Shown piece after piece: positions 1 through 64,000 of a stretch of DNA of 64,000 bases; within the stretch, counting starts at the first letter, position 1, and every line of letters starts with the position of its first letter. The stretch is from NCBI RefSeq assembly GCF_000478925.1, contig NZ_AP013072.1, forward strand, positions 1,466,501-1,530,500, in the 5' to 3' direction. The stretch comes from Streptococcus anginosus subsp. whileyi MAS624 (GTDB taxonomy: Bacteria; Bacillota; Bacilli; Lactobacillales; Streptococcaceae). The notes beneath the pieces are model-generated. The model was not told the origin of the DNA, did not search any database, and saw nothing but the letters and a program-made list of their open reading frames with translations. Position numbers and translations under genes: made by a program.

Positions 1-124
1 TTAGACCATTCATTAAATTTTTATGAAAAGATTCCAAGACACGCTGCAATGATCTTAACTTTTCACTGCTACTGTAGTAACTTCCTAAAGGAGCAAATGT
101 CCAACTGCTTAGTGATCATTTATC

Positions 125-457
125 TCACTTTCTCCAGCGAAATACTCCATAACCTAACAGCGTCCCCAACAATAAACAGATAAAATAAGCCACATGATAT
201 AGTAAAATCCATTCCTCAAAGGTCAGAATCGTCACAAAGAACATGAGCGTTGCTAGAAGCACGAAACGACGAGAAAAACCGTACAATCCCGCATAGACAG
301 TTGCCACAAGGAATGTTGCCAGCGGTGAATATATCAAAACATTATTCACCACCAATCCCTTTCGTAACAATTCGTCCATCGGTATCACGTAAACAATTCC
401 ATAAAATAACAAATAGAAAAAGAGTAGTACGGCTAAAAAAGGAATATCGCGTTTCAT
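125..457 (-). CDS. small hydrophobic membrane protein
   Basis: A 110-residue, strongly hydrophobic protein with about four predicted membrane segments and a short basic C-terminus (FRWRK). It lies 26 bp downstream of the glycosyltransferase gene on the same strand, so it is probably the last gene of the glycolipid operon. Pneumococcal cpoA operons also carry a small membrane gene after the two glycosyltransferases. No catalytic motif is visible and I do not assign a function. A role linked to glycolipid synthesis or membrane balance is inferred from position only. Confidence 0.75.
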   Translation of the reverse strand: MKRDIPFLAVLLFFYLLFYGIVYVIPMDELLRKGLVVNNVLIYSPLATFLVATVYAGLYGFSRRFVLLATLMFFVTILTFEEWILLYHVAYFICLLLGTLLGYGVFRWRK

Positions 458-483
458 TTTCCCACCTCGCTAGTTTTGGAATT

Positions 484-1797
484 TTATTTCAGGTATTTCT
501 GTATATTTTTGATTTGTCGTTTAGATGCTTTAAACATTCGCGCTGATCCATTTACAGGAAGGGCAATCGCTTTTTTGGGAAGATAAATGACAGATTTCGC
601 TAATCGCTTACTAACAGATTCCTCCGGATATAAATCATTGTTGAAATCTTTTGAAATGGTTAAATCCAAATAAAATTCATAGACACGACGGCCGAAGTTT
701 TCAGCAGAGATTTCGTATAATTTTGTAGCAAGACTCTTTTCATCCAAGTCTGGTGTTGCAATAACAGCTTCCAAAATGGCTCCCGCCAAATCACGTTCTT
801 CATAATAAAGCGTTCCAAACATTTTATCATTGATAACATTGTCTAGATAAGGATTTCCATGCGCAATAATTGGAGTGCCACTAGCTAGGCTTTCTAAATA
901 CGTCAAGCCCTGCGTCTCACTCGTTGAAGCGGAAATAAAGAAGTCCGCTGCTTTATAATACAATGCGGTCTCACTTGGCGCAATCATTCCCGTAAAAACG
1001 ACTGCATATGTAATACCCAAGCGTTTGGCTTGTGCTTTTAAGTCAGATAAATACGGTCCATCTCCTGCCACTACTAATTTCACATCTGGATTTTCTTCTA
1101 AAACAGCCGGCAGAGCAGCCAAAACTGCCTGAATATTTTTTTCATACGAAACACGTGATAAACTAAGCAACATAGTTTCTTGATTTGAAATGCCTAATTT
1201 TCCCCGTAAATCAGCAATGTTCTCACTAGTAATTTCTGGACGTTCAAATTTGGCCAACTCAATTCCAGTCGGAATAACACGTTTTTCTACTTTTACTTTG
1301 TATTTCATGAGCAAGTCATAAACAATCTCGCTCGGACAAATCACACCGTCTAAATCACTCATAAAACCGCGAACAATGTATTTGACCATACTAGGACGAA
1401 TGACCATGCCTTTAGCAATATAATGTACATAATCCTCATACTGTGTATGATAAGTATGAACAACTGGAATTCGCAGCTCCTTTGCAATCCAAACACCTAA
1501 TAAACCCAAAGAAAATTCAGTCTGGGTATGAATAATATCCAATTGATATTGGCGAGCAATCTCTAAAGCCGTTGAAAAACCGCGATAAGCAATTCGCCGA
1601 TCTTTAAAGGCAAAAAACGGCACGCTGGGAATTCGAATAATCTGCCAATCCTCATAACGATTGACATCCTTATCTGTCGTTGTAAAAATAAAAACAGTAT
1701 GTCCAAGCTTTTCTAATTCTGTTTTCAAAGTACGAATACTCGTTGCCACTCCAGAAACTTGAGGAAAATACGTATCCGTAAAAAGACCAATTCGCAT
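484..1797 (-). CDS. GT4 glycosyltransferase, probable glucosyl-diacylglycerol synthase
   Basis: A 437-residue GT-B fold family 4 glycosyltransferase that acts at the inner membrane face. The N-terminus MRIGLFTDTYFPQVSGVATS is typical of 1,2-diacylglycerol glucosyltransferases of Gram-positive bacteria (the pneumococcal Spr0982 type). The C-terminal domain carries the nucleotide-sugar-binding E-x7-E region (SETQGLTYLE). These enzymes move glucose from UDP-Glc to diacylglycerol, giving the glycolipid used in membranes and as a lipoteichoic acid anchor. I chose the internal ATG at 1797 over a start 19 codons upstream because MRIGLF is the family N-terminus, GGAG lies just upstream, and the upstream gene stops one base before it. 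The product is likely made with the cpoA-like enzyme. The exact sugar is not provable from sequence. Confidence 0.85.
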   Translation of the reverse strand: MRIGLFTDTYFPQVSGVATSIRTLKTELEKLGHTVFIFTTTDKDVNRYEDWQIIRIPSVPFFAFKDRRIAYRGFSTALEIARQYQLDIIHTQTEFSLGLLGVWIAKELRIPVVHTYHTQYEDYVHYIAKGMVIRPSMVKYIVRGFMSDLDGVICPSEIVYDLLMKYKVKVEKRVIPTGIELAKFERPEITSENIADLRGKLGISNQETMLLSLSRVSYEKNIQAVLAALPAVLEENPDVKLVVAGDGPYLSDLKAQAKRLGITYAVVFTGMIAPSETALYYKAADFFISASTSETQGLTYLESLASGTPIIAHGNPYLDNVINDKMFGTLYYEERDLAGAILEAVIATPDLDEKSLATKLYEISAENFGRRVYEFYLDLTISKDFNNDLYPEESVSKRLAKSVIYLPKKAIALPVNGSARMFKASKRQIKNIQKYLK

Positions 1798-1798
1798 G

Positions 1799-2797
1799 CT
1801 ACATCTCCAATACTTCTTGATAAGCATCCACAAGTTTATAAGCCACATCATCAATTGAACGACTCTGCGCTACCTTATAGCCAGCTTCTCGCTTATCTAC
1901 TTTACCATCCAAAATCTTTTGGATAGAGTCTACAAATTCATCTACATTATGCCCCAATTCAGCTGATTGCTCATCAATCCAGCCCTCATATACAGGAATA
2001 TCCCGTAAAACGACATGTTGATGACTAGCCAACGCCTCTAGCACTACAATCCCTTCTGTCTCCTCATAACTTGGGAAAAAGAAAAGACTGCTACCACTCA
2101 TAGCTCCCTCAAAAACGGCACCTTTAAAATAACCCGGGAATTCAACATTTTTAGGATGATTAAAAAGCACAAGATTTCTGATTTTCCGAGGAATGATCCA
2201 CTTGTTAATACTGCCCAGCCAAATAAAGCGAACATCTGGCATTCTGCGTGCTACCTCTACAAAGTCTTCTATTCCCTTGCGTCTGAAATAAAGTCCCGCA
2301 CAAACAACCACCTTATCTCCTTCTTGGATATGAAAATGTTTTCTAAATACTTCTTCTTTATGTGGATCTTTTTGATATTTATGAAGGTCAATCCCATTAG
2401 AAACAGCCACAATTGGTGTTGTCACGCCATAGCCCTGAATCAACTTTTTGGAGTATTCAGACGGTGTAATGATATAATCCGCCATTTGATACATGTGAGC
2501 TAGATATTTCCCAAAAGCAGAGGCAAAAAGATTTGACCCAATAAACGAATTGCAAAAATCTTCCTTCGTTGAATGCCCATGCATAATCACTTTTTTTCCT
2601 TGCTTTTTTGCTTTGTGCAAAAGTCGCAAACTCCTAGGTCCATAGGTATTGATATGCACTACATCATAATCTCCTGAAGGATCTGTCGTGTAGGGAATCC
2701 CAGCCAAATCTAGGGCTTTCATCTGATGTTGCAAAGCTCGTCCAATGCCTGATTTTTCCAAAACTGCCTTGCCTTCTAAATAAAGTAATACTTTCAT
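1799..2797 (-). CDS. cpoA: CpoA-like glycolipid glycosyltransferase (GT4)
   Basis: A 332-residue GT4 glycosyltransferase that begins MKVLLYLEGKAVLEKSGIGR. It contains the HGHSTKEDF and NSFIGSN stretches and the ITPSEYSK and VSNGID motifs of pneumococcal CpoA, which adds the second sugar (galactose in pneumococcus) to monoglucosyl-diacylglycerol. The C-terminal acidic pair lies in SYEETEGIVVLE. The reading frame is open 32 codons upstream of 2797, but that extension covers the ccpA terminator hairpin and is not family-like, so the ATG at 2797 is preferred. A TATAAT box lies only 7 bp before this ATG (see findings). The gene is followed one base later by the glucosyltransferase gene, so the two form a glycolipid operon. 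Confidence 0.82.
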   Translation of the reverse strand: MKVLLYLEGKAVLEKSGIGRALQHQMKALDLAGIPYTTDPSGDYDVVHINTYGPRSLRLLHKAKKQGKKVIMHGHSTKEDFCNSFIGSNLFASAFGKYLAHMYQMADYIITPSEYSKKLIQGYGVTTPIVAVSNGIDLHKYQKDPHKEEVFRKHFHIQEGDKVVVCAGLYFRRKGIEDFVEVARRMPDVRFIWLGSINKWIIPRKIRNLVLFNHPKNVEFPGYFKGAVFEGAMSGSSLFFFPSYEETEGIVVLEALASHQHVVLRDIPVYEGWIDEQSAELGHNVDEFVDSIQKILDGKVDKREAGYKVAQSRSIDDVAYKLVDAYQEVLEM

Positions 2798-2804
2798 GTC
2801 TTCT

Positions 2805-2810
2805 ATTATA
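2805..2810 (-). promoter_or_regulatory. possible -10 box of the cpoA operon
   Basis: TATAAT on the minus strand ends 7 bp before the chosen cpoA ATG. No convincing -35 lies 16-18 bp upstream. If the box is real, transcription would start at or next to the start codon. Confidence 0.4.
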
Positions 2811-2858
2811 CCCAAAAGATAGAAAAAATAAAACCACAAAGGTATAAAGCCTCTTGAA

Positions 2859-2893
2859 AACAAAAATGTCTGAGACAATAACATCTCAGACAT
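2859..2893 (-). terminator. rho-independent terminator of ccpA
   Basis: Perfect 9-bp stem TGTCTGAGA/TCTCAGACA (2867-2875 and 2884-2892) with an 8-nt loop. On the minus strand it is followed by TTTTTG. It lies 84 bp downstream of the ccpA stop. Confidence 0.8.
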
Positions 2894-2975
2894 AAACTAT
2901 TCTCATAATAAACGAATAGCAAAACGATTGGACAACGAACTTAAAATTGAAAATTTCAAGTTCTGTCTAACTCTA
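2866..2975 (-). repeat. dispersed intergenic repeat, copy 1
   Basis: Read on the minus strand, this begins GACAGAACTT, continues to AAGTTCGTTGTCC, then an ATTCG-TTTAT block, and ends in the TCTGAGA...TCTCAGACA hairpin. The same order of blocks occurs on the plus strand at 41533-41695, and its second half occurs at 24427-24540. It fills the space between ccpA and cpoA. Confidence 0.55.
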
Positions 2976-2976
2976 C

Positions 2977-3981
2977 TTACTTTCTTATTGAACGGCGCTC
3001 AATAAGACCATGAGCTAATACCACTTCACGTTCTTCCAACTCTTCCTTGTGCATAATCTTAGTCAGCATGCGCATACTAATCGCACCAAGGTCATACAAA
3101 GGCTGACCAATAGTCGTCAAATTTGGACGGGTAAAGCGTGCTACCTGTGAATCATCGCTAGTGATGATTTCAAAATCTTCTGGTACATTTACACCTTTGT
3201 CTGATAATCCATTTAACAATCCAGCTGCCAGTTCATCACCAGTCACAAAAGCTGCTGTAGCTTTAGAAGCAATGACCCGTTCTGCTAATTGATAACCATC
3301 ATCATAGCTGTATTTTGACTCAAAAACCAATCCTTCACTATAAGTAAGTTTAGCTTTCTTCAAAGCTTCTTTGTAACCAGCTAAACGAATCTTACCATTG
3401 ATATCATCCACCAAAGGTCCGCTTACAAAAGCAATTTTTTGATTATTTTTCGTAAGACGTTCAACTGCATCCATGGTCGCTTGCTTATAGTCAATATTCA
3501 CACTTGGTAATTGATGCTCCACATCAACTGTGCCTGCAAGCACAACTGGCGTCCGCGAACGAGAAAACTCGGAGCGAATCTTTTCTGTTAAATGATAGCC
3601 CATAAAAATGATACCATCTACTTGTTTTGAGAACAGCGTATTAACAACAGAAACTTCTTTGTCATCATCTTCATCACTATTGGCTAAGACAATATTATAT
3701 TTGTACATCTCTGCGATATCATCAATTCCTTTTGCAAGCGTTGCAAAATAACTGCTTGTGATATTTGGAATGACAACTCCAACAGTCGTCGTCTTTTTGC
3801 TAGCAAGACCACGCGCCACCGCATTTGGACGGTAATCAAGGCGGTCAATCACTTCCAAAACTTTTTTTCTTGTATTTTCCTTTACATTTTTATTTCCATT
3901 TACCACACGGCTAACGGTTGCCATTGAAACTCCCGCTTCACGCGCGACATCATAAATGGTTACTGTATCGTCTGTGTTCAT
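2977..3981 (-). CDS. ccpA: catabolite control protein A
   Basis: A 334-residue LacI/GalR-family regulator. Residues 8-27 form the helix-turn-helix (YDVAREAGVSMATVSRVV), followed by the hinge helix with YRPNAVARGLA. A type I periplasmic-binding-like core extends to the C-terminus and binds HPr-Ser46-P in this family. CcpA is the main carbon catabolite regulator of Firmicutes and binds cre sites. The start ATG has AGGAAG a few bases upstream. It is transcribed divergently from pepQ, a classic CcpA neighbour, with a cre-like element and a second palindrome in between that suggest autoregulation. A terminator follows. Confidence 0.97.
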   Translation of the reverse strand: MNTDDTVTIYDVAREAGVSMATVSRVVNGNKNVKENTRKKVLEVIDRLDYRPNAVARGLASKKTTTVGVVIPNITSSYFATLAKGIDDIAEMYKYNIVLANSDEDDDKEVSVVNTLFSKQVDGIIFMGYHLTEKIRSEFSRSRTPVVLAGTVDVEHQLPSVNIDYKQATMDAVERLTKNNQKIAFVSGPLVDDINGKIRLAGYKEALKKAKLTYSEGLVFESKYSYDDGYQLAERVIASKATAAFVTGDELAAGLLNGLSDKGVNVPEDFEIITSDDSQVARFTRPNLTTIGQPLYDLGAISMRMLTKIMHKEELEEREVVLAHGLIERRSIRK

Positions 3982-3998
3982 GCTTCTTCCTTTCTATA

Positions 3999-4017
3999 TT
4001 GAAAATATCGTTTTCAC
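3999..4017. promoter_or_regulatory. palindrome just upstream of ccpA
   Basis: TTGAAAA (3999-4005) and TTTTCAC (4011-4017) flank TATCG, giving a TGAAAA-N5-TTTTCA palindrome about 20-35 bp before the ccpA ATG. The half-sites are those of cre, but the centre is 3 bp longer than in a normal cre site, so the binding protein is uncertain. Confidence 0.4.
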
Positions 4018-4045
4018 ATTCCTACCAAACTCATTTTATCACTTA

Positions 4046-4061
4046 TTGGAAACACTTTCAA
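4046..4061. promoter_or_regulatory. cre-like site between ccpA and pepQ
   Basis: TTGGAAACACTTTCAA is a 16-bp near-palindrome. It matches the cre consensus WTGNAANCGNWNNCW at all defined positions except one central base (A for G). Its place in the divergent ccpA/pepQ region suggests CcpA control of one or both genes. Confidence 0.6.
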
Positions 4062-4245
4062 GCATTTTGATAACTTTTTGAAAAATCTTGTTCTTTAGGC
4101 AAATTTCTAGCAATTTTATCAATGATTTTACAAGAAAAATCTACCCAATCTGTGAAATTTTTGAAGCGACAAAAAAGTTCTTACTGTCCTCTTGATTTTT
4201 ACTTATTTTTTTGCAAAAATAGAGGAGTAGAAAGAAGGTACTAGA

Positions 4246-5328
4246 ATGACCAAAATAAATCAAATTATTTCTTATCTGGAAACAGAAAAAACAGATGTTG
4301 CCGTGGTTTCTGATCCTGTAACGATTAATTATTTAACAGGATTTTATAGCGACCCTCATGAACGCCAGATGTTTCTTTTTATTTTCACAAATCATGAACC
4401 ACTACTCTTTGTCCCAGCTCTTGAAGTAGATCGCGCTAGTGCGATTGTTGATTTTAAGGTTGTGGGCTATATTGACTCTGAAAATCCTTGGGAAAAAATC
4501 AAAGCAGCCTTGCCAGCGGACAGCGCCCGCAAAATTGCTGTTGAATTTGATAACTTGATTTTGACAAAATACAATGGATTGCGTACTGTTTTTGAACAAG
4601 CTGAATTTACAAACTTAACACCTTGTATCAATCGTATGCGTCTCATCAAATCATCCGATGAAATTAAGAAAATGTTTGTTGCTGGAGAATATGCAGATAA
4701 GGCTGTTAAGATTGGTTTTGATACTATTTCTCTCGATAAAACAGAAACAGATATTATTGCTCAAATTGACTTTGGTATCAAACAACTCGGCTATGAGATG
4801 AGCTTTGAGACTATGGTTTTGACAGGTGATAATGCTGCTAATCCGCATGGCATTCCGGGTGCAAACAAAGTCGAAAACAATGCCCTGCTTCTATTTGACC
4901 TTGGCTGTATGGTCAATGGTTATGCCAGCGATATGACACGGACAGTTGCTGTTGGAAAACCAGATCAGTTTAAAAAAGACATTTACAATCTAACGCTTGA
5001 AGCTCAACGGGCAGCTCTTGACTTCATCAAGCCCGGAGTAACAGCTCATGAAGTAGACCGCGCAGCACGCGAAGTCATCGAAAAAGCCGGTTATGGTGAT
5101 TATTTCAATCATCGTCTGGGACATGGTATCGGTATGAGCGTACATGAATTTCCATCTATCATGGAAGGAAACGATATGGTTATCGAAGAAGGTATGTGCT
5201 TCTCTGTTGAGCCTGGAATTTATATTCCAGGAAAAGTTGGCGTTCGTATCGAAGACTGCGGTCATGTCACCAAAAATGGCTTTGAAGTCTTTACAAGTAC
5301 AAGCAAAGATTTACTCTATTTTGATTAA
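4246..5328 (+). CDS. pepQ: Xaa-Pro dipeptidase (M24B metallopeptidase)
   Basis: A 360-residue cytosolic creatinase/prolidase-fold peptidase that cleaves X-Pro dipeptides. The N-terminal domain (about 1-130) is followed by the pita-bread catalytic domain. The metal ligands are visible: Asp in LLFDLGCM, Asp in ASDMTRT, His in HRLGHGIG, Glu in SVEPGIY and Glu in VRIEDCG. AAGAAGG precedes the ATG at a good distance. It is divergent from ccpA, an arrangement known from lactic acid bacteria, and is followed by a terminator on the same strand. Confidence 0.95.
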   Translation: MTKINQIISYLETEKTDVAVVSDPVTINYLTGFYSDPHERQMFLFIFTNHEPLLFVPALEVDRASAIVDFKVVGYIDSENPWEKIKAALPADSARKIAVEFDNLILTKYNGLRTVFEQAEFTNLTPCINRMRLIKSSDEIKKMFVAGEYADKAVKIGFDTISLDKTETDIIAQIDFGIKQLGYEMSFETMVLTGDNAANPHGIPGANKVENNALLLFDLGCMVNGYASDMTRTVAVGKPDQFKKDIYNLTLEAQRAALDFIKPGVTAHEVDRAAREVIEKAGYGDYFNHRLGHGIGMSVHEFPSIMEGNDMVIEEGMCFSVEPGIYIPGKVGVRIEDCGHVTKNGFEVFTSTSKDLLYFD

Positions 5329-5362
5329 AATACTGAAAAAGAAGCTAAAATAGTTGATTTAA

Positions 5363-5400
5363 GGACTGAAGCCTGTATTGGTTTTGGTTCTTTTTATTTT
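5363..5400 (+). terminator. rho-independent terminator of pepQ
   Basis: An 11-bp stem with several G-U pairs (GGACTGAAGCC with GGTTTTGGTTC, 5363-5373 and 5380-5390), a 6-nt loop, then TTTTTATTTT. The rest of the gap to 5631 is AT-rich and shows no gene. Confidence 0.65.
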
Positions 5401-5631
5401 GAACTCTAACTTTGTTGTAATCATCGAATTAACTAATTAACTCGTTTAGTAATTAAATCTGTTTTCAAATCTATAAAGCATCTTAACTTTTAACATACCA
5501 AAGAAAATTTTATTGTTCTTGATGCCAATTTCTTTTCATGTCATAAAAAGATGAAGAATTCTTTTCGACAAAAAATAATGACAAAAGCAATTTTACATAT
5601 TGTTATATTCTATTCATAACTCATTTCATAA

Positions 5632-5670
5632 GAAAAAACTCCATAGTTGAATTTTTAGCCAACTATAGAG
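5632..5670 (-). terminator. terminator after the polysaccharide locus
   Basis: Stem CTCCATAGTTG/CAACTATAGAG (5639-5649 and 5660-5670, one mismatch), followed on the minus strand by TTTTTTCTT. It lies just downstream of the broken gacH-like gene and ends the rgp transcription unit. Confidence 0.75.
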
Positions 5671-7060
5671 ATTTGTAGAGCTACTTATTATAGCTTTTTA
5701 CTCACTATGTACTTTAAAAAAATCTTTTGACAAATAGCCTTTACCCGCCACCATATCATATTGAACAAGTTTCAGGTCTTCCGCAATTTGCCGCCCCTCC
5801 TCATCCAAATCTTTTTTATCAACACTTGCTTTGTGTAAAACTTCTGTTAATAAAGCATAATAAGGTGACACTTTTGAATTGGTTTGTTCTAATAATAGAG
5901 CTGTGAAGTCACTTGAATTTACAATCGGATAGTCCAATTTAGGCGTCTCATAATTACTCCACACAAAATAGTCGGTCAAATATTGGCTATCTGGATTATT
6001 TTTGAAAGCTGACTGTAGATAAAGCCCTGGTAAATGATCTCCATAAAAAACAACTGTAATTTTTTTATTTATTTTTGAAAGTTGATCAAGAAAATCCTTT
6101 GTGGCCACGTCTGTGTGGTATAATAAACGAGTATAGTTAGTTAATTGATCATTTTCATCACTAGAGAAACTATCGTTGCTTGCCTTTAATTCACTCGGTT
6201 CTTGTTCAGCCCATGGCGAATGATTTTGCATTGAAATAACAGAAAAGAATTGTCCGTTATCATTCATATTATTTAAAACAAACTGATAAGTTGATGCATC
6301 ACTTGGATGATAACCTTCATTTTCATATTTAATATTTTTAGTATCTTGTGTAATAAAATCTTTAAAACCTAATTTTTCATAAATAACATTACGTGCATAA
6401 TTTGTTGAGCTTTCTAAATGGATAGCAATTTTATTACTTTTATTATATTGATCACTAATCGAAGGAAATTTATTCATTTTTGGAACAACTTCAGTATAGA
6501 TTACAGATACACTTTGAGAGAGATTATAAAAAGGCAAACCTGTTAATGTCTGAAACTCCATATTTGCTGTTCCACCACCATAGCCATCCGATTTCATGAG
6601 ACCACTAGTTACGTTATTTTTAATTTCTTCAGTATTTGGAATCGGATTTTCACTAACAGATACACCATCTATGCGCCTAGGGTCGGCAAAACTTTCACTT
6701 AAAACATAAATTACTGTTTGCTTTTCAATAACCTCACTACGAGATTGATTCATGATATTAGTCAAAGATTTGTATTTTTTTCAATGCTTTTAATTTTTTC
6801 TTGATTATATCCTTTGGGATATTGCATATTTTGGGTTGTAAGCTGATTAAGCCAAACAAAACTTAGAGATTTAAAATGAGCATGAGTCGTATTTCCCATC
6901 CATGTAATATCTTGATTATTATTAATTTTAGATAAAATTGGAATACCATTTACAATTTTATTATCTTTTTTATTTGAGAATATTAAATGAACAAACAAGC
7001 ATACTAAAATAATCATAGTCAATGATGTTATTTGATATCTTTTTGATGAAAAAATATTTT

Positions 7061-7064
7061 GTTT
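7061..7064. repeat. target-site duplication, left copy
   Basis: GTTT directly abuts the left end of the IS and is matched by GTTT at 8123-8126. Confidence 0.75.
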
Positions 7065-7090
7065 GATAAATTGTAAAATATAGTGCAACA
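7065..7090. repeat. left terminal inverted repeat of the IS
   Basis: A 26-bp repeat, 21/26 identical to the reverse complement of 8097-8122. It overlaps coding frame 6762-7091, which explains the odd first residues of that frame. Confidence 0.8.
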
Positions 7091-7159
7091 AAAAAACTCA
7101 TAGCGTTTCATTGGTGTAAACTGTAAGTAACCACACAAACAGAATCCCGAGGAAAAACT

Positions 7160-8095
7160 ATGAGCTACTTCCATCTTACCATAACCGACCGAATAAAGAT
7201 AGAAACCTACTTGGAATTAGGTTTGAAACCTTGCCAAATTGCAAGTAAACTTGGCGTCCATAAGTCTACCATTTCAAGAGAGTTAAGACGATGCCAAAAT
7301 GGTTACTCCGCAGCCCTAGCACAGGAACAGTATGACCACAGGGCTAAGCAAAAAGGTCGGAAGTCTCGTTTGACACCAACGTTGAAAAAGGAAATTGAGG
7401 ACGGTTTAAAATCCTCCTGGTCGCCTGAACAGATTTGTGGCCGCTATCAGCTTGAACAAAGGCCGATGGTAGCTTTTAAAACAATCTATAACTGGCTCTA
7501 TGCTGGTTTGATTGCTCTGGATTTGAGTGTCCTTCGTCGTAAAGGAAAAACTCGACAACCTAAAGAAACACGTGGAAGATTTAGGATTGGCACATCGATT
7601 GCCAAACGTCCTAAAGAGGTCAGGAATCGTGAGACCTTTGGTCACTGGGAGCTCGATACTGTGGTGTCTTCCAGAGGCAAAAGCAAGGGCTGTTTAGCGA
7701 CCTTTCTGGAGCGAAAAACGCGCTTTTACTTAGCTTTCAAGATACCAGACAGAACAGCCAAATCCATGTTTTCAGCCATCGAACAACTTTATAAGCTATT
7801 TCCAAAAGAGGCTCTTAAAACCTTCACTTCAGATAGGGGAAAAGAGTTTGCCTGCTATCCTCTGGTAGAGAATTTAGGAATTTCCTTTTTCTTTGCGGAC
7901 GCCTATTCATCCTGGCAGAGAGGAAGCAATGAAAACGCCAATGGCTTACTAAGAGAATATTTTCCAAAGAAAACAGATTTAGCCGCTATCTCTGATGAGG
8001 CTTTGAACAAGGCCTTATATGATATCAATCACCGACCACGAAAATGTTTAGCTTACAGAACTGCTTGTGAAGCTCTAGTGGATGAGTACGAGTAA
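7160..8095 (+). CDS. IS30-family transposase
   Basis: A 311-residue transposase, apparently intact. Residues 5-43 form the IS30-type helix-turn-helix (LTITDRIKIET, HKSTISRELRR). The integrase-core DDE residues are visible as Asp in HWELDTVV, Asp in FTSDRGKEF and Glu in GSNENANG, followed by the HRPRKCL C-terminal signature. It begins about 70 bp inside the left inverted repeat and ends at the right one. It lies inside the gacH-like gene in opposite orientation. Confidence 0.95.
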   Translation: MSYFHLTITDRIKIETYLELGLKPCQIASKLGVHKSTISRELRRCQNGYSAALAQEQYDHRAKQKGRKSRLTPTLKKEIEDGLKSSWSPEQICGRYQLEQRPMVAFKTIYNWLYAGLIALDLSVLRRKGKTRQPKETRGRFRIGTSIAKRPKEVRNRETFGHWELDTVVSSRGKSKGCLATFLERKTRFYLAFKIPDRTAKSMFSAIEQLYKLFPKEALKTFTSDRGKEFACYPLVENLGISFFFADAYSSWQRGSNENANGLLREYFPKKTDLAAISDEALNKALYDINHRPRKCLAYRTACEALVDEYE

Positions 8096-8096
8096 A

Positions 8097-8122
8097 TGTT
8101 GCACTTATTCTTGCAATTTATC
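8097..8122. repeat. right terminal inverted repeat of the IS
   Basis: Pairs with 7065-7090. The premature TAA that ends the upstream gacH-like fragment lies inside it. Confidence 0.8.
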
Positions 8123-8126
8123 GTTT
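8123..8126. repeat. target-site duplication, right copy
   Basis: GTTT directly follows the IS right end and matches 7061-7064. Confidence 0.75.
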
Positions 8127-9224
8127 AAAAAGAAATTTTCTCAAGCCAATATAAAGACTTGCTCCTACTAATAATACAATCTCAAGATATTTTATGTTAT
8201 TTGGGCTAACAAAAGATAAAAGCACTTTGGGCGATAACAACCAAGCTAAATCACTCGGTAAAATTGGTTCACTTCGCATACGAAATTTCAAAAAATTAGC
8301 ATAAGCAAAAATTGAAAGTATAGTAACTAATAATATGCTAGCTAGTAAAAATCTATTGAGTACAAAATAAATAAATAAAGATAGTAATGCTATTGTTATA
8401 ATTTGGAAACTAGTCGAACCCGGTAACGTATAAAGTCCCCAATAATCACCAACACCCAATCCCATACTCATTTGTATAAGTACATTAAAAAACAAGCCAA
8501 AGAAAATACTAACCACAATTGATGAATAAACTGTCCCTCTATTGTTTACAATATCTTCAATACCACGAATACTCAAATATATGATAAAAAGAACAAAAAC
8601 CATAGCTAACGATGTTTCAAAAAAATAAGAAACCGTTCCAAACTGATTAAAGATTCCATCATTTGAAATAACCCAAGTTATTTTACTATCATTAATACAA
8701 AATAAAAGGAAAAATTGAGAAAGGAAAAAATTCTCATAGAGTGAATTAGTAGAAAATAAAAATGTAAGTTTATCAACATCAATTATTTTCTTGCCTCTCT
8801 TCCCTGGACTTATCATCCTATAAATAAATGTACTTAAAATAGAAATACTTAAAATTAAAAGAACTGGAAGCAAACCTTTATATTGCAGTAAATGATTTTT
8901 GTTAAAGCTCCAAATATTAAAGTTTGGATTATTAATATTCATTGATATGGTAACAAGATAAGAGAATATACAATAGATAATATGAATAAGTACTAATTTG
9001 AAATAAAATTTTTTACGAAATTTACAAAAGAATACACAAAGACCCAATATCAAAATGGAAAAATAGTATAAACTTTCAGGTAATATCCCAGAAAAAATTC
9101 TACTTTTCGAGTAATTAAACTTCCTTGATCACTTCTTATCAAACTATAATTTCCTAAAATATAAAAAAGAAAAAATATAACTGCCAAATAGATATAATCA
9201 ATTTTAATTTTTTTCATAGCACTC

Positions 9225-10988
9225 TCAATTCTTTTTATTTAGAATTCTTTTAATAATATATTTAATCGCTCTGGCTGGTCCAATAAAGATATATTTGAAG
9301 GCTCCTTTTATGCCACCCATGTATGTAAAATCCACATAAGTATGTGGTGCGCTATCGCCACGTTCATTGTATAATTTATTATCGACAAAAGGTGTTATTT
9401 CAATTTTATTTTTAGAAATTCTAAAATCATAATGTTCATTCCAGGCAACATAAACTATTAATCTTTCGATAGCATGTAAAATTGAATTTTGAGGTAATGG
9501 TTCAATAGGAACATCTTTATCTGTCAAATCTAAATCAAATAATGGTTTCAATGCATCATACTTAAACCAAATAAAAGTTCCATAACTCATAACAAAAGTA
9601 TGAAAAGTATTAAAATCAATTGGCTTAGTCATCTTCATTTTGTACCATAAATCATTCATTTCAGGAGCGATTAAGTGTTCATTCCATGCGTCTACAATTT
9701 TATTATACCTGAAAAAGGTTGGAATATCTGAAATAACAAGGCCTAGCTTATCATTTTCAAAATTAGCAAGGATATTATCAGCAGGTTTGATTAACATATC
9801 AATTAATTCGTTACGCCAAGATTCGCCTGCCCAGAAATCAGCTTCCTTAGATTTCTTTGTATGAAAATGTCCAATATAATCATAAGTTGACAGATATTTT
9901 TTCAATTTCAACATTGGTAAAACATCACGACCAATGTTACCTGTCACAAAAATATGAGCATTTTTATGATTCTGATTTAAAATTGCTTCAATTTCTAATT
10001 TCTTAGTATCATTATCAGTTGTAATGAATAAATCATAAGCAAAATGGAAGTTTTCAAATGCTTTTAGGAAATCTTCTAACAAATCAACATAAAAGACATG
10101 CAGATGCACTCCAATTTTCTTGTTTGACAAAGAAGTAGGTGCCGTTGTCTGAATATATTTGCGTGCTAAAAGGTACTTAAAATCAGGGAAATTAATTTCA
10201 GACATATGTGAAACAATCAAATCCACTGGATAATCTGACTTTTTAGCAATTTCTTCCAAGAGATAGGGGGCTATGTGCTGATTATTATCAATCGCTTTAA
10301 CCTTTATGAAAGGAACCTTGTGATTTAAAATAGCCGTTGGATTATAGTAAGAAAAGTCAGGATGAAGCATGCCTGTTGTATCTTCATTAACTGTATCAAA
10401 GACCGTCTGGTAGCGGAAACCAGCAGCCAAAAAGGTCGTTGTTACCTTGGTTTCATAATCATTGATAACTTCTTGGACATCTGTATGATTTTTCACATTT
10501 TCCCAAAAATTTCTAAAAGCCGAAGATGCAATAACCGGCTTTTTAAAAGTAATAAAGTAACTTTGGATATGCTCAGGAAAGCCCTGCGTCTGACGAGATT
10601 TTTTTGTCCTACGATTATTGGTCAAGCCCCAGAAATCAACTTGGTCGTTAGCTTCATAATTGAGATAATAATCTTTAATATCCCAAAGAGGACCAAAACA
10701 AGTATCATTCATGATAGTAACAACATCATAGGTTGTAATATCATCAAAGCCGACATGAGTCATGCCATCACGCCAAGCTGCAAAATCAAACCCGACATTT
10801 TCACGTTGAATAAAATTATCCATCAAATGTAAATCAACTAATTTCTGATAATCATGCTCGCTAACTTGGCTATTTGAGATAAAAACAACCTTTGAAAACA
10901 GTGGTCGCATCTGTGTCAGTTGATAATAAACATGCGAACTCACACGATTATATTTATTAAAATGCACGTATAAAAGCAGACGCTTCAT
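9225..10988 (-). CDS. rgpF: RgpF rhamnan biosynthesis glycosyltransferase
   Basis: A 587-residue protein of the RgpF family (GacG/SccG equivalent), a cytoplasmic rhamnosyltransferase that extends the polyrhamnose backbone on its lipid carrier. The N-terminal half has the conserved FISNSQVSE and RENVGFDFAAWRDG blocks. The second half has the GNIGRDVLPML and GHFHTKKS motifs. Its ATG overlaps the end of the preceding rgpE-like gene by 4 bp (ATGA), which indicates translational coupling. The broken gacH-like gene starts 7 bp after its stop. No damage is seen in rgpF itself. Confidence 0.95.
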   Translation of the reverse strand: MKRLLLYVHFNKYNRVSSHVYYQLTQMRPLFSKVVFISNSQVSEHDYQKLVDLHLMDNFIQRENVGFDFAAWRDGMTHVGFDDITTYDVVTIMNDTCFGPLWDIKDYYLNYEANDQVDFWGLTNNRRTKKSRQTQGFPEHIQSYFITFKKPVIASSAFRNFWENVKNHTDVQEVINDYETKVTTTFLAAGFRYQTVFDTVNEDTTGMLHPDFSYYNPTAILNHKVPFIKVKAIDNNQHIAPYLLEEIAKKSDYPVDLIVSHMSEINFPDFKYLLARKYIQTTAPTSLSNKKIGVHLHVFYVDLLEDFLKAFENFHFAYDLFITTDNDTKKLEIEAILNQNHKNAHIFVTGNIGRDVLPMLKLKKYLSTYDYIGHFHTKKSKEADFWAGESWRNELIDMLIKPADNILANFENDKLGLVISDIPTFFRYNKIVDAWNEHLIAPEMNDLWYKMKMTKPIDFNTFHTFVMSYGTFIWFKYDALKPLFDLDLTDKDVPIEPLPQNSILHAIERLIVYVAWNEHYDFRISKNKIEITPFVDNKLYNERGDSAPHTYVDFTYMGGIKGAFKYIFIGPARAIKYIIKRILNKKN

Positions 10989-12382
10989 TTTCTTCTCCTA
11001 AAAAAGTTGATAATTTTTGTTGGAATCATCCAACGACGTGAATGGATAACCGAATCATAGCGAACAACCATTTCTTCCAGAGCTTGCTTGTAGTGCAGAC
11101 GCTCTTGGCTAGCTATTTCAAACTGAACTTTATAAGAACTAAGTTCTTTTAGTTCTTGCGATACTTTAAAAAGATCCTTAGCTAGGAGTTTTGCCACAAA
11201 GTCATTTGAAGTGATATTATCTACATTAAACATTGAATAGTTTAATGTAAAATCTTTCTTTTCAATTTTCGAAATATCATAAATCAATTGTGGATCCGGA
11301 TGATTGAAAAAGACGTAATCACCAACTAACTTACCATTAGTTAAACTTGGAAAGATTTCTGTTTGATAATCATTAACAACCAAGGAAACACGTTTATAAA
11401 AGCTTTCAATTTCAGAAAGATCAATTCGCAGCCGCACTGTATCTTCTGGCAAATCAAATGAAAAACTATCCTGATACTTCATAGGGATTTTCAGCACTCG
11501 CTCTTGACTAAAATCTTCATCATCACATGCAAAATAAATCGTCACAAACTGCTTATCAATCTGTGATATCAGATTACTTTTTTGAGACAATGCAATTTCA
11601 AAACGATTATCTTGTTTAAGTAATAGCTCAAGCGCACGCTGGTAGTCACAAGGATATTTTTTTAAATATTCCAACTGTGTTTGCAATAAACGCTCAAAAC
11701 GCTGTTGAAGTTTAGCATCATTCTGAGTGCGCGAATCCGACTCTGGATCCATTCGATAGACCGTGGTCGAGTCTGGCAAAAAACTCAATGTAGTTCGTCG
11801 AAATAATTCTAGTTGGATGTTAAAAGTATCGTCCGCAGTGTTAACATCAATGAGGTCATTAACTTCTCGCATCAGCTCAGTATCAACCAGCCAAGTTGAA
11901 GCCATGGTCATTCCCTTCAAGACAAGCATCTCTTCGTAAGAAGTCAATAGTGGAATAACTTGGTTTTTAAAGACATCTGCCTGTGTTGTTCTACCAAAGG
12001 AATCCACCATATCAAACTCTGTATTAGACCATTTAGAATTTGGTGTAGTTTCCAACAAGTCAACCTGTTTTTGTAACTTCTCATCGTCTATCCAGTAATC
12101 ATCCCCATCACAACGGGCAATATACTGACCGCGAGCTTCCTTACAAATAGCAACCCAAGTTTTGGCAATCCCTTGATTTTCAGAATTGAAAAAAGTACGA
12201 ATTTTATCAGGATAGCACTGCCCATAATTGCGGATAATATCAACTGACTCATCTGTAGAACAATCGTCAACCAGAATAATTTCAAATTCAAAATTGGTTT
12301 TTTGGCGCAAAAAACTATCAATAGCATCTGCTATCCACTTTCCCTTATTGTAATTTGTACAAATAACAGATACTTTTGGCAT
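10985..12382 (-). CDS. rgpE: RgpE-type GT2 glycosyltransferase
   Basis: A 465-residue GT-A fold family 2 glycosyltransferase. The N-terminus MPKVSVICTNYNKGKWI, the DDCSTDES motif and the metal-binding DGDDYW are typical. The last residues are basic and contain SRRWMIPTKI, a common ending of Rgp/Wbb-type enzymes. In the rgp order rgpA-B-C-D-E-F the fifth gene encodes this type (SccF/GacF). In S. mutans RgpE is linked to the glucose side chain, but sugar and linkage cannot be read here. It starts 17 bp after rgpD and overlaps rgpF by 4 bp. The symbol rests mainly on position and family. Confidence 0.8.
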   Translation of the reverse strand: MPKVSVICTNYNKGKWIADAIDSFLRQKTNFEFEIILVDDCSTDESVDIIRNYGQCYPDKIRTFFNSENQGIAKTWVAICKEARGQYIARCDGDDYWIDDEKLQKQVDLLETTPNSKWSNTEFDMVDSFGRTTQADVFKNQVIPLLTSYEEMLVLKGMTMASTWLVDTELMREVNDLIDVNTADDTFNIQLELFRRTTLSFLPDSTTVYRMDPESDSRTQNDAKLQQRFERLLQTQLEYLKKYPCDYQRALELLLKQDNRFEIALSQKSNLISQIDKQFVTIYFACDDEDFSQERVLKIPMKYQDSFSFDLPEDTVRLRIDLSEIESFYKRVSLVVNDYQTEIFPSLTNGKLVGDYVFFNHPDPQLIYDISKIEKKDFTLNYSMFNVDNITSNDFVAKLLAKDLFKVSQELKELSSYKVQFEIASQERLHYKQALEEMVVRYDSVIHSRRWMIPTKIINFFRRRK

Positions 12383-12399
12383 GCTTATATCCTCAACTT

Positions 12400-13611
12400 T
12401 TAATCATTAAAGATCCAATTTCCATTTCGCTGAATTAAACCACTAGCAGAATCCAAGGCAGATTTGTCATCTGGCGCAATATCATCACGGTTAATCCAAA
12501 TAATCGGTGTCTGTATACTATCAGCAAAACCAAGCATTTGTCCTGCTTTATCACGCACAGTAACCTCTAATTTCATTTTCAAATTATTAACATTTGGCAA
12601 CGAACACTCATAAGTTACTTGCTTATGACCTGTTCCCGATGTTGGCAAATCCATTGAATTATCGTTATAAATCCAAATATTGCGGTCAATATCCGTCAAA
12701 GACAAAGCAATATAAGTTGGAATATCTTCAAGGACATCATAAGAAATTGTAAAAGATACCTTTTCGTTAGGCGTTATACGAGTAGGAGAATGAAGACTAA
12801 CACTAACATTTTCAACTTGGATAACTTCATCCTTGATATTCTCGACTTCATCTTTTTCAATAATTTGCTCAGTATTGTCATAACTATATTGATTAGCAAC
12901 ATTAAACGGTTCTCCGTAAGCCTTTATTAAACCATCCTCAATCAACACAGCTTTATTACAATATTTCTTAACTGCACCCATATCATGAGTGACCAGAATG
13001 GTCGTCTTGCCTGATTTTTTGCGTTCCATGAAGTAATCATTACACTTGCGTTGGAAAGCTTCATCACCCACTGCCAAGACCTCATCCAAAATCAGGACAT
13101 CACCTTGTGCCTTGATAGCAACAGAAAAAGCTAAGCGGACCTGCATACCGCTGGAGTAGTTTTTTAATTTTTGGTTCATGAATTCTTCGAGTTCTGCAAA
13201 TTCAACAATACCGTCATACATATTATCAATTTCATTAGTACTAAAACCAAGAAGTGCACCATTCATATAAACATTTTCACGTCCAGTTAATTCTGGGTTA
13301 AAGCCGACACCAAGTTCAATAAAGGAAACCATTTTCCCGTTTACCGTGACTTTGCCCTTTTCAGGAACATAAATCTGAGAAATAATTTTCAAAAGTGTTG
13401 ATTTCCCAGAACCGTTACGACCAACAATCCCAAAGAAGTCACCTTCTTCAACTTCAAAGTTGATATCTTTTAAAACATGCTGCTCTTTATACCCCTTAAT
13501 GCCCCTGAAGCGATTCACTAAGGTTGTACGAAGACTATTGGTCGCTTCTGTAGGTAGTTTAAAATATTTGCTAACATGATCAACTTTTACTGCAATTTTT
13601 TTATCTGACAT
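12400..13611 (-). CDS. rgpD: rhamnan ABC exporter ATPase RgpD
   Basis: A 403-residue ABC ATPase of the polysaccharide/teichoic acid export class (Wzt/TagH). The nucleotide-binding domain carries Walker A GRNGSGKST, the signature YSSGMQVRLA and Walker B VLILDEVLAVGDE. The region after about residue 260 is a beta-rich extension like the carbohydrate-binding domain of Wzt, which may check the finished chain end. With RgpC it moves lipid-linked rhamnan across the membrane. Its start codon shares a base with the rgpC stop (ATGA-type overlap). Confidence 0.95.
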   Translation of the reverse strand: MSDKKIAVKVDHVSKYFKLPTEATNSLRTTLVNRFRGIKGYKEQHVLKDINFEVEEGDFFGIVGRNGSGKSTLLKIISQIYVPEKGKVTVNGKMVSFIELGVGFNPELTGRENVYMNGALLGFSTNEIDNMYDGIVEFAELEEFMNQKLKNYSSGMQVRLAFSVAIKAQGDVLILDEVLAVGDEAFQRKCNDYFMERKKSGKTTILVTHDMGAVKKYCNKAVLIEDGLIKAYGEPFNVANQYSYDNTEQIIEKDEVENIKDEVIQVENVSVSLHSPTRITPNEKVSFTISYDVLEDIPTYIALSLTDIDRNIWIYNDNSMDLPTSGTGHKQVTYECSLPNVNNLKMKLEVTVRDKAGQMLGFADSIQTPIIWINRDDIAPDDKSALDSASGLIQRNGNWIFND

Positions 13612-14417
13612 TATAAAATCTCCGCAAATTTTTTAGCATTTTTATTAAATATCAAAAAGCCAACTATAAAGATAAGAAATGGCAATAAATATGGAATAGC
13701 TACAATAAACTTATTATTTATCATTTGCCAAATAGGAGTGTTTGCCTTATCAATCAGGAAATAACGCATATCCTGAATAATTTGAGCTAATGGATTCATC
13801 ATGACAAGCTTTGCAGCCGTAGGATTTTTATCTGCAATAAAACTAATTGGATAAATAATGGGGGTTGCATATAATCCAGCTTGTAACATGACTTCCCAAA
13901 TTTGAGATAAATCACGAAAACGAACAAAAAGAGTCGCTAAGATAAAGGCTAAACCACTTGCAATGAGAAATAATTCTACAAATAATGGAAGAAGCCATAA
14001 AGCAGAAATGGTAAAGCGAACCCCATTAGCAAGCGCAAAAATCAAAACAACTATAAGGTTAATTGAAAAATTGATAGCTGCGCCTGCTACCGCTGAAATG
14101 ACAACAATATGTTTAGAAAAGTTCAGCTTACGAAGTAAATCTCCACGGGTAACAATTGAAACCATGCCCATTGAAGTCGCTTCTGAAAAAAAAGACCAGA
14201 TAACATTAGCTAAAAGAAGAGCTACTGCAAAATGAGGTACATTCCCACCTAAACGAAGAAATCTAATAAAAACAAAATACATAATTGTAAACATTAGAAG
14301 GGGCTTCAAAATGGACCATAAATGCCCAATCAAGCTTCCTTGATACCGTAATTTAAAATCTGTTTTAATCATCTCGCGTAAGAGAATCATATTTTTTCGA
14401 CTAAATAAGTCCATCAT
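13611..14417 (-). CDS. rgpC: rhamnan ABC exporter permease RgpC
   Basis: A 268-residue ABC-2 type permease with about six membrane segments, of the Wzm/TagG family. LKLRYQGSLIGHLWSILKPL-like residues near the N-terminus are the conserved amphipathic entry helix of this family. It partners RgpD. Both ends overlap neighbouring genes by about one base, so rgpB-C-D are translationally coupled. Confidence 0.95.
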   Translation of the reverse strand: MMDLFSRKNMILLREMIKTDFKLRYQGSLIGHLWSILKPLLMFTIMYFVFIRFLRLGGNVPHFAVALLLANVIWSFFSEATSMGMVSIVTRGDLLRKLNFSKHIVVISAVAGAAINFSINLIVVLIFALANGVRFTISALWLLPLFVELFLIASGLAFILATLFVRFRDLSQIWEVMLQAGLYATPIIYPISFIADKNPTAAKLVMMNPLAQIIQDMRYFLIDKANTPIWQMINNKFIVAIPYLLPFLIFIVGFLIFNKNAKKFAEIL

Positions 14418-15352
14418 TACTCCTTATAAGCAAATTTTGTAAGAATGAGTGTTGTAAAGACAAAAGTGTGGAAGGCACGATTTTTTCGATAACCATATTT
14501 TTGAAGACGGCGCAAACGCTCCATAAAAGGGACTTCCATGATTGTCACAAAATTTTCAATCAGTTCTTTATTTTGAGCAGTCAGAGGCAAGGCTAATAAA
14601 TTCCTTGCTTGTTCTTGGCTGTCTTGAATCAATTTCCAATACTTGGCAAAAAGAATATGCGGGCGAATCCAATTTTGCATTCTTTTTCTGAGGGTTCTTG
14701 CACCTAAAACATTATTGGAATGTTGCCGATATAATTCACTTGGTTGGTCTATATAGACTAAATGACCAAAAGCTGCTGCCAACAAAGCCAAATACCAGTC
14801 ATGCATGAGAAGATCATGAGCTTCTTGGCCTGTCCATAAGTCAGCCAGAGCTTGGTTAATCATCGAAACACCGCCTGTAACAGTATTTTCTGTTAATTCT
14901 TGGAGCAGTTCCGTGTTTGCATGGTCAGACTGTGTACGAATCATACTTTCATGTACGACATTTAACTCTTGATCTACAACTTTTAAATCCGTGTAAACCA
15001 GCAAAGGCTGACTGGTATCGTGTTTAATCGCTTCTTCTAGCTGCATTTCTACTTTTTCAGGCAGCCAGACATCATCCTGGTCGCTAAAAAAGTAAACATC
15101 TGATGTTTGATATTTCAAAAGATAAAAGAAACTTTTGATAACACCAAGATTTTCGACGCTATCAGGATTCACAAACTGAATGCGATTATCTTTTTGACAA
15201 AAATCTTGAATAATCTCACGCGTCCTGTCTTTAGAACCATCATCTCGGATTAACAGTTGCCAGCCTGTATAGGTCTGCTGCCGAATACTTTCAATCTGTT
15301 CTGCTAAAAACCGTTCACCATTGTAGGTGGACATGAGAATGGTCACTTTCAT
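14417..15352 (-). CDS. rgpB: RgpB rhamnosyltransferase (GT2)
   Basis: A 311-residue GT2 enzyme. MKVTILMSTYNGERFLAEQI and IRDDGSKDRT form the nucleotide-sugar site, and FFSDQDDVWLPEK holds the DxD metal motif. This matches RgpB/SccC/GacC, which adds rhamnose early in backbone synthesis. It overlaps rgpA by 4 bp and rgpC by 1 bp. Confidence 0.93.
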   Translation of the reverse strand: MKVTILMSTYNGERFLAEQIESIRQQTYTGWQLLIRDDGSKDRTREIIQDFCQKDNRIQFVNPDSVENLGVIKSFFYLLKYQTSDVYFFSDQDDVWLPEKVEMQLEEAIKHDTSQPLLVYTDLKVVDQELNVVHESMIRTQSDHANTELLQELTENTVTGGVSMINQALADLWTGQEAHDLLMHDWYLALLAAAFGHLVYIDQPSELYRQHSNNVLGARTLRKRMQNWIRPHILFAKYWKLIQDSQEQARNLLALPLTAQNKELIENFVTIMEVPFMERLRRLQKYGYRKNRAFHTFVFTTLILTKFAYKE

Positions 15353-16497
15353 GATAAAAATAATTCCTCGTATTCACCCACAATTTTTTCCCAAGTGTAG
15401 TGTTCTTTCATGTTTTCTTTCGCAGCTTGACCTAGATTTGAAAAGTCAGACTGTTTATCCACCTGATGAAGGAGATCAACTAGGCTATCTTCTTTCTTAT
15501 CCCAGTAAAAGGCTGTTTTTTTTGCCACTTGTCGGTTAAAGTCAACACCCAACACTAAATTCAAATCTGTTTGAGCTAGCGCCTCCAGCAGTCCAGGATT
15601 GGTGCCGCCGACCTCATGACCATGAATATAAGCAAACGCTTGATTGCGAATATACTTCAATAATTCTTGATCATAAACAGTACCGACAAACTTAATCCGC
15701 TCATCTTGGTCAAAATTTGTTTGTTGTCGTAGTTCTTCAAAATAAGCATTGCCTTGATGATTGCAGACAATCAGCAAGTCTCGTTGCGTCTGTGACTTCA
15801 TAAACTCACGAATGATGATTTCATAGTTATTTTCTGGAACAAAACGCCCAACAATCAAATAATAATCTTTTTCTTTACTTGCCCATGTGTCAAAAAAGTG
15901 TCGGACTTTTTCATCCTGAACAGTTAAAGACGACAAGCGCAAATCGGTTCCATAGGCAATAAAAGTGGTTTTAGCCCACGGATAAGCTTTCTGGATATAG
16001 CTTTCAATTCCTTGATTGTCCGAAATCACCAAATCGGCATGCTTGGTCATCACTTTCTCAGAATATTTGAGGTACTTTTGAACGAGCTTAGACCACTTAG
16101 CGCGTTTCCACTCAAGTCCATCAGGATTGATATAAAAGAGACCACCAGCATGGTGAATTTTTCGAGCAAAAGGTGCGATAAAAGCTCCGATTGTATTTCC
16201 TAGGATATAGAAAATAGGACGCTCAATCTGTTGTTGCTTGACTAATGTAAGTGCGTAGTTGATTGCCATCATATCATAAGCAATAACACGAGCTGGACCA
16301 AGTTTTGGTGCTTTAATCGTAAAACAGTCTACGCCTTTGTAATCAAAATGATGATAAGCTTCATCATCTGATAAACAAGCTACATGGTATTGGATTTGAG
16401 GAGATATGTGGTTCTCCACTAATTTCTCAACAAAGGTTTCAAATCCACCATATTTAGCAGGAAGGCCACGACTTCCGATGATGAATACATGTTTCAT
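15349..16497 (-). CDS. rgpA: RgpA rhamnosyltransferase (DUF1972/GT4)
   Basis: A 382-residue GT4-type enzyme beginning MKHVFIIGSRGLPAKYGGFE, the signature of the DUF1972 domain. The C-terminal part holds GTNPGLLEAL, the acidic donor-binding region. GacB/SccB/RgpA enzymes transfer the first rhamnose onto GlcNAc-diphospho-undecaprenol. The reading frame extends 9 codons upstream, but GAGGG 5 bp before the ATG at 16497 decides the start. It is the first gene of the rgpA-F operon, with an extended -10 box about 40 bp upstream and the rmlD terminator beyond that. Confidence 0.94.
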   Translation of the reverse strand: MKHVFIIGSRGLPAKYGGFETFVEKLVENHISPQIQYHVACLSDDEAYHHFDYKGVDCFTIKAPKLGPARVIAYDMMAINYALTLVKQQQIERPIFYILGNTIGAFIAPFARKIHHAGGLFYINPDGLEWKRAKWSKLVQKYLKYSEKVMTKHADLVISDNQGIESYIQKAYPWAKTTFIAYGTDLRLSSLTVQDEKVRHFFDTWASKEKDYYLIVGRFVPENNYEIIIREFMKSQTQRDLLIVCNHQGNAYFEELRQQTNFDQDERIKFVGTVYDQELLKYIRNQAFAYIHGHEVGGTNPGLLEALAQTDLNLVLGVDFNRQVAKKTAFYWDKKEDSLVDLLHQVDKQSDFSNLGQAAKENMKEHYTWEKIVGEYEELFLS

Positions 16498-16532
16498 GAT
16501 TTCCCTCAATTCAAGATTTTGCAATCTAATCT

Positions 16533-16541
16533 ATTATATCA
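16533..16541 (-). promoter_or_regulatory. extended -10 promoter of rgpA
   Basis: TGATATAAT on the minus strand. TTACAC 18 bp upstream is a weak -35. It lies between the rmlD terminator and rgpA, so the backbone genes have their own promoter. Confidence 0.65.
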
Positions 16542-16565
16542 CTTTATAAATCGTTTGTGTAACAT

Positions 16566-16596
16566 AAAATAGAAAAGCAACCTTTCGGCTGCTTCT
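16566..16596 (-). terminator. terminator of rmlD
   Basis: Stem AGCAGCC/GGTTGCT around a GAAA tetraloop on the minus strand, followed by TTTCTATTTT. It begins a few bases after the rmlD stop. Confidence 0.8.
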
Positions 16597-16599
16597 ACC

Positions 16600-17451
16600 T
16601 TATTTCTTTCCTTGTTTATAAAATTCTTTGAGGGCATCTTGCCAAGTTGGGATGACAAAGCCGGTTGCCTTAGCTTTAGCTAGGCTCATGGTAGAATTGA
16701 GCGGTCGCTTCGCTTTCGCTGGAAACTTACTAGAGTCTACTGGCAAAACTTCAACATCTGTATCTTTTAAGATTTCCACTGCAAAGTCATACCAAGTCGT
16801 ATCTTCTGTGGCATCATTTGACAGATGATAATAGCCAAATTCTTTTTGATTTTCTGCTAAGTACGTCATAAATTCAGCCAACGTACGTGTCCAAGTTGGA
16901 CGACCGTGTTGGTCATTCACAACAGTCAAAGTTTTATGTGTTTTCGCTAAATTCTGCATAGTGAAAACAAAGTTCTTTCCATAATTTCCAAAGACCCAAG
17001 CTGTGCGGATAATGTAGAAACGGCTAGAATATTTCTCAACCAATTCCTCTCCCATGCGCTTCGTGCGACCATATTCTGTCTGAGGGTCTGGTTGATCATC
17101 TACTTCCCATTCCTGCCCAACTGGCTTATCTCCAGCAAAAACATAGTCTGTAGAAATGTAAACTAGTGTTGCACCATGCTTTTCTGCTGCTTTAGCAACA
17201 TTTTCAGTTCCTGTGACATTGATTGCATAATCCAGTTCTTTTCCTTCATCTTCTGCTGCGTCCACAGCTGTATAGGCAGCACAGTGGTAGACAAGACTTG
17301 GCTTCACTTCTGCAAAAACCTTCTCTACCATTTCAGCATTTGTAATATCCATTTCTGCTACATCAACTGCCACATACTCTTCATTGCGTTCATCTAAAAG
17401 ATAACGAAGTTCTGTCCCAAGCTGTCCGTTAGCCCCTGTAATTAAAATCAT
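16600..17451 (-). CDS. rmlD: dTDP-4-dehydrorhamnose reductase
   Basis: A 283-residue short-chain dehydrogenase/reductase that performs the last step of dTDP-L-rhamnose synthesis. The N-terminal Rossmann motif GANGQLG, the STDYVFAG block and the YGRTK motif (catalytic Tyr and Lys) are visible. It lies apart from rmlACB, with its own promoter and terminators on both sides, directly upstream of rgpA. The GAS equivalent gacA is also the first gene of the rhamnan cluster. Confidence 0.96.
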   Translation of the reverse strand: MILITGANGQLGTELRYLLDERNEEYVAVDVAEMDITNAEMVEKVFAEVKPSLVYHCAAYTAVDAAEDEGKELDYAINVTGTENVAKAAEKHGATLVYISTDYVFAGDKPVGQEWEVDDQPDPQTEYGRTKRMGEELVEKYSSRFYIIRTAWVFGNYGKNFVFTMQNLAKTHKTLTVVNDQHGRPTWTRTLAEFMTYLAENQKEFGYYHLSNDATEDTTWYDFAVEILKDTDVEVLPVDSSKFPAKAKRPLNSTMSLAKAKATGFVIPTWQDALKEFYKQGKK

Positions 17452-17490
17452 TTGAAATTCCTTTCTGAATAATAAACATTCAATAAATTC

Positions 17491-17499
17491 ATTATATCA
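17491..17499 (-). promoter_or_regulatory. extended -10 promoter of rmlD
   Basis: TGATATAAT on the minus strand, about 40 bp before the rmlD ATG, immediately after the upstream terminator T-run. There is no clear -35. Confidence 0.6.
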
Positions 17500-17522
17500 A
17501 AAAAAGCAGAAAAAATCTGCTT
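17500..17522 (-). terminator. terminator after the GtrB-like gene
   Basis: Stem AAGCAGA/TCTGCTT (7 bp) with a T/A-rich loop, followed by a run of T on the minus strand, right after the stop at 17524. Confidence 0.8.
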
Positions 17523-17523
17523 T

Positions 17524-18450
17524 CTACTCGCTCTTCTCTTTAACCACGTAAATTGGTCTTTTTTTGGTTTCCATGAAAATTTTTCCAATGTATTTACCAA
17601 GAATGCCAATTGTCAACAACTGAAAACCACCTAGAAAAAGAATAATCGACACCATAGAAGGCCAGCCAGCTGTAGGATCCCCAAAAATCAAGGTACGAAT
17701 AATGACAATCATGATAAGGAAAAATGCCAATAAGCAGGCAACAATACCTCCCCAAAAAGCTATTGTCAAAGGAGCATCTGAAAAGTTGATAATCCCTTCT
17801 AAAGAATAATTCAATAATTGCCAGAAACTCCAACTGGTTTTTCCTGCAACTCGTTCCACATTTTTATATTCCAAATATTCTGTTTTAAACCCAACCCATG
17901 CAAATATCCCTTTAGAAAAACGATTGTACTCAGAAACTTCTAAAATAGCATCTACCATTTGTCGGCGCATGAGACGGAAATCACGCGCACCATCTACCAT
18001 TTCTACCTGACTAATTTTGTTAATCAGTTTATAAAAAAGATTGGCAAAAAAACTACGAATAGGTGACTCCCCATCACGCGTTGTCCGTCGTGTCCCTACA
18101 CAATCCAAGTCTGGATTCTTCTCCAGCATGAATTTCATTGTGAGTAAAAGTTCCGGAGGATCTTGCAAATCCGCATCCATGACAGTCACTAAATCACCAG
18201 TTGCATGTTTGAGACCCGCATACAGAGCTGCTTCTTTTCCAAAATTTCTCGAAAAAGAAAGATAATGAACACTTTTATCTACTTGATTTAAGTCGCGTAG
18301 AATTTGTAAAGTCCTATCTTTTGAGCCGTCATTGACAAAGATGTATTCAAAATGATCATTTATCTGAAATTTTATTTTTTCCATTTCCGCATAAAACAAC
18401 GGAAGCGACTCTTCCTCGTTAAAACAAGGAACGATGATTGAAATTGTCAT
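17524..18450 (-). CDS. GtrB/SccN-type polyprenyl-phosphate glycosyltransferase
   Basis: A 308-residue GT2 enzyme. The catalytic domain (MTISIIVPCFNEEESL, VNDGSKDRT, VMDADLQDPPE) is followed by two C-terminal membrane helices (about 230-290) and a basic tail. This is the architecture of GtrB/YfdH proteins that charge undecaprenyl phosphate with glucose or a related sugar on the inner face. In S. mutans SccN plays this part for the glucose side chain. It stands alone with its own promoter and terminator, between the GT-C gene and rmlD. It differs from the GacI-like enzyme further upstream, which lacks membrane helices. Confidence 0.85.
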   Translation of the reverse strand: MTISIIVPCFNEEESLPLFYAEMEKIKFQINDHFEYIFVNDGSKDRTLQILRDLNQVDKSVHYLSFSRNFGKEAALYAGLKHATGDLVTVMDADLQDPPELLLTMKFMLEKNPDLDCVGTRRTTRDGESPIRSFFANLFYKLINKISQVEMVDGARDFRLMRRQMVDAILEVSEYNRFSKGIFAWVGFKTEYLEYKNVERVAGKTSWSFWQLLNYSLEGIINFSDAPLTIAFWGGIVACLLAFFLIMIVIIRTLIFGDPTAGWPSMVSIILFLGGFQLLTIGILGKYIGKIFMETKKRPIYVVKEKSE

Positions 18451-18470
18451 AGTTACTCCTTTATCGTTCT

Positions 18471-18499
18471 ATTGTATAGTCTCACTATTGAAAAGTCAA
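18471..18499 (-). promoter_or_regulatory. promoter of the GtrB-like gene
   Basis: TTGACT and TACAAT with a 17-bp spacer on the minus strand, about 25 bp before the ATG. The remaining bases up to the gacL-like stop are AT-rich without other features. Confidence 0.75.
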
Positions 18500-18636
18500 A
18501 TTATAATGCCAATAGGTATTATCCCCAAGTGAAAAATTAAGATTTTCCTATTACATATTAAATCAATACTCTATAATTATATTTTTAAAAAACTTCCGCC
18601 TTAGAGCAAAAGTTTTTCCTAATTTGTATTCTCATA

Positions 18637-20142
18637 TCAAAGATAATATTGAATGATCGTCGTTAGCAGACTCACCATTATGAATAATGTTGCTACAAAG
18701 AACAAAAAATTTTCAACCTTTTCTTTTTGGTATTCTTTTATGGAGAGATTGTTATCTTGAATCATTAGCTGAGCAGAAACATTGACAGCCAATGCAAGTA
18801 AGACAAAGACACCTGAAAAGTACCTTCCTTGTATTCCTTTGATAGACATATCCGTTATTTCTCCCCACATTAAATAGGCAGTCATGAGAATGCCAAAGAT
18901 AATGCCCAATGCAACTAACCAGACACCCAATTTACTAATTTTTTTCATTTTAGGCGCTTTAGGAGAAATTAAAATCACAATACTAATGAAAACTAAATAG
19001 AACCAAATAAAAGATTTGACATCATATGCAAGCCAACCAAAAGTAAAGAGAGACTGAAGTTTAAAAGGAATAAAGTTTACACCCTCTTTTACCATCATTC
19101 GAATAAACTCAGGCATATTTTCAATCGTATACTTAATTTTTTCTATTGGATTTACATGAATAACATTTAAGTTTAGTCCACTTGTTATTTTTAACCACAG
19201 TAAACTATAAAAGGCAGCAATTCCTATTAATAAGACTGTAGTTAAGTACTTCTTCTGAGACATCTTCTCTTTAGGGATGAATAAAAGCAAACCAATTAAT
19301 AATACATACGGTAATTTAGATAAGGCTATTAATACAGATAAGCAGAAATAGATCAGTAAATCTTTATAATCAACCTTCTTCTTATCCAAAAAGGAATAAA
19401 ATATACCAATTGCCAAAAATATAAGGCCATTGGCCATTGCATCTTGGTTAAAGGAGGCTGCAATATAAATATTGATCGGTACAATTGCTAAAATACCAAA
19501 GATTTGTTGACGTGGACCGGATTTCTTAATAGCAAATCTACATAGGAGAGCAAAAGTTAATAGGTTAAAAAATCTACCTAGTAAAATTGAGGCAAAAATA
19601 CTTAAATGAAATACCTTTGCTATTAATATCCCCAAGGTTTGTGGCAAATAACTTACAAAAGAATATCCATTTGTATTAGCTAAATTATTATACTGAACTT
19701 TTTTAGAAGACACTTCTTTTCTCCCTAGATCAGTATTCGCCAAAGGTTTTTTAAAAACCGTCTCAACATCGGAGATGTCTGATGAGACTAATAATTCTTG
19801 TTTATTACTCGGTAAATAGAGATGACCTTCACTGATATATAAGGCTCTTGAATAATGAAAGTTTTCATCTGGTGAATCCATTACAGGAGTATAAAAACAA
19901 AAGAAGGTCCCTGTCAGCATGATAATAGAAAAAACCTTATTATACACTTTTCCTTTTAGGAATAAAAGAGCACTTAAGGAAATACCCAACAGTAGAAAAG
20001 TTCTCTTCGGAAGAACCTCCAAATGGCCATCAAAGTATACATAAGTTACAATCAATGTTACCCAAATAGCAATTAAATAATATTTCTTTTCATATAATTC
20101 TTTAAGAAAAGAATGTGAAAATTTAGATAATCTTTTTTCCAT
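18637..20142 (-). CDS. GacL-like GT-C glycosyltransferase (DUF2142)
   Basis: A 501-residue polytopic membrane protein with about 11-12 hydrophobic segments. The first extracellular loop holds DSPDENFHYSRA, the acidic DE motif typical of DUF2142/GT-C enzymes that use polyprenyl-phosphate sugars outside the membrane. Gene order (GT2, DUF2304, flippase, GT-C) matches gacI-J-K-L of group A streptococci, where GacL attaches the side-chain sugar to rhamnan. It starts 6 bp after the GT4 gene. Which sugar it transfers is unknown. Confidence 0.75.
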   Translation of the reverse strand: MEKRLSKFSHSFLKELYEKKYYLIAIWVTLIVTYVYFDGHLEVLPKRTFLLLGISLSALLFLKGKVYNKVFSIIMLTGTFFCFYTPVMDSPDENFHYSRALYISEGHLYLPSNKQELLVSSDISDVETVFKKPLANTDLGRKEVSSKKVQYNNLANTNGYSFVSYLPQTLGILIAKVFHLSIFASILLGRFFNLLTFALLCRFAIKKSGPRQQIFGILAIVPINIYIAASFNQDAMANGLIFLAIGIFYSFLDKKKVDYKDLLIYFCLSVLIALSKLPYVLLIGLLLFIPKEKMSQKKYLTTVLLIGIAAFYSLLWLKITSGLNLNVIHVNPIEKIKYTIENMPEFIRMMVKEGVNFIPFKLQSLFTFGWLAYDVKSFIWFYLVFISIVILISPKAPKMKKISKLGVWLVALGIIFGILMTAYLMWGEITDMSIKGIQGRYFSGVFVLLALAVNVSAQLMIQDNNLSIKEYQKEKVENFLFFVATLFIMVSLLTTIIQYYL

Positions 20143-20148
20143 CGTTTT

Positions 20149-21294
20149 CTACTTTTCCTTGTCTAGTTCTTCAAACAGACGATACCATTGATTTAAAATT
20201 TTATCCTCTGAATAAGAATCGATAATATGTTCCCTTCCCTTCAGGGCAAGTCCTTCTAATAGATGAGGATTTTGCAAATAAAATTTCATTTTATCAGCTA
20301 ACTCTTCAACAGAATTGTTTACTAGTAATTCTGGAGTAGCAGATTGAATCTCCTCAACACCTTGACTACAATTATAGGTTATTGCCGGAGTTCCAGCTAT
20401 AATAGATTCTACAACAGACATTGGAAAAGCTTCAGATTTTGACGTTAATAGAGTAAAGTATGACTTTTTATAAACTTCTAAAACTTTACTTGTTCGCCCT
20501 TTCAGTTTAACAAACTCTTCTAGAGAAAGTGAATTGATTAAAGCTTCTAACTTTTGTCTCTCACTCCCCTCGCCGTAGATTTCCAAAGTGACATCAGGAA
20601 AACATTGTTGAATTTTAGAAAAAGCTAAAATAATATGATCAATTTGCTTAACTGGATCCAATCGTCCAACAAATGAAATGGTAGATTTATCAAAGATGTC
20701 TTCGATATTAGAAATGTTGATATAACGAGGCAACGGATTAGCAATTGCTTCCATTTTTTTAAAAGGTATATGATAGGCTTCACTAATTTTTTTAGAATAA
20801 TCGCTTGATAGAAAAAGTATTTTATCTAATTTAGGATATTTGTGTTTAATAATATAAGGATAAATAGAGTAAAGACCCTTTGAGTCAAAAACAAAATCAG
20901 CTGAACTATGCATTTGGCCAATAAAAATAGCTTGATTCGAGTAAGATTTTATCACTTTTTCCATCAATAAATAAACACTTGGATTTGCAAGAATAACAAT
21001 AGGATCTTTAGCCCTATCTAAGACTTGAATCAAATTCTTTTCTAATTTTTTATTAATAAATTTTTCCTGGAAAAAGATCCAAGGTTTTTGAAAGAAGATG
21101 TCTTGAGAATATAACAATACTTCTTCATAATTTTTTGATGTTTTCTGATAACTTTCACCTGCTTGAACACCACAACCAAATACAGTTACTCTATTTCCGT
21201 CAGTTGCAAAACTTTCAGCCAGTTGATCTACAACTCTTTGTACACCTCCAAGTCCTCCAAGATGGTGCGTTACAAAAATAATATCTCTATTCAT
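20149..21294 (-). CDS. GT4 glycosyltransferase in the side-chain module
   Basis: A 381-residue GT-B family 4 glycosyltransferase. The N-terminus contains THHLGGLGGVQRVVDQL (acceptor-side glycine loop). Motifs SFVGRLDPVKQID and SEAFPMSVVESI (E-x7-E) mark the donor domain. It overlaps the flippase gene by 8 bp and is coupled to it. The standard gacI-L set has no such gene, so this is an extra transferase specific to this polysaccharide, perhaps building a longer lipid-linked side chain in the cytoplasm. Substrates are not predictable. Confidence 0.8.
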   Translation of the reverse strand: MNRDIIFVTHHLGGLGGVQRVVDQLAESFATDGNRVTVFGCGVQAGESYQKTSKNYEEVLLYSQDIFFQKPWIFFQEKFINKKLEKNLIQVLDRAKDPIVILANPSVYLLMEKVIKSYSNQAIFIGQMHSSADFVFDSKGLYSIYPYIIKHKYPKLDKILFLSSDYSKKISEAYHIPFKKMEAIANPLPRYINISNIEDIFDKSTISFVGRLDPVKQIDHIILAFSKIQQCFPDVTLEIYGEGSERQKLEALINSLSLEEFVKLKGRTSKVLEVYKKSYFTLLTSKSEAFPMSVVESIIAGTPAITYNCSQGVEEIQSATPELLVNNSVEELADKMKFYLQNPHLLEGLALKGREHIIDSYSEDKILNQWYRLFEELDKEK

Positions 21295-22567
21295 TTTTCA
21301 TTCTCTTTCTATGTATAGCAAATAGATACATTAACCCGTTCCCAATAACATAAGTAAACATCACAATAAAAAAACTAATTGTTGCACCAAGCATACCTTT
21401 TTGATAAATAAATGGCTCTGTGACCAATTTTGTGATAATTAACAAAATGATATATAAACCTACCAGTAGATGTTGTTTCCGAATAATGGTTAGAATATTT
21501 TCAAAAACAATGGCTAAGGCATATAAAACTCCTGCAAAGATTAGAATTGCAAAAGGAAGGGTATATTGTGATAATGCCACTCCAAATACCAAACTAAGAA
21601 TTGGGGTGCCTACGAAGTAAGCTACCACCGTAATGACTATCCCACCTATAAATAAATAGAACAAGAGCTTTTTTACAATTAGAGAAAATTCAGCATACTT
21701 CTCTTGATTCCACAAAATAGCCATTTGGGTTATTAGGGGTCTAACCATTAAAATGATGAGACTCATAAAAAAAACAGGCATAAAAAGAATGTTAAAATCA
21801 CGTTGCATGCCAGTCTGCAAAACTCCTTGATTTAGGCCTTTTTCAATAATAATCTTAGGCTCGTTTAAAATATATAATAAAATAAATCCATTCACAAATA
21901 ATGGCCAACAAGCCAAAAAAATATCTTTTATATCTTTTTTGTAATTGCTAGAGAAGAGTTCTTTCCATTGAATCGTTTCAAAATATTTAAGAAAACTGGT
22001 TTCATAAAAAATGATAACTAAGCCATTCCAAATGACTAAAGAAAATAAACCTACAATCACAGACTTCGAAAGCAAAATACTAAGAAACAGGACAACTACA
22101 CTAGTGGAATAACGGTAAAACATTGTTTTCCCAGCTATATCCATACGTTCTCTTTGTTGAAATAAGCCTTGAAATAAATCAGATACCGCATCCCACATAC
22201 GATACAAAATCATTAAAAATGTCAGTAAAATCGTTTCAAAAGAATAACGGCCTTCTCCGACAATATATAAATAGGGATACAATGTGACCAACATCGCTAA
22301 AATTGTTATCAACCTAGTTTGAAAATATCCTATGAAAGAATGCTTTTGATTCACATCCGTTCCTTGATAATTTCTGACTTGGAAAAGTCCGATAACAATC
22401 CAAAGAGTCCCAATGGAATTCGCCAAGCTAAATTGGTCTGCTACTTTGGCAGAAGTTAATCTTGTTACAATCAGTAGATAAAGGACAGAAACTCCTGAAG
22501 CTGCTAAATTCCCCAGTAAATTCCAAAAATAAATCTCTTTAGCAGAAGGATTAGTTTTTATTTTCAT
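21287..22567 (-). CDS. GacK/Wzx-like polysaccharide flippase
   Basis: A 426-residue membrane protein with about 12 predicted helices of the MOP/Wzx type (polysaccharide biosynthesis transporter). Its start overlaps the DUF2304 gene by 17 bp and its end overlaps the GT4 gene by 8 bp. By analogy with GacK it should flip a lipid-linked sugar or short oligosaccharide to the outer face for use by the GT-C enzyme. Assignment rests on hydrophobic pattern and gene order. Confidence 0.78.
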   Translation of the reverse strand: MKIKTNPSAKEIYFWNLLGNLAASGVSVLYLLIVTRLTSAKVADQFSLANSIGTLWIVIGLFQVRNYQGTDVNQKHSFIGYFQTRLITILAMLVTLYPYLYIVGEGRYSFETILLTFLMILYRMWDAVSDLFQGLFQQRERMDIAGKTMFYRYSTSVVVLFLSILLSKSVIVGLFSLVIWNGLVIIFYETSFLKYFETIQWKELFSSNYKKDIKDIFLACWPLFVNGFILLYILNEPKIIIEKGLNQGVLQTGMQRDFNILFMPVFFMSLIILMVRPLITQMAILWNQEKYAEFSLIVKKLLFYLFIGGIVITVVAYFVGTPILSLVFGVALSQYTLPFAILIFAGVLYALAIVFENILTIIRKQHLLVGLYIILLIITKLVTEPFIYQKGMLGATISFFIVMFTYVIGNGLMYLFAIHRKRMKNE

Positions 22568-22892
22568 CTTTCTCCCTCAGTGCGATTGTTTGAACTAAAT
22601 TTTTAAATTTCGTATCTAATTTAGATAATCTAAGAGTAAGTTGGAATTGATTGATGAGCAATAAGAAAATGACAAATAAAAAGATAAAATTGACTGCTGA
22701 TACAATTCCTAATGCACTTGCGATAGCTTCTGCTAGACCTGGGAAAATGCTAAATACTAATAGAATTAAAGAGAAAAACACCCAAAATATAGCGTCGTTG
22801 ATTTGAACTTGTGATTTTCGAATGCTACGTAAAATAAAGGCACAAGTCATAATAGAGACAAAAATCAATACAATTTGAAACCAAATAGTCAT
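22551..22892 (-). CDS. GacJ-like DUF2304 membrane protein
   Basis: A 113-residue protein with three hydrophobic helices and a charged C-terminal helix (RLSKLDTKFKNLVQTIALREKDE), typical of DUF2304. In GAS the equivalent GacJ, of nearly the same size, binds GacI, brings it to the membrane and raises its activity. Here it directly follows the GacI-like gene (7 bp gap), which supports the same partnership. Confidence 0.82.
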   Translation of the reverse strand: MTIWFQIVLIFVSIMTCAFILRSIRKSQVQINDAIFWVFFSLILLVFSIFPGLAEAIASALGIVSAVNFIFLFVIFLLLINQFQLTLRLSKLDTKFKNLVQTIALREKDENKN

Positions 22893-22899
22893 TTAATGT

Positions 22900-23595
22900 C
22901 TACCCTCTCTTTCTGAAATTCTGAATAATCAAGATAGATACAAACATATGCGTCATATATTGAATAGAGCGAGAAAGTGTCAGATAACTCTCACCAGCTT
23001 GTCTCTCTTCCATTCGCACTTGGGCTTCTGCTACTTTCACACCATGACGAATTAGATATGAGACGGTATCTGGCTCAGGTCCATAATTGATATTAAGAGC
23101 AAATTCTTTGATAAGTCCTTCAGAAAACATCCGCATACCAGAGGTTGGATCGTTGATTGTCTTTCCTGTGGTTAATTTAATGGCTGCACTAATGAGAATA
23201 TTCCCCATCATCCGCAAAGACGTTTCGCGCTTTTCCGTCACAAAACGAGATCCAATAACCATTTCATAGCCTTCGTTCATTTTTGCTTCTAAAACTGAGA
23301 TATACTCAGACAAATGTTGACCATCTGCGTCAAACTGCACTGCCTTTTTATAGCCTTGCTCATAAGCATATCTAAGTCCTGTTTGAAATGCGCCTGCCAA
23401 TCCTAAATTGACCGGCAAATCCACAATATTATAACTGTTTGCATGGCAAATGGCTGATGTTCTATCTTTTGAACCGTCATTGATAATCACATAATCATAC
23501 TGTGAATAATTCCTGATGATATTGTTGACAACATTCTCAATAGAGCCTTCTTCATTGTAGGCAGGTATAATAATCAATAAATCCGAAGATTTCAC
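22900..23595 (-). CDS. GacI-like GT2 enzyme (polyprenyl-phosphate sugar synthase)
   Basis: A 231-residue GT2 protein with no membrane helices. The motifs are LIIIPAYNEEGSI, INDGSKDRT, QFDADGQH and a C-terminal RMEERQAGESY. Length and the following DUF2304 gene match GacI, which makes GlcNAc-phosphate-undecaprenol in GAS. The donor sugar here may differ. The start is GTG at 23595 with AAGGAG about 11 bp upstream, a slightly long spacing. It is the first gene of a five-gene overlapping operon and has its own promoter. Confidence 0.82.
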   Translation of the reverse strand: MKSSDLLIIIPAYNEEGSIENVVNNIIRNYSQYDYVIINDGSKDRTSAICHANSYNIVDLPVNLGLAGAFQTGLRYAYEQGYKKAVQFDADGQHLSEYISVLEAKMNEGYEMVIGSRFVTEKRETSLRMMGNILISAAIKLTTGKTINDPTSGMRMFSEGLIKEFALNINYGPEPDTVSYLIRHGVKVAEAQVRMEERQAGESYLTLSRSIQYMTHMFVSILIIQNFRKRG

Positions 23596-23629
23596 TTAAT
23601 CTCATTCTCCTTCAAAATCATATAACTAC

Positions 23630-23658
23630 ATTATACTATATCCACGCGCCATTTTCTA
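23630..23658 (-). promoter_or_regulatory. promoter of the side-chain operon
   Basis: TAGAAA and TATAAT with a 17-bp spacer on the minus strand, about 35 bp before the GTG start. It sits downstream of the methyltransferase terminator. Confidence 0.65.
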
Positions 23659-23701
23659 CTATTTCCATAAAAGAATCAAGAAATTTACTATAAAGACAAA
23701 C

Positions 23702-23734
23702 CAAAATCACTCGTCATGCAAACGAGTGATTTTG
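23702..23734 (-). terminator. terminator overlapping the methyltransferase 3' end
   Basis: A 13-bp perfect stem CAAAATCACTCGT/ACGAGTGATTTTG with a 7-nt loop, followed by GTTTGTC on the minus strand. The methyltransferase stop codon falls inside the loop-side stem. Confidence 0.7.
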
Positions 23735-24304
23735 TGCTAATGTCAAGAAAAGCTCCGCATAATTTCCTAAAAAGAGTTCCTCTGCACTATAAATTATCTG
23801 AGATTTGACAGGCAGAAAACCATTCTGAGATAAGTTTTCTTCCAATTCATCAAGATGAAAGCCATGATGATTTACGTCTGTTTTAACAAAATCTGCAATA
23901 AAAAGCTGTCCGTCCTCTACAAGATGATTTCTAAACATTGCTAGAGTCTTCTCAACATTTGGCATATGATGAAGAACACGACTAACCACGATGATGTCAA
24001 ATAATTGATTTAATGGGTTTGTCAACAAATCCTGTTGCAACAAATAAACATTATCAATGGCTTGCTTTTCCACTTTTAGGCGAGCTTGATCAAGCATTTT
24101 ATCTGAAATATCAACAAGCGTGACTGACTTGGATTGAGCTGCCAATGGCAGGCTCACCAATCCTGTACCACCGCCAAAATCTAAAATTCGCTTGTCAGAA
24201 AAATCTACAATTTGTTTTTCCACTTCCTGGCGAATGAGATCAGCAATAAATATATTTTTTGGAGAATCGAATGATTCTGCCTTATGATTAAAATGATGTT
24301 CCAT
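23714..24304 (-). CDS. class I SAM-dependent methyltransferase
   Basis: A 196-residue methyltransferase of the UbiE/Methyltransf_11 type. Motif I is ILDFGGGTGLVSLPL, and the SAM-ribose acidic residue lies in VTLVDISDKML. A later VVSRVLHHM motif is typical of small-molecule methyltransferases. It lies between galE and the side-chain operon but is separated from both by hairpins, so it may be independent of polysaccharide synthesis. The substrate is unknown. Confidence 0.8.
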   Translation of the reverse strand: MEHHFNHKAESFDSPKNIFIADLIRQEVEKQIVDFSDKRILDFGGGTGLVSLPLAAQSKSVTLVDISDKMLDQARLKVEKQAIDNVYLLQQDLLTNPLNQLFDIIVVSRVLHHMPNVEKTLAMFRNHLVEDGQLFIADFVKTDVNHHGFHLDELEENLSQNGFLPVKSQIIYSAEELFLGNYAELFLTLAQNHSFA

Positions 24305-24426
24305 ATTTTTAGTTTAACAGAAAGTAAGTCATTCTTCCAGAAAAATGCTTAACTGGTTTTCTAATTTCTTAGTAAATTCATTTTGAAATTACTATCAGCT
24401 TATCATTCATACAAGCTTCCTAAAAA

Positions 24427-24541
24427 AATAGCAAGCTCTTTCCCAAATCTCAAAGCAATAGGTTGAGCAATCAACTACTATGCGTCAGGCTTATTTCTAT
24501 TAAAAAGCGAGGTTGAGAAACTATTATCCCGACCTCGCTTA
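24427..24541 (+). repeat. dispersed intergenic repeat, copy 2, with galE terminator
   Basis: Contains the block CTACTATGCGTCAGGCTTAT, then a 9-bp stem AAGCGAGGT/ACCTCGCTT (24505-24513, 24532-24540) enclosing TGAGAAACT and ATCCCG. The same order occurs at 41583-41695. On the minus strand the stem is followed by TTTAATAG, so it probably also terminates galE. The rest of the 24305-24562 gap shows no gene. Confidence 0.6.
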
Positions 24542-24562
24542 CTAGTTGAAATATCCTTTTAT

Positions 24563-25582
24563 TTAGTCATCAAACCCATTTGGATGTTTGCTTTGCCAAT
24601 GCCAAGCGTCTTGGCACATACGCGTAATATCAAATTGTGCTTCCCAACCTAATTCCTCTTTTGCTTTTGTAGAGTCGGCATAACAAATGACAATATCGCC
24701 AGGACGACGGTCAACAATTTTATAAGGAATTGGCTTACCTACTGCTTTTTCCATATTCTGAATGATTTCTAATACAGAATATCCTTTACCAGTTCCAAGA
24801 TTGTAGATATTCATTCCTGCATCTCCTTCAAGTTTTGAAAGAGCTGCGACATGTCCTTTTGCTAAATCCACCACGTGAATATAATCACGCACACCGGTAC
24901 CGTCAACTGTTGGATAGTCATTGCCAAACACTTGCACTTCTTTTAATTTTCCAACAGCAACCTGCGTCACATATGGCAAGAGATTATTTGGAATGCCATT
25001 TGGATTTTCACCCAAATCACCACTTTCATGAGCACCAATTGGATTAAAATACCGAAGCAAGACAACATTCCAGCTTGCATCAGCTTTGTAAATATCTGTC
25101 AGCATTTCTTCAATCATCAGTTTTGTACGTCCGTAAGGATTGGTGACTGACAGAGGAAAATCTTCTAAAATTGGAACAGTATGAGGATCTCCATAGACAG
25201 TTGCAGAAGAGCTGAAAATGATATTTTTACAATTGACTTCTTCCATAACACGCAATAATGTCAAGGTGCCTGTAATGTTATTTTCGTAATAAGTCAACGG
25301 AATTTGTGTTGATTCACCAACTGCTTTCAACGCCGCAAAATGAATCACACCCGTTGGTTGTTCTGCTTTAAAGATTTCAAGTAAGGCTTTCTTATCACGA
25401 ATGTCCACTTGATAAAAAGGAATTTTTTGACCAACAATTCGTTCTACAACTTCTACACTTTTTTTGCTGCTATTCACTAAATTATCAACAATAACAACTT
25501 CGTGTCCAGCATTGACTAACTCAATAACGGTATGCGTTCCGATAAATCCGGCTCCACCTGTTACTAAAATTTTATGTTTCAT
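24563..25582 (-). CDS. galE: UDP-glucose 4-epimerase
   Basis: A 339-residue extended short-chain dehydrogenase. The Rossmann motif GGAGFIGTH, the SSSATVYGD block, YGRTKLMIE (catalytic Tyr-x3-Lys) and the RYFNPIGAHESG signature identify GalE, which interconverts UDP-Glc and UDP-Gal (or the HexNAc forms). The frame opens 9 codons further upstream, but AAGGAG 6 bp before the ATG at 25582 fixes the start. It sits downstream of rmlB in the nucleotide-sugar block, so it may supply a galactose-series sugar to the side chain. Confidence 0.95.
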   Translation of the reverse strand: MKHKILVTGGAGFIGTHTVIELVNAGHEVVIVDNLVNSSKKSVEVVERIVGQKIPFYQVDIRDKKALLEIFKAEQPTGVIHFAALKAVGESTQIPLTYYENNITGTLTLLRVMEEVNCKNIIFSSSATVYGDPHTVPILEDFPLSVTNPYGRTKLMIEEMLTDIYKADASWNVVLLRYFNPIGAHESGDLGENPNGIPNNLLPYVTQVAVGKLKEVQVFGNDYPTVDGTGVRDYIHVVDLAKGHVAALSKLEGDAGMNIYNLGTGKGYSVLEIIQNMEKAVGKPIPYKIVDRRPGDIVICYADSTKAKEELGWEAQFDITRMCQDAWHWQSKHPNGFDD

Positions 25583-25619
25583 GATTCTCCTTTTAAGACA
25601 AAACTTCAATAGTTACTTT

Positions 25620-27291
<1,672 letters not shown>

Positions 27292-27294
27292 GTT

Positions 27295-28164
27295 TTATTC
27301 TTCTCCAATCAAGCGCAATAAGTAATGACCGTATTCGTTCTTTTTAAGTGATTGTGCCAAATCATGCACTTGTTCTTTGGTAATATAACCCATACGGTAG
27401 GCAATTTCTTCTAAGTTTGCTACTTGTACATTTTGCATACGTTGGACGGTTTCAATATATTGAGCAGCTTCTAACAAGCTTTCGTGTGTACCAGTATCCA
27501 ACCAAGCAAAACCACGTCCCATAAGCTCAACAGACAAATCGCCGCGGTCTAAGTAAGCCTTATTGACATCAGTGATTTCCAGCTCTCCACGTGGACTAGG
27601 CTTGATATTTTTAGCAATTTCTACTACGTCATTGTCATAGAAATAAAGTCCTGTAACTGCATAGTTAGAACGTGGCTGTTCTGGTTTTTCTTCGATAGAG
27701 ATGGCATTCATATTTTCATCAAATTCAACCACACCGAAACGCTCTGGGTCTTTTACTTGATAACCAAAGACAGTCGCTCCGTTTTCCTTAGAAGCAGCTT
27801 TTTGCAGCATTTTACTAAGGCCTGGACCATGATAAATATTATCACCTAAAATCAAAGCCACATGGTCATCTCCGATAAAGTCAGCACCGATGATAAAGGC
27901 TTGGGCCAAACCATCTGGACTTGGTTGCTCAGCGTAAGAAAGTTTGATACCAAACTCCGAGCCATCGCCCAACAAATCCTCAAAGCGAGGGAGATCTGTT
28001 GGTGTTGAGATAATCAAGATGTCCTTGATACCAGCCAGCATGAGGGTTGATAGCGGATAATAAATCATGGGTTTGTCATAAACCGGCATGAGTTGTTTAG
28101 ATGCAGCTCTAGTCAAAGGATATAAACGTGTACCAGAACCACCTGCAAGGATAATACCTTTCAT
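27295..28164 (-). CDS. rmlA: glucose-1-phosphate thymidylyltransferase
   Basis: A 289-residue nucleotidyltransferase that starts dTDP-rhamnose synthesis. [11 protein letters not shown] is the nucleotide-binding motif and [11 protein letters not shown] the conserved follow-on. Metal and sugar contacts lie in LGDNIYHG and [10 protein letters not shown]. It is the first gene of rmlA-C-B-galE and has its own promoter. Confidence 0.97.
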
Positions 28165-28196
28165 AATGAATTTCCTCTCTTAAATGTATTCTCTTT

Positions 28197-28225
28197 ATTT
28201 TACCATTTTTGAAAGCGGATGTCAT
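28197..28225 (-). promoter_or_regulatory. promoter of rmlACB-galE
   Basis: ATGACA and TAAAAT with a 17-bp spacer on the minus strand, with TGG before the -10 (extended -10). It is about 33 bp before the rmlA ATG. The remaining 140 bp to the ZIP gene stop show no clear feature. Confidence 0.6.
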
Positions 28226-28365
28226 CCTTCAAGAAAGAGAGTGCTTTCATTTAAAGTCTCTCATACTTAATGAAAATCCAAAACGAAACAAAAAATCTGC
28301 CAAGATAGAACTGTTGTTATCTGCGCAACTGATAAAATAGACGCCTAATTTTAAAAAAGTATCTG

Positions 28366-29193
28366 CTATCCCAAAGCCACATCCAATACCATCATCAGTA
28401 CAAAGCCCACCATGAGACCTAAAGTCGCAACATATGTATTGCCATTTGTCTGAGAATCTGGTATCAGTTCCTCCACGACGACGAAAATCATGGCTCCTGC
28501 CGCAAAAGACAGGGAATAGGGTAGAATAGCCGTCATTGTCATAACCGCATAAGCACCAAGGACAGCTCCGATAGACTCAACAATAGCCGACATTGAACCC
28601 CAGTAAAAAGCTTTAAGACGCGATTCCCCGTCTGTCCGTACAGGAATGGACAGGGCTGCCCCTTCCGGCACATTTTGGAGACCGATTCCCAAAGCTAGAC
28701 CTACAGCTCCGATAAAGACTTCTGGACTGGAATTGCTGGATAAGGCTCCGAAGGCCACTCCTACTGCCAAGCCTTCTGGAAAATTGTGTATGGTAATAGC
28801 CAGAAAAAGCAGAGCCGTTTTGGACAGTTTATTCCGGCTGTGCTCCGGCAGGCTTTCTGCCTCAGATACATCCTTCTTGCTAAGATGTAAATGGGGTACT
28901 ACCGCATCAATAAAGCGCAAGAAGAAACCACCCAACAGAAAACCAAGGGCGGCTGGCATCCAAGACCACACTCCATAGTTACCTTTTGCATACTCAATTG
29001 AAGGCTGCAAGAGCGACCAAAATGAAGCTGCAATCATGACACCAGCTGCAAATCCCATCATAATATCCAGCAGCTTACGACTGACTGTTTTAAAGAAAAA
29101 GACAACCGCAGAGCCTACAATGGTACAGCCCCATGTAAAGAGTCCCGCCAAAAAAGCCTGCAGCACTACAGGCTGCTCCTGCAACCAGTTCAT
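28366..29193 (-). CDS. ZIP-family divalent metal transporter
   Basis: A 275-residue membrane protein with eight predicted helices of the ZIP/GufA type. The transport-site motifs HNFPEGLAVG and QNVPEGAAL lie in the fourth and fifth helices. A variable loop has HLHLSKKD and acidic residues, perhaps for metal capture. It probably imports zinc or another divalent metal. It starts 18 bp after the NUDIX gene, with GAGGAG upstream, and is the last gene of that group. Confidence 0.9.
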   Translation of the reverse strand: MNWLQEQPVVLQAFLAGLFTWGCTIVGSAVVFFFKTVSRKLLDIMMGFAAGVMIAASFWSLLQPSIEYAKGNYGVWSWMPAALGFLLGGFFLRFIDAVVPHLHLSKKDVSEAESLPEHSRNKLSKTALLFLAITIHNFPEGLAVGVAFGALSSNSSPEVFIGAVGLALGIGLQNVPEGAALSIPVRTDGESRLKAFYWGSMSAIVESIGAVLGAYAVMTMTAILPYSLSFAAGAMIFVVVEELIPDSQTNGNTYVATLGLMVGFVLMMVLDVALG

Positions 29194-29211
29194 AACAACT
29201 TCATCTCCTCA

Positions 29212-29688
29212 TTATCTTTCATCATACAATATCGTCTTGGTTTCTTTGATGCAATGGTTCTCTTCATCCCAATAGTGAATCCGCTCAAAGGAGCCTTTTC
29301 GCCAGTACAAAGGAATCCTGCCTCTGATGTCATCCTGCATGGGTAGTGAATCCAACTCATCAATTGACCACCATTTGGGCTGACCTTCCCGTGATTCCGT
29401 TAGTAGTTCCCCTTCAAAATCCTCGCAGAGAAAATCATAAAAGACATAACGCTCTGCTTTTGTTGGATTGGTAAAACCGGAAATGCCTTTAAGCTGTAAA
29501 TTCAAAGCTATCAGTCCTGTTTCTTCTTTCAACTCACGAGCCGCTGCTTCAAAAAAAGATTCTGGAAACTCAACTTTCCCACCTGGCTGAATCCACCCTT
29601 TAAAATCATCATGCTGTCGATTGAGCAAAAGAACTTGATTCCCTTTTTTCACACAAACATTGACCCAATTTAAAATTTTTTCTGTCAT
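29212..29688 (-). CDS. NUDIX hydrolase
   Basis: A 158-residue protein with an exact Nudix box (G-x5-E-x7-RELKEETGL, about residues 37-59). The N-terminal part reads NQVLLLNRQ and GWIQPGG, as in MutT-like NTP pyrophosphatases. The substrate cannot be told. The start follows the oxidoreductase stop without a gap (TAGATG). Confidence 0.9.
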   Translation of the reverse strand: MTEKILNWVNVCVKKGNQVLLLNRQHDDFKGWIQPGGKVEFPESFFEAAARELKEETGLIALNLQLKGISGFTNPTKAERYVFYDFLCEDFEGELLTESREGQPKWWSIDELDSLPMQDDIRGRIPLYWRKGSFERIHYWDEENHCIKETKTILYDER

Positions 29689-30786
29689 CTATTTCTCTTT
29701 TTTAATATATCTTTCAATAGGATAATCCGTTGGATTTAAACTACCACTTTTTCCCTGAACCATCTGAGCTAAATGATATCCGATGAGTGACCCTGTCGTC
29801 AAACCAGAAGAACCTAAGCCACCGGCTGCAAGTACCTGCGGAAGATTTGGCACCTGACCAAAGAAAGGAGAAAAATCACTGGTATAGCCTCGAATTCCGA
29901 CCCGCTCGCTCACCACTTTTGCCTGAGACAAGCTAGGAAAATAGTAAAGAGCTTCTTGTTCCATTTTATCCAGCAAACCTTGATCTACTCCTAGACCATA
30001 GCCCACTTCATTTTCGTGCGTAGCTCCCATACTGATTTTGCCATTTTGAAAAGGAATAATATCTAGCTCTCCTTCTGGCATGACAACTGGATAATCATCT
30101 GTCACCAGAGCAGTCTGATAATCTCGCAGCTGACCTTTTTGTGGACGAACATCCACCTGATAACCTAATGGTTTCAGAAGCTCAGGCAACCAAGCTCCTG
30201 TTGCCAATATAACTTGGTCAAAACAACAACTATCAACCCAGAAAGCCCCATCTCGAATGTCCAAACTTACTTTCTTTTGAATTACTTCTGCACCGTTAGC
30301 CGCAAGCAAAGCCTGAGTCAATAATGAGCCTTCCACGCGTGCTCCTCCAGAAGCATAGAGTAGCCGGTCAAAACCTTTAAGATCTGGAAAGTACTCTGCT
30401 GCTTCCGCCCGTGAAAGCAGCCGCAAGTCTCCAATGAGCGGTGACTCTTTTCGCCGTTGGTCTGCCAAGTCATAAAGTGCCTCCAAGCTCTCCTCTTTTT
30501 TCTTCAGCAAAAAGACGCCGGTCTGTTGGTAAAACTCCGTTGCAAAACCGTCCTTCTGTAAATCAGCCACCAAATCCAGATAAAAATCTGCTCCCAGTTG
30601 CGCCATACGATACCATATTTTATTGCGCCGCTTAGAAAACCACGGGCTGATAATACCAGCCGCTGCCTTGGTTGCCTGACCTATTCCATGGTCAAAAACT
30701 GTTACCTGATAAGCAGGATTTTTTGATAAATAATAGGCAGCAGTTGATCCGACAATCCCTGATCCAATAATCGCTACTTTTTTCAT
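29689..30786 (-). CDS. FAD-dependent amine/D-amino acid oxidoreductase
   Basis: A 365-residue DAO-family flavoprotein. The N-terminal dinucleotide-binding motif is VAIIGSGIVGSTAAYYL. A second FAD contact is FDQVILATGAW and the C-terminal one is AAGGLGSSGLTTG. Such proteins (DadA, glycine oxidase types) oxidise amino acids or amines. The true substrate is unknown. It follows the Nif3-like gene by 12 bp in the same direction. Confidence 0.88.
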   Translation of the reverse strand: MKKVAIIGSGIVGSTAAYYLSKNPAYQVTVFDHGIGQATKAAAGIISPWFSKRRNKIWYRMAQLGADFYLDLVADLQKDGFATEFYQQTGVFLLKKKEESLEALYDLADQRRKESPLIGDLRLLSRAEAAEYFPDLKGFDRLLYASGGARVEGSLLTQALLAANGAEVIQKKVSLDIRDGAFWVDSCCFDQVILATGAWLPELLKPLGYQVDVRPQKGQLRDYQTALVTDDYPVVMPEGELDIIPFQNGKISMGATHENEVGYGLGVDQGLLDKMEQEALYYFPSLSQAKVVSERVGIRGYTSDFSPFFGQVPNLPQVLAAGGLGSSGLTTGSLIGYHLAQMVQGKSGSLNPTDYPIERYIKKEK

Positions 30787-30798
30787 ACAATTTCCTAC

Positions 30799-31596
30799 TT
30801 AGATATGTTTAAAAGGATTTGTAGAAACCTGACTGGCTAAAAATTCAACTTCCCAACTCTCTTCTACTTTCCAATCTTGAAACTTTTCAACCAATTTTTC
30901 TACAAAGAGCACTTCTATATGGTGACCCGGATCCAAAGCTAGAAGCCCCTCGCTCAGCATATCCTGTGCTGTATGGTAGTAAATATCACCTGTAATATAA
31001 AGCTGAGCGCCCTGTGCTAAAGCCTCCTTGTAAAAGGACTGACCACTGCCACCACAGATCGCCACTTTCTCAATCATTTGCTCCAAATCCACATCCGAAT
31101 AAGTCACCAAACGCAAACTATCCAGACCAAAAGTTTCCTTAACCTTGCCTGCAAAGTCTCCAAAAGTCTGAGGCACAATCTTGCCAATACGACCAATGCC
31201 GTGTCCAGGAGCCGTTTCGCTAAGATAATCCGTATCAGTGATTTCTAATAGATTACAGAACCAGTCATTGAGACCGTCATCAACAATATCAATATTGGTA
31301 TGGCTGACATAGACTGCAATATCGTGCTTAATCAGATCGATGTAAATCTGATTCTGAGGTCGGTCTACCACTAAATCCTTAATAGGCCGAAAAATCGGTG
31401 CGTGCTTAACCAAAATCAAATCTACATCTTTTTCAATCGCCTCTGCAACTGTCTGCTCGCGAATATCCAAAGCTACCAGTACTCGCTTAACTTCCTTATT
31501 CAGAGTTCCAATTTGCAGTCCACAGACATCTCCCGTCATGGACAGCTCCTTAGGACAGTATGCTTCATAACGGTTAATAAATTCACTTGCCAGCAT
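30799..31596 (-). CDS. Nif3-like dinuclear metal-centre protein
   Basis: A 265-residue Nif3/YqfO-family protein. [25 protein letters not shown] and the C-terminal PGHHIEVLF supply the conserved metal-binding His and acidic residues. It is sometimes annotated as GTP cyclohydrolase 1 type 2, but the cellular role is not settled. Its start overlaps the trmK end by 14 bp, a coupling common in Firmicutes. Confidence 0.92.
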
Positions 31597-32272
31597 GCAA
31601 TACCTCCTTGATTTGCTTGATTCTTTGGGACATAGCAGAGCGTTCCGTTAGATTTTTCTCGGGGATTTTAGCCAAAGCTTTTTCCAGCTTGTCTACTTCT
31701 CGCTGCCATTTATCTAGAAAAACAGCTGATTGTTCTCTCATTAGATAAGGTCCGAAGCGTTCTTGTTCAGCATTCAACACTTGATGCCCCTGTTCAGCTA
31801 TCATTATCTCGTAAAATTTCCCATTTTCTTCCACAATAGCTTCTTCTGTAATTTGAAAATCATGACCACACAACCACCTGCGAAGTTCATCTTCCCGATT
31901 GTTAGGCTGAAGAATCAGACGCTTAACAGATGCCAATTTCGCACTGCCATTGTCTAAAATATCTGCTATCAATCCTCCTCCCATTCCTGCAATAACGATA
32001 ACATCAATCTGATCTTCTACTGCAAAAGCTGCTAAACCATTTGCCAAACGAATAGAAATTTTATCGGACATCTGATTATCTGCTACATTTGTCACCGCAG
32101 ACTGATAAGGTCCCTCAACAACTTCACCAGCAATGGCTGAGGAAATTTTACCCTGCTGAATTAGATAAATCGGTAGATAAGCGTGGTCACTTCCTACATC
32201 CAAGATTTTGGCATCCTGTGGTACAAAACTAGCCACTTTTCTCAAACGTTTTGAGATATTCTTTACTTGCAT
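31583..32272 (-). CDS. trmK: tRNA (adenine22-N1)-methyltransferase
   Basis: A 229-residue class I methyltransferase. [15 protein letters not shown] is motif I, and [14 protein letters not shown] and LILQPNN are TrmK/YqfN signatures. A C-terminal coiled-coil tail ([15 protein letters not shown]) is typical. It methylates A22 of tRNAs. It is followed by the overlapping Nif3-like gene, as in other Firmicutes. Confidence 0.93.
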
Positions 32273-32319
32273 GATAACTCATTTCTAAAATAATCGTTTC
32301 ACTTAGTATATCATTTTTA

Positions 32320-32358
32320 AGGAACTAAAAAAAGAGTCTATTCCAAGAGAATAAACTC
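32320..32358 (-). terminator. terminator of metA-dnaD
   Basis: A 10-bp stem GAGTTTATTC/GAATAGACTC with a 5-nt loop on the minus strand (32334-32343, 32349-32358), followed by TTTTTTTAG. It ends just after dnaD. Confidence 0.85.
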
Positions 32359-32365
32359 CGATTTC

Positions 32366-33040
32366 TTAATCTCGCCACAAATCCATAGCCTTCAAAAAAT
32401 CATCCGAGACAGTGATATTTTGTGGATTTGTCGCCTCACGCTCTTCTCGCTTCGCTTCTACCTGTGCTACTGTTGTAATGCCTTCACGGCGCCAATTCCG
32501 TAAAATAGCTTGAATGTATTTCCAGTTTGCCTTTCCATTAAAAACAGCTTCACGAAGAGCAGCAGTAACAAGTTCAGGACTGGTCTTGTCATCTTGAATC
32601 GTTTTTGTCAAATCCTCGATTTCAAATGGTGTCAAGAGACGACCTAATTCTTGCTGGAAAGTCTCGACCAAGTCTTTTAAAACATTTTGAGAAATAGCTT
32701 GCGCAACGCTTGAGTGATTCTCTACAATTTCATCCAATCGTTCAAGCGCTGGCATTGCATCAAAAACTGCCTCAATTTCACCATTGATGGCAATTGTTTT
32801 GTACTGCAACAATCCTTTTTCTGTCAGATTTGACATGGAGCGATTAACCTCTGCAACGGATTTCCCAATACTTTCCGCAATCTGAACAGGAGAAATCTCT
32901 TCTAGCGATGTTGTATTTTGCAAATAGAAAAATTGCCAGACCAAAAAGTCATCACTATTATCAAATATTTCATGAAAATGAAAAAAAAACTCAGTCGGCA
33001 ATACTAAATTGCCCGTCTTATACGCTGATAAATAAGTCAT
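32366..33040 (-). CDS. dnaD: DnaD primosomal protein
   Basis: A 224-residue DnaD protein. The N-terminal winged-helix part is about residues 1-95. The C-terminal DnaD/DnaB-like domain (about 125-200) carries YIQAILRNWRREGI, close to the YxxxIxxxW DNA-binding motif. It acts in replication initiation and restart with DnaB and DnaI. It lies 8 bp after metA in one transcription unit. Confidence 0.93.
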   Translation of the reverse strand: MTYLSAYKTGNLVLPTEFFFHFHEIFDNSDDFLVWQFFYLQNTTSLEEISPVQIAESIGKSVAEVNRSMSNLTEKGLLQYKTIAINGEIEAVFDAMPALERLDEIVENHSSVAQAISQNVLKDLVETFQQELGRLLTPFEIEDLTKTIQDDKTSPELVTAALREAVFNGKANWKYIQAILRNWRREGITTVAQVEAKREEREATNPQNITVSDDFLKAMDLWRD

Positions 33041-33048
33041 AACACCTC

Positions 33049-33993
33049 TTATAAATAAGCAAACAAGGAAGCGTCATTTGCTGCATTTTCCCAGTCAAAT
33101 GGCGTTTCTTGATAAACAGCATAATTAATCCAATTGTTGAAAAACAGCGCCGCAGCCAGATTCCATCGTAAACAGGGGATTGAAGTAACGTTATCATTTT
33201 TGAAATAATTTTCTGGAATATGCGGATTCAGCCCTTCGTCTACATCACGCAAATATTCTTTTGCCAAAGTCTCGCGGTCATATTCCAAATGGCCAAAGCT
33301 ATACACTTCGCGAAGATCACGACTTGCCACGACGGAGACACCGACTTCTTCTCCACAAGCTAAAATTTCCAAATTACTCTTATTTAGAATGTCTTCCTTG
33401 CGAACTTCTGTATAACGCGAATGAGGAGCTGCATATTCATCATCAAAGCCGCGGAACAGCAAATTTGGTTTTTCTGGTGTGGATTGACTATAAATACCGG
33501 ACAACTTGCGCTTCATCTGGTGTTTGGCGATGCCATAACGAGCATAAAGAGCTGCTTGCGCTCCCCAACAAATATGCAACGTTGAGTAAACATGCGATTT
33601 GGACCAGTCAATAACTTGTCGGAATTCTTCCCAATAATCTACTGCTTCAAAAGGCAAATGCTCGACTGGCGCTCCAGTGACAATCAAACCGTCAAAATAA
33701 CGACTCTTGATCTCATCAAAAGTCTTATAAAACGTCTCCATATAGTCCGCATGTGTCGTTTTGAAGGTATGAGAAGTCATGTAAAGAAATTCAATCCGAA
33801 GTTGCAATGGCGTATTTGATAAATGACGCAACAACTGCGTTTCTGTTACTGTTTTTTGCGGCATTAAATTCAAAATCAAAATATTCAGAGGACGAATATC
33901 TTGGTGTTCTGCACGCTCATCATCCATGACAAAGATATTCTCAGATCTTAAAATGTCAACAGCTGGTAATTTCTTATCAATTTTAATAGGCAT
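33049..33993 (-). CDS. metA: homoserine O-acetyltransferase (MetA type)
   Basis: A 314-residue MetA-family acyltransferase that activates homoserine for methionine synthesis. The catalytic Cys lies in [11 protein letters not shown], and the later His-Glu pair is in [11 protein letters not shown]. Residue 111, counted from the sequence, is Glu ([10 protein letters not shown]). This position is Glu in acetyl-CoA-using enzymes such as B. cereus MetA and Gly in succinyl-CoA-using E. coli MetA, so acetyl-CoA is the likely donor. A strong promoter and two MET-box-like palindromes precede it. Confidence 0.95.
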
Positions 33994-34022
33994 GAAAATA
34001 TCTCCTTTTGCTTTCTGCTTTT

Positions 34023-34051
34023 ATTATACTGAAAGGAGATATAGTTTTCAA
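34023..34051 (-). promoter_or_regulatory. metA promoter
   Basis: TTGAAA and TATAAT with a 17-bp spacer on the minus strand. The -35 box lies inside the first palindrome (34040-34056). Confidence 0.8.
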
Positions 34052-34056
34052 TTATA
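34040..34056. promoter_or_regulatory. MET-box-like operator 1
   Basis: TATAGTTTTCAATTATA, a 17-bp near-palindrome close to the streptococcal MetR/MtaR box (TATAGTTTSAAACTATA). It overlaps the metA -35. Confidence 0.55.
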
Positions 34057-34073
34057 CTTTTTCTACAACAAGA

Positions 34074-34090
34074 TATAGCTTTTAGTTATA
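34074..34090. promoter_or_regulatory. MET-box-like operator 2
   Basis: TATAGCTTTTAGTTATA, a second 17-bp site that starts 34 bp from the first, about three helical turns. It adjoins the apt stop codon. Confidence 0.45.
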
Positions 34091-34092
34091 CC

Positions 34093-34605
34093 TTAATAAT
34101 GCATGAGAACTTTGTAATCGTAGTTACCAATAGCTTCGCGTCCCTTCAATTCATCCAATTCAATAAGGAAAGCGCAACCTGCAACGATACCACCTAAACG
34201 TTCAACCATTTCAATTGTTGCTTTAACCGTTCCTCCCGTTGCAAGAAGGTCATCAACAATCAGTACACGCTGTCCAGGCTTGATAGAGTCTGCGTGCATT
34301 GTTAAGGTATCTATACCATACTCTTTTTCATAACTAGCTGAGATAACCTCACGAGGCAATTTCCCAGGCTTACGTACTGGAGCAAAACCAACTCCAAGCT
34401 CATAAGCTACCGGACATCCAACAATAAATCCACGCGCTTCTGGACCGACAATCATGTCAATTTTCTTGTCCGTAGCATACTGAACAATTTCACGAATGGC
34501 ATAGCTGTAGGCATTTCCATCTGCCATCAATGGGCTAATGTCACGAAATAAAATCCCTTCTTGTGGGTAGTTTTCAATGGTTGCAATATAATCTTTTAAA
34601 TCCAT
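34093..34605 (-). CDS. apt: adenine phosphoribosyltransferase
   Basis: A 170-residue type I phosphoribosyltransferase that salvages adenine to AMP. The PRPP loop [13 protein letters not shown] and the adenine-site region [10 protein letters not shown] are present. Length is standard. It has its own extended -10 promoter, and metA starts downstream without a visible terminator between them. Confidence 0.97.
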
Positions 34606-34638
34606 AACTGTCTTTCTATCAAAAAGTTTTTACTCTCT

Positions 34639-34647
34639 ATTATATCA
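34639..34647 (-). promoter_or_regulatory. extended -10 promoter of apt
   Basis: TGATATAAT on the minus strand about 34 bp before the apt ATG. The -35 is weak. Confidence 0.6.
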
Positions 34648-34722
34648 TGTTTTTTAGGAAATGGGGCAGAAAACATACTTGCTTTCAAAAAATAGTCACA
34701 GCACAGTCATTCTCGTCTTTTG

Positions 34723-35418
34723 CTATTTTAAAATAATACTTGCAACAATTGGACTGACAATCACATACATAATCCCTGTCACGCCAATAGCTAGACCAGC
34801 CATAGCTCCTGCGACTTGTCCATATTTAAAAGCTGTCCCTGTCCCAACAGCATGTCCCGTTCCTCCAAGAGCTAAGCCTACTGCAACAGGATCTTTGATT
34901 TTTAAGATTTTTAAAACAGTCGGACCGATCACACTTGTCAAGATTCCCGTTGCAACTACAACTACCAACGTCACTGTCGTCAGCCCTTGCATTTTATCTG
35001 TAATTCCAACCGCCATAGCTGTTGTTACTGATTTAGGAAATAGTGAAATTGCTAAGAAAAAATCCATTCCAAATGCCTTGGCAACTAAAGCTGTAAAGCT
35101 GGTATTCACTACTACTGCTACAAAAGTACCAATCAAAATGCTTCTGGCATGGTGTTTCATGAGATGAAATGTTTTATACAAAGGAATTCCCAGTGCAACC
35201 GTTGACGGCACAATGAGATTATTCAAATACGCCCCGCCTACGTAGTAATTCTTGTAAGAAATTCCTGTCAATTTTAAAAATACAATGACAAATATGGTGG
35301 CTAGAAGTAAAGGTGTTGTCAAAGGATGCGGAAATCTGCGAAAAATCAACATTCCTACCAGATAAGCAAAGATTGATAAAGCCAAACCAAATAAAGGATT
35401 GCCCCACAAATTAGACAT
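34723..35418 (-). CDS. lrgB: LrgB/CidB-family membrane protein
   Basis: A 231-residue membrane protein with multiple helices, matching LrgB (pfam04172). The conserved SLFPKSVTTAMAVGI and GGTGHAVGT motifs are visible. The frame opens 26 codons upstream, but GAAGGAG before the ATG at 35418 and the family N-terminus decide the start. It overlaps lrgA by 8 bp. LrgAB proteins affect murein hydrolase activity and, in several species, pyruvate uptake. The LytSR regulator is not in this window. Confidence 0.9.
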   Translation of the reverse strand: MSNLWGNPLFGLALSIFAYLVGMLIFRRFPHPLTTPLLLATIFVIVFLKLTGISYKNYYVGGAYLNNLIVPSTVALGIPLYKTFHLMKHHARSILIGTFVAVVVNTSFTALVAKAFGMDFFLAISLFPKSVTTAMAVGITDKMQGLTTVTLVVVVATGILTSVIGPTVLKILKIKDPVAVGLALGGTGHAVGTGTAFKYGQVAGAMAGLAIGVTGIMYVIVSPIVASIILK

Positions 35419-35791
35419 TTCTTGTTTCTCCTTCTCCGTAATCTCCTTCAAAGCGATTTTTGATAAAATGAACAACCACGGCAATGACAACCACATTGAT
35501 CACAATCGCCCCAACAATAATCAAAACAATCGGCAACAAATAAGGCGCAATGACATGAAATTTATCCATAATTCCAACCGCTGGCGGCAAAAATAAAATG
35601 GTCATATTGGCTAATAAAAAATTTCCCACCATACTCACATGCCGCAATCTGAAAATTTTAAATTGTAAAGCCAAAAAAAGAAGAATGAGGCCAATAATGC
35701 TTCCTGGAATAGGCAAATGAAAAAGATAGGAAATCCCTTCTCCTATCAAAGAAATCGAAAAAATAATCATCAATTGTACGTATAATTTCAC
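35411..35791 (-). CDS. lrgA: LrgA/CidA-family holin-like protein
   Basis: A 126-residue membrane protein with four predicted helices. It carries the family block LPIPGSIIGLILLFLAL and a C-terminal basic/acidic tail (KNRFEGDYGEGE). LrgA partners LrgB, and the genes overlap. Whether the pair follows the antiholin or the transport model cannot be told from sequence. Confidence 0.9.
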   Translation of the reverse strand: MKLYVQLMIIFSISLIGEGISYLFHLPIPGSIIGLILLFLALQFKIFRLRHVSMVGNFLLANMTILFLPPAVGIMDKFHVIAPYLLPIVLIIVGAIVINVVVIAVVVHFIKNRFEGDYGEGETRNV

Positions 35792-35849
35792 AAGAAACCT
35801 CCAAACTTTCTAGTAACAGTCTACTACTTTTCAGAAAAATTTCAATATT

Positions 35850-35892
35850 TTTCAAAAAAATAAATGAGTGAATCCGTTCTCTTCACTCATTT
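35850..35892 (-). terminator. terminator after tRNA-Ser/tmRNA
   Basis: A 9-bp stem ATGAGTGAA/TTCACTCAT (35864-35872, 35882-35890), followed on the minus strand by TTTATTTTTTTG. A T7 run also follows a weaker hairpin near 35910-35930. Confidence 0.75.
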
Positions 35893-35941
35893 TATCTTCT
35901 AGTAAGAAAAAAACGTCACTAACGAGCGTTTTGTAACAAAA

Positions 35942-36029
35942 CGGAAGACATGGGATTCGAACCCACGCACGCTTTCACACGCCTACTGCGTTTCCAACAC
36001 AGCCTCTTAAGCCTCTTGAGTAATCTTCC
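35942..36029 (-). tRNA. tRNA-Ser (anticodon GGA)
   Basis: An 88-nt type II tRNA. The acceptor stem is GGAAGAT/GTCTTCC, the anticodon loop TTGGAAA (anticodon GGA) is closed by CTGTG/CGCAG, a long variable arm follows, and the T-loop is TTCGAAT. It decodes UCC/UCU. CCA is not encoded. It lies 11 bp after tmRNA and is probably co-transcribed. Confidence 0.95.
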
Positions 36030-36040
36030 ATATTTAACAA

Positions 36041-36387
36041 TGGAGCCGGTGGGAATTGAACCCACGTCCAAACACCTGCCAACACATTTGTATACAACCA
36101 TAGGTTATGTATTGGATTTAACTTCACTTTGACACATAACTCAAGCCCAAGCCAAGCGAGTCTATCAGTCTCTTATCAAGCCCCTAGACAAGGCTTAATC
36201 GTATCTCGCTATTATTAAGACCGGTCATCGAACACGAGCAATCCGAATCTGGTCACGCTGGCTGTTTTTTAGGCAGCTAAAGCGTAAGAATTATTATTTT
36301 TTGCAGTTATATTTAACTGGCGCTTTACATCCGCTCGATGAGTCGCAAAATGTGCCTCATAATGCCTGTCGAATCCGTAACGACCCC
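36041..36387 (-). ncRNA. ssrA: tmRNA (SsrA)
   Basis: A 347-nt transfer-messenger RNA. The 5' end GGGGTCGTTACGG and 3' end CGGCTCC-A pair as a tRNA-like acceptor stem, and TTCAATT forms the T-loop. The tag frame reads GCA AAA AAT AAT AAT TCT TAC GCT TTA GCT GCC TAA, giving AKNNNSYALAA. It rescues stalled ribosomes with SmpB. CCA is not encoded. Confidence 0.97.
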
Positions 36388-36400
36388 AAGACATAAAAAC

Positions 36401-36429
36401 ATTATACCATATTTTTAATAATATTTCAA
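36401..36429 (-). promoter_or_regulatory. tmRNA promoter
   Basis: TTGAAA and TATAAT with a 17-bp spacer and TGG before the -10, 13 bp upstream of the tmRNA 5' end on the minus strand. Confidence 0.85.
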
Positions 36430-36477
36430 TTTTTAGGTCCATTGTTTTTTAAATCTACTTTTTTACAGGAACTTTTA

Positions 36478-36486
36478 TGCTATACT
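36478..36486 (+). promoter_or_regulatory. extended -10 promoter of the YdcF-like gene
   Basis: TGCTATACT about 37 bp before the ATG. No good -35 is seen. Confidence 0.5.
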
Positions 36487-36522
36487 AAAAAGGAATCTGT
36501 TTGAAAGGATTGTTATCACATT

Positions 36523-37524
36523 ATGGTATTGCATCTTATTTGGCTTCTTCCTGCTCTTCTTTTTCTTGTCTTGATTTATATAGAGCCAAGGCGACTCTTC
36601 AATGCGTATTTGCTTAGTATTGTTTTAATTTTATTTGCCGCTATCGTTTCTGGTTTGTTTGTGATTCATATGGAACAACTTGTCAATAGAAATCTGGCAA
36701 TGCTTTCTTTGCTCATCTTAGCACTTTTCATTCCTTTGAGTGTTATAATTTCAACCATTTATCTCATTTTTAATGGCAGACAGATGATGACCTTTGAAGG
36801 CAGGCGTTTAGCAAACCTTCTCTCCCTCTTTTATGGACTCGCTATTGCTCTTTCCCTAGCGCTTACTTTTTTCTTTCCCCATTTTATCTTTCTTCATAAA
36901 ATCCTATCTCTTACAAATGGACTTCTAATTTATGGTAGCTATCTTTATGTGACCTATATCCTTTACGGTTTTGTTTATAATGTATTGCCCGTCATAAAAC
37001 ATCCAGACTACATCATCATCTTAGGGTCTGGTTTGATAGGAGACAAGGTTCCACCTCTTCTCGCTCAACGACTCGAAAAAGGAAAAATGAGGTATGAAAA
37101 ATTTAATCATACTCCTAAAATTGTCGTGTCTGGCGGTCAAGGTACGGACGAAACATTAACCGAAGCAGATGCCATGGCACAGTATTTAAGGCAAGCTGGT
37201 ATTTCAGAGGAAGATATTATCGTTGAACGGCAGTCAACAACTACCTTAGAAAATCTGCGTTTTAGTAAAGTAATTTTGGATGAGAAACGTGAGAAAAACT
37301 ACCGCTGCTTGGTCGTCACCAACTCTTTCCACTCTTTGCGAGCAGGCATTTACATGCGAAAGCTTGGTTTGAAAGGACGTAGTATAGGTTCCCGAACAGC
37401 ACTTTATTTTCTCCCGTCGGCTTGGATACGTGAAACGCTTGGACTAATCATGCTTTATTGGAAATGGCATGCCGTTTTTCTTGGATTGTATTTCATTGTT
37501 TGGCTTACTAACCTCTTTCGATAA
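36523..37524 (+). CDS. YdcF/DUF218-family membrane protein
   Basis: A 333-residue protein. The first 150 residues hold about five hydrophobic helices. The rest is a DUF218 domain with IILGSGLIGDKVPP, VVSGGQGTDETLTEADAM, ERQSTTTLENLRFS and TNSFHSLRAG, and a hydrophobic C-terminal anchor follows. DUF218 proteins include SanA and the ElyC envelope factor. The activity is unknown. It is one of the few plus-strand genes, divergent from tmRNA. Confidence 0.85.
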   Translation: MVLHLIWLLPALLFLVLIYIEPRRLFNAYLLSIVLILFAAIVSGLFVIHMEQLVNRNLAMLSLLILALFIPLSVIISTIYLIFNGRQMMTFEGRRLANLLSLFYGLAIALSLALTFFFPHFIFLHKILSLTNGLLIYGSYLYVTYILYGFVYNVLPVIKHPDYIIILGSGLIGDKVPPLLAQRLEKGKMRYEKFNHTPKIVVSGGQGTDETLTEADAMAQYLRQAGISEEDIIVERQSTTTLENLRFSKVILDEKREKNYRCLVVTNSFHSLRAGIYMRKLGLKGRSIGSRTALYFLPSAWIRETLGLIMLYWKWHAVFLGLYFIVWLTNLFR

Positions 37525-37600
37525 GGCGTAATTTTACTTAACGGAATGAACAATTCGTAGAAAACGATTGAAGCTGCCGACCGAGGCGACAAAGTAAACT

Positions 37601-37757
37601 AAAACTCATTCGCCTCGTCCGCTCGGCTGACACTATAAACCAAAACTCATTCACTTCGTCCGCCCAGCTGACACAATAAACCAAAACTCATTCACTTCGT
37701 CCGCCCGGCTGACAATATAAATCAAAACTAGTTCATTTCGTCCGCTGGGCGGACGGA
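37601..37757 (+). repeat. 41-bp tandem repeat array
   Basis: Four units with starts at 37601, 37642, 37683 and 37724 (period exactly 41 bp). Each begins AAAACT and contains a TTCGTCCGC block, then GGCTGACA-like and ATAAA blocks. The last copy is partial and ends in a hairpin CGTCCGC-TGG-GCGGACG (37739-37755). The array fills the 37525-37938 gap after the YdcF-like gene with the terminator that follows. No ORF is seen. Confidence 0.85.
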
Positions 37758-37839
37758 AGAAATGTCATGCAGTTTTGAAGATTTAGCAAAAAATAGTTGT
37801 GAGACAGAGCAATTGCATTTTAGCTTTATGTCACCAAAG

Positions 37840-37902
37840 ATAAAAAAACACGAACTCGTCCAGATTAGCTAGCAACTAGTCAAAGACAGAGTTCGTGTTT
37901 TA
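37840..37902 (-). terminator. terminator of the ABC exporter operon
   Basis: A 12-bp stem AAACACGAACTC/GAGTTCGTGTTT (37846-37857, 37889-37900) around a 31-nt loop, followed by more T on the minus strand. It may work in both directions. Confidence 0.75.
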
Positions 37903-37938
37903 TTGTTTAATTGGAGTTTTCTTTTGCTCCTTTATTCG

Positions 37939-39708
37939 TTAGGCTTCTTTCTTAGCAAACTGACTTGTATATAAGTCGTAATAGAAACCTTTATCAGCTA
38001 AAAGCGATTCGTGAGTTCCTTGCTCAATGATTTGCCCGTCTTTGAGAACCAAAATCTTGTCCGCCTCTTGAATCGTCGATAAGCGGTGAGCAATGACAAA
38101 GCTTGTTCGTCCTTGCATGAGGTTCTTCATCGCTTTTTGAATCAAGAGCTCTAGGCGTGTATCAACGGACGAGGTTGCTTCATCCAAAATCAAGATTTTT
38201 GGATCGGCTAATAGTGCTCGCGCGATGGTCAGCAATTGTTTTTGTCCTAGCGAAATATTGCTGGATTCCTGATTCATTTCCATATTATAGCCACCTGGAA
38301 GCGTCCGAATGAAATGATCGACATTAGCTGCTTTGGCGGCTTCCACAATCTCTTCATCTGTCGCATTCAGATTCCCAAAGCGCAAGTTTTCTTTGACTGT
38401 TCCTTCATAAAGCCAAGCGTCTTGCAAGACCATACCAAATTGTTTGCGGTAATCTTGGCGCGATAAGTTGCGAATATCGTGACCATCCACAGAAATTGAA
38501 CCTGCTGTTACATCATAAAAACGCATGAGCAGATTGATAAGGGTGGTCTTTCCGGCACCGGTTGGACCGACAATCGCCACCATTTCGCCCGGCTTAACCT
38601 CTAAGTTGAAGTCTCGAATGAGCGGTTTGTTTTCCACGTATTGAAAGTCAACATGCTTGAAGCTGACCTGACCTGTCAAATCATGTTCCAGCCACTCTTT
38701 CGCATCTGTTACTTCGTCTGGTTCATCCAAGACTTGGAAAACACGATCCAGCGAAGACTTAGCACTCTGCAATCGCCCAGCCAATTGCGTTAGGTTTTGG
38801 ATTGGTTGGTTTACTTGCCACACATATTGTACGAATGCTTGCATGTTCCCAATCGTTAATTGTCCAGAAATGACTTGCAGACCACCAACAACTGCTACAA
38901 GCAGATAAGTCAAATCTGAAACGGCGTTCAAAATTGGCATCATCAAGCCAGAAATAAAACTAGCTTTGAACCCGACTTCTTGGAGTTTTTGCGTGATTTC
39001 TCGAAAATCGTCTGAAGATGTTTCTTCACGACCATAGAGTTTCAGCACATTAAAACCAGTTAGATTTTCTTGAACAAATCCATTCATGACACCTAGCGTA
39101 TCTGCTTGCTTTTTAAAATACGGTTGTGATTTTTTCAAAATAAAAGTCGCCCCAAAATAGGTCAATGGAATGCTAGCAATCACTATCAAAGCCAGTTGAA
39201 AATTAAGATACAAGACCATTCCGATAACTAAGGTAATGGTCAAAACCGCATTTACAACTTGTAAGAATGATTGTTGAAGCGCATTTGAAACAGTCTCTAC
39301 ATCACTGGTAAAGCGCCCTAGCAAATCTCCAAATTGATGCTTATCAAAGTAAGAAACTGGAATTTGATTAATTTTAGAACTCAACTCATTGCGCATGTCA
39401 CGTACTGTATTTTGCACCGCATTGGTCATAAAATAATTCGAATAGTAAGCCCCAATTTCATAGAACAAACCACGCAAAAGGTAAAGTGCCATTACCCAAA
39501 AGACATATGTTGTGTTTATACTGGCGCCTTCGACTCCTTTTGCCATATCCAATACATTTCGTGTCAATTCTGTAATAGCAAGACCAAGTACAAAAGGCTC
39601 TAGCACGCTCATCACAATACTCACCACCTTCAAAAAGATAGCAAGGATTACTGAGAGTTTATAAACTTTTAAATAACTCCACAAGCGCATAAAACTATGT
39701 TGTTTCAT
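37939..39708 (-). CDS. ABC exporter subunit with canonical Walker B
   Basis: A 589-residue half-transporter with six membrane helices (about 15-315) and an ATPase domain. Walker A is GPTGAGKTT and Walker B is ILILDEATSSVD with the catalytic Glu. The signature is ISLGQKQLL instead of LSGGQ. It forms a heterodimer with the gene immediately upstream (9 bp gap). The LmrCD and PatAB pairs of this class export drugs. The substrate is not known here. Confidence 0.92.
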   Translation of the reverse strand: MKQHSFMRLWSYLKVYKLSVILAIFLKVVSIVMSVLEPFVLGLAITELTRNVLDMAKGVEGASINTTYVFWVMALYLLRGLFYEIGAYYSNYFMTNAVQNTVRDMRNELSSKINQIPVSYFDKHQFGDLLGRFTSDVETVSNALQQSFLQVVNAVLTITLVIGMVLYLNFQLALIVIASIPLTYFGATFILKKSQPYFKKQADTLGVMNGFVQENLTGFNVLKLYGREETSSDDFREITQKLQEVGFKASFISGLMMPILNAVSDLTYLLVAVVGGLQVISGQLTIGNMQAFVQYVWQVNQPIQNLTQLAGRLQSAKSSLDRVFQVLDEPDEVTDAKEWLEHDLTGQVSFKHVDFQYVENKPLIRDFNLEVKPGEMVAIVGPTGAGKTTLINLLMRFYDVTAGSISVDGHDIRNLSRQDYRKQFGMVLQDAWLYEGTVKENLRFGNLNATDEEIVEAAKAANVDHFIRTLPGGYNMEMNQESSNISLGQKQLLTIARALLADPKILILDEATSSVDTRLELLIQKAMKNLMQGRTSFVIAHRLSTIQEADKILVLKDGQIIEQGTHESLLADKGFYYDLYTSQFAKKEA

Positions 39709-39717
39709 CTTTCCCTC

Positions 39718-41454
39718 CTATTCTTCTGTTAGTGATTGACTATTAAGCTGAGAATTGGCAATTTCGCGATAGATGTCATTATCTTGCATCAATTCTTCAT
39801 GCGTTCCACGACCGACGATTTCGCCCTTATCAAGGACAATAATCTGGTCAGCGTCCATAATGGTTCCCACACGTTGTGCTACAATCAATACAGTAGCATT
39901 TTGCGTAACTTCTTTGAGTCGACTTCGAAGAATGGCATCGGTCTTATAGTCCAAAGCGGAAAACGAATCATCAAAAATATAAATATCTGGCTCTTTTACG
40001 ACTGCCCGCGCAATGGAGAGACGTTGCTTTTGACCACCAGAAAGATTGCTTCCACCTTCTGCCAAATGCGTTTCAAAACGCTCTTCCTTGCTTTCGATAA
40101 AGTCTCTCGCTTGTGCTACATCTGCTGCTTGCACCAATTCCTCACGACTAGCATTTTCTTTCCCATAGCGAAGGTTTTCTGCGATTGTGCCGGTAAAGAG
40201 CAAAGCCTTTTGTGGAATGAAACCTATCTTCTGCCGCAACGCTTTTAGGTTATAAGAACGCACGTCCACTCCGTCTACTAAAATCTTTCCAAGTGTCACG
40301 TCATAGAAACGCGGAATCAATTGCACCAATGAGGACTTCCCTGAGCCGGTCGAGCCGATAAAAGCAATCGTTTCACCAGGTTTCGTTTTGAACGAAATAT
40401 CATGTAGCACCGGGCTTTCTGTCTCACCGGGATAAGCAAAAGTAACATTGTCAAACTCTAAATAACCATGACTGTCTGTCTCCGTAACACCGTCTTCGTT
40501 TGGATTGATTGAGATTGGCATTTCCATTACTTCTTTTAACCGTTCACTCGAAACAGCAGTTCTAGGATACATAGTAAACAAGCTAGACAGCAACAGAAAT
40601 GACAGCAAAGCATGGAAACTGTATTCAATAAAAGCAACCAAATCCCCAACTTGCAAGTCTCCTGTACCAAGTGGTTTTAAAGCAAACCAGACAATGGCAA
40701 CAATCATGGCAATGATGATTTGAACAAAGAGCGGTTCTGTCAAACCGGTTAATTTAAATAATCGATTGGAGTTATCCGCATAAATTTCATTTTGTGAAGC
40801 AAAGCGCTCTTCTTGAAATTCTTCTCGTGCAAAAGCCCGAATGACACGTAGACCCGTTAAATTTTCACGCGCGTATTGATTGATTTTATCTAAAGTTTTT
40901 TGTTGTTTTTCTGATAAAGGACGAGTCTTGACTGCTATATACCAAACGACAATGCCGAGGAAAGGAACAGAAATTGCAACAATCCAAGCCAAGGAAGGAC
41001 TAGTGAAAAAAATCATCATCACACTAGAAATCATCATCATTGGTGTAATGACACCCATTTTTAGGGATTGCTCTGCGAACTGCATCAAAACAAAAGCATC
41101 ACTGGTAATCCGTGTCACCAAAGACGAAACGCCGATTTGCTCATATTCATGATGCGAATACTCTTGCAATTTATCATACACATCATTGCGCATGTCCCGT
41201 ACCATGCTCGTCGTTAATTTCCCAGCAGCATAGGCAAGGACAATCCGTCCAAAGACTCCTAGCAAAATGACAATGAGCATCACAATCGCCCAATAATACA
41301 AACGATTGCTATCTCCTCGATTAATCCCTTCATCAATCATTCGTGCCAAAACAGTCGGCAAACCGAGATTTACCACAACAAAGAAGATAGCACCAAAGAA
41401 ATCCAACATCAACCATTTGGGATATTTTTTCAAATAAGACCAAATATACTTCAT
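39718..41454 (-). CDS. ABC exporter subunit with degenerate Walker B
   Basis: A 578-residue half-transporter, with six membrane helices and then an ATPase domain. Walker A is GSTGSGKSS and the signature is canonical LSGGQKQRLS. Walker B ends in IYIFDDSFSALD, where Asp replaces the catalytic Glu. Together with the partner subunit this gives one consensus and one degenerate ATP site, the normal state of heterodimeric exporters such as TM287/288 and BmrCD. Confidence 0.92.
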   Translation of the reverse strand: MKYIWSYLKKYPKWLMLDFFGAIFFVVVNLGLPTVLARMIDEGINRGDSNRLYYWAIVMLIVILLGVFGRIVLAYAAGKLTTSMVRDMRNDVYDKLQEYSHHEYEQIGVSSLVTRITSDAFVLMQFAEQSLKMGVITPMMMISSVMMIFFTSPSLAWIVAISVPFLGIVVWYIAVKTRPLSEKQQKTLDKINQYARENLTGLRVIRAFAREEFQEERFASQNEIYADNSNRLFKLTGLTEPLFVQIIIAMIVAIVWFALKPLGTGDLQVGDLVAFIEYSFHALLSFLLLSSLFTMYPRTAVSSERLKEVMEMPISINPNEDGVTETDSHGYLEFDNVTFAYPGETESPVLHDISFKTKPGETIAFIGSTGSGKSSLVQLIPRFYDVTLGKILVDGVDVRSYNLKALRQKIGFIPQKALLFTGTIAENLRYGKENASREELVQAADVAQARDFIESKEERFETHLAEGGSNLSGGQKQRLSIARAVVKEPDIYIFDDSFSALDYKTDAILRSRLKEVTQNATVLIVAQRVGTIMDADQIIVLDKGEIVGRGTHEELMQDNDIYREIANSQLNSQSLTEE

Positions 41455-41521
41455 GTTTCTCCTTTCTCCTCATAAAACAAATCCACAATAAAAAAGCACC
41501 AACGTACTTTTTAGACAAAAT

Positions 41522-41695
41522 GGGGGAGTGGGACAGAACTTATCTTGAAAAATTTAAGTTCGTAGTCCCACCCCCGCAAAGGTGATTAGGTGCTCTTTCG
41601 AGCTTGAAAAGCGAATAAAGAGTCCAATCACCTACTGCGTCATTCGCTTATCACTAAATTAGATAGAGGCTGAGATACTTTTTGTCCGACCTCAT
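41522..41695 (+). repeat. dispersed intergenic repeat, copy 3
   Basis: Three nested hairpins in the gap between the exporter and endA. The first is GTGGGAC...GTCCCAC enclosing AGAACTTA/TTAAGTTC (41522-41575). The second is GGTGATT...AATCACC (41581-41633). The third is GAGGCTGAGA...GTCCGACCTC (41665-41693). Blocks match 2866-2975 (reversed) and 24427-24541. No promoter or gene is evident in 41455-41745. The element may terminate endA transcription. Confidence 0.6.
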
Positions 41696-41745
41696 GTAAA
41701 AATAGTATAACAAAAAGATGATATAAATGCAACACTAGCAATAAT

Positions 41746-42591
41746 CTAGTTGGTAACAGTCACTTCTCCTGTTTGATAATTTAGCCGAAGTCCTGTCTGT
41801 ACGTTGGGAACAAAGACATTTATTTCCAGACTGCCGTCATTAGATTTGCCTTCAATATGCGAACCAACCGGCACCAAATCCTGTTCATTGGCATAAATCA
41901 AAGTCACCCGATACCGAACTCGTTTATTTTTGTCTAGTGCCTTGCGGACCTTTGTTTCATAAAAATTTTGACCCGTAGAATGACCAGTATTGGCTTGATT
42001 AGCCCAAGCTGTTTGCACAGCGATGTTTTTCGGGTTGCTGGTCGAAGCATCAAAACCTTTCAAGTTGCCAATCAAAGCATAACCCAACAAATGCCCACGG
42101 TCAACCGCATGATTATATTCACCTGATAAATGCTTCACCTGATGCCAACCAGCAGGTGTCCAAGTCGTGGAGCCATTTCCTGTCTCCTCACGATTCTTAT
42201 ACTGACGAGTGGCTTTGGATAAAAGAGCATTGGCTACAGTCGGAACAGTCTGACCCCGGACGAGCTTGGTCTTATTATCCGCGTAAGGAACGCTTGCGAC
42301 TTTGGCATCCAATGTTGTTTGATTTTCGTTGATTGTGAAAGCTCCCGCTCCATTCCATTCGATCTTTCCTTTAAGCTGCCGCTTGACGGATTCTGTCAAA
42401 ACACTCTGCGCTAATTCTTGACTGGGTGCTGCATGATTCGTCCGAATACTTCGATTAATAGCAGTGCTGTCAGAAGGCTTCGTACTACTATGATGATTGC
42501 TAAAAGAATAACCTCCTAGCACAAGAACCAGTGCTATAACCAGACCAGCTACACTTTGTGTTACTTTCTGGTTGGATTTCTTTCTCGCCAT
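41746..42591 (-). CDS. endA: EndA-type membrane DNA-entry nuclease
   Basis: A 281-residue DNA/RNA non-specific endonuclease. An N-terminal signal-anchor helix (about residues 12-30) is followed by the beta-beta-alpha-metal domain with the catalytic DRGH motif ([14 protein letters not shown]) and the metal-binding Asn region NQANTGH. Pneumococcal EndA degrades one strand of incoming DNA during transformation. GGAGG before the ATG at 42591 favours this start over one 15 codons upstream. It follows murA and epuA, as in pneumococcus. Confidence 0.92.
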
Positions 42592-42605
42592 TTCTCCTCC
42601 CTTTT

Positions 42606-42682
42606 TAAATAAATAGGAAGCGGGACTCAAAGCCAACTTCTACGAAATCACGACCTCTGTCTCACTCCCTTTTTCCTATCAA
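42606..42682 (-). repeat. stem-loop of the GTGGGAC/GAGTCCCGC type
   Basis: On the minus strand the region runs from GGGAGTGAGACAGAGGTCG to TTTGAGTCCCGCTTCC. It resembles the common streptococcal GGGAGTGGGAC intergenic element and relates to the first hairpin at 41522. It separates epuA from endA. Confidence 0.4.
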
Positions 42683-42691
42683 TATTATTGT

Positions 42692-42868
42692 CTATTGTCC
42701 TGTGAATTTGCTGATGATTTCCTGCCACTTATCTGGCGATAAAATAGCCCATGGACTTTTGCCACCGTAGCCAACAACTAAGCCAAGTGAAAACAAAATC
42801 AAACCAAGCAACAAGACTGCTAGAACAATTCCAACTTGTTTTCCAACGTATTTCAAATCATTATTCAT
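42692..42868 (-). CDS. epuA: EpuA-like small membrane protein
   Basis: A 58-residue protein. It has a short charged N-terminus ([13 protein letters not shown]), one hydrophobic helix, then [20 protein letters not shown], the EpuA family signature. It is often annotated as an RNA polymerase beta-associated protein in streptococci. Its ATG overlaps the end of murA by 8 bp, and endA follows, matching the pneumococcal order murA-epuA-endA. Function is not settled. Confidence 0.88.
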
Positions 42869-44141
42869 CGTCTTCTTCCTTCACTCGCTTAATAGAAGCA
42901 CCTAAGTTAGACAACTTTTTATGGAACTGGTAATAGCCTCTGTCCAAGTGAGTTAGTTGTCCTACTTTTGTTTCACCTTCTGCAACCAAGCCTGTTAAAA
43001 TCAACGCGGCACTCGCACGCAAGTCTGTTGACATCACCTCTGCCCCTTGCAAGGCTTGACCACCGACGATACGAGCTGTGTCCCGCATAATTTCTGAATG
43101 TAAACCCATCCGACGCATTTCTTCCAGATGTTGGAAACGATTCTCAAAAACAGTTTCAATCATGGTAGACTCACCCTTGGCAACCGTCATCAAAGCTGTA
43201 AATTGTGCCTGCATATCTGTTGGGAAACCTGGATGCGGAAGAGTCTTCACATTGACCGCTTTTAGCTTGGATAAATCTGAACGAATCCGAATCCCTTCGT
43301 CTTCTTCGGTAACAGATACACCCATTTCCATCAATTTCGCGATAAGTGGACGATTATGCTCCCAGATAGCATCTCGCACAAGAACATTGCCACCTGTCAT
43401 AGCAGCTGCTACCATAAAAGTTCCGGCTTCGATACGGTCTTGGACCACGCTGTGACTTGTCCCAGATAATTCCTTAACCCCAGTAATAGTTAATGTTTCC
43501 GTACCTGCACCACGGACTTTAGCACCCATTTTGTTTAACAAAACAGCTAAATCCACAATTTCAGGCTCCCGAGCTGCATTTTCAATAACAGTCACACCGT
43601 CTGCTAACGTTGCTGCCATCATAATATTTTGCGTCGCACCCACACTTGGAAAATCCATGTAAATATGAGCTCCATGCAATCGGTTAGCTTTGGCCTCAAT
43701 AAATCCAGCCGTCTGCTTAATTTCTGCTCCCATTGCCTCTAAACCTTTCAAATGAAGGTCAATAGGACGGCTTCCAATCGTACAGCCACCTGGCATCGAA
43801 ACCTTGGCATGACCATTACGCGCCAAAATCGGACCTAATACTACGATAGAAGCCCGCATTTTACTTACATATTTATAGGGCGCTTCTTCGCCCAATGGTT
43901 GGGTAGCATCCACCGTAATCTTGTTTTCTTCCTGCTCAAAAGTTACTTTTGTATTCAACCAACGAACCACATTATTCATCGTAAAAACATCCGATAGAAC
44001 TGGCACATTTGTAAGAATGGTCTTTCCTGTCTTTGCTAAAATAGTGGCTGCAAGCAATGGCAAAACAGCATTTTTGTCACCTTCAATTTTAACCGAACCA
44101 ACTAACGGATTTGAACCACCTTGTATAATAATTTTATCCAT
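42861..44141 (-). CDS. murA: UDP-N-acetylglucosamine 1-carboxyvinyltransferase
   Basis: A 426-residue enolpyruvyl transferase for the first committed step of peptidoglycan synthesis. The catalytic, fosfomycin-reactive Cys lies in [21 protein letters not shown] near residue 22 is the UDP-sugar contact, and [10 protein letters not shown] is conserved. Streptococci usually have two MurA enzymes, and which paralogue this is cannot be told without the second copy. Confidence 0.95.
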
Positions 44142-44179
44142 ATTTTCTCCAAAACACTTATTGTATTTCTTTTCTCATC

Positions 44180-44410
44180 TTATAAATTGCTATTAAACAC
44201 ATCACGTCCCAATGTATAGAGACTGAGGAAGAAAGAGCTGAGCAAAAAGCCTAATGCAATACTAAGCAATAAAATCAAAAAACGAATTCTAAAAGCATTG
44301 TCAGCATTCACTTTCAATAGTTTTTCCCAATTCACAACAGTAGAAAGCAAGTGAAATGAAAGAAAAATAAAAATCATATGGCTACTAAGCGTAAAAATTA
44401 ACTGAATCAT
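44180..44410 (-). CDS. DUF1146-family small membrane protein
   Basis: A 76-residue protein with two hydrophobic helices and a central WEKLLKVNADNAFRIRFLILLLS segment typical of DUF1146/YwzB. The frame opens 30 codons earlier, but GGGGAT before the ATG at 44410 and the family N-terminus decide the start. It lies between the ATP synthase operon and murA, a known Firmicute arrangement. Function unknown. Confidence 0.82.
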   Translation of the reverse strand: MIQLIFTLSSHMIFIFLSFHLLSTVVNWEKLLKVNADNAFRIRFLILLLSIALGFLLSSFFLSLYTLGRDVFNSNL

Positions 44411-44485
44411 ATCCCCATTATACCAAAAAAATAGATGAGAGCAAACTATCGGACACGAATCATGTATCGATAACAAAAAAGCCAT

Positions 44486-44512
44486 TATAAAAAAGGCCAA
44501 TTGGCCTTTTCG
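44486..44512 (-). terminator. terminator of the ATP synthase operon
   Basis: A perfect inverted repeat AAAAGGCCAATTGGCCTTTT a few bases after the atpC stop, followed by TTATAATGG on the minus strand. The TATAAT (44484-44489) may also serve as a -10 for the DUF1146-murA unit, but no -35 is visible. Confidence 0.8.
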
Positions 44513-44514
44513 TA

Positions 44515-44934
44515 TTATAATCTTGTTCCAACGTTAATTCGGTTAATGGCACGCTGAAGAGCGATTCTGGCACGACGTTCTTGGTCAATTAAATGCTTTT
44601 CCTGTGCTTCTTCAATGGCACGCTCGGCACGCAATTTTGCTCTTTCAGCACGACTGATGTCAATATCACGAGCGCGTTCAGCAGAGTCTGCAACGATGGT
44701 AATCAAATTATCAGCAACTTCGACAATTCCACCATTCACCGCAATCCAATTGACATGATCTTCTTCATCAATCCGCTTCACTTTGACCTCATCGACAGCC
44801 AAAACAGCAATCATGTTTTCATGATGCGGCAAAATCCCCATTTCTCCATCAAGAGTTTTAACGGAAACAAACGTTGCATGATGATCAAAAACCAGACCAT
44901 CAGGTGTAACGATTTGTACTGTCATTTGAGCCAT
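44515..44934 (-). CDS. atpC: F1F0 ATP synthase epsilon subunit
   Basis: A 139-residue epsilon subunit. It has an N-terminal beta-sandwich ([25 protein letters not shown]) and a C-terminal helical hairpin rich in Ala, Arg and Glu. It links the central stalk to the c ring and can restrain the enzyme. Last gene of the operon, before the terminator. Confidence 0.97.
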
Positions 44935-44944
44935 AAGTCACCTC

Positions 44945-47264
<2,320 letters not shown>

Positions 47265-47279
47265 CTGACACCTCTATTC

Positions 47280-48788
<1,509 letters not shown>

Positions 48789-48800
48789 TCACACCACTTT

Positions 48801-49337
48801 CTATTTCAATTTTTCTTTTACTGTTTGTAATTGACGTTTAATACTTGCATCAATTGTCTTATTATTAGCAGTGATGATAAAGCCACCAATAAGGCTCGCA
48901 TCAAGTTCTTCTTTTAAGGAACGAACTTGCAATCCAAATTTTCGCTCAACAATTGGAATAATTTTGGATTTTTGAGTCTCAGATAAAGTCTGAATGGATT
49001 TAATCGTCACTTCAAATTCATTACTAATCATTTCAAGCTGATGAAGACTTTCTACTAAAATATCATAAAAAAGATCTTCACGATGATTGTGAATAATAAC
49101 TTCAATGAAGTTGTCAATCAAAAGCGAATCAGATCCTTGAAAATAGCGAAGGCTTTTTTCTTTTTCTGTATCATCAACACCAATGTGCGATAGAAAGGCA
49201 ACTAAGTTTGTATCATCCAAAATGTCTTTCATTTGATGAAGCTGTTCAAAGACATTTTTTTGTTGCCCTTTTTCAATCACAAGTTGGACAAAAGGTGTGG
49301 TATATTTTTCAACTACCGCAAATCTTTTTTTGTCCAT
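48801..49337 (-). CDS. atpH: F1F0 ATP synthase delta subunit
   Basis: A 178-residue delta/OSCP subunit with a helical N-terminal part and the C-terminal block LIGGFIITANNKTIDASIKRQL. It anchors the peripheral stalk to F1. It overlaps atpF by one base. Confidence 0.95.
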   Translation of the reverse strand: MDKKRFAVVEKYTTPFVQLVIEKGQQKNVFEQLHQMKDILDDTNLVAFLSHIGVDDTEKEKSLRYFQGSDSLLIDNFIEVIIHNHREDLFYDILVESLHQLEMISNEFEVTIKSIQTLSETQKSKIIPIVERKFGLQVRSLKEELDASLIGGFIITANNKTIDASIKRQLQTVKEKLK

Positions 49338-49831
49338 TAAGCATCTCCTAGCTTGTCAATGTACCGGTCAATCAACTCTTTGTGAGCTTCTTGATCCAAC
49401 TGTTGGCCTAAAATTTTACTAGCAAGATTTACAGTCAAATCAGCTACATCACCTTTAATACTGTTCAAGGCTTCTGCTTTGGTTTGAGCAATTTCTTGAT
49501 TTGCTTTCTCTTTTAAACGTCCAGCTTCATCAGCTGCATCTGCCAAGATTCCTGCCTTATTTTTCTCAGCAGTTTCTTTAGCATTCTCAATAATGGTTGT
49601 CGCTTCCTGACGACTACCTGCTAATTCTGTTTCTCTTTTTTGCGCTAAATCTTCTGCTTTTTGACGAGCAGATTCTGCACCATCAATATCATCTGAAATC
49701 TTTTTAGCACGTTGCTCAAAAGTACTTGTGATATTCTCCCAGGCAAATTTCTTGATTAAAATGATTAACAGAAGAAATGAGCCTGCTACAAGGATAAAAT
49801 CCCCAATAAGACTACCTAAAGTAATATTCAT
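49337..49831 (-). CDS. atpF: F1F0 ATP synthase b subunit
   Basis: A 164-residue subunit with one N-terminal membrane helix and a long Ala/Glu/Lys-rich coiled coil that forms the peripheral stalk. Gene order and length are normal. Confidence 0.96.
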
Positions 49832-49845
49832 CTCTTATCTCCCTT

Positions 49846-50559
49846 CTATTCCTCACTGTTAATTTTCTTACCTAGATACATAGATGTCAACATGGTAAAT
49901 ACATAGGCTTGAATACATGAAATAAAGACTGAAAAAGCAGTCCAAACAAGATTCAATACAAAAGCTACCGAATACCAGAAGACAGCCTGATGAGATAAGG
50001 TCGCAAGTAAGCCAGATAATACTTCACCCGCGTAAATATTTCCGTAAATCCGCAAAGCCAAAGAAGCAAAATTGGTGAATTCTTCCAAAATATTCATTGG
50101 AGTCATTCCAACAGGTGTCACAAAAGCTTTGAGATACGCTTTCACCCCACGTCGGCGAATCCCTTCAATGTGACAAATCAAGGTAATCAAGAATGAAAAT
50201 CCTAGGTCAAATGCAAGATTAGCTGTTGGAGATGTCCACAAGTTATATCCCTTGGTTGTCTGCACTTTTGCCATCAAACCAAGATTGTTAGCTACTGCAA
50301 CGAAAAGGAATAAGGAAAAGATAAATAGAGAATAATTCTTTATATATTTATCGCCAATATTTCCCTTTGTAAAGCCAATAACAAAATCATAGAGGTATTC
50401 TAAGACATTTTGTTTGCCAGAAGGCTTCAGCGTCATTTTCCGACTAGCCCAATAAACAAAGGCAAATACGATAAATACAGTTAGAAGAGACATAGCAAGT
50501 AGAGTCAAATCAAAAGTCACAGGACCTAAAGTGATAGTTGGATTTATACTTTCTTCCAA
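49846..50559 (-). CDS. atpB: F1F0 ATP synthase a subunit
   Basis: A 237-residue membrane subunit of the proton channel. The essential Arg lies in [18 protein letters not shown]. It pairs with the c ring, where protons move. Confidence 0.97.
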
Positions 50560-50598
50560 CGAACTCCACCCCCTTTTCTAAAGGATAACTTTCTTTTC

Positions 50599-50799
50599 TT
50601 ATTTAATGATGAATGACATCGCAAGTGTTACGAAGAAAGTACCTTCGATAAAGGCAATCCCCATGATCATGAGCGTTCTCAACTGACCAATGATTTCTGG
50701 TTGACGTGATGCTGATTTAAATAGATTTGCCATTAAAAAACCTTCAGCGAGCGAAACACCCATACAGGCAAGACATAATCCAAAAAATGTTAAATTCAT
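50599..50799 (-). CDS. atpE: F1F0 ATP synthase c subunit
   Basis: A 66-residue hairpin of two membrane helices. The ion-binding carboxylate is the Glu in [10 protein letters not shown]. The short length and position at the head of the operon (order E-B-F-H-A-G-D-C) are typical of streptococci, where the enzyme mainly pumps protons out to resist acid. No upstream atpI is seen. Confidence 0.96.
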
Positions 50800-50835
50800 G
50801 ATGAATTCTCCTTTATGTTTAAAATTTACTTACTT

Positions 50836-50864
50836 AGTTTAGTCCTAAAAATTCTTTTTGTCAA
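50836..50864 (-). promoter_or_regulatory. promoter of the ATP synthase operon
   Basis: TTGACA and TAAACT with a 17-bp spacer on the minus strand, about 40 bp before atpE. The rest of the 50865-51094 gap is AT-rich. It holds a weak inverted repeat (TAGGCTATC...GATAACCTA) but no gene. Confidence 0.75.
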
Positions 50865-51094
50865 ATGTTTTTGTCTTTTGGAAACGTTTTATACGGATTT
50901 CTTTCAATTTCCAAAAAAGTAGGCTATCCTCAACAATTGTGGTTTTAGAATAGTAGTAAAACGAACTTGATCCCACTAGATAACCTATTGATATATGAAG
51001 CTGCGATTCCTATTTATTAAATTTCGTTTTGCTACAAAATCATAGTCTTTCTATCTCTAGATAGGTCAAATAAACAGGAAGTATGAGCAACTTT

Positions 51095-51126
51095 TCAACA
51101 AAGAGGCTGGTTAAGTTCCAGCCCCT
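51095..51126 (-). terminator. terminator of the glycogen operon
   Basis: An 8-bp stem GGGGCTGG/CCAGCCTC (one G-T pair) with a 7-nt loop, then TTTG on the minus strand, just after the glgP stop. The U-tract is short. Confidence 0.6.
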
Positions 51127-51132
51127 AGCTTA

Positions 51133-53529
51133 TTACTTTTTCAGGTTCCAAATTTCTTTGGCGTATTGTTCAATCGTATCATCTGATGTGAATTTATCAG
51201 ATGTTGCGATATTAACAAGGCTCATGCGCGCCCATTTTTCTTTGTCGCGATAGAGTTGGTCAATCTTTTCTTGAGCCGCTACGTACGAAGTAAAATCTTC
51301 CAGAAGGAAGTATTCATCATTGTGCGTAATCAAAGCTTCATAAATCTCAGAACCTTCATTCCGGACATTTGGAATGGTTCCATTCACAAAACTATCCACC
51401 ACACGGCGAACCACAGGATTGCTTTCATAAACACCACGTGAGTAGTAATCATGACGGGCATAATGGTCATAGACTTCATCTTTGTCCATACCGAAAATTA
51501 CAATATTGTCATCTCCGACTTCATCTTTGATTTCAATATTGGCTCCGTCAAGGGTTGCCAGAGTAATGGCGCCTGTCATCATGAATTTCATATTAGATGT
51601 GCCGGAAGCCTCCTTGGAAGCGAGCGAGATCTGCTCTGACACATCTGCAGCAGGAATGATGAGTTCAGCCAAGCTGACCCGATAATTTTCAAGGAAAACA
51701 ACCTTTAGCTTGCCTTGTAGACTCTCATCATTATTGACAAGATTAGCCACTTCGTTGATCAATTTGATAACAGATTTGGCAAAATGATAACCCGGCGCTG
51801 CCTTGGCACCAAAAATGAAGACACGTGGCACCATATCTTTATCAGGATTGTCTTTTAAATCCCAATATAGTTTAAGAATATGGAGCAAATTGAGCAATTG
51901 ACGCTTATAGGCGTGAAGCCGTTTCACTTGCACATCAAAAATAGCTTCCGTTGACACTTCCACTCCTGTAGATTCTTTGATGAAAGCTGCTAAGCGTGCT
52001 TTAGCCTCCTGCTTAACATTATAAAATTCGCTCAAAACATGCTGATCATCTTTGTAGTCTAAGAGTCTACGAAGTTCATGAATATCCGTCCGCCAGCCCT
52101 TACCAATCAAACGATCAATTTCATTTGACAATGGTTCATCTGCAATTTGCAACCAGCGACGTTGAATGATGCCATTCGTTTTATTGTTGAATTTTTCAGG
52201 ATAAATGGCATAAAAATCACGGAGCGTATCTTCTTTGAGAAGTTCTGTGTGAAGTTTTGCCACTCCATTGACCGAATGACCGCCAATAATCGCCAAATGC
52301 GCCATGTGGATTTGATTATCTTTGACAATCCGAGTATGTTCAATCACTTGTGGGTCAATGCCACGCGCAGCCATATCAGCAATATAACGATTGTCAATTT
52401 CAAGAATAATTTGATAAACACGAGGAAGAACATTTTTAAAGAGTTCCGCATCCCATCTTTCTAGGGCTTCTGAAAGGATGGTATGATTGGTATAGCTCAT
52501 CGTCTGAACTGTCGCATTCCAAGCGTCTGCCCATTCAAGACCGCAGTCATCAAGTAAAAGCCGCATAAACTCTGCTGGTGCAACCGCTGGGTGGGTATCG
52601 TTGATATGAACCGATACCTTTTCATGAATTTGCTCTAAAGGCAGCCCTTGCTTCCGATAAGATTTGATAATCGTCTGCAAGCCGGCACTGGTCATGAAAT
52701 ATTCTTGAATCAAGCGCAGTTCTTTTCCTTCATAGCTTGAATCATCTGGATACAAAATAGCTGTGATATCTTGTACTTTGCGGCGTGCTTCAATTGTTGG
52801 ATATTCTAGCTCATATTCTTCAGGAATTTCGATATCCCAAAGACGAAGATTGTTGACAACGTCATTTCCAAAACCAATTTGTGGTACATCGTAAGGTACT
52901 GCACGGAGAGTTTGCGAATTTTCATAAACGGGAAGCATTCGCCCTTCTTTGTTGGCTTGCAGATAGACATTTCCAAAGATTTTAACATCTACAACATCGT
53001 GATCCTTACGTGTTTCCCAAACATTTCCGAGACTACCAAACCAATCATCCGGCAATTCGACTTGATATCCATTTACAATTTTTTGTTTGAAAAGTCCGTA
53101 GCGATAGCGGATTCCATTACCAAATCCCGGATAGCCTGTGGTTGCAAGTGAATCCATAAAAGCTGCTGCAAGACGACCAAGACCGCCATTTCCTAACGCC
53201 ATATCGTACTCAGCCTGTTTGACAGCTGTAAAATCAACACCTAATTCATCAAATCCTTCTTTGACAACATCGAGGATTCCAAGATTTAGTAAATTGGTTT
53301 CCAGCATTCGCCCAGGCAAAAATTCAATAGAAAAGTAATAAGCAATTTTTTGCTTGTCTTCTACTAGTTTGTTTCGTCGTTCCAACCACATAGGAGTGAT
53401 GTATTTGCGAATCGTACGTGCTAAGGTTTGAAACAGCTCTGTCGGAGTGGCATCTTCTACCTTAATTAACTGTTCTTCATGTAAAATATCTTTAAAATCT
53501 TGAAGAAACTGTTCTTTTGTTAGTTCCAT
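51133..53529 (-). CDS. glgP: glycogen/maltodextrin phosphorylase
   Basis: A 798-residue GT35 phosphorylase that releases glucose-1-phosphate from alpha-glucans. The pyridoxal-phosphate Lys lies in GTSNMKFMMTG. GNGGLGRLAAAFMDS near residue 113 and KRLHAYKRQLLN are family motifs. It ends the glgB-C-D-A-P operon, so glycogen synthesis and breakdown are made together. Confidence 0.95.
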   Translation of the reverse strand: MELTKEQFLQDFKDILHEEQLIKVEDATPTELFQTLARTIRKYITPMWLERRNKLVEDKQKIAYYFSIEFLPGRMLETNLLNLGILDVVKEGFDELGVDFTAVKQAEYDMALGNGGLGRLAAAFMDSLATTGYPGFGNGIRYRYGLFKQKIVNGYQVELPDDWFGSLGNVWETRKDHDVVDVKIFGNVYLQANKEGRMLPVYENSQTLRAVPYDVPQIGFGNDVVNNLRLWDIEIPEEYELEYPTIEARRKVQDITAILYPDDSSYEGKELRLIQEYFMTSAGLQTIIKSYRKQGLPLEQIHEKVSVHINDTHPAVAPAEFMRLLLDDCGLEWADAWNATVQTMSYTNHTILSEALERWDAELFKNVLPRVYQIILEIDNRYIADMAARGIDPQVIEHTRIVKDNQIHMAHLAIIGGHSVNGVAKLHTELLKEDTLRDFYAIYPEKFNNKTNGIIQRRWLQIADEPLSNEIDRLIGKGWRTDIHELRRLLDYKDDQHVLSEFYNVKQEAKARLAAFIKESTGVEVSTEAIFDVQVKRLHAYKRQLLNLLHILKLYWDLKDNPDKDMVPRVFIFGAKAAPGYHFAKSVIKLINEVANLVNNDESLQGKLKVVFLENYRVSLAELIIPAADVSEQISLASKEASGTSNMKFMMTGAITLATLDGANIEIKDEVGDDNIVIFGMDKDEVYDHYARHDYYSRGVYESNPVVRRVVDSFVNGTIPNVRNEGSEIYEALITHNDEYFLLEDFTSYVAAQEKIDQLYRDKEKWARMSLVNIATSDKFTSDDTIEQYAKEIWNLKK

Positions 53530-53553
53530 TTCTGAATAGCAAACTCCTTTCTA

Positions 53554-54984
53554 TCAATAAAGAGATTGGTACAAATGGCTATAGGCCTGACTAGCGGTGT
53601 CCCATGAGAAATCACGCTCCATAGCTTGCTTTTGAAGCGACTGCCATGCTTCTTTATCGTTATGATAGAGACTGACAGCCATATCAAACGTCCATTTCAG
53701 CCAGTAGCCTGAGAAATTATTAAAGCTAAATCCAGTTCCTGTTCCTTCGTAGGCATTATACGGTTGAACGGTGTCACGCAAGCCACCAACTTCATGTACG
53801 AGAGGTAAGGTTCCATAACGCATGGCCATCATTTGGGACAATCCACATGGCTCAAAGCGACTTGGCATTAAGAACATATCACAAGCTGCATAAATTTCTT
53901 GTGCTAATTTCACATCAAAAGTGATGTTGGCAGATAATTTTTCTGGATAAGCTTGACCAAACCAAGCAAAGGATTGCTCAAAAGACGGGTCTCCTGTACC
54001 TAAAAGAACGATTTGTACATCATCTTGTAGTAAATTGTGCAACTGATCCACAACCAAATCAAAGCCTTTTTGCCAAGTCAAACGAGATACAATTCCTACC
54101 AAAGGCACATCATCTCGCACAGGCAAACCAACTTTTTCCTGCAAAGCACGCTTATTTGCTAACTTACCAGATAAGTCATCCTTATTAAAATGGTACTCCA
54201 GCAAATTGTCCGTTTCTGGATTATAAATATCTGTATCGATTCCATTGACAATACCTGATACTTTACCAGATTCCATTCGTAAAATTTGATCCAAACCACA
54301 GCCAAATTCTGGGGTCATGATTTCATGCGCATAGCTTGGTGATACGGTTGTCACCCGATCTGCATACAAAATCCCTGCCTTCATCCAATTCAAGCAGTTA
54401 TTCCAACGCAAGGTACCGTCTGCATAACGCTCATAGCCCACTCCAAACAAATCCCAGAGCATGCCATCAGAAAATTGCCCTTGAAATTCTAAATTGTGAA
54501 TGGTTAAAACAGTCCGAATACCATGATAAGCCTGAATCCAATGGTATTTTTCTTTCACCAAAAATGGAATCATCGCTGTATGATAATCATGCACATGGAG
54601 AACATCTGGAATAAAATCCACTCGCTCCATTAACTCAACAGCTGCCATTTGGAAATAGGCAAAGCGTTCGCCGTCATCAAAATCGCCATAAACATGTCCA
54701 CGGAAGAAATAGTATTGATTGTCTATAAAGTAGAAGGTAACACCGTTTAAAACTGTACGTTTCACACCGACATATTGACCGCGCCAGCCGACCTTTACTT
54801 CAAAATGGAACAAGTCTTCCATTTGGTCGCCGAATTTAGTCTCTACCATATCGTAATAAGGCAACACCACTCTCACTTCATGACCTGCCTTCACGAGAGA
54901 TTTAGGGAGAGCGCCAATGACGTCTCCCAAACCTCCTGTTTTAGAAAAAGGTGCACCTTCTGCTGCTACAAATAAAATTTTCAT
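53554..54984 (-). CDS. glgA: glycogen synthase
   Basis: A 476-residue GT5 enzyme that extends alpha-1,4-glucan with ADP-glucose. The N-terminal [14 protein letters not shown] binds ADP-glucose. The C-terminal part has [11 protein letters not shown] (E-x7 motif) and GGLRDTV. It overlaps glgD by 4 bp. Confidence 0.97.
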
Positions 54985-56120
54985 TGAATTCTATCCTCTG
55001 TCACTTTTTCGCCTTTTTTAAGAACAACTGGGTTATCAACTGTTCCTCGAACGGTCACATTCTCAGCAATCTCAACACCCTTATCTAAGATTGCATAGTC
55101 TACAACAGCATTTTCGCCAACAAGGACACGTGGGAAAAGAATACTGTTTTTTACACGACTTCCTTTTTTAATACGAGTATTACGAGAAATGACAGAACCA
55201 CTCACTTCTCCTTCAATAATACTGCCAGAAGCAAATTGAGCATTTGAAACCTTAGAACCGACTGCATAATAAGTTGGCTCTTCGTTTTTTACTTTCGTAT
55301 AAATCTTTTGATTTGGAGAGAAAAGGGAATAGAATTTTTGTGAATCAAGCATATCAATATTGGCATTGAAGTACGAAGTGACAGAATGAATATTTGCTAA
55401 ATAACCCGTATATTCATAAGCAAACGCTTTTTCCTGAGCAGCTAAATCACGTAAAACATAACGTAATTTTTTAGGAAATTCTTTTTGTGCTTCTATTTCC
55501 AACTTTTCAATCAGCCAAGGTGTATCCACAACAAAGATATCCGTTGACATGTTGTACAACTCCTGATCTTTTTTATCATCAAAAAGATGGTGATTTTTCA
55601 CATGATCTGTTTCATCAATTTCCAAAACAGCATTGACTTCGGAAATTTCTTCTTTTGGTAATTTTTTATAGACAACTGTAATCGGTTGATCAGTTGTACC
55701 ATGTAAGTGGAAGACTTGGTTCAAGTCGATGTTCACCAAAACATCACAGTTCAATGCTACCGTTTGATCGCTGCCTGAACGTTTTAAGTAGGTCAATAAT
55801 TGCTCGTAGTATTCTTTACCAACAGTAGAACTTTCTACGCGCGTATTATAAATACCAAGATAGTAGTGACTCAAAAGAGTAGACAGCCCCCATTCACGTC
55901 CAGAACGGATATGGTCAAAGACAGAACTAATATTATCTTGTTGGAAAATGCCAAAGACGCTCCGAATCCCTGCATTGGCCAGGCTAGACAACGGAAAGTC
56001 AATTAAACGATATTTCCCACCAAACGGCAAACTGGCAACTGGACGATGATTTGTCAAAGTAGACATATCATGAAATCCAACTGTATTTCCTAAAATTGCT
56101 GAATATTTATCAATCTTCAT
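54981..56120 (-). CDS. glgD: GlgD, ADP-glucose pyrophosphorylase partner subunit
   Basis: A 379-residue paralogue of GlgC. The GGQGTRL motif of active enzymes is replaced by a degenerate start ([13 protein letters not shown]), while [10 protein letters not shown] and the C-terminal beta-helix remain. In Firmicutes GlgD is a poor catalyst alone but raises GlgC activity in a heterotetramer. The ATG at 56120 lies inside the end of glgC (11-bp overlap). An upstream in-frame start would deeply overlap glgC and is less likely. Confidence 0.93.
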
Positions 56121-57252
56121 CTGATGGTACCCCCACTTTCTCATTGTATCCGATAACTTGTACTTCGTCTGTTCCATCAATTTCTACACCATCAGAAATG
56201 ATAGCTCCTTCACCAATAATAGCACGTTTGATTTTTGCACCTTGACCAATGATAGCACCACTCATAATCACAGAATCTTCTACAACTGCATCTTTACGCA
56301 CTTGAGCTTCCGTAGAAAGAATGGAATGCTTAACCGTGCCATCTACCAAACAGCCGTCCACAACCAAAGAATCTTCTACATGAGCATTTTCTCCAAGGAA
56401 GTTTGGTGGAGAAATCAAGTTACGTGAATAAATTTTCCATTGACGATCCCGGCTGTCTAAAGCATTGTTTGGGTCAATATACTCCATATTGGCTTCCCAA
56501 AGTGACTCAATCGTTCCAACATCTTTCCAATATCCCTTAAATTCATAAGCATAGACACTTTCGCCGGATTCAAGATAATTTGGAATAACATTCTTACCGA
56601 AGTCAGACATATCTACATTGCTCTTTTCAGCAGCTACCAGCATATTACGCAGGCGTTTCCAGTCAAAGATATAAATCCCCATAGAAGCCTTAGTAGACTT
56701 AGGTTCAGCTGGTTTTTCTTCAAACTCGACAATGCGGTTATTGGCATCTGTATTCATAATACCAAAACGACTGGCTTCTTTTAAAGGAACATCCAGAACA
56801 GCTACCGTCAGACTGGCGTTGTTGTCCTTGTGAGATTGAAGCATATCATCGTAGTCCATTTTGTAAATGTGGTCACCAGACAAAATCAAGACATACTCAG
56901 GATTGATAGTATCAATATAATCAATGTTTTGATAAATCGCATGACTAGTTCCTTCAAACCAACGATTGCCCTCACTTGCTGAATATGGCTGGAGAATAGA
57001 AACTCCTGTGTTAATACCATCCAGTCCCCAACTAGAACCATTTCCAATATGACTATTCAAAGCTAATGGTTGGTATTGAGTAATGACACCAACATTATGA
57101 ATTCCTGAATTGGCACAATTGGACAAAGCAAAGTCAATGATACGGTAGCGTCCACCAAATTGTACTGCTGGTTTGGCAATACTTTGAGTGAGTTTTCCAA
57201 GGCGTGTTCCTTGCCCACCGGCAAGAATCAAAGCTAGCATTTCATTCTTCAT
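56110..57252 (-). CDS. glgC: glucose-1-phosphate adenylyltransferase
   Basis: A 380-residue catalytic ADP-glucose pyrophosphorylase. [15 protein letters not shown] binds the nucleotide, [11 protein letters not shown] holds the catalytic Asp, and EEKPAEP contacts substrate. The C-terminal hexapeptide-repeat beta-helix is complete. It starts 3 bp after glgB. Confidence 0.96.
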
Positions 57253-57255
57253 CTG

Positions 57256-59166
57256 TTACTCCTTTTTGGACTTCTTACTTCCATTTGCTGATTTCACACG
57301 ACGTTTAATTTTCCAAATACTTGCCCCTAATGCTGGCAAAGTAAAGGTCAACGTCTGAGGATAATCCTTCCACAAGCCTTCTTGAGACTGAACTGTTTGA
57401 TTATACTCTTTCCATACACCTCCCCATTCTTCTAATTCAGTATTCCAAATTTCTTCATATATGGCTGTCACCGGAACACCAATGGTAAAGTCTTTGCGCT
57501 CTACCGGAGCCATATTAAAGACGCAAATTAGCATATCTCCCTTGTCATTTTTCCGAATAAAGGAAAGTACACTTTGATCTGTATTATCCGCATCAATAAT
57601 TTCTAAGCCATCCCAATTCAAGTCGTTTTCCCATAAAACACGATTTTCTTTATAAAGCTGATTGAGTCGAGAAGTGAAATGTTGCATCTTAGCGTTCATA
57701 TCATCTGCCAAATCACGCCATTCTAAAGATTCTTCGCATTTCCATTCTAAGAATTGTCCCCATTCGCTGCCCATGAATAGTAATTTCTTCCCTGGGTGAC
57801 ATATTTGATAAGTATAGAGATTTCGCAGACCAGCAAATTGATTATAGCGATCTCCCCACATCTTATGCATGAGACTCTTCTTACCATGTACCACTTCGTC
57901 ATGAGAAAATGGCAACAAGAAGTTTTCAGAAAAAGCGTACATGAAACTAAAGGTTACTAGATTAAAATCATACTTGCGGTAAATCGGATCTTCTTCGTAG
58001 AAACGCAGAATGTCATTCATCCAGCCCATGTTCCACTTGTAGTCAAATCCAAGACCACCCATTTCTATCATCCCCGTAATCTTTGTATCACTCGTACTTT
58101 CTTCTGCAATCATCATGACATCTGGGTGGGCAAGCTTGATAACCGTATTCAATCGTTGAAGGAAGTAATAGCCTTCGTAGTTGCGATTGCCCCCGTCAAT
58201 ATTTGGTTGCCATGGACCACTATCATAATCTAGGTAGAGCATGTTGCTAACAGCATCCACGCGGATTCCGTCTAAGTGATAAAAGTCAATCCAAAACTTG
58301 ATACTAGAAATCAAGAAAGACTGCACTTCATTCTTTCCTAAGTCAAAATTGAGAGCGCCCCAGCCGTAATTATGGGCACGGTCATGATCCTGATATTCAA
58401 ACGTAGGTGTACCGTCATAATAAGCCAAGGCATCATCATTGATAGTAAAATGACCCGGCACCCAGTCAACAATAACTCCGATATTATTGACATGACATTC
58501 TTCAACAAAATCACGAAACTCTTCAGGCGTTCCATACGTGTGCTCAAGTGCAAAATATCCCATTAGCTGATAACCCCAGCTCAATCCAAGTGGATGCGCC
58601 ATTAGTGGCATGAATTCCACATGAGTATAATCCATTTTAACCAAATAAGGAATCAGTTCATCTTTTAATTGAGCAAATGAATACGGGCTACCATCCTCAT
58701 TTTTCTTCCAGGAACCTACATGAGCTTCGTAAATATTCACTGGACGTGAGAAAAACCCCCAACGTTTTCTGCGAGCTAACCATAGACCATCTTTCCATTT
58801 CTTTTCTGGAATCGTCCGAATTACTGCACCTGTACCAGGACGTTTTTCAAAATAGATAGCTAAGGGATCAATTTTTAAAATTTCTTGACCACTGCTTCGT
58901 TTAACGTTGTATTTGTAAATATCTCCTTCCTTTGGCAAATCCGTGAATACTTCCCATACGCCACCTTCATTGCGTGTCATAGGAATCTGATTTTCATACC
59001 AGTCGGTAAAGTCTCCTATTAAATGCACACTTTGAGCATTTGGCGCCCATACACGAAAGGTATAGCCGCTTTGTCCATCAACTTCATCTTGATGAACCCC
59101 CAAATAGTGCTGTAAATGGAAATTTTCACCTGTGGTAAAAGTTCTCAATGCTTCTTGTCTATCCAT
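57256..59166 (-). CDS. glgB: 1,4-alpha-glucan branching enzyme
   Basis: A 636-residue GH13 enzyme with an N-terminal CBM48-like module ([13 protein letters not shown]) and the TIM-barrel catalytic domain. The nucleophile Asp lies in [11 protein letters not shown], the acid Glu in MMIAEESTS and the third carboxylate in FSHDEVVHG. It makes alpha-1,6 branches in glycogen. First gene of glgBCDAP, directly behind a cre-controlled promoter. Confidence 0.96.
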
Positions 59167-59180
59167 TTTTTCACCTCGTT

Positions 59181-59195
59181 TTGTAAGCGTTTTCT
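59181..59195. promoter_or_regulatory. cre site of the glycogen operon
   Basis: TTGTAAGCGTTTTCT matches WTGNAANCGNWNNCW at every position. It lies about 8 bp downstream of the -10 box, covering the likely transcription start, where CcpA binding normally represses. Confidence 0.85.
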
Positions 59196-59203
59196 ATTAT
59201 TCT

Positions 59204-59232
59204 ATTTTACTATTTTTCCTATTGCTTTTCAA
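59204..59232 (-). promoter_or_regulatory. promoter of glgBCDAP
   Basis: TTGAAA and TAAAAT with a 17-bp spacer on the minus strand. The rest of 59233-59635 is AT-rich and holds only the rexA terminator. Confidence 0.75.
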
Positions 59233-59416
59233 GTAAATTTCCATTATTATTACAAAAAATTCTCAAAACCGAACATTTCTTCAAATAATGCCCACTATTA
59301 GCAAAAATAACTAGATTTTGTTAAAATTTTAAACTTTTCATTCCATTCCTACTAAATAGTCGATAAAAGAGTAAACTTTTTTAAATGAAAATTTTCATAA
59401 AGGTCCATATAGCTTT

Positions 59417-59446
59417 ATAAAAAGGCCGCACAATGCTGCCTTTTCT
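59417..59446 (-). terminator. terminator of rexBA
   Basis: Stem AAAAGGC/GCCTTTT with an inner GCA/TGC pairing, followed by TTATAAAG on the minus strand, about 190 bp after the rexA stop. Confidence 0.7.
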
Positions 59447-59635
59447 ATTTATTTTATAGTAGCAAATCGCAAAATTACGATCTAATTTCAAATATTTTTC
59501 CTCCACTCTCTGATTTACTATTATTTTATCGAACTTTTCTGAAATTTTCAAGCAATATTTTCAATAAAATACAAAATTTAGGAACTATTTTTAATTTTTA
59601 TGAAGAAAACATTCGTGAATAAGAGGGCGATTTAT

Positions 59636-62600
59636 CTATTCTACTTTCACCACTTGAAGCTGTGCTCCGCCTAACAACACTAAGTATTTTTCAACTTTTT
59701 CAATACTGTATGAACGACTAAGAGCTTCAGTATAAAGTGCTAATTGTGCTTGGTAGCGCTCCACTAATTCACTTGGATTTGTATATCGATCCGTCTTGTA
59801 ATCAAAGAGAATGATTCGGTCCGTCAGCAGTAGATAACCGTCCAGAATCCCACGGACTACAAAATATTGTCCACTTGCTGGATCCTGCTTTAACATAGCA
59901 AAAGGAGCTTCACGATATACTCTGTCTGTATGCTTCAAAAGGAGCTGCCCAAGTTCAGTCCCAAAAAAACTAGCTATCTTTTGCAAATCAATTTTCTTTT
60001 TAACACTTTCTTCTGCCTGAACCTGTTTTAAAACTTTTCTCAAAATAGCTATCGTAGGGGCTTGATCCAAAGGAATACGCTGCATCAGTTCATGGACAGC
60101 GCTACCGATTTGCGCTCCTGTAACTGGAGCTTTTTTAGCAAAATTTGGTAGCTCAAAAGAAGCTTTTCCTACAATGGTCGGATTCCTTTTCTCCATAATT
60201 TCAACGCCGTCTGTATCCATAATCGGTTCATAAAATTTCTTAATTTGACTCGGTGTTCGAACACTCGGTAAACGGATGGCAGCTTGATACTTGGTATTCA
60301 GTCGATCTACATTTTCCAAAATATCCAAAGCCCTACGAATATCCTCAGATTGGCGATTATGCACCATACTCTCTTCAATAATCGCATCTTTCAATTTCAG
60401 TTGACCTATTTTTTCATCCGTCAAATCACTATCTGTCACAAAATGTGTTGAAAAGGCTAGATTATCTTTCTCAAATACTACATGTAAAGCCCACATCCAA
60501 TCTTGAAAACTTGTCATACTTTGCCTGATAGATGCAGCTAAATGCCCCTTCACTGGAGTAGGGAAGCTTTTTTTCTCCAAACTTTTCTGATGACCTTTAC
60601 CAACTAAATACAGTTTCCTTTCAGCGCGTGTCATGGCGACATAGAGTAGACGCATTTGCTCAGAAATACTGGCTAGATGAATCTCACGCTCATTTTGCTC
60701 ATAAGGCAGAGTATTAATAGACAAACGAACATGGTTTGGAGCTAACTTATCAGCAACATCTACTGCTACATCAGCCACATACTTGATTCCAACACCATTT
60801 TGACGACTGAGAATCAAAGCAGAACTGCTGTCTTTACGATTAAATACTTTGTCCATATTGAGTAAAAAGACATATTTAAATTCCAAACCTTTGCTCTTAT
60901 GAACCGTCATCAGGCGAACCGCATGTTTCGGAGCTGCACTGACTACACTGGCTAAATCATTCTGTGTTTCCAAGATTTTATCAATCATCCCAATAAAACG
61001 TGACAAGCCTTTAAAACTCATTTTTTCGTAATCATTTGCTCGTAAGGTCAGCGCATAAAGATTGGCCTGACGTCCCGCTCCATTTGGTAGGGCTCCCACA
61101 TAATCGTAATAAAAGCGATCTTGATAAATTTTCCAAAGCAAATCATATAGTGAATTTGTTTTTGCATACTCTCGCCAATCCAGCAGTATTTCTTGAAACT
61201 GCTGGATTTTCTTTAAAAGAGGAGGTGTGATGAGTTCGGGATGTTGACCGTTCCCACTCAGAGCATTTTTCAATTTCTCATAAAGATTTTCTTGATGAGT
61301 AACATAAGTAGCTTCTGTCACCTTTTTTTGCAAGGCCAAACGAGCCAATTCATCCTCAGTAAAGGTGAACATTGGTGACTTTAGAAGTGCCACCAAAGCA
61401 TAATCATTGAGCGGATTGTTAATCGTACGCAGGGTATCCAACATCACCATAACTTCTACAGATTGCAAATAATTATCCTCGCCACCGTCTGAAACGACTG
61501 GGATACCGTATTTGGCAAACTCAGATAAAATCACATCGTTGCGCGTCCGCGAAGCCGTTAGCAATGTCATATCTTCAAATGGGACATTTTCCTCATTGTG
61601 CAGACGGATAATTTCCTTAATGACCAGCGCTACTTCTCCTGCAGAAACAGAAGAAACATCCTTGTCATTCTCCTCATTATCCGTCTCAAGCGTTCCGTCA
61701 TAAATGAGAAATTCCGTCTGATATTGTGGATTTGGTGCTTTTTTAGCAGGATTTCCAGCTACCAGATAATGCGTTTCATTATAATCAATTTCTCCCACTT
61801 CCTCATCCATGAGACGTTTGAAAACATCATTCGTGGCTTCCAAGACTTCCACATGACTGCGGAAATTTTCCTTCAAAACAATCAATTTCCCTTGCTGGCT
61901 ATCGTCTTGATAGGTTTTAAATTTCTCATTAAAAATCTGCGGATCAGCCTGACGAAAACGATAAATAGACTGCTTAATATCCCCCACCATAAAGCGATTA
62001 CCCCCATTTGATAACAGTTCTAGCATCCGCTCTTGCGTGTGGTTGGTATCTTGATACTCATCCACCATGACTTCATGGTATTTTGTCCGATAAAAGTGGC
62101 GCACATCAGGAAATTCTTCTAAAATCTGAATGGCAAAATGACTGATATCTGCAAATTCAAACGCATTTTCTTCTTTTTTCCGTTGTAGATAGCTTGTCAC
62201 AAACGATTTCATAAATTGCTGCAAGACAAGCAAGATTTCCTTGGCTTCCTCATGATAGGTCACTTGAAATTCAAAGCGATAAAATTGATCTGCCAAATCA
62301 CGTAAAACTTGAATTTTTTCCTTACGTTTTTCGTTATAAGCGTTAATAATTTCTTTTAATTCTTCTTTGCGTCCGCTGTTTGTCAAGGCTTTCCCATTGC
62401 TGGCCCGCGATATTTCTACAATGTTATTGAGCGTTGTGAGATAAGCTTCCTCAGAGGATTGTCCTTGTAAGCTTGCCAGACCATCAAGCACACGCTGCAC
62501 ATTTTCAAGGTATTTTGCTTTGGGAAATTCCTTGGCTTCATGAACCAAATGATAGCTAAAAAAATCTTCTAAATCAAAGAGGGCTTCTTTTGTTTGTGTT

Positions 62601-63316
62601 AAAAGGCGCACTTTTTCTTCTTGGAAATCCGCATGAGCGTAAGCTTTCAAGAAATCTTGTTCTAAGTATTCGATTGGGCTACTGGTGGATTGCAAAAAAG
62701 CATAAATCTTATAAACCTGCTCTCGAAAACCAAGCAAATCTTTCCTCTGACCTGTAAAATTTTTGACTAATTTTTTAAACAAAGTTGCCTGATCAGATTG
62801 ATAGAAGTCTTCAAAAACTTGCTCAAAAACTTCGTTTTGTAGCAATAACTGCTCACTCGCATTTTGCAAAATGCGAAAATTTGGCGCCAATTCTAGGAGA
62901 TAACCATATTTATTGAGGACCTTTTGGGTAAAAGAGTCCATGGTTCCAATGTCGGCATTCGGAATATCGGCTAATTGCTGCGCCAAGTGCTGTTTGAGCT
63001 CCTCATCATCTGTTGCCTTCAAGACCTTGGATAACTCTTTCTCCAAGCGCTCTTTTAATTCACTGGCTGCTTTAACGGTAAAAGTCGAAATGAAGAGCTG
63101 GTCAATGCGAACTCCCCGCAGAATTTGGTCAATAATCCGCTGCACCATAACAAAGGTTTTTCCTGAGCCTGCAGAAGCAGATACAAGGATATTTTGACCG
63201 GAGGAGTAAATGGCTTCGATTTGCTCTGGTGTACGTTTTTGAGCTTTGTCAGACTGTGCTTCTTGATCCTGCAAAGCACGAATCTCTGCTTGACTCAAAA
63301 ATGGAATTTGCTTCAT
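59636..63316 (-). CDS. rexA: ATP-dependent helicase/nuclease subunit A (RexA/AddA)
   Basis: A 1,226-residue UvrD-family helicase with a C-terminal RecB-type nuclease domain. Walker [11 protein letters not shown] lies near residue 48, the helicase DEYQDTN block near residue 400, and [13 protein letters not shown] in the second half. The nuclease motif is [10 protein letters not shown] near the end. With RexB it resects double-strand breaks for RecA. The ATG at 63316 overlaps the rexB stop by 4 bp (ATGA), which favours it over a start 11 codons upstream. Confidence 0.95.
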
Positions 63317-64000
63317 TTTTCTAACTCCTCCTTCATCTTTTCTATCCATGCTTGACGTTTTTTTTCACCTGTCGGGTGGCTATCTAACTTAACCAAACGG
63401 CGAGCGCTAGAGAGGTGAAGGTTCGCTTCAAATCCCGTAATGGACTTGTACTGCTCCACAAAAGGTGCAATACTTTTGCCATTCTCCGTATAAGGATTGA
63501 TGTAAAAATGCCCTGCCAAAATCTGCTCAGCAGCACGGCGATACAAGAGTGCATTATAAGCCAACAATGTCTCCAACTCCTCTTGACTCAACAGATTCAC
63601 TTTCTTTTTATCGTACAAAGCATTCAGCTGACGAGCCTGCTCAGACAAGAACAGACCTTTGTATTCTAGGTTCTTCATTGCTTCTTTGATAGCGTCGCCT
63701 TGCGATTTCGTCTTGGCTAAAGACACAAGTGGATTGGTCATCTGCAAATACATGGCGCCAAAAGCATGCTCTTCTTCATTCATCCACGACTCTTGTTTCA
63801 AAGCTGCTAGATAGGTAGGTAATTGAGAATTTAAGCCATTGAAAAATTTCTGAAAATCAAAATTCGTATCGCTTGATTTATAGTCAACAACGCCTAGACT
63901 GCCATCTATCCTCAAACGGTCAATCCGGTCAACTTTCCCTCGAATTTGAAGGTTGCGTCCGTCTGACAAGATTAGAACATTTGTTTCTTCTTGACCGAAA
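63313..64000 (-). CDS. rexB: ATP-dependent nuclease subunit B (RexB/AddB), 3' part
   Basis: The last 229 residues of RexB, with the gene continuing beyond the window. The frame is open to base 64000. The RecB-type nuclease motif is seen as KVDRIDRL with GVVDYKSSD (Asp-x-Lys). It is coupled to rexA through a 4-bp overlap. The helicase-like N-terminal part cannot be seen. Confidence 0.93.

What the first reader, a model, noticed from the sequence alone, without database searches (positions are those of the whole stretch)
5698..9217. A gacH/sccH-type gene broken three times, yet exactly reconstructible
Removing the IS and one GTTT copy rejoins the reading frame at FKQNIF. Restoring one base near 9105-9145 and one A in the A7 run at 6775-6781 gives 2,460 bp, or 819 residues, which is GacH size. 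Three independent lesions suggest relaxed or negative selection on glycerol-phosphate decoration of the rhamnan, while all upstream rgp genes stay intact. In GAS, GacH affects zinc tolerance and sensitivity to human group IIA phospholipase A2, so the surface phenotype could differ here.
Basis: partly seen in the sequence, partly recalled or inferred. Interest (0 to 1): 0.7.

Follow-up and report, generated by a model that had tools for sequence, protein, structure and literature searches.

The report
Thrice-broken gacH in Streptococcus anginosus relative
A bacterium close to Streptococcus anginosus carries a gacH gene cut by two frame breaks and one jumping gene, so its wall sugar would likely lack the glycerol phosphate that this gene's enzyme is predicted to add; natural gacH losses are already known in group A streptococcus.

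Summary
Window 5698-9217 (minus strand) is a GacH/SccH-type glycerol-phosphate (GroP) transferase gene in four pieces: two frame breaks, each in an A/T homopolymer tract (9092-9097 and 6775-6781), and a 1058-bp IS30-family element (7065-8122) with a 4-bp target duplication. General sequencing noise is unlikely: of 194 sister ORFs matched in 400 kb, 188 are intact and one other is frame-split; of 95 coding A/T tracts of 7 or more, 3 changed length, two of them in gacH (Fisher p 0.01). Stand-alone C-terminal proteins with the same internal start exist in public data, so the 6775-6781 break is probably older and shared. The upstream rhamnan genes are open and no second GacH was found. Best reading: an inactive allele under relaxed constraint, predicted to lack GroP; the substitution evidence for relaxation is weak. 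Inactive gacH alleles are already described in S. pyogenes, so this is a new member of a known kind. Adaptive loss and phase variation are not excluded.

The parts
5698..9217 (-). remnant of a gacH/sccH-type GroP-transferase gene, in four pieces
   Evidence: tblastn of the sister ORF: four segments in three frames, together covering all 819 residues
9098..9217 (-). N piece: start codon and first membrane helix; reads to a stop after 55 residues
9092..9097 (-). frame break 1, in a homopolymer tract whose length differs from the sister's
8127..9091 (-). M piece: most of the membrane domain
7065..8122 (+). IS30-family insertion element, 1058 bp; ten near-identical copies in the genome counting this one; terminal inverted repeats 20 of 25 bases alike
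7160..8095 (+). transposase ORF, 311 aa (HTH_38, rve)
7061..7064 (.). target duplication GTTT, left copy
8123..8126 (.). target duplication GTTT, right copy
6782..7064 (-). M2 piece: last membrane helix and linker
6775..6781 (-). frame break 2, in a homopolymer tract whose length differs from the sister's
5698..6765 (-). C piece: extracellular LtaS-type (PF00884) catalytic domain, without membrane anchor
9225..10988 (-). rgpF (rhamnan synthesis protein F), intact, directly upstream
10985..18450 (-). open backbone genes: glycosyltransferases, ABC transporter pair, rmlD, PgfS-like GT2; each aligns over its full length with the sister's DNA
18637..23595 (-). side-chain cassette: DUF2142 501 aa, GT4 381 aa, flippase-size 426 aa, DUF2304 113 aa, GT2 231 aa; the first three differ from the sister's

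Best explanation
It is a gacH/sccH gene broken by two homopolymer frame breaks and one IS30-family insertion, and the cell therefore likely makes no working GroP transferase and would leave its rhamnan side chains without glycerol phosphate. Shown: the breaks, the uninterrupted gene in the nearest relative, the identity of the catalytic domain, open neighbouring genes, and no second GacH-like gene in the searches made. Inferred: the membrane piece carries no catalytic domain, and the catalytic piece has no anchor or export signal, so neither would work alone. Inferred order: the 6775-6781 break is likely old and shared with other strains, and the IS is likely recent because its copies are near-identical. 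Inferred cause: once inactive, the 28% G+C gene with its long A/T tracts collected further breaks without being purged.
For: GacH identity: PF00884 164 bits, solved GacH domain E 3e-115, place after rgpF. Breaks and IS boundaries. Uninterrupted sister gene and empty site. Low background of breaks: 188 of 194 matched sister ORFs intact, 2 frame-split. Tracts: 3 of 95 coding tracts changed length, 2 of them in gacH; 8 of about 48 non-coding tracts changed against 1 of 89 coding tracts outside gacH, so gacH's tracts behave like unconstrained DNA. No second copy: one gacH match and two sulfatase-domain proteins in the genome, the other in a 746-aa frame. Natural null alleles lose GroP in S. pyogenes (PMC12282279). 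IS: ten copies printed as 100%. Stand-alone C pieces P0050 (91 members) and P0058 (8), both starting MNQSRSEV; P0050 shares with the window a leucine where the sister and six other sequences aligned have proline.
Against: No reads were available, and PMC12282279 reports a poly(A) break in gacI that Sanger sequencing did not confirm, so either tract break could be an assembly error; the IS alone still splits the gene. dN/dS is 0.134 over all pieces and 0.08 in the C piece, like the open neighbours, so any decay is recent and relaxation is not shown by substitutions (5 of 6 assigned changes on the window's side, p 0.22). P0058 lacks the shared leucine. S. suis carries GroP without a gacH in its cluster (PMC13015895), so another enzyme could add it here.
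Confidence: 0.8

Rival explanations
1. Phase variation: the A/T tracts switch gacH on and off by slippage, and the IS has since locked it off in this strain.
For: Both frame breaks sit in A/T tracts of 7 or 8 in the sister; other database proteins start at the same internal site.
Against: Tracts of 7 or more are not in excess over synonymous-codon shuffles (6 observed, 8.6 expected in the sister; no excess in the five other gacH genes tested). With the IS present, slippage alone could not switch this copy on.
Confidence: 0.08
2. Adaptive loss: losing GroP is favoured, for instance by host cationic enzymes such as hGIIA or by phages that use wall polysaccharide.
For: Different truncated forms occur in public proteins (P0050/P0058, P0161); no gacH match is found in 30 of 153 rgpF-bearing species genomes, and 5 of 142 gacH-bearing ones, the window's included, have it in short or stop-bearing frames; natural S. 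pyogenes nulls resist hGIIA.
Against: No test here separates this from drift; the excess of changes on the window's side is not significant (p 0.22); strain counts of broken and intact forms could not be resolved. The phage idea is from general knowledge of rhamnan receptors and was not tested.
Confidence: 0.15
3. A side-chain swap made GacH useless: the side-chain cassette differs from the sister's and the acceptor sugar may have changed.
For: Window DUF2142 and GT4 genes have no DNA match in the 400 kb of the sister compared, and the flippase-size gene only a short one; the sister has a different DUF2142 protein and a GT2 at that place.
Against: G242 carries the window-type DUF2142 at 89% and a gacH without stops over the 749 of 819 positions covered; leaving out the window's genome, 36 of 40 genomes with a related DUF2142 also have a gacH match.
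Confidence: 0.12
4. Both frame breaks are assembly errors, and only the IS is real.
For: Both lie in homopolymers; a similar poly(A) false call is on record for gacI.
Against: Only 1 of 89 other coding A/T tracts differs in length from the sister; proteins starting just after the second break exist independently.
Confidence: 0.1

Closest known systems
Naturally inactivated gacH alleles in S. pyogenes (PMC12282279: premature stops in 12 of 2021 genomes; abstract and passages seen)
   Same: same gene family; a natural loss-of-function allele in a genome that carries the rhamnan cluster
   Different: other species group; frame breaks plus an IS rather than a single premature stop; no functional test here
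SccH of S. mutans (PMC11754754; passages seen)
   Same: GroP transferase of the rhamnan cluster; SccN makes the lipid donor for the acceptor side chain; deletion causes aggregation and division defects
   Different: working enzyme there, broken gene here
GacH extracellular domain, PDB 5u9z, 5wcx, 6dgm
   Same: window C piece aligns over residues 5-352
   Different: the window piece is cut off from its membrane domain
S. uberis rhamnose-rich polysaccharide cluster with a GroP transferase (PMC12235971; passages seen)
   Same: cluster with a GroP-transferase gene and variable side-chain genes
   Different: there the transferase gene is reported present in genotypes 1-4 (97.5% of strains)

Membership tests
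GacH/SccH GroP transferase | LtaS-type (PF00884) extracellular domain, homologous to solved GacH | tested here: met
GacH/SccH GroP transferase | N-terminal multi-helix membrane domain | tested here: met
   present as N, M and M2 pieces; 12 hydrophobic windows, two pairs of them overlapping, in the sister protein by a simple hydropathy scan
GacH/SccH GroP transferase | one uninterrupted chain of about 820 residues | tested here: not met
   split into four pieces; met in the sister
GacH/SccH GroP transferase | encoded in a rhamnan cluster | tested here: met
   directly after rgpF
GacH/SccH GroP transferase | transfers glycerol phosphate to side chains | not testable with these tools
   bench assay needed
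IS30 insertion element | helix-turn-helix plus DDE (rve) transposase | tested here: met
   95% DNA match to a plasmid copy annotated IS30 family
IS30 insertion element | terminal inverted repeats and short target duplication | tested here: met
   20 of 25 terminal bases alike; 4-bp duplications at this copy and the four others that could be read
Phase-variable contingency gene | excess of long simple tracts over chance | tested here: not met
Phase-variable contingency gene | tract length varies within a population | not testable with these tools
   no reads or strain set

The most novel reading that the evidence does not exclude
GroP decoration is being lost repeatedly in S. anginosus: different strains carry different broken gacH alleles on an otherwise complete rhamnan cluster, because an uncharged wall polysaccharide is an advantage in its niche.
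Probability: 0.15. Interest if true: 0.6.

Novelty: new member of a known kind. Interest (0 to 1): 0.3.

Why it matters
GroP gives streptococcal wall rhamnans a negative charge and, in the species studied, affects hGIIA killing, zinc tolerance and cell division (passages of PMC12282279, PMC11754754 and PMC13015895). A natural broken gene next to a close relative with an uninterrupted one and similar backbone genes would let the role of GroP be compared outside S. pyogenes and S. mutans using natural isolates only; their side-chain cassettes differ, so a better-matched pair should be sought.

Tried and rejected
Phase-variation locus: tracts not enriched. Side-chain swap as cause: the nearest cassette relative has a gacH without stops over the part seen. 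IS insertions in gacH of G242, G024 and G022, suspected from contig ends inside the gene: no IS was seen at the ends printed; in G242 the two contig ends share 18 bases, which points to an assembly break; for G024 and G022 this is only my reading. A gap pair near 5766-5773 in the DNA alignment was not treated as a lesion: the frame stays open there, with one conservative residue difference from the sister (sister position 798). Rfam scan of 1-30000: nothing at gathering score.

Mended after rechecking: a first count put 7 of 8 amino-acid changes in the membrane part on the window's side (p 0.07), but it leaned on P0001, which is 99% identical to the sister and so not an independent witness. 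Judged by the more distant proteins it is 5 window, 1 sister, 2 unassigned (5 of 6, p 0.22); in the C part I read 2 window-only, 3 sister and 4 unassigned of 9.

Rows set aside: 115 of 309 sister ORFs had no match at 85% or more and were not counted in the intact/broken ratio; among the 194 counted, 2 were partial, 1 near full and 1 had an in-frame stop. G038 and G153 have frames of 703 and 706 aa with unmatched N-termini and were not resolved.

Literature searches: among the rows listed (11, 20, 10, 15 and 8, some of them the top of longer lists), no title or abstract start is about gacH loss in S. anginosus; the library holds open-licence papers only.

Full report
Where it is. The window is part of a 2.12-Mb single-contig genome. 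The source is therefore S. anginosus or a very near relative. Strains of S. anginosus are reported to bear Lancefield group F, C, G or A antigen, or none (PMC9643698; passages).

What is broken. On the minus strand, 5698-9217 holds pieces of one gene. Comparing the 819-aa ORF of G004 with the window gives four segments in three frames that together cover all 819 residues. Frame break 1 is at 9092-9097 and frame break 2 at 6775-6781, each in an A/T tract whose length differs from that in G004. An element of 1058 bp (7065-8122) lies between the M and M2 pieces, flanked by GTTT; G004 has the empty site. Its transposase has HTH_38 and rve domains, it matches a plasmid copy annotated IS30 family at 95%, and the genome holds ten copies printed as 100% identical. 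could read the ends of five of the ten; all five sit between 4-bp repeats.

What the gene was. The C piece has the PF00884 domain (164 bits) and matches the solved GacH extracellular domain at E about 3e-115. The gene follows rgpF. The genome-wide searches found one gacH match at E 1e-40 and two PF00884 proteins, the second in a 746-aa frame, so no second GacH is apparent. Side-chain genes of 231, 113, 426 and 501 aa have nearly the sizes listed for gacI, J, K and L in PMC12282279; that correspondence is by size and order only. The backbone genes from rgpF to the 308-aa GT2 align with the sister over their full length; for the GT4 and flippase-size genes only an open frame was seen.

Is it noise? 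Of 309 G004 ORFs of 150 aa or more in 400 kb, 194 have a match of at least 85% in the corresponding 404 kb: 188 intact, 1 near full, 2 frame-split (gacH and one other), 1 with an in-frame stop, 2 partial. In the reverse direction, of 314 window-side ORFs 195 had a match: 188 intact, 2 near full, 2 with in-frame stops, 3 partial, none frame-split. Of 95 coding A/T tracts of 7 or more in 250 kb of aligned DNA, 3 differ in length, 2 of the 6 in gacH and 1 of the other 89 (Fisher p 0.0098). Of about 48 non-coding tracts 8 differ (against 1 of 89, p 0.001). Tract lengths thus do vary where nothing holds them, and gacH's tracts look like that class. Raw reads were not available.

Age and selection. 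Between the window and G004, the N, M and M2 pieces together show 6 synonymous and 8 non-synonymous differences, and the C piece 23 and 8; over all pieces dN/dS is 0.134, in the C piece 0.08, against 0.141 for rgpF and 0.015 to 0.229 for the other backbone genes from the 465-aa glycosyltransferase to the 308-aa GT2. By this measure the gene does not stand out, so decay, if real, is recent. The unequal dS (0.025 in M, 0.127 in C) suggests recombination, which limits dating. In the membrane part 5 of 8 amino-acid differences fall on the window's side, 1 on the sister's and 2 are unassigned, my reading; 5 of 6 gives p 0.22, not significant. Among public proteins, the intact form is cluster P0001 (207 members); stand-alone C pieces with the same internal start are P0050 (91 members) and P0058 (8). 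P0050 has the window's leucine at sister position 714, where the sister and six other sequences aligned have proline; P0058 has threonine. An N-terminal form of 296 aa, P0161 (16 members), shares two window residues (at sister positions 47 and 115) but ends differently. Member sequences could not be read one by one, and some may be contig-end fragments; one search scored only the 7,995 candidates sharing most words.

How general. 142 of 284 genus genomes have a gacH match, 153 an rgpF match, 123 both, 30 rgpF only and 19 gacH only, at E 1e-40. Short or stop-bearing frames were seen in 5 of the 142: the window's genome, G151, G085, G016 and G075; G075 has a transposase-like insertion of about 1.2 kb. 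The other 137 lie in frames of 662 aa or more; four of those I looked at meet a contig end inside the gene (G022, G024, G189, G242), and G038 and G153 have unmatched N-termini.

Function. In S. pyogenes, natural gacH nulls lose GroP, resist hGIIA and become sensitive to zinc (PMC12282279; abstract and passages). In S. mutans, sccH deletion causes aggregation and division defects (PMC11754754; passages). A similar outcome is predicted here and untested. S. suis carries GroP without gacH in its cluster (PMC13015895; passages), so another enzyme cannot be ruled out.

Verdict. The explanation is most likely ordinary gene decay, with adaptive loss possible. It is a new example of a known kind.

Noticed in passing
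window 18637-22567: Side-chain genes (DUF2142, GT4, flippase-size) differ from the 96-97% identical relative G004; the DUF2142 is 89% identical to one in G242, suggesting exchange of surface-sugar genes.
   Followed up: partly
window 9225-10988 against G056: RgpF is 99% identical to G004 but 43% to the genome matching S. anginosus J4206, although ccpA-pepQ is 95% identical: the rhamnan cluster has probably been swapped between near relatives.
   Followed up: no
L046:7616-8836: gacH of G075 is split by an insertion of about 1.2 kb with a transposase-like ORF.
   Followed up: partly
about 7.3-8.3 kb past the window end (relative coordinates 71330-72341): The only other frame-split ORF in the 400 kb compared (sister ORF 340 aa).
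   Followed up: no
L043, L044, L045: gacH in G085, G151 and G016 is also split or shortened.
   Followed up: partly
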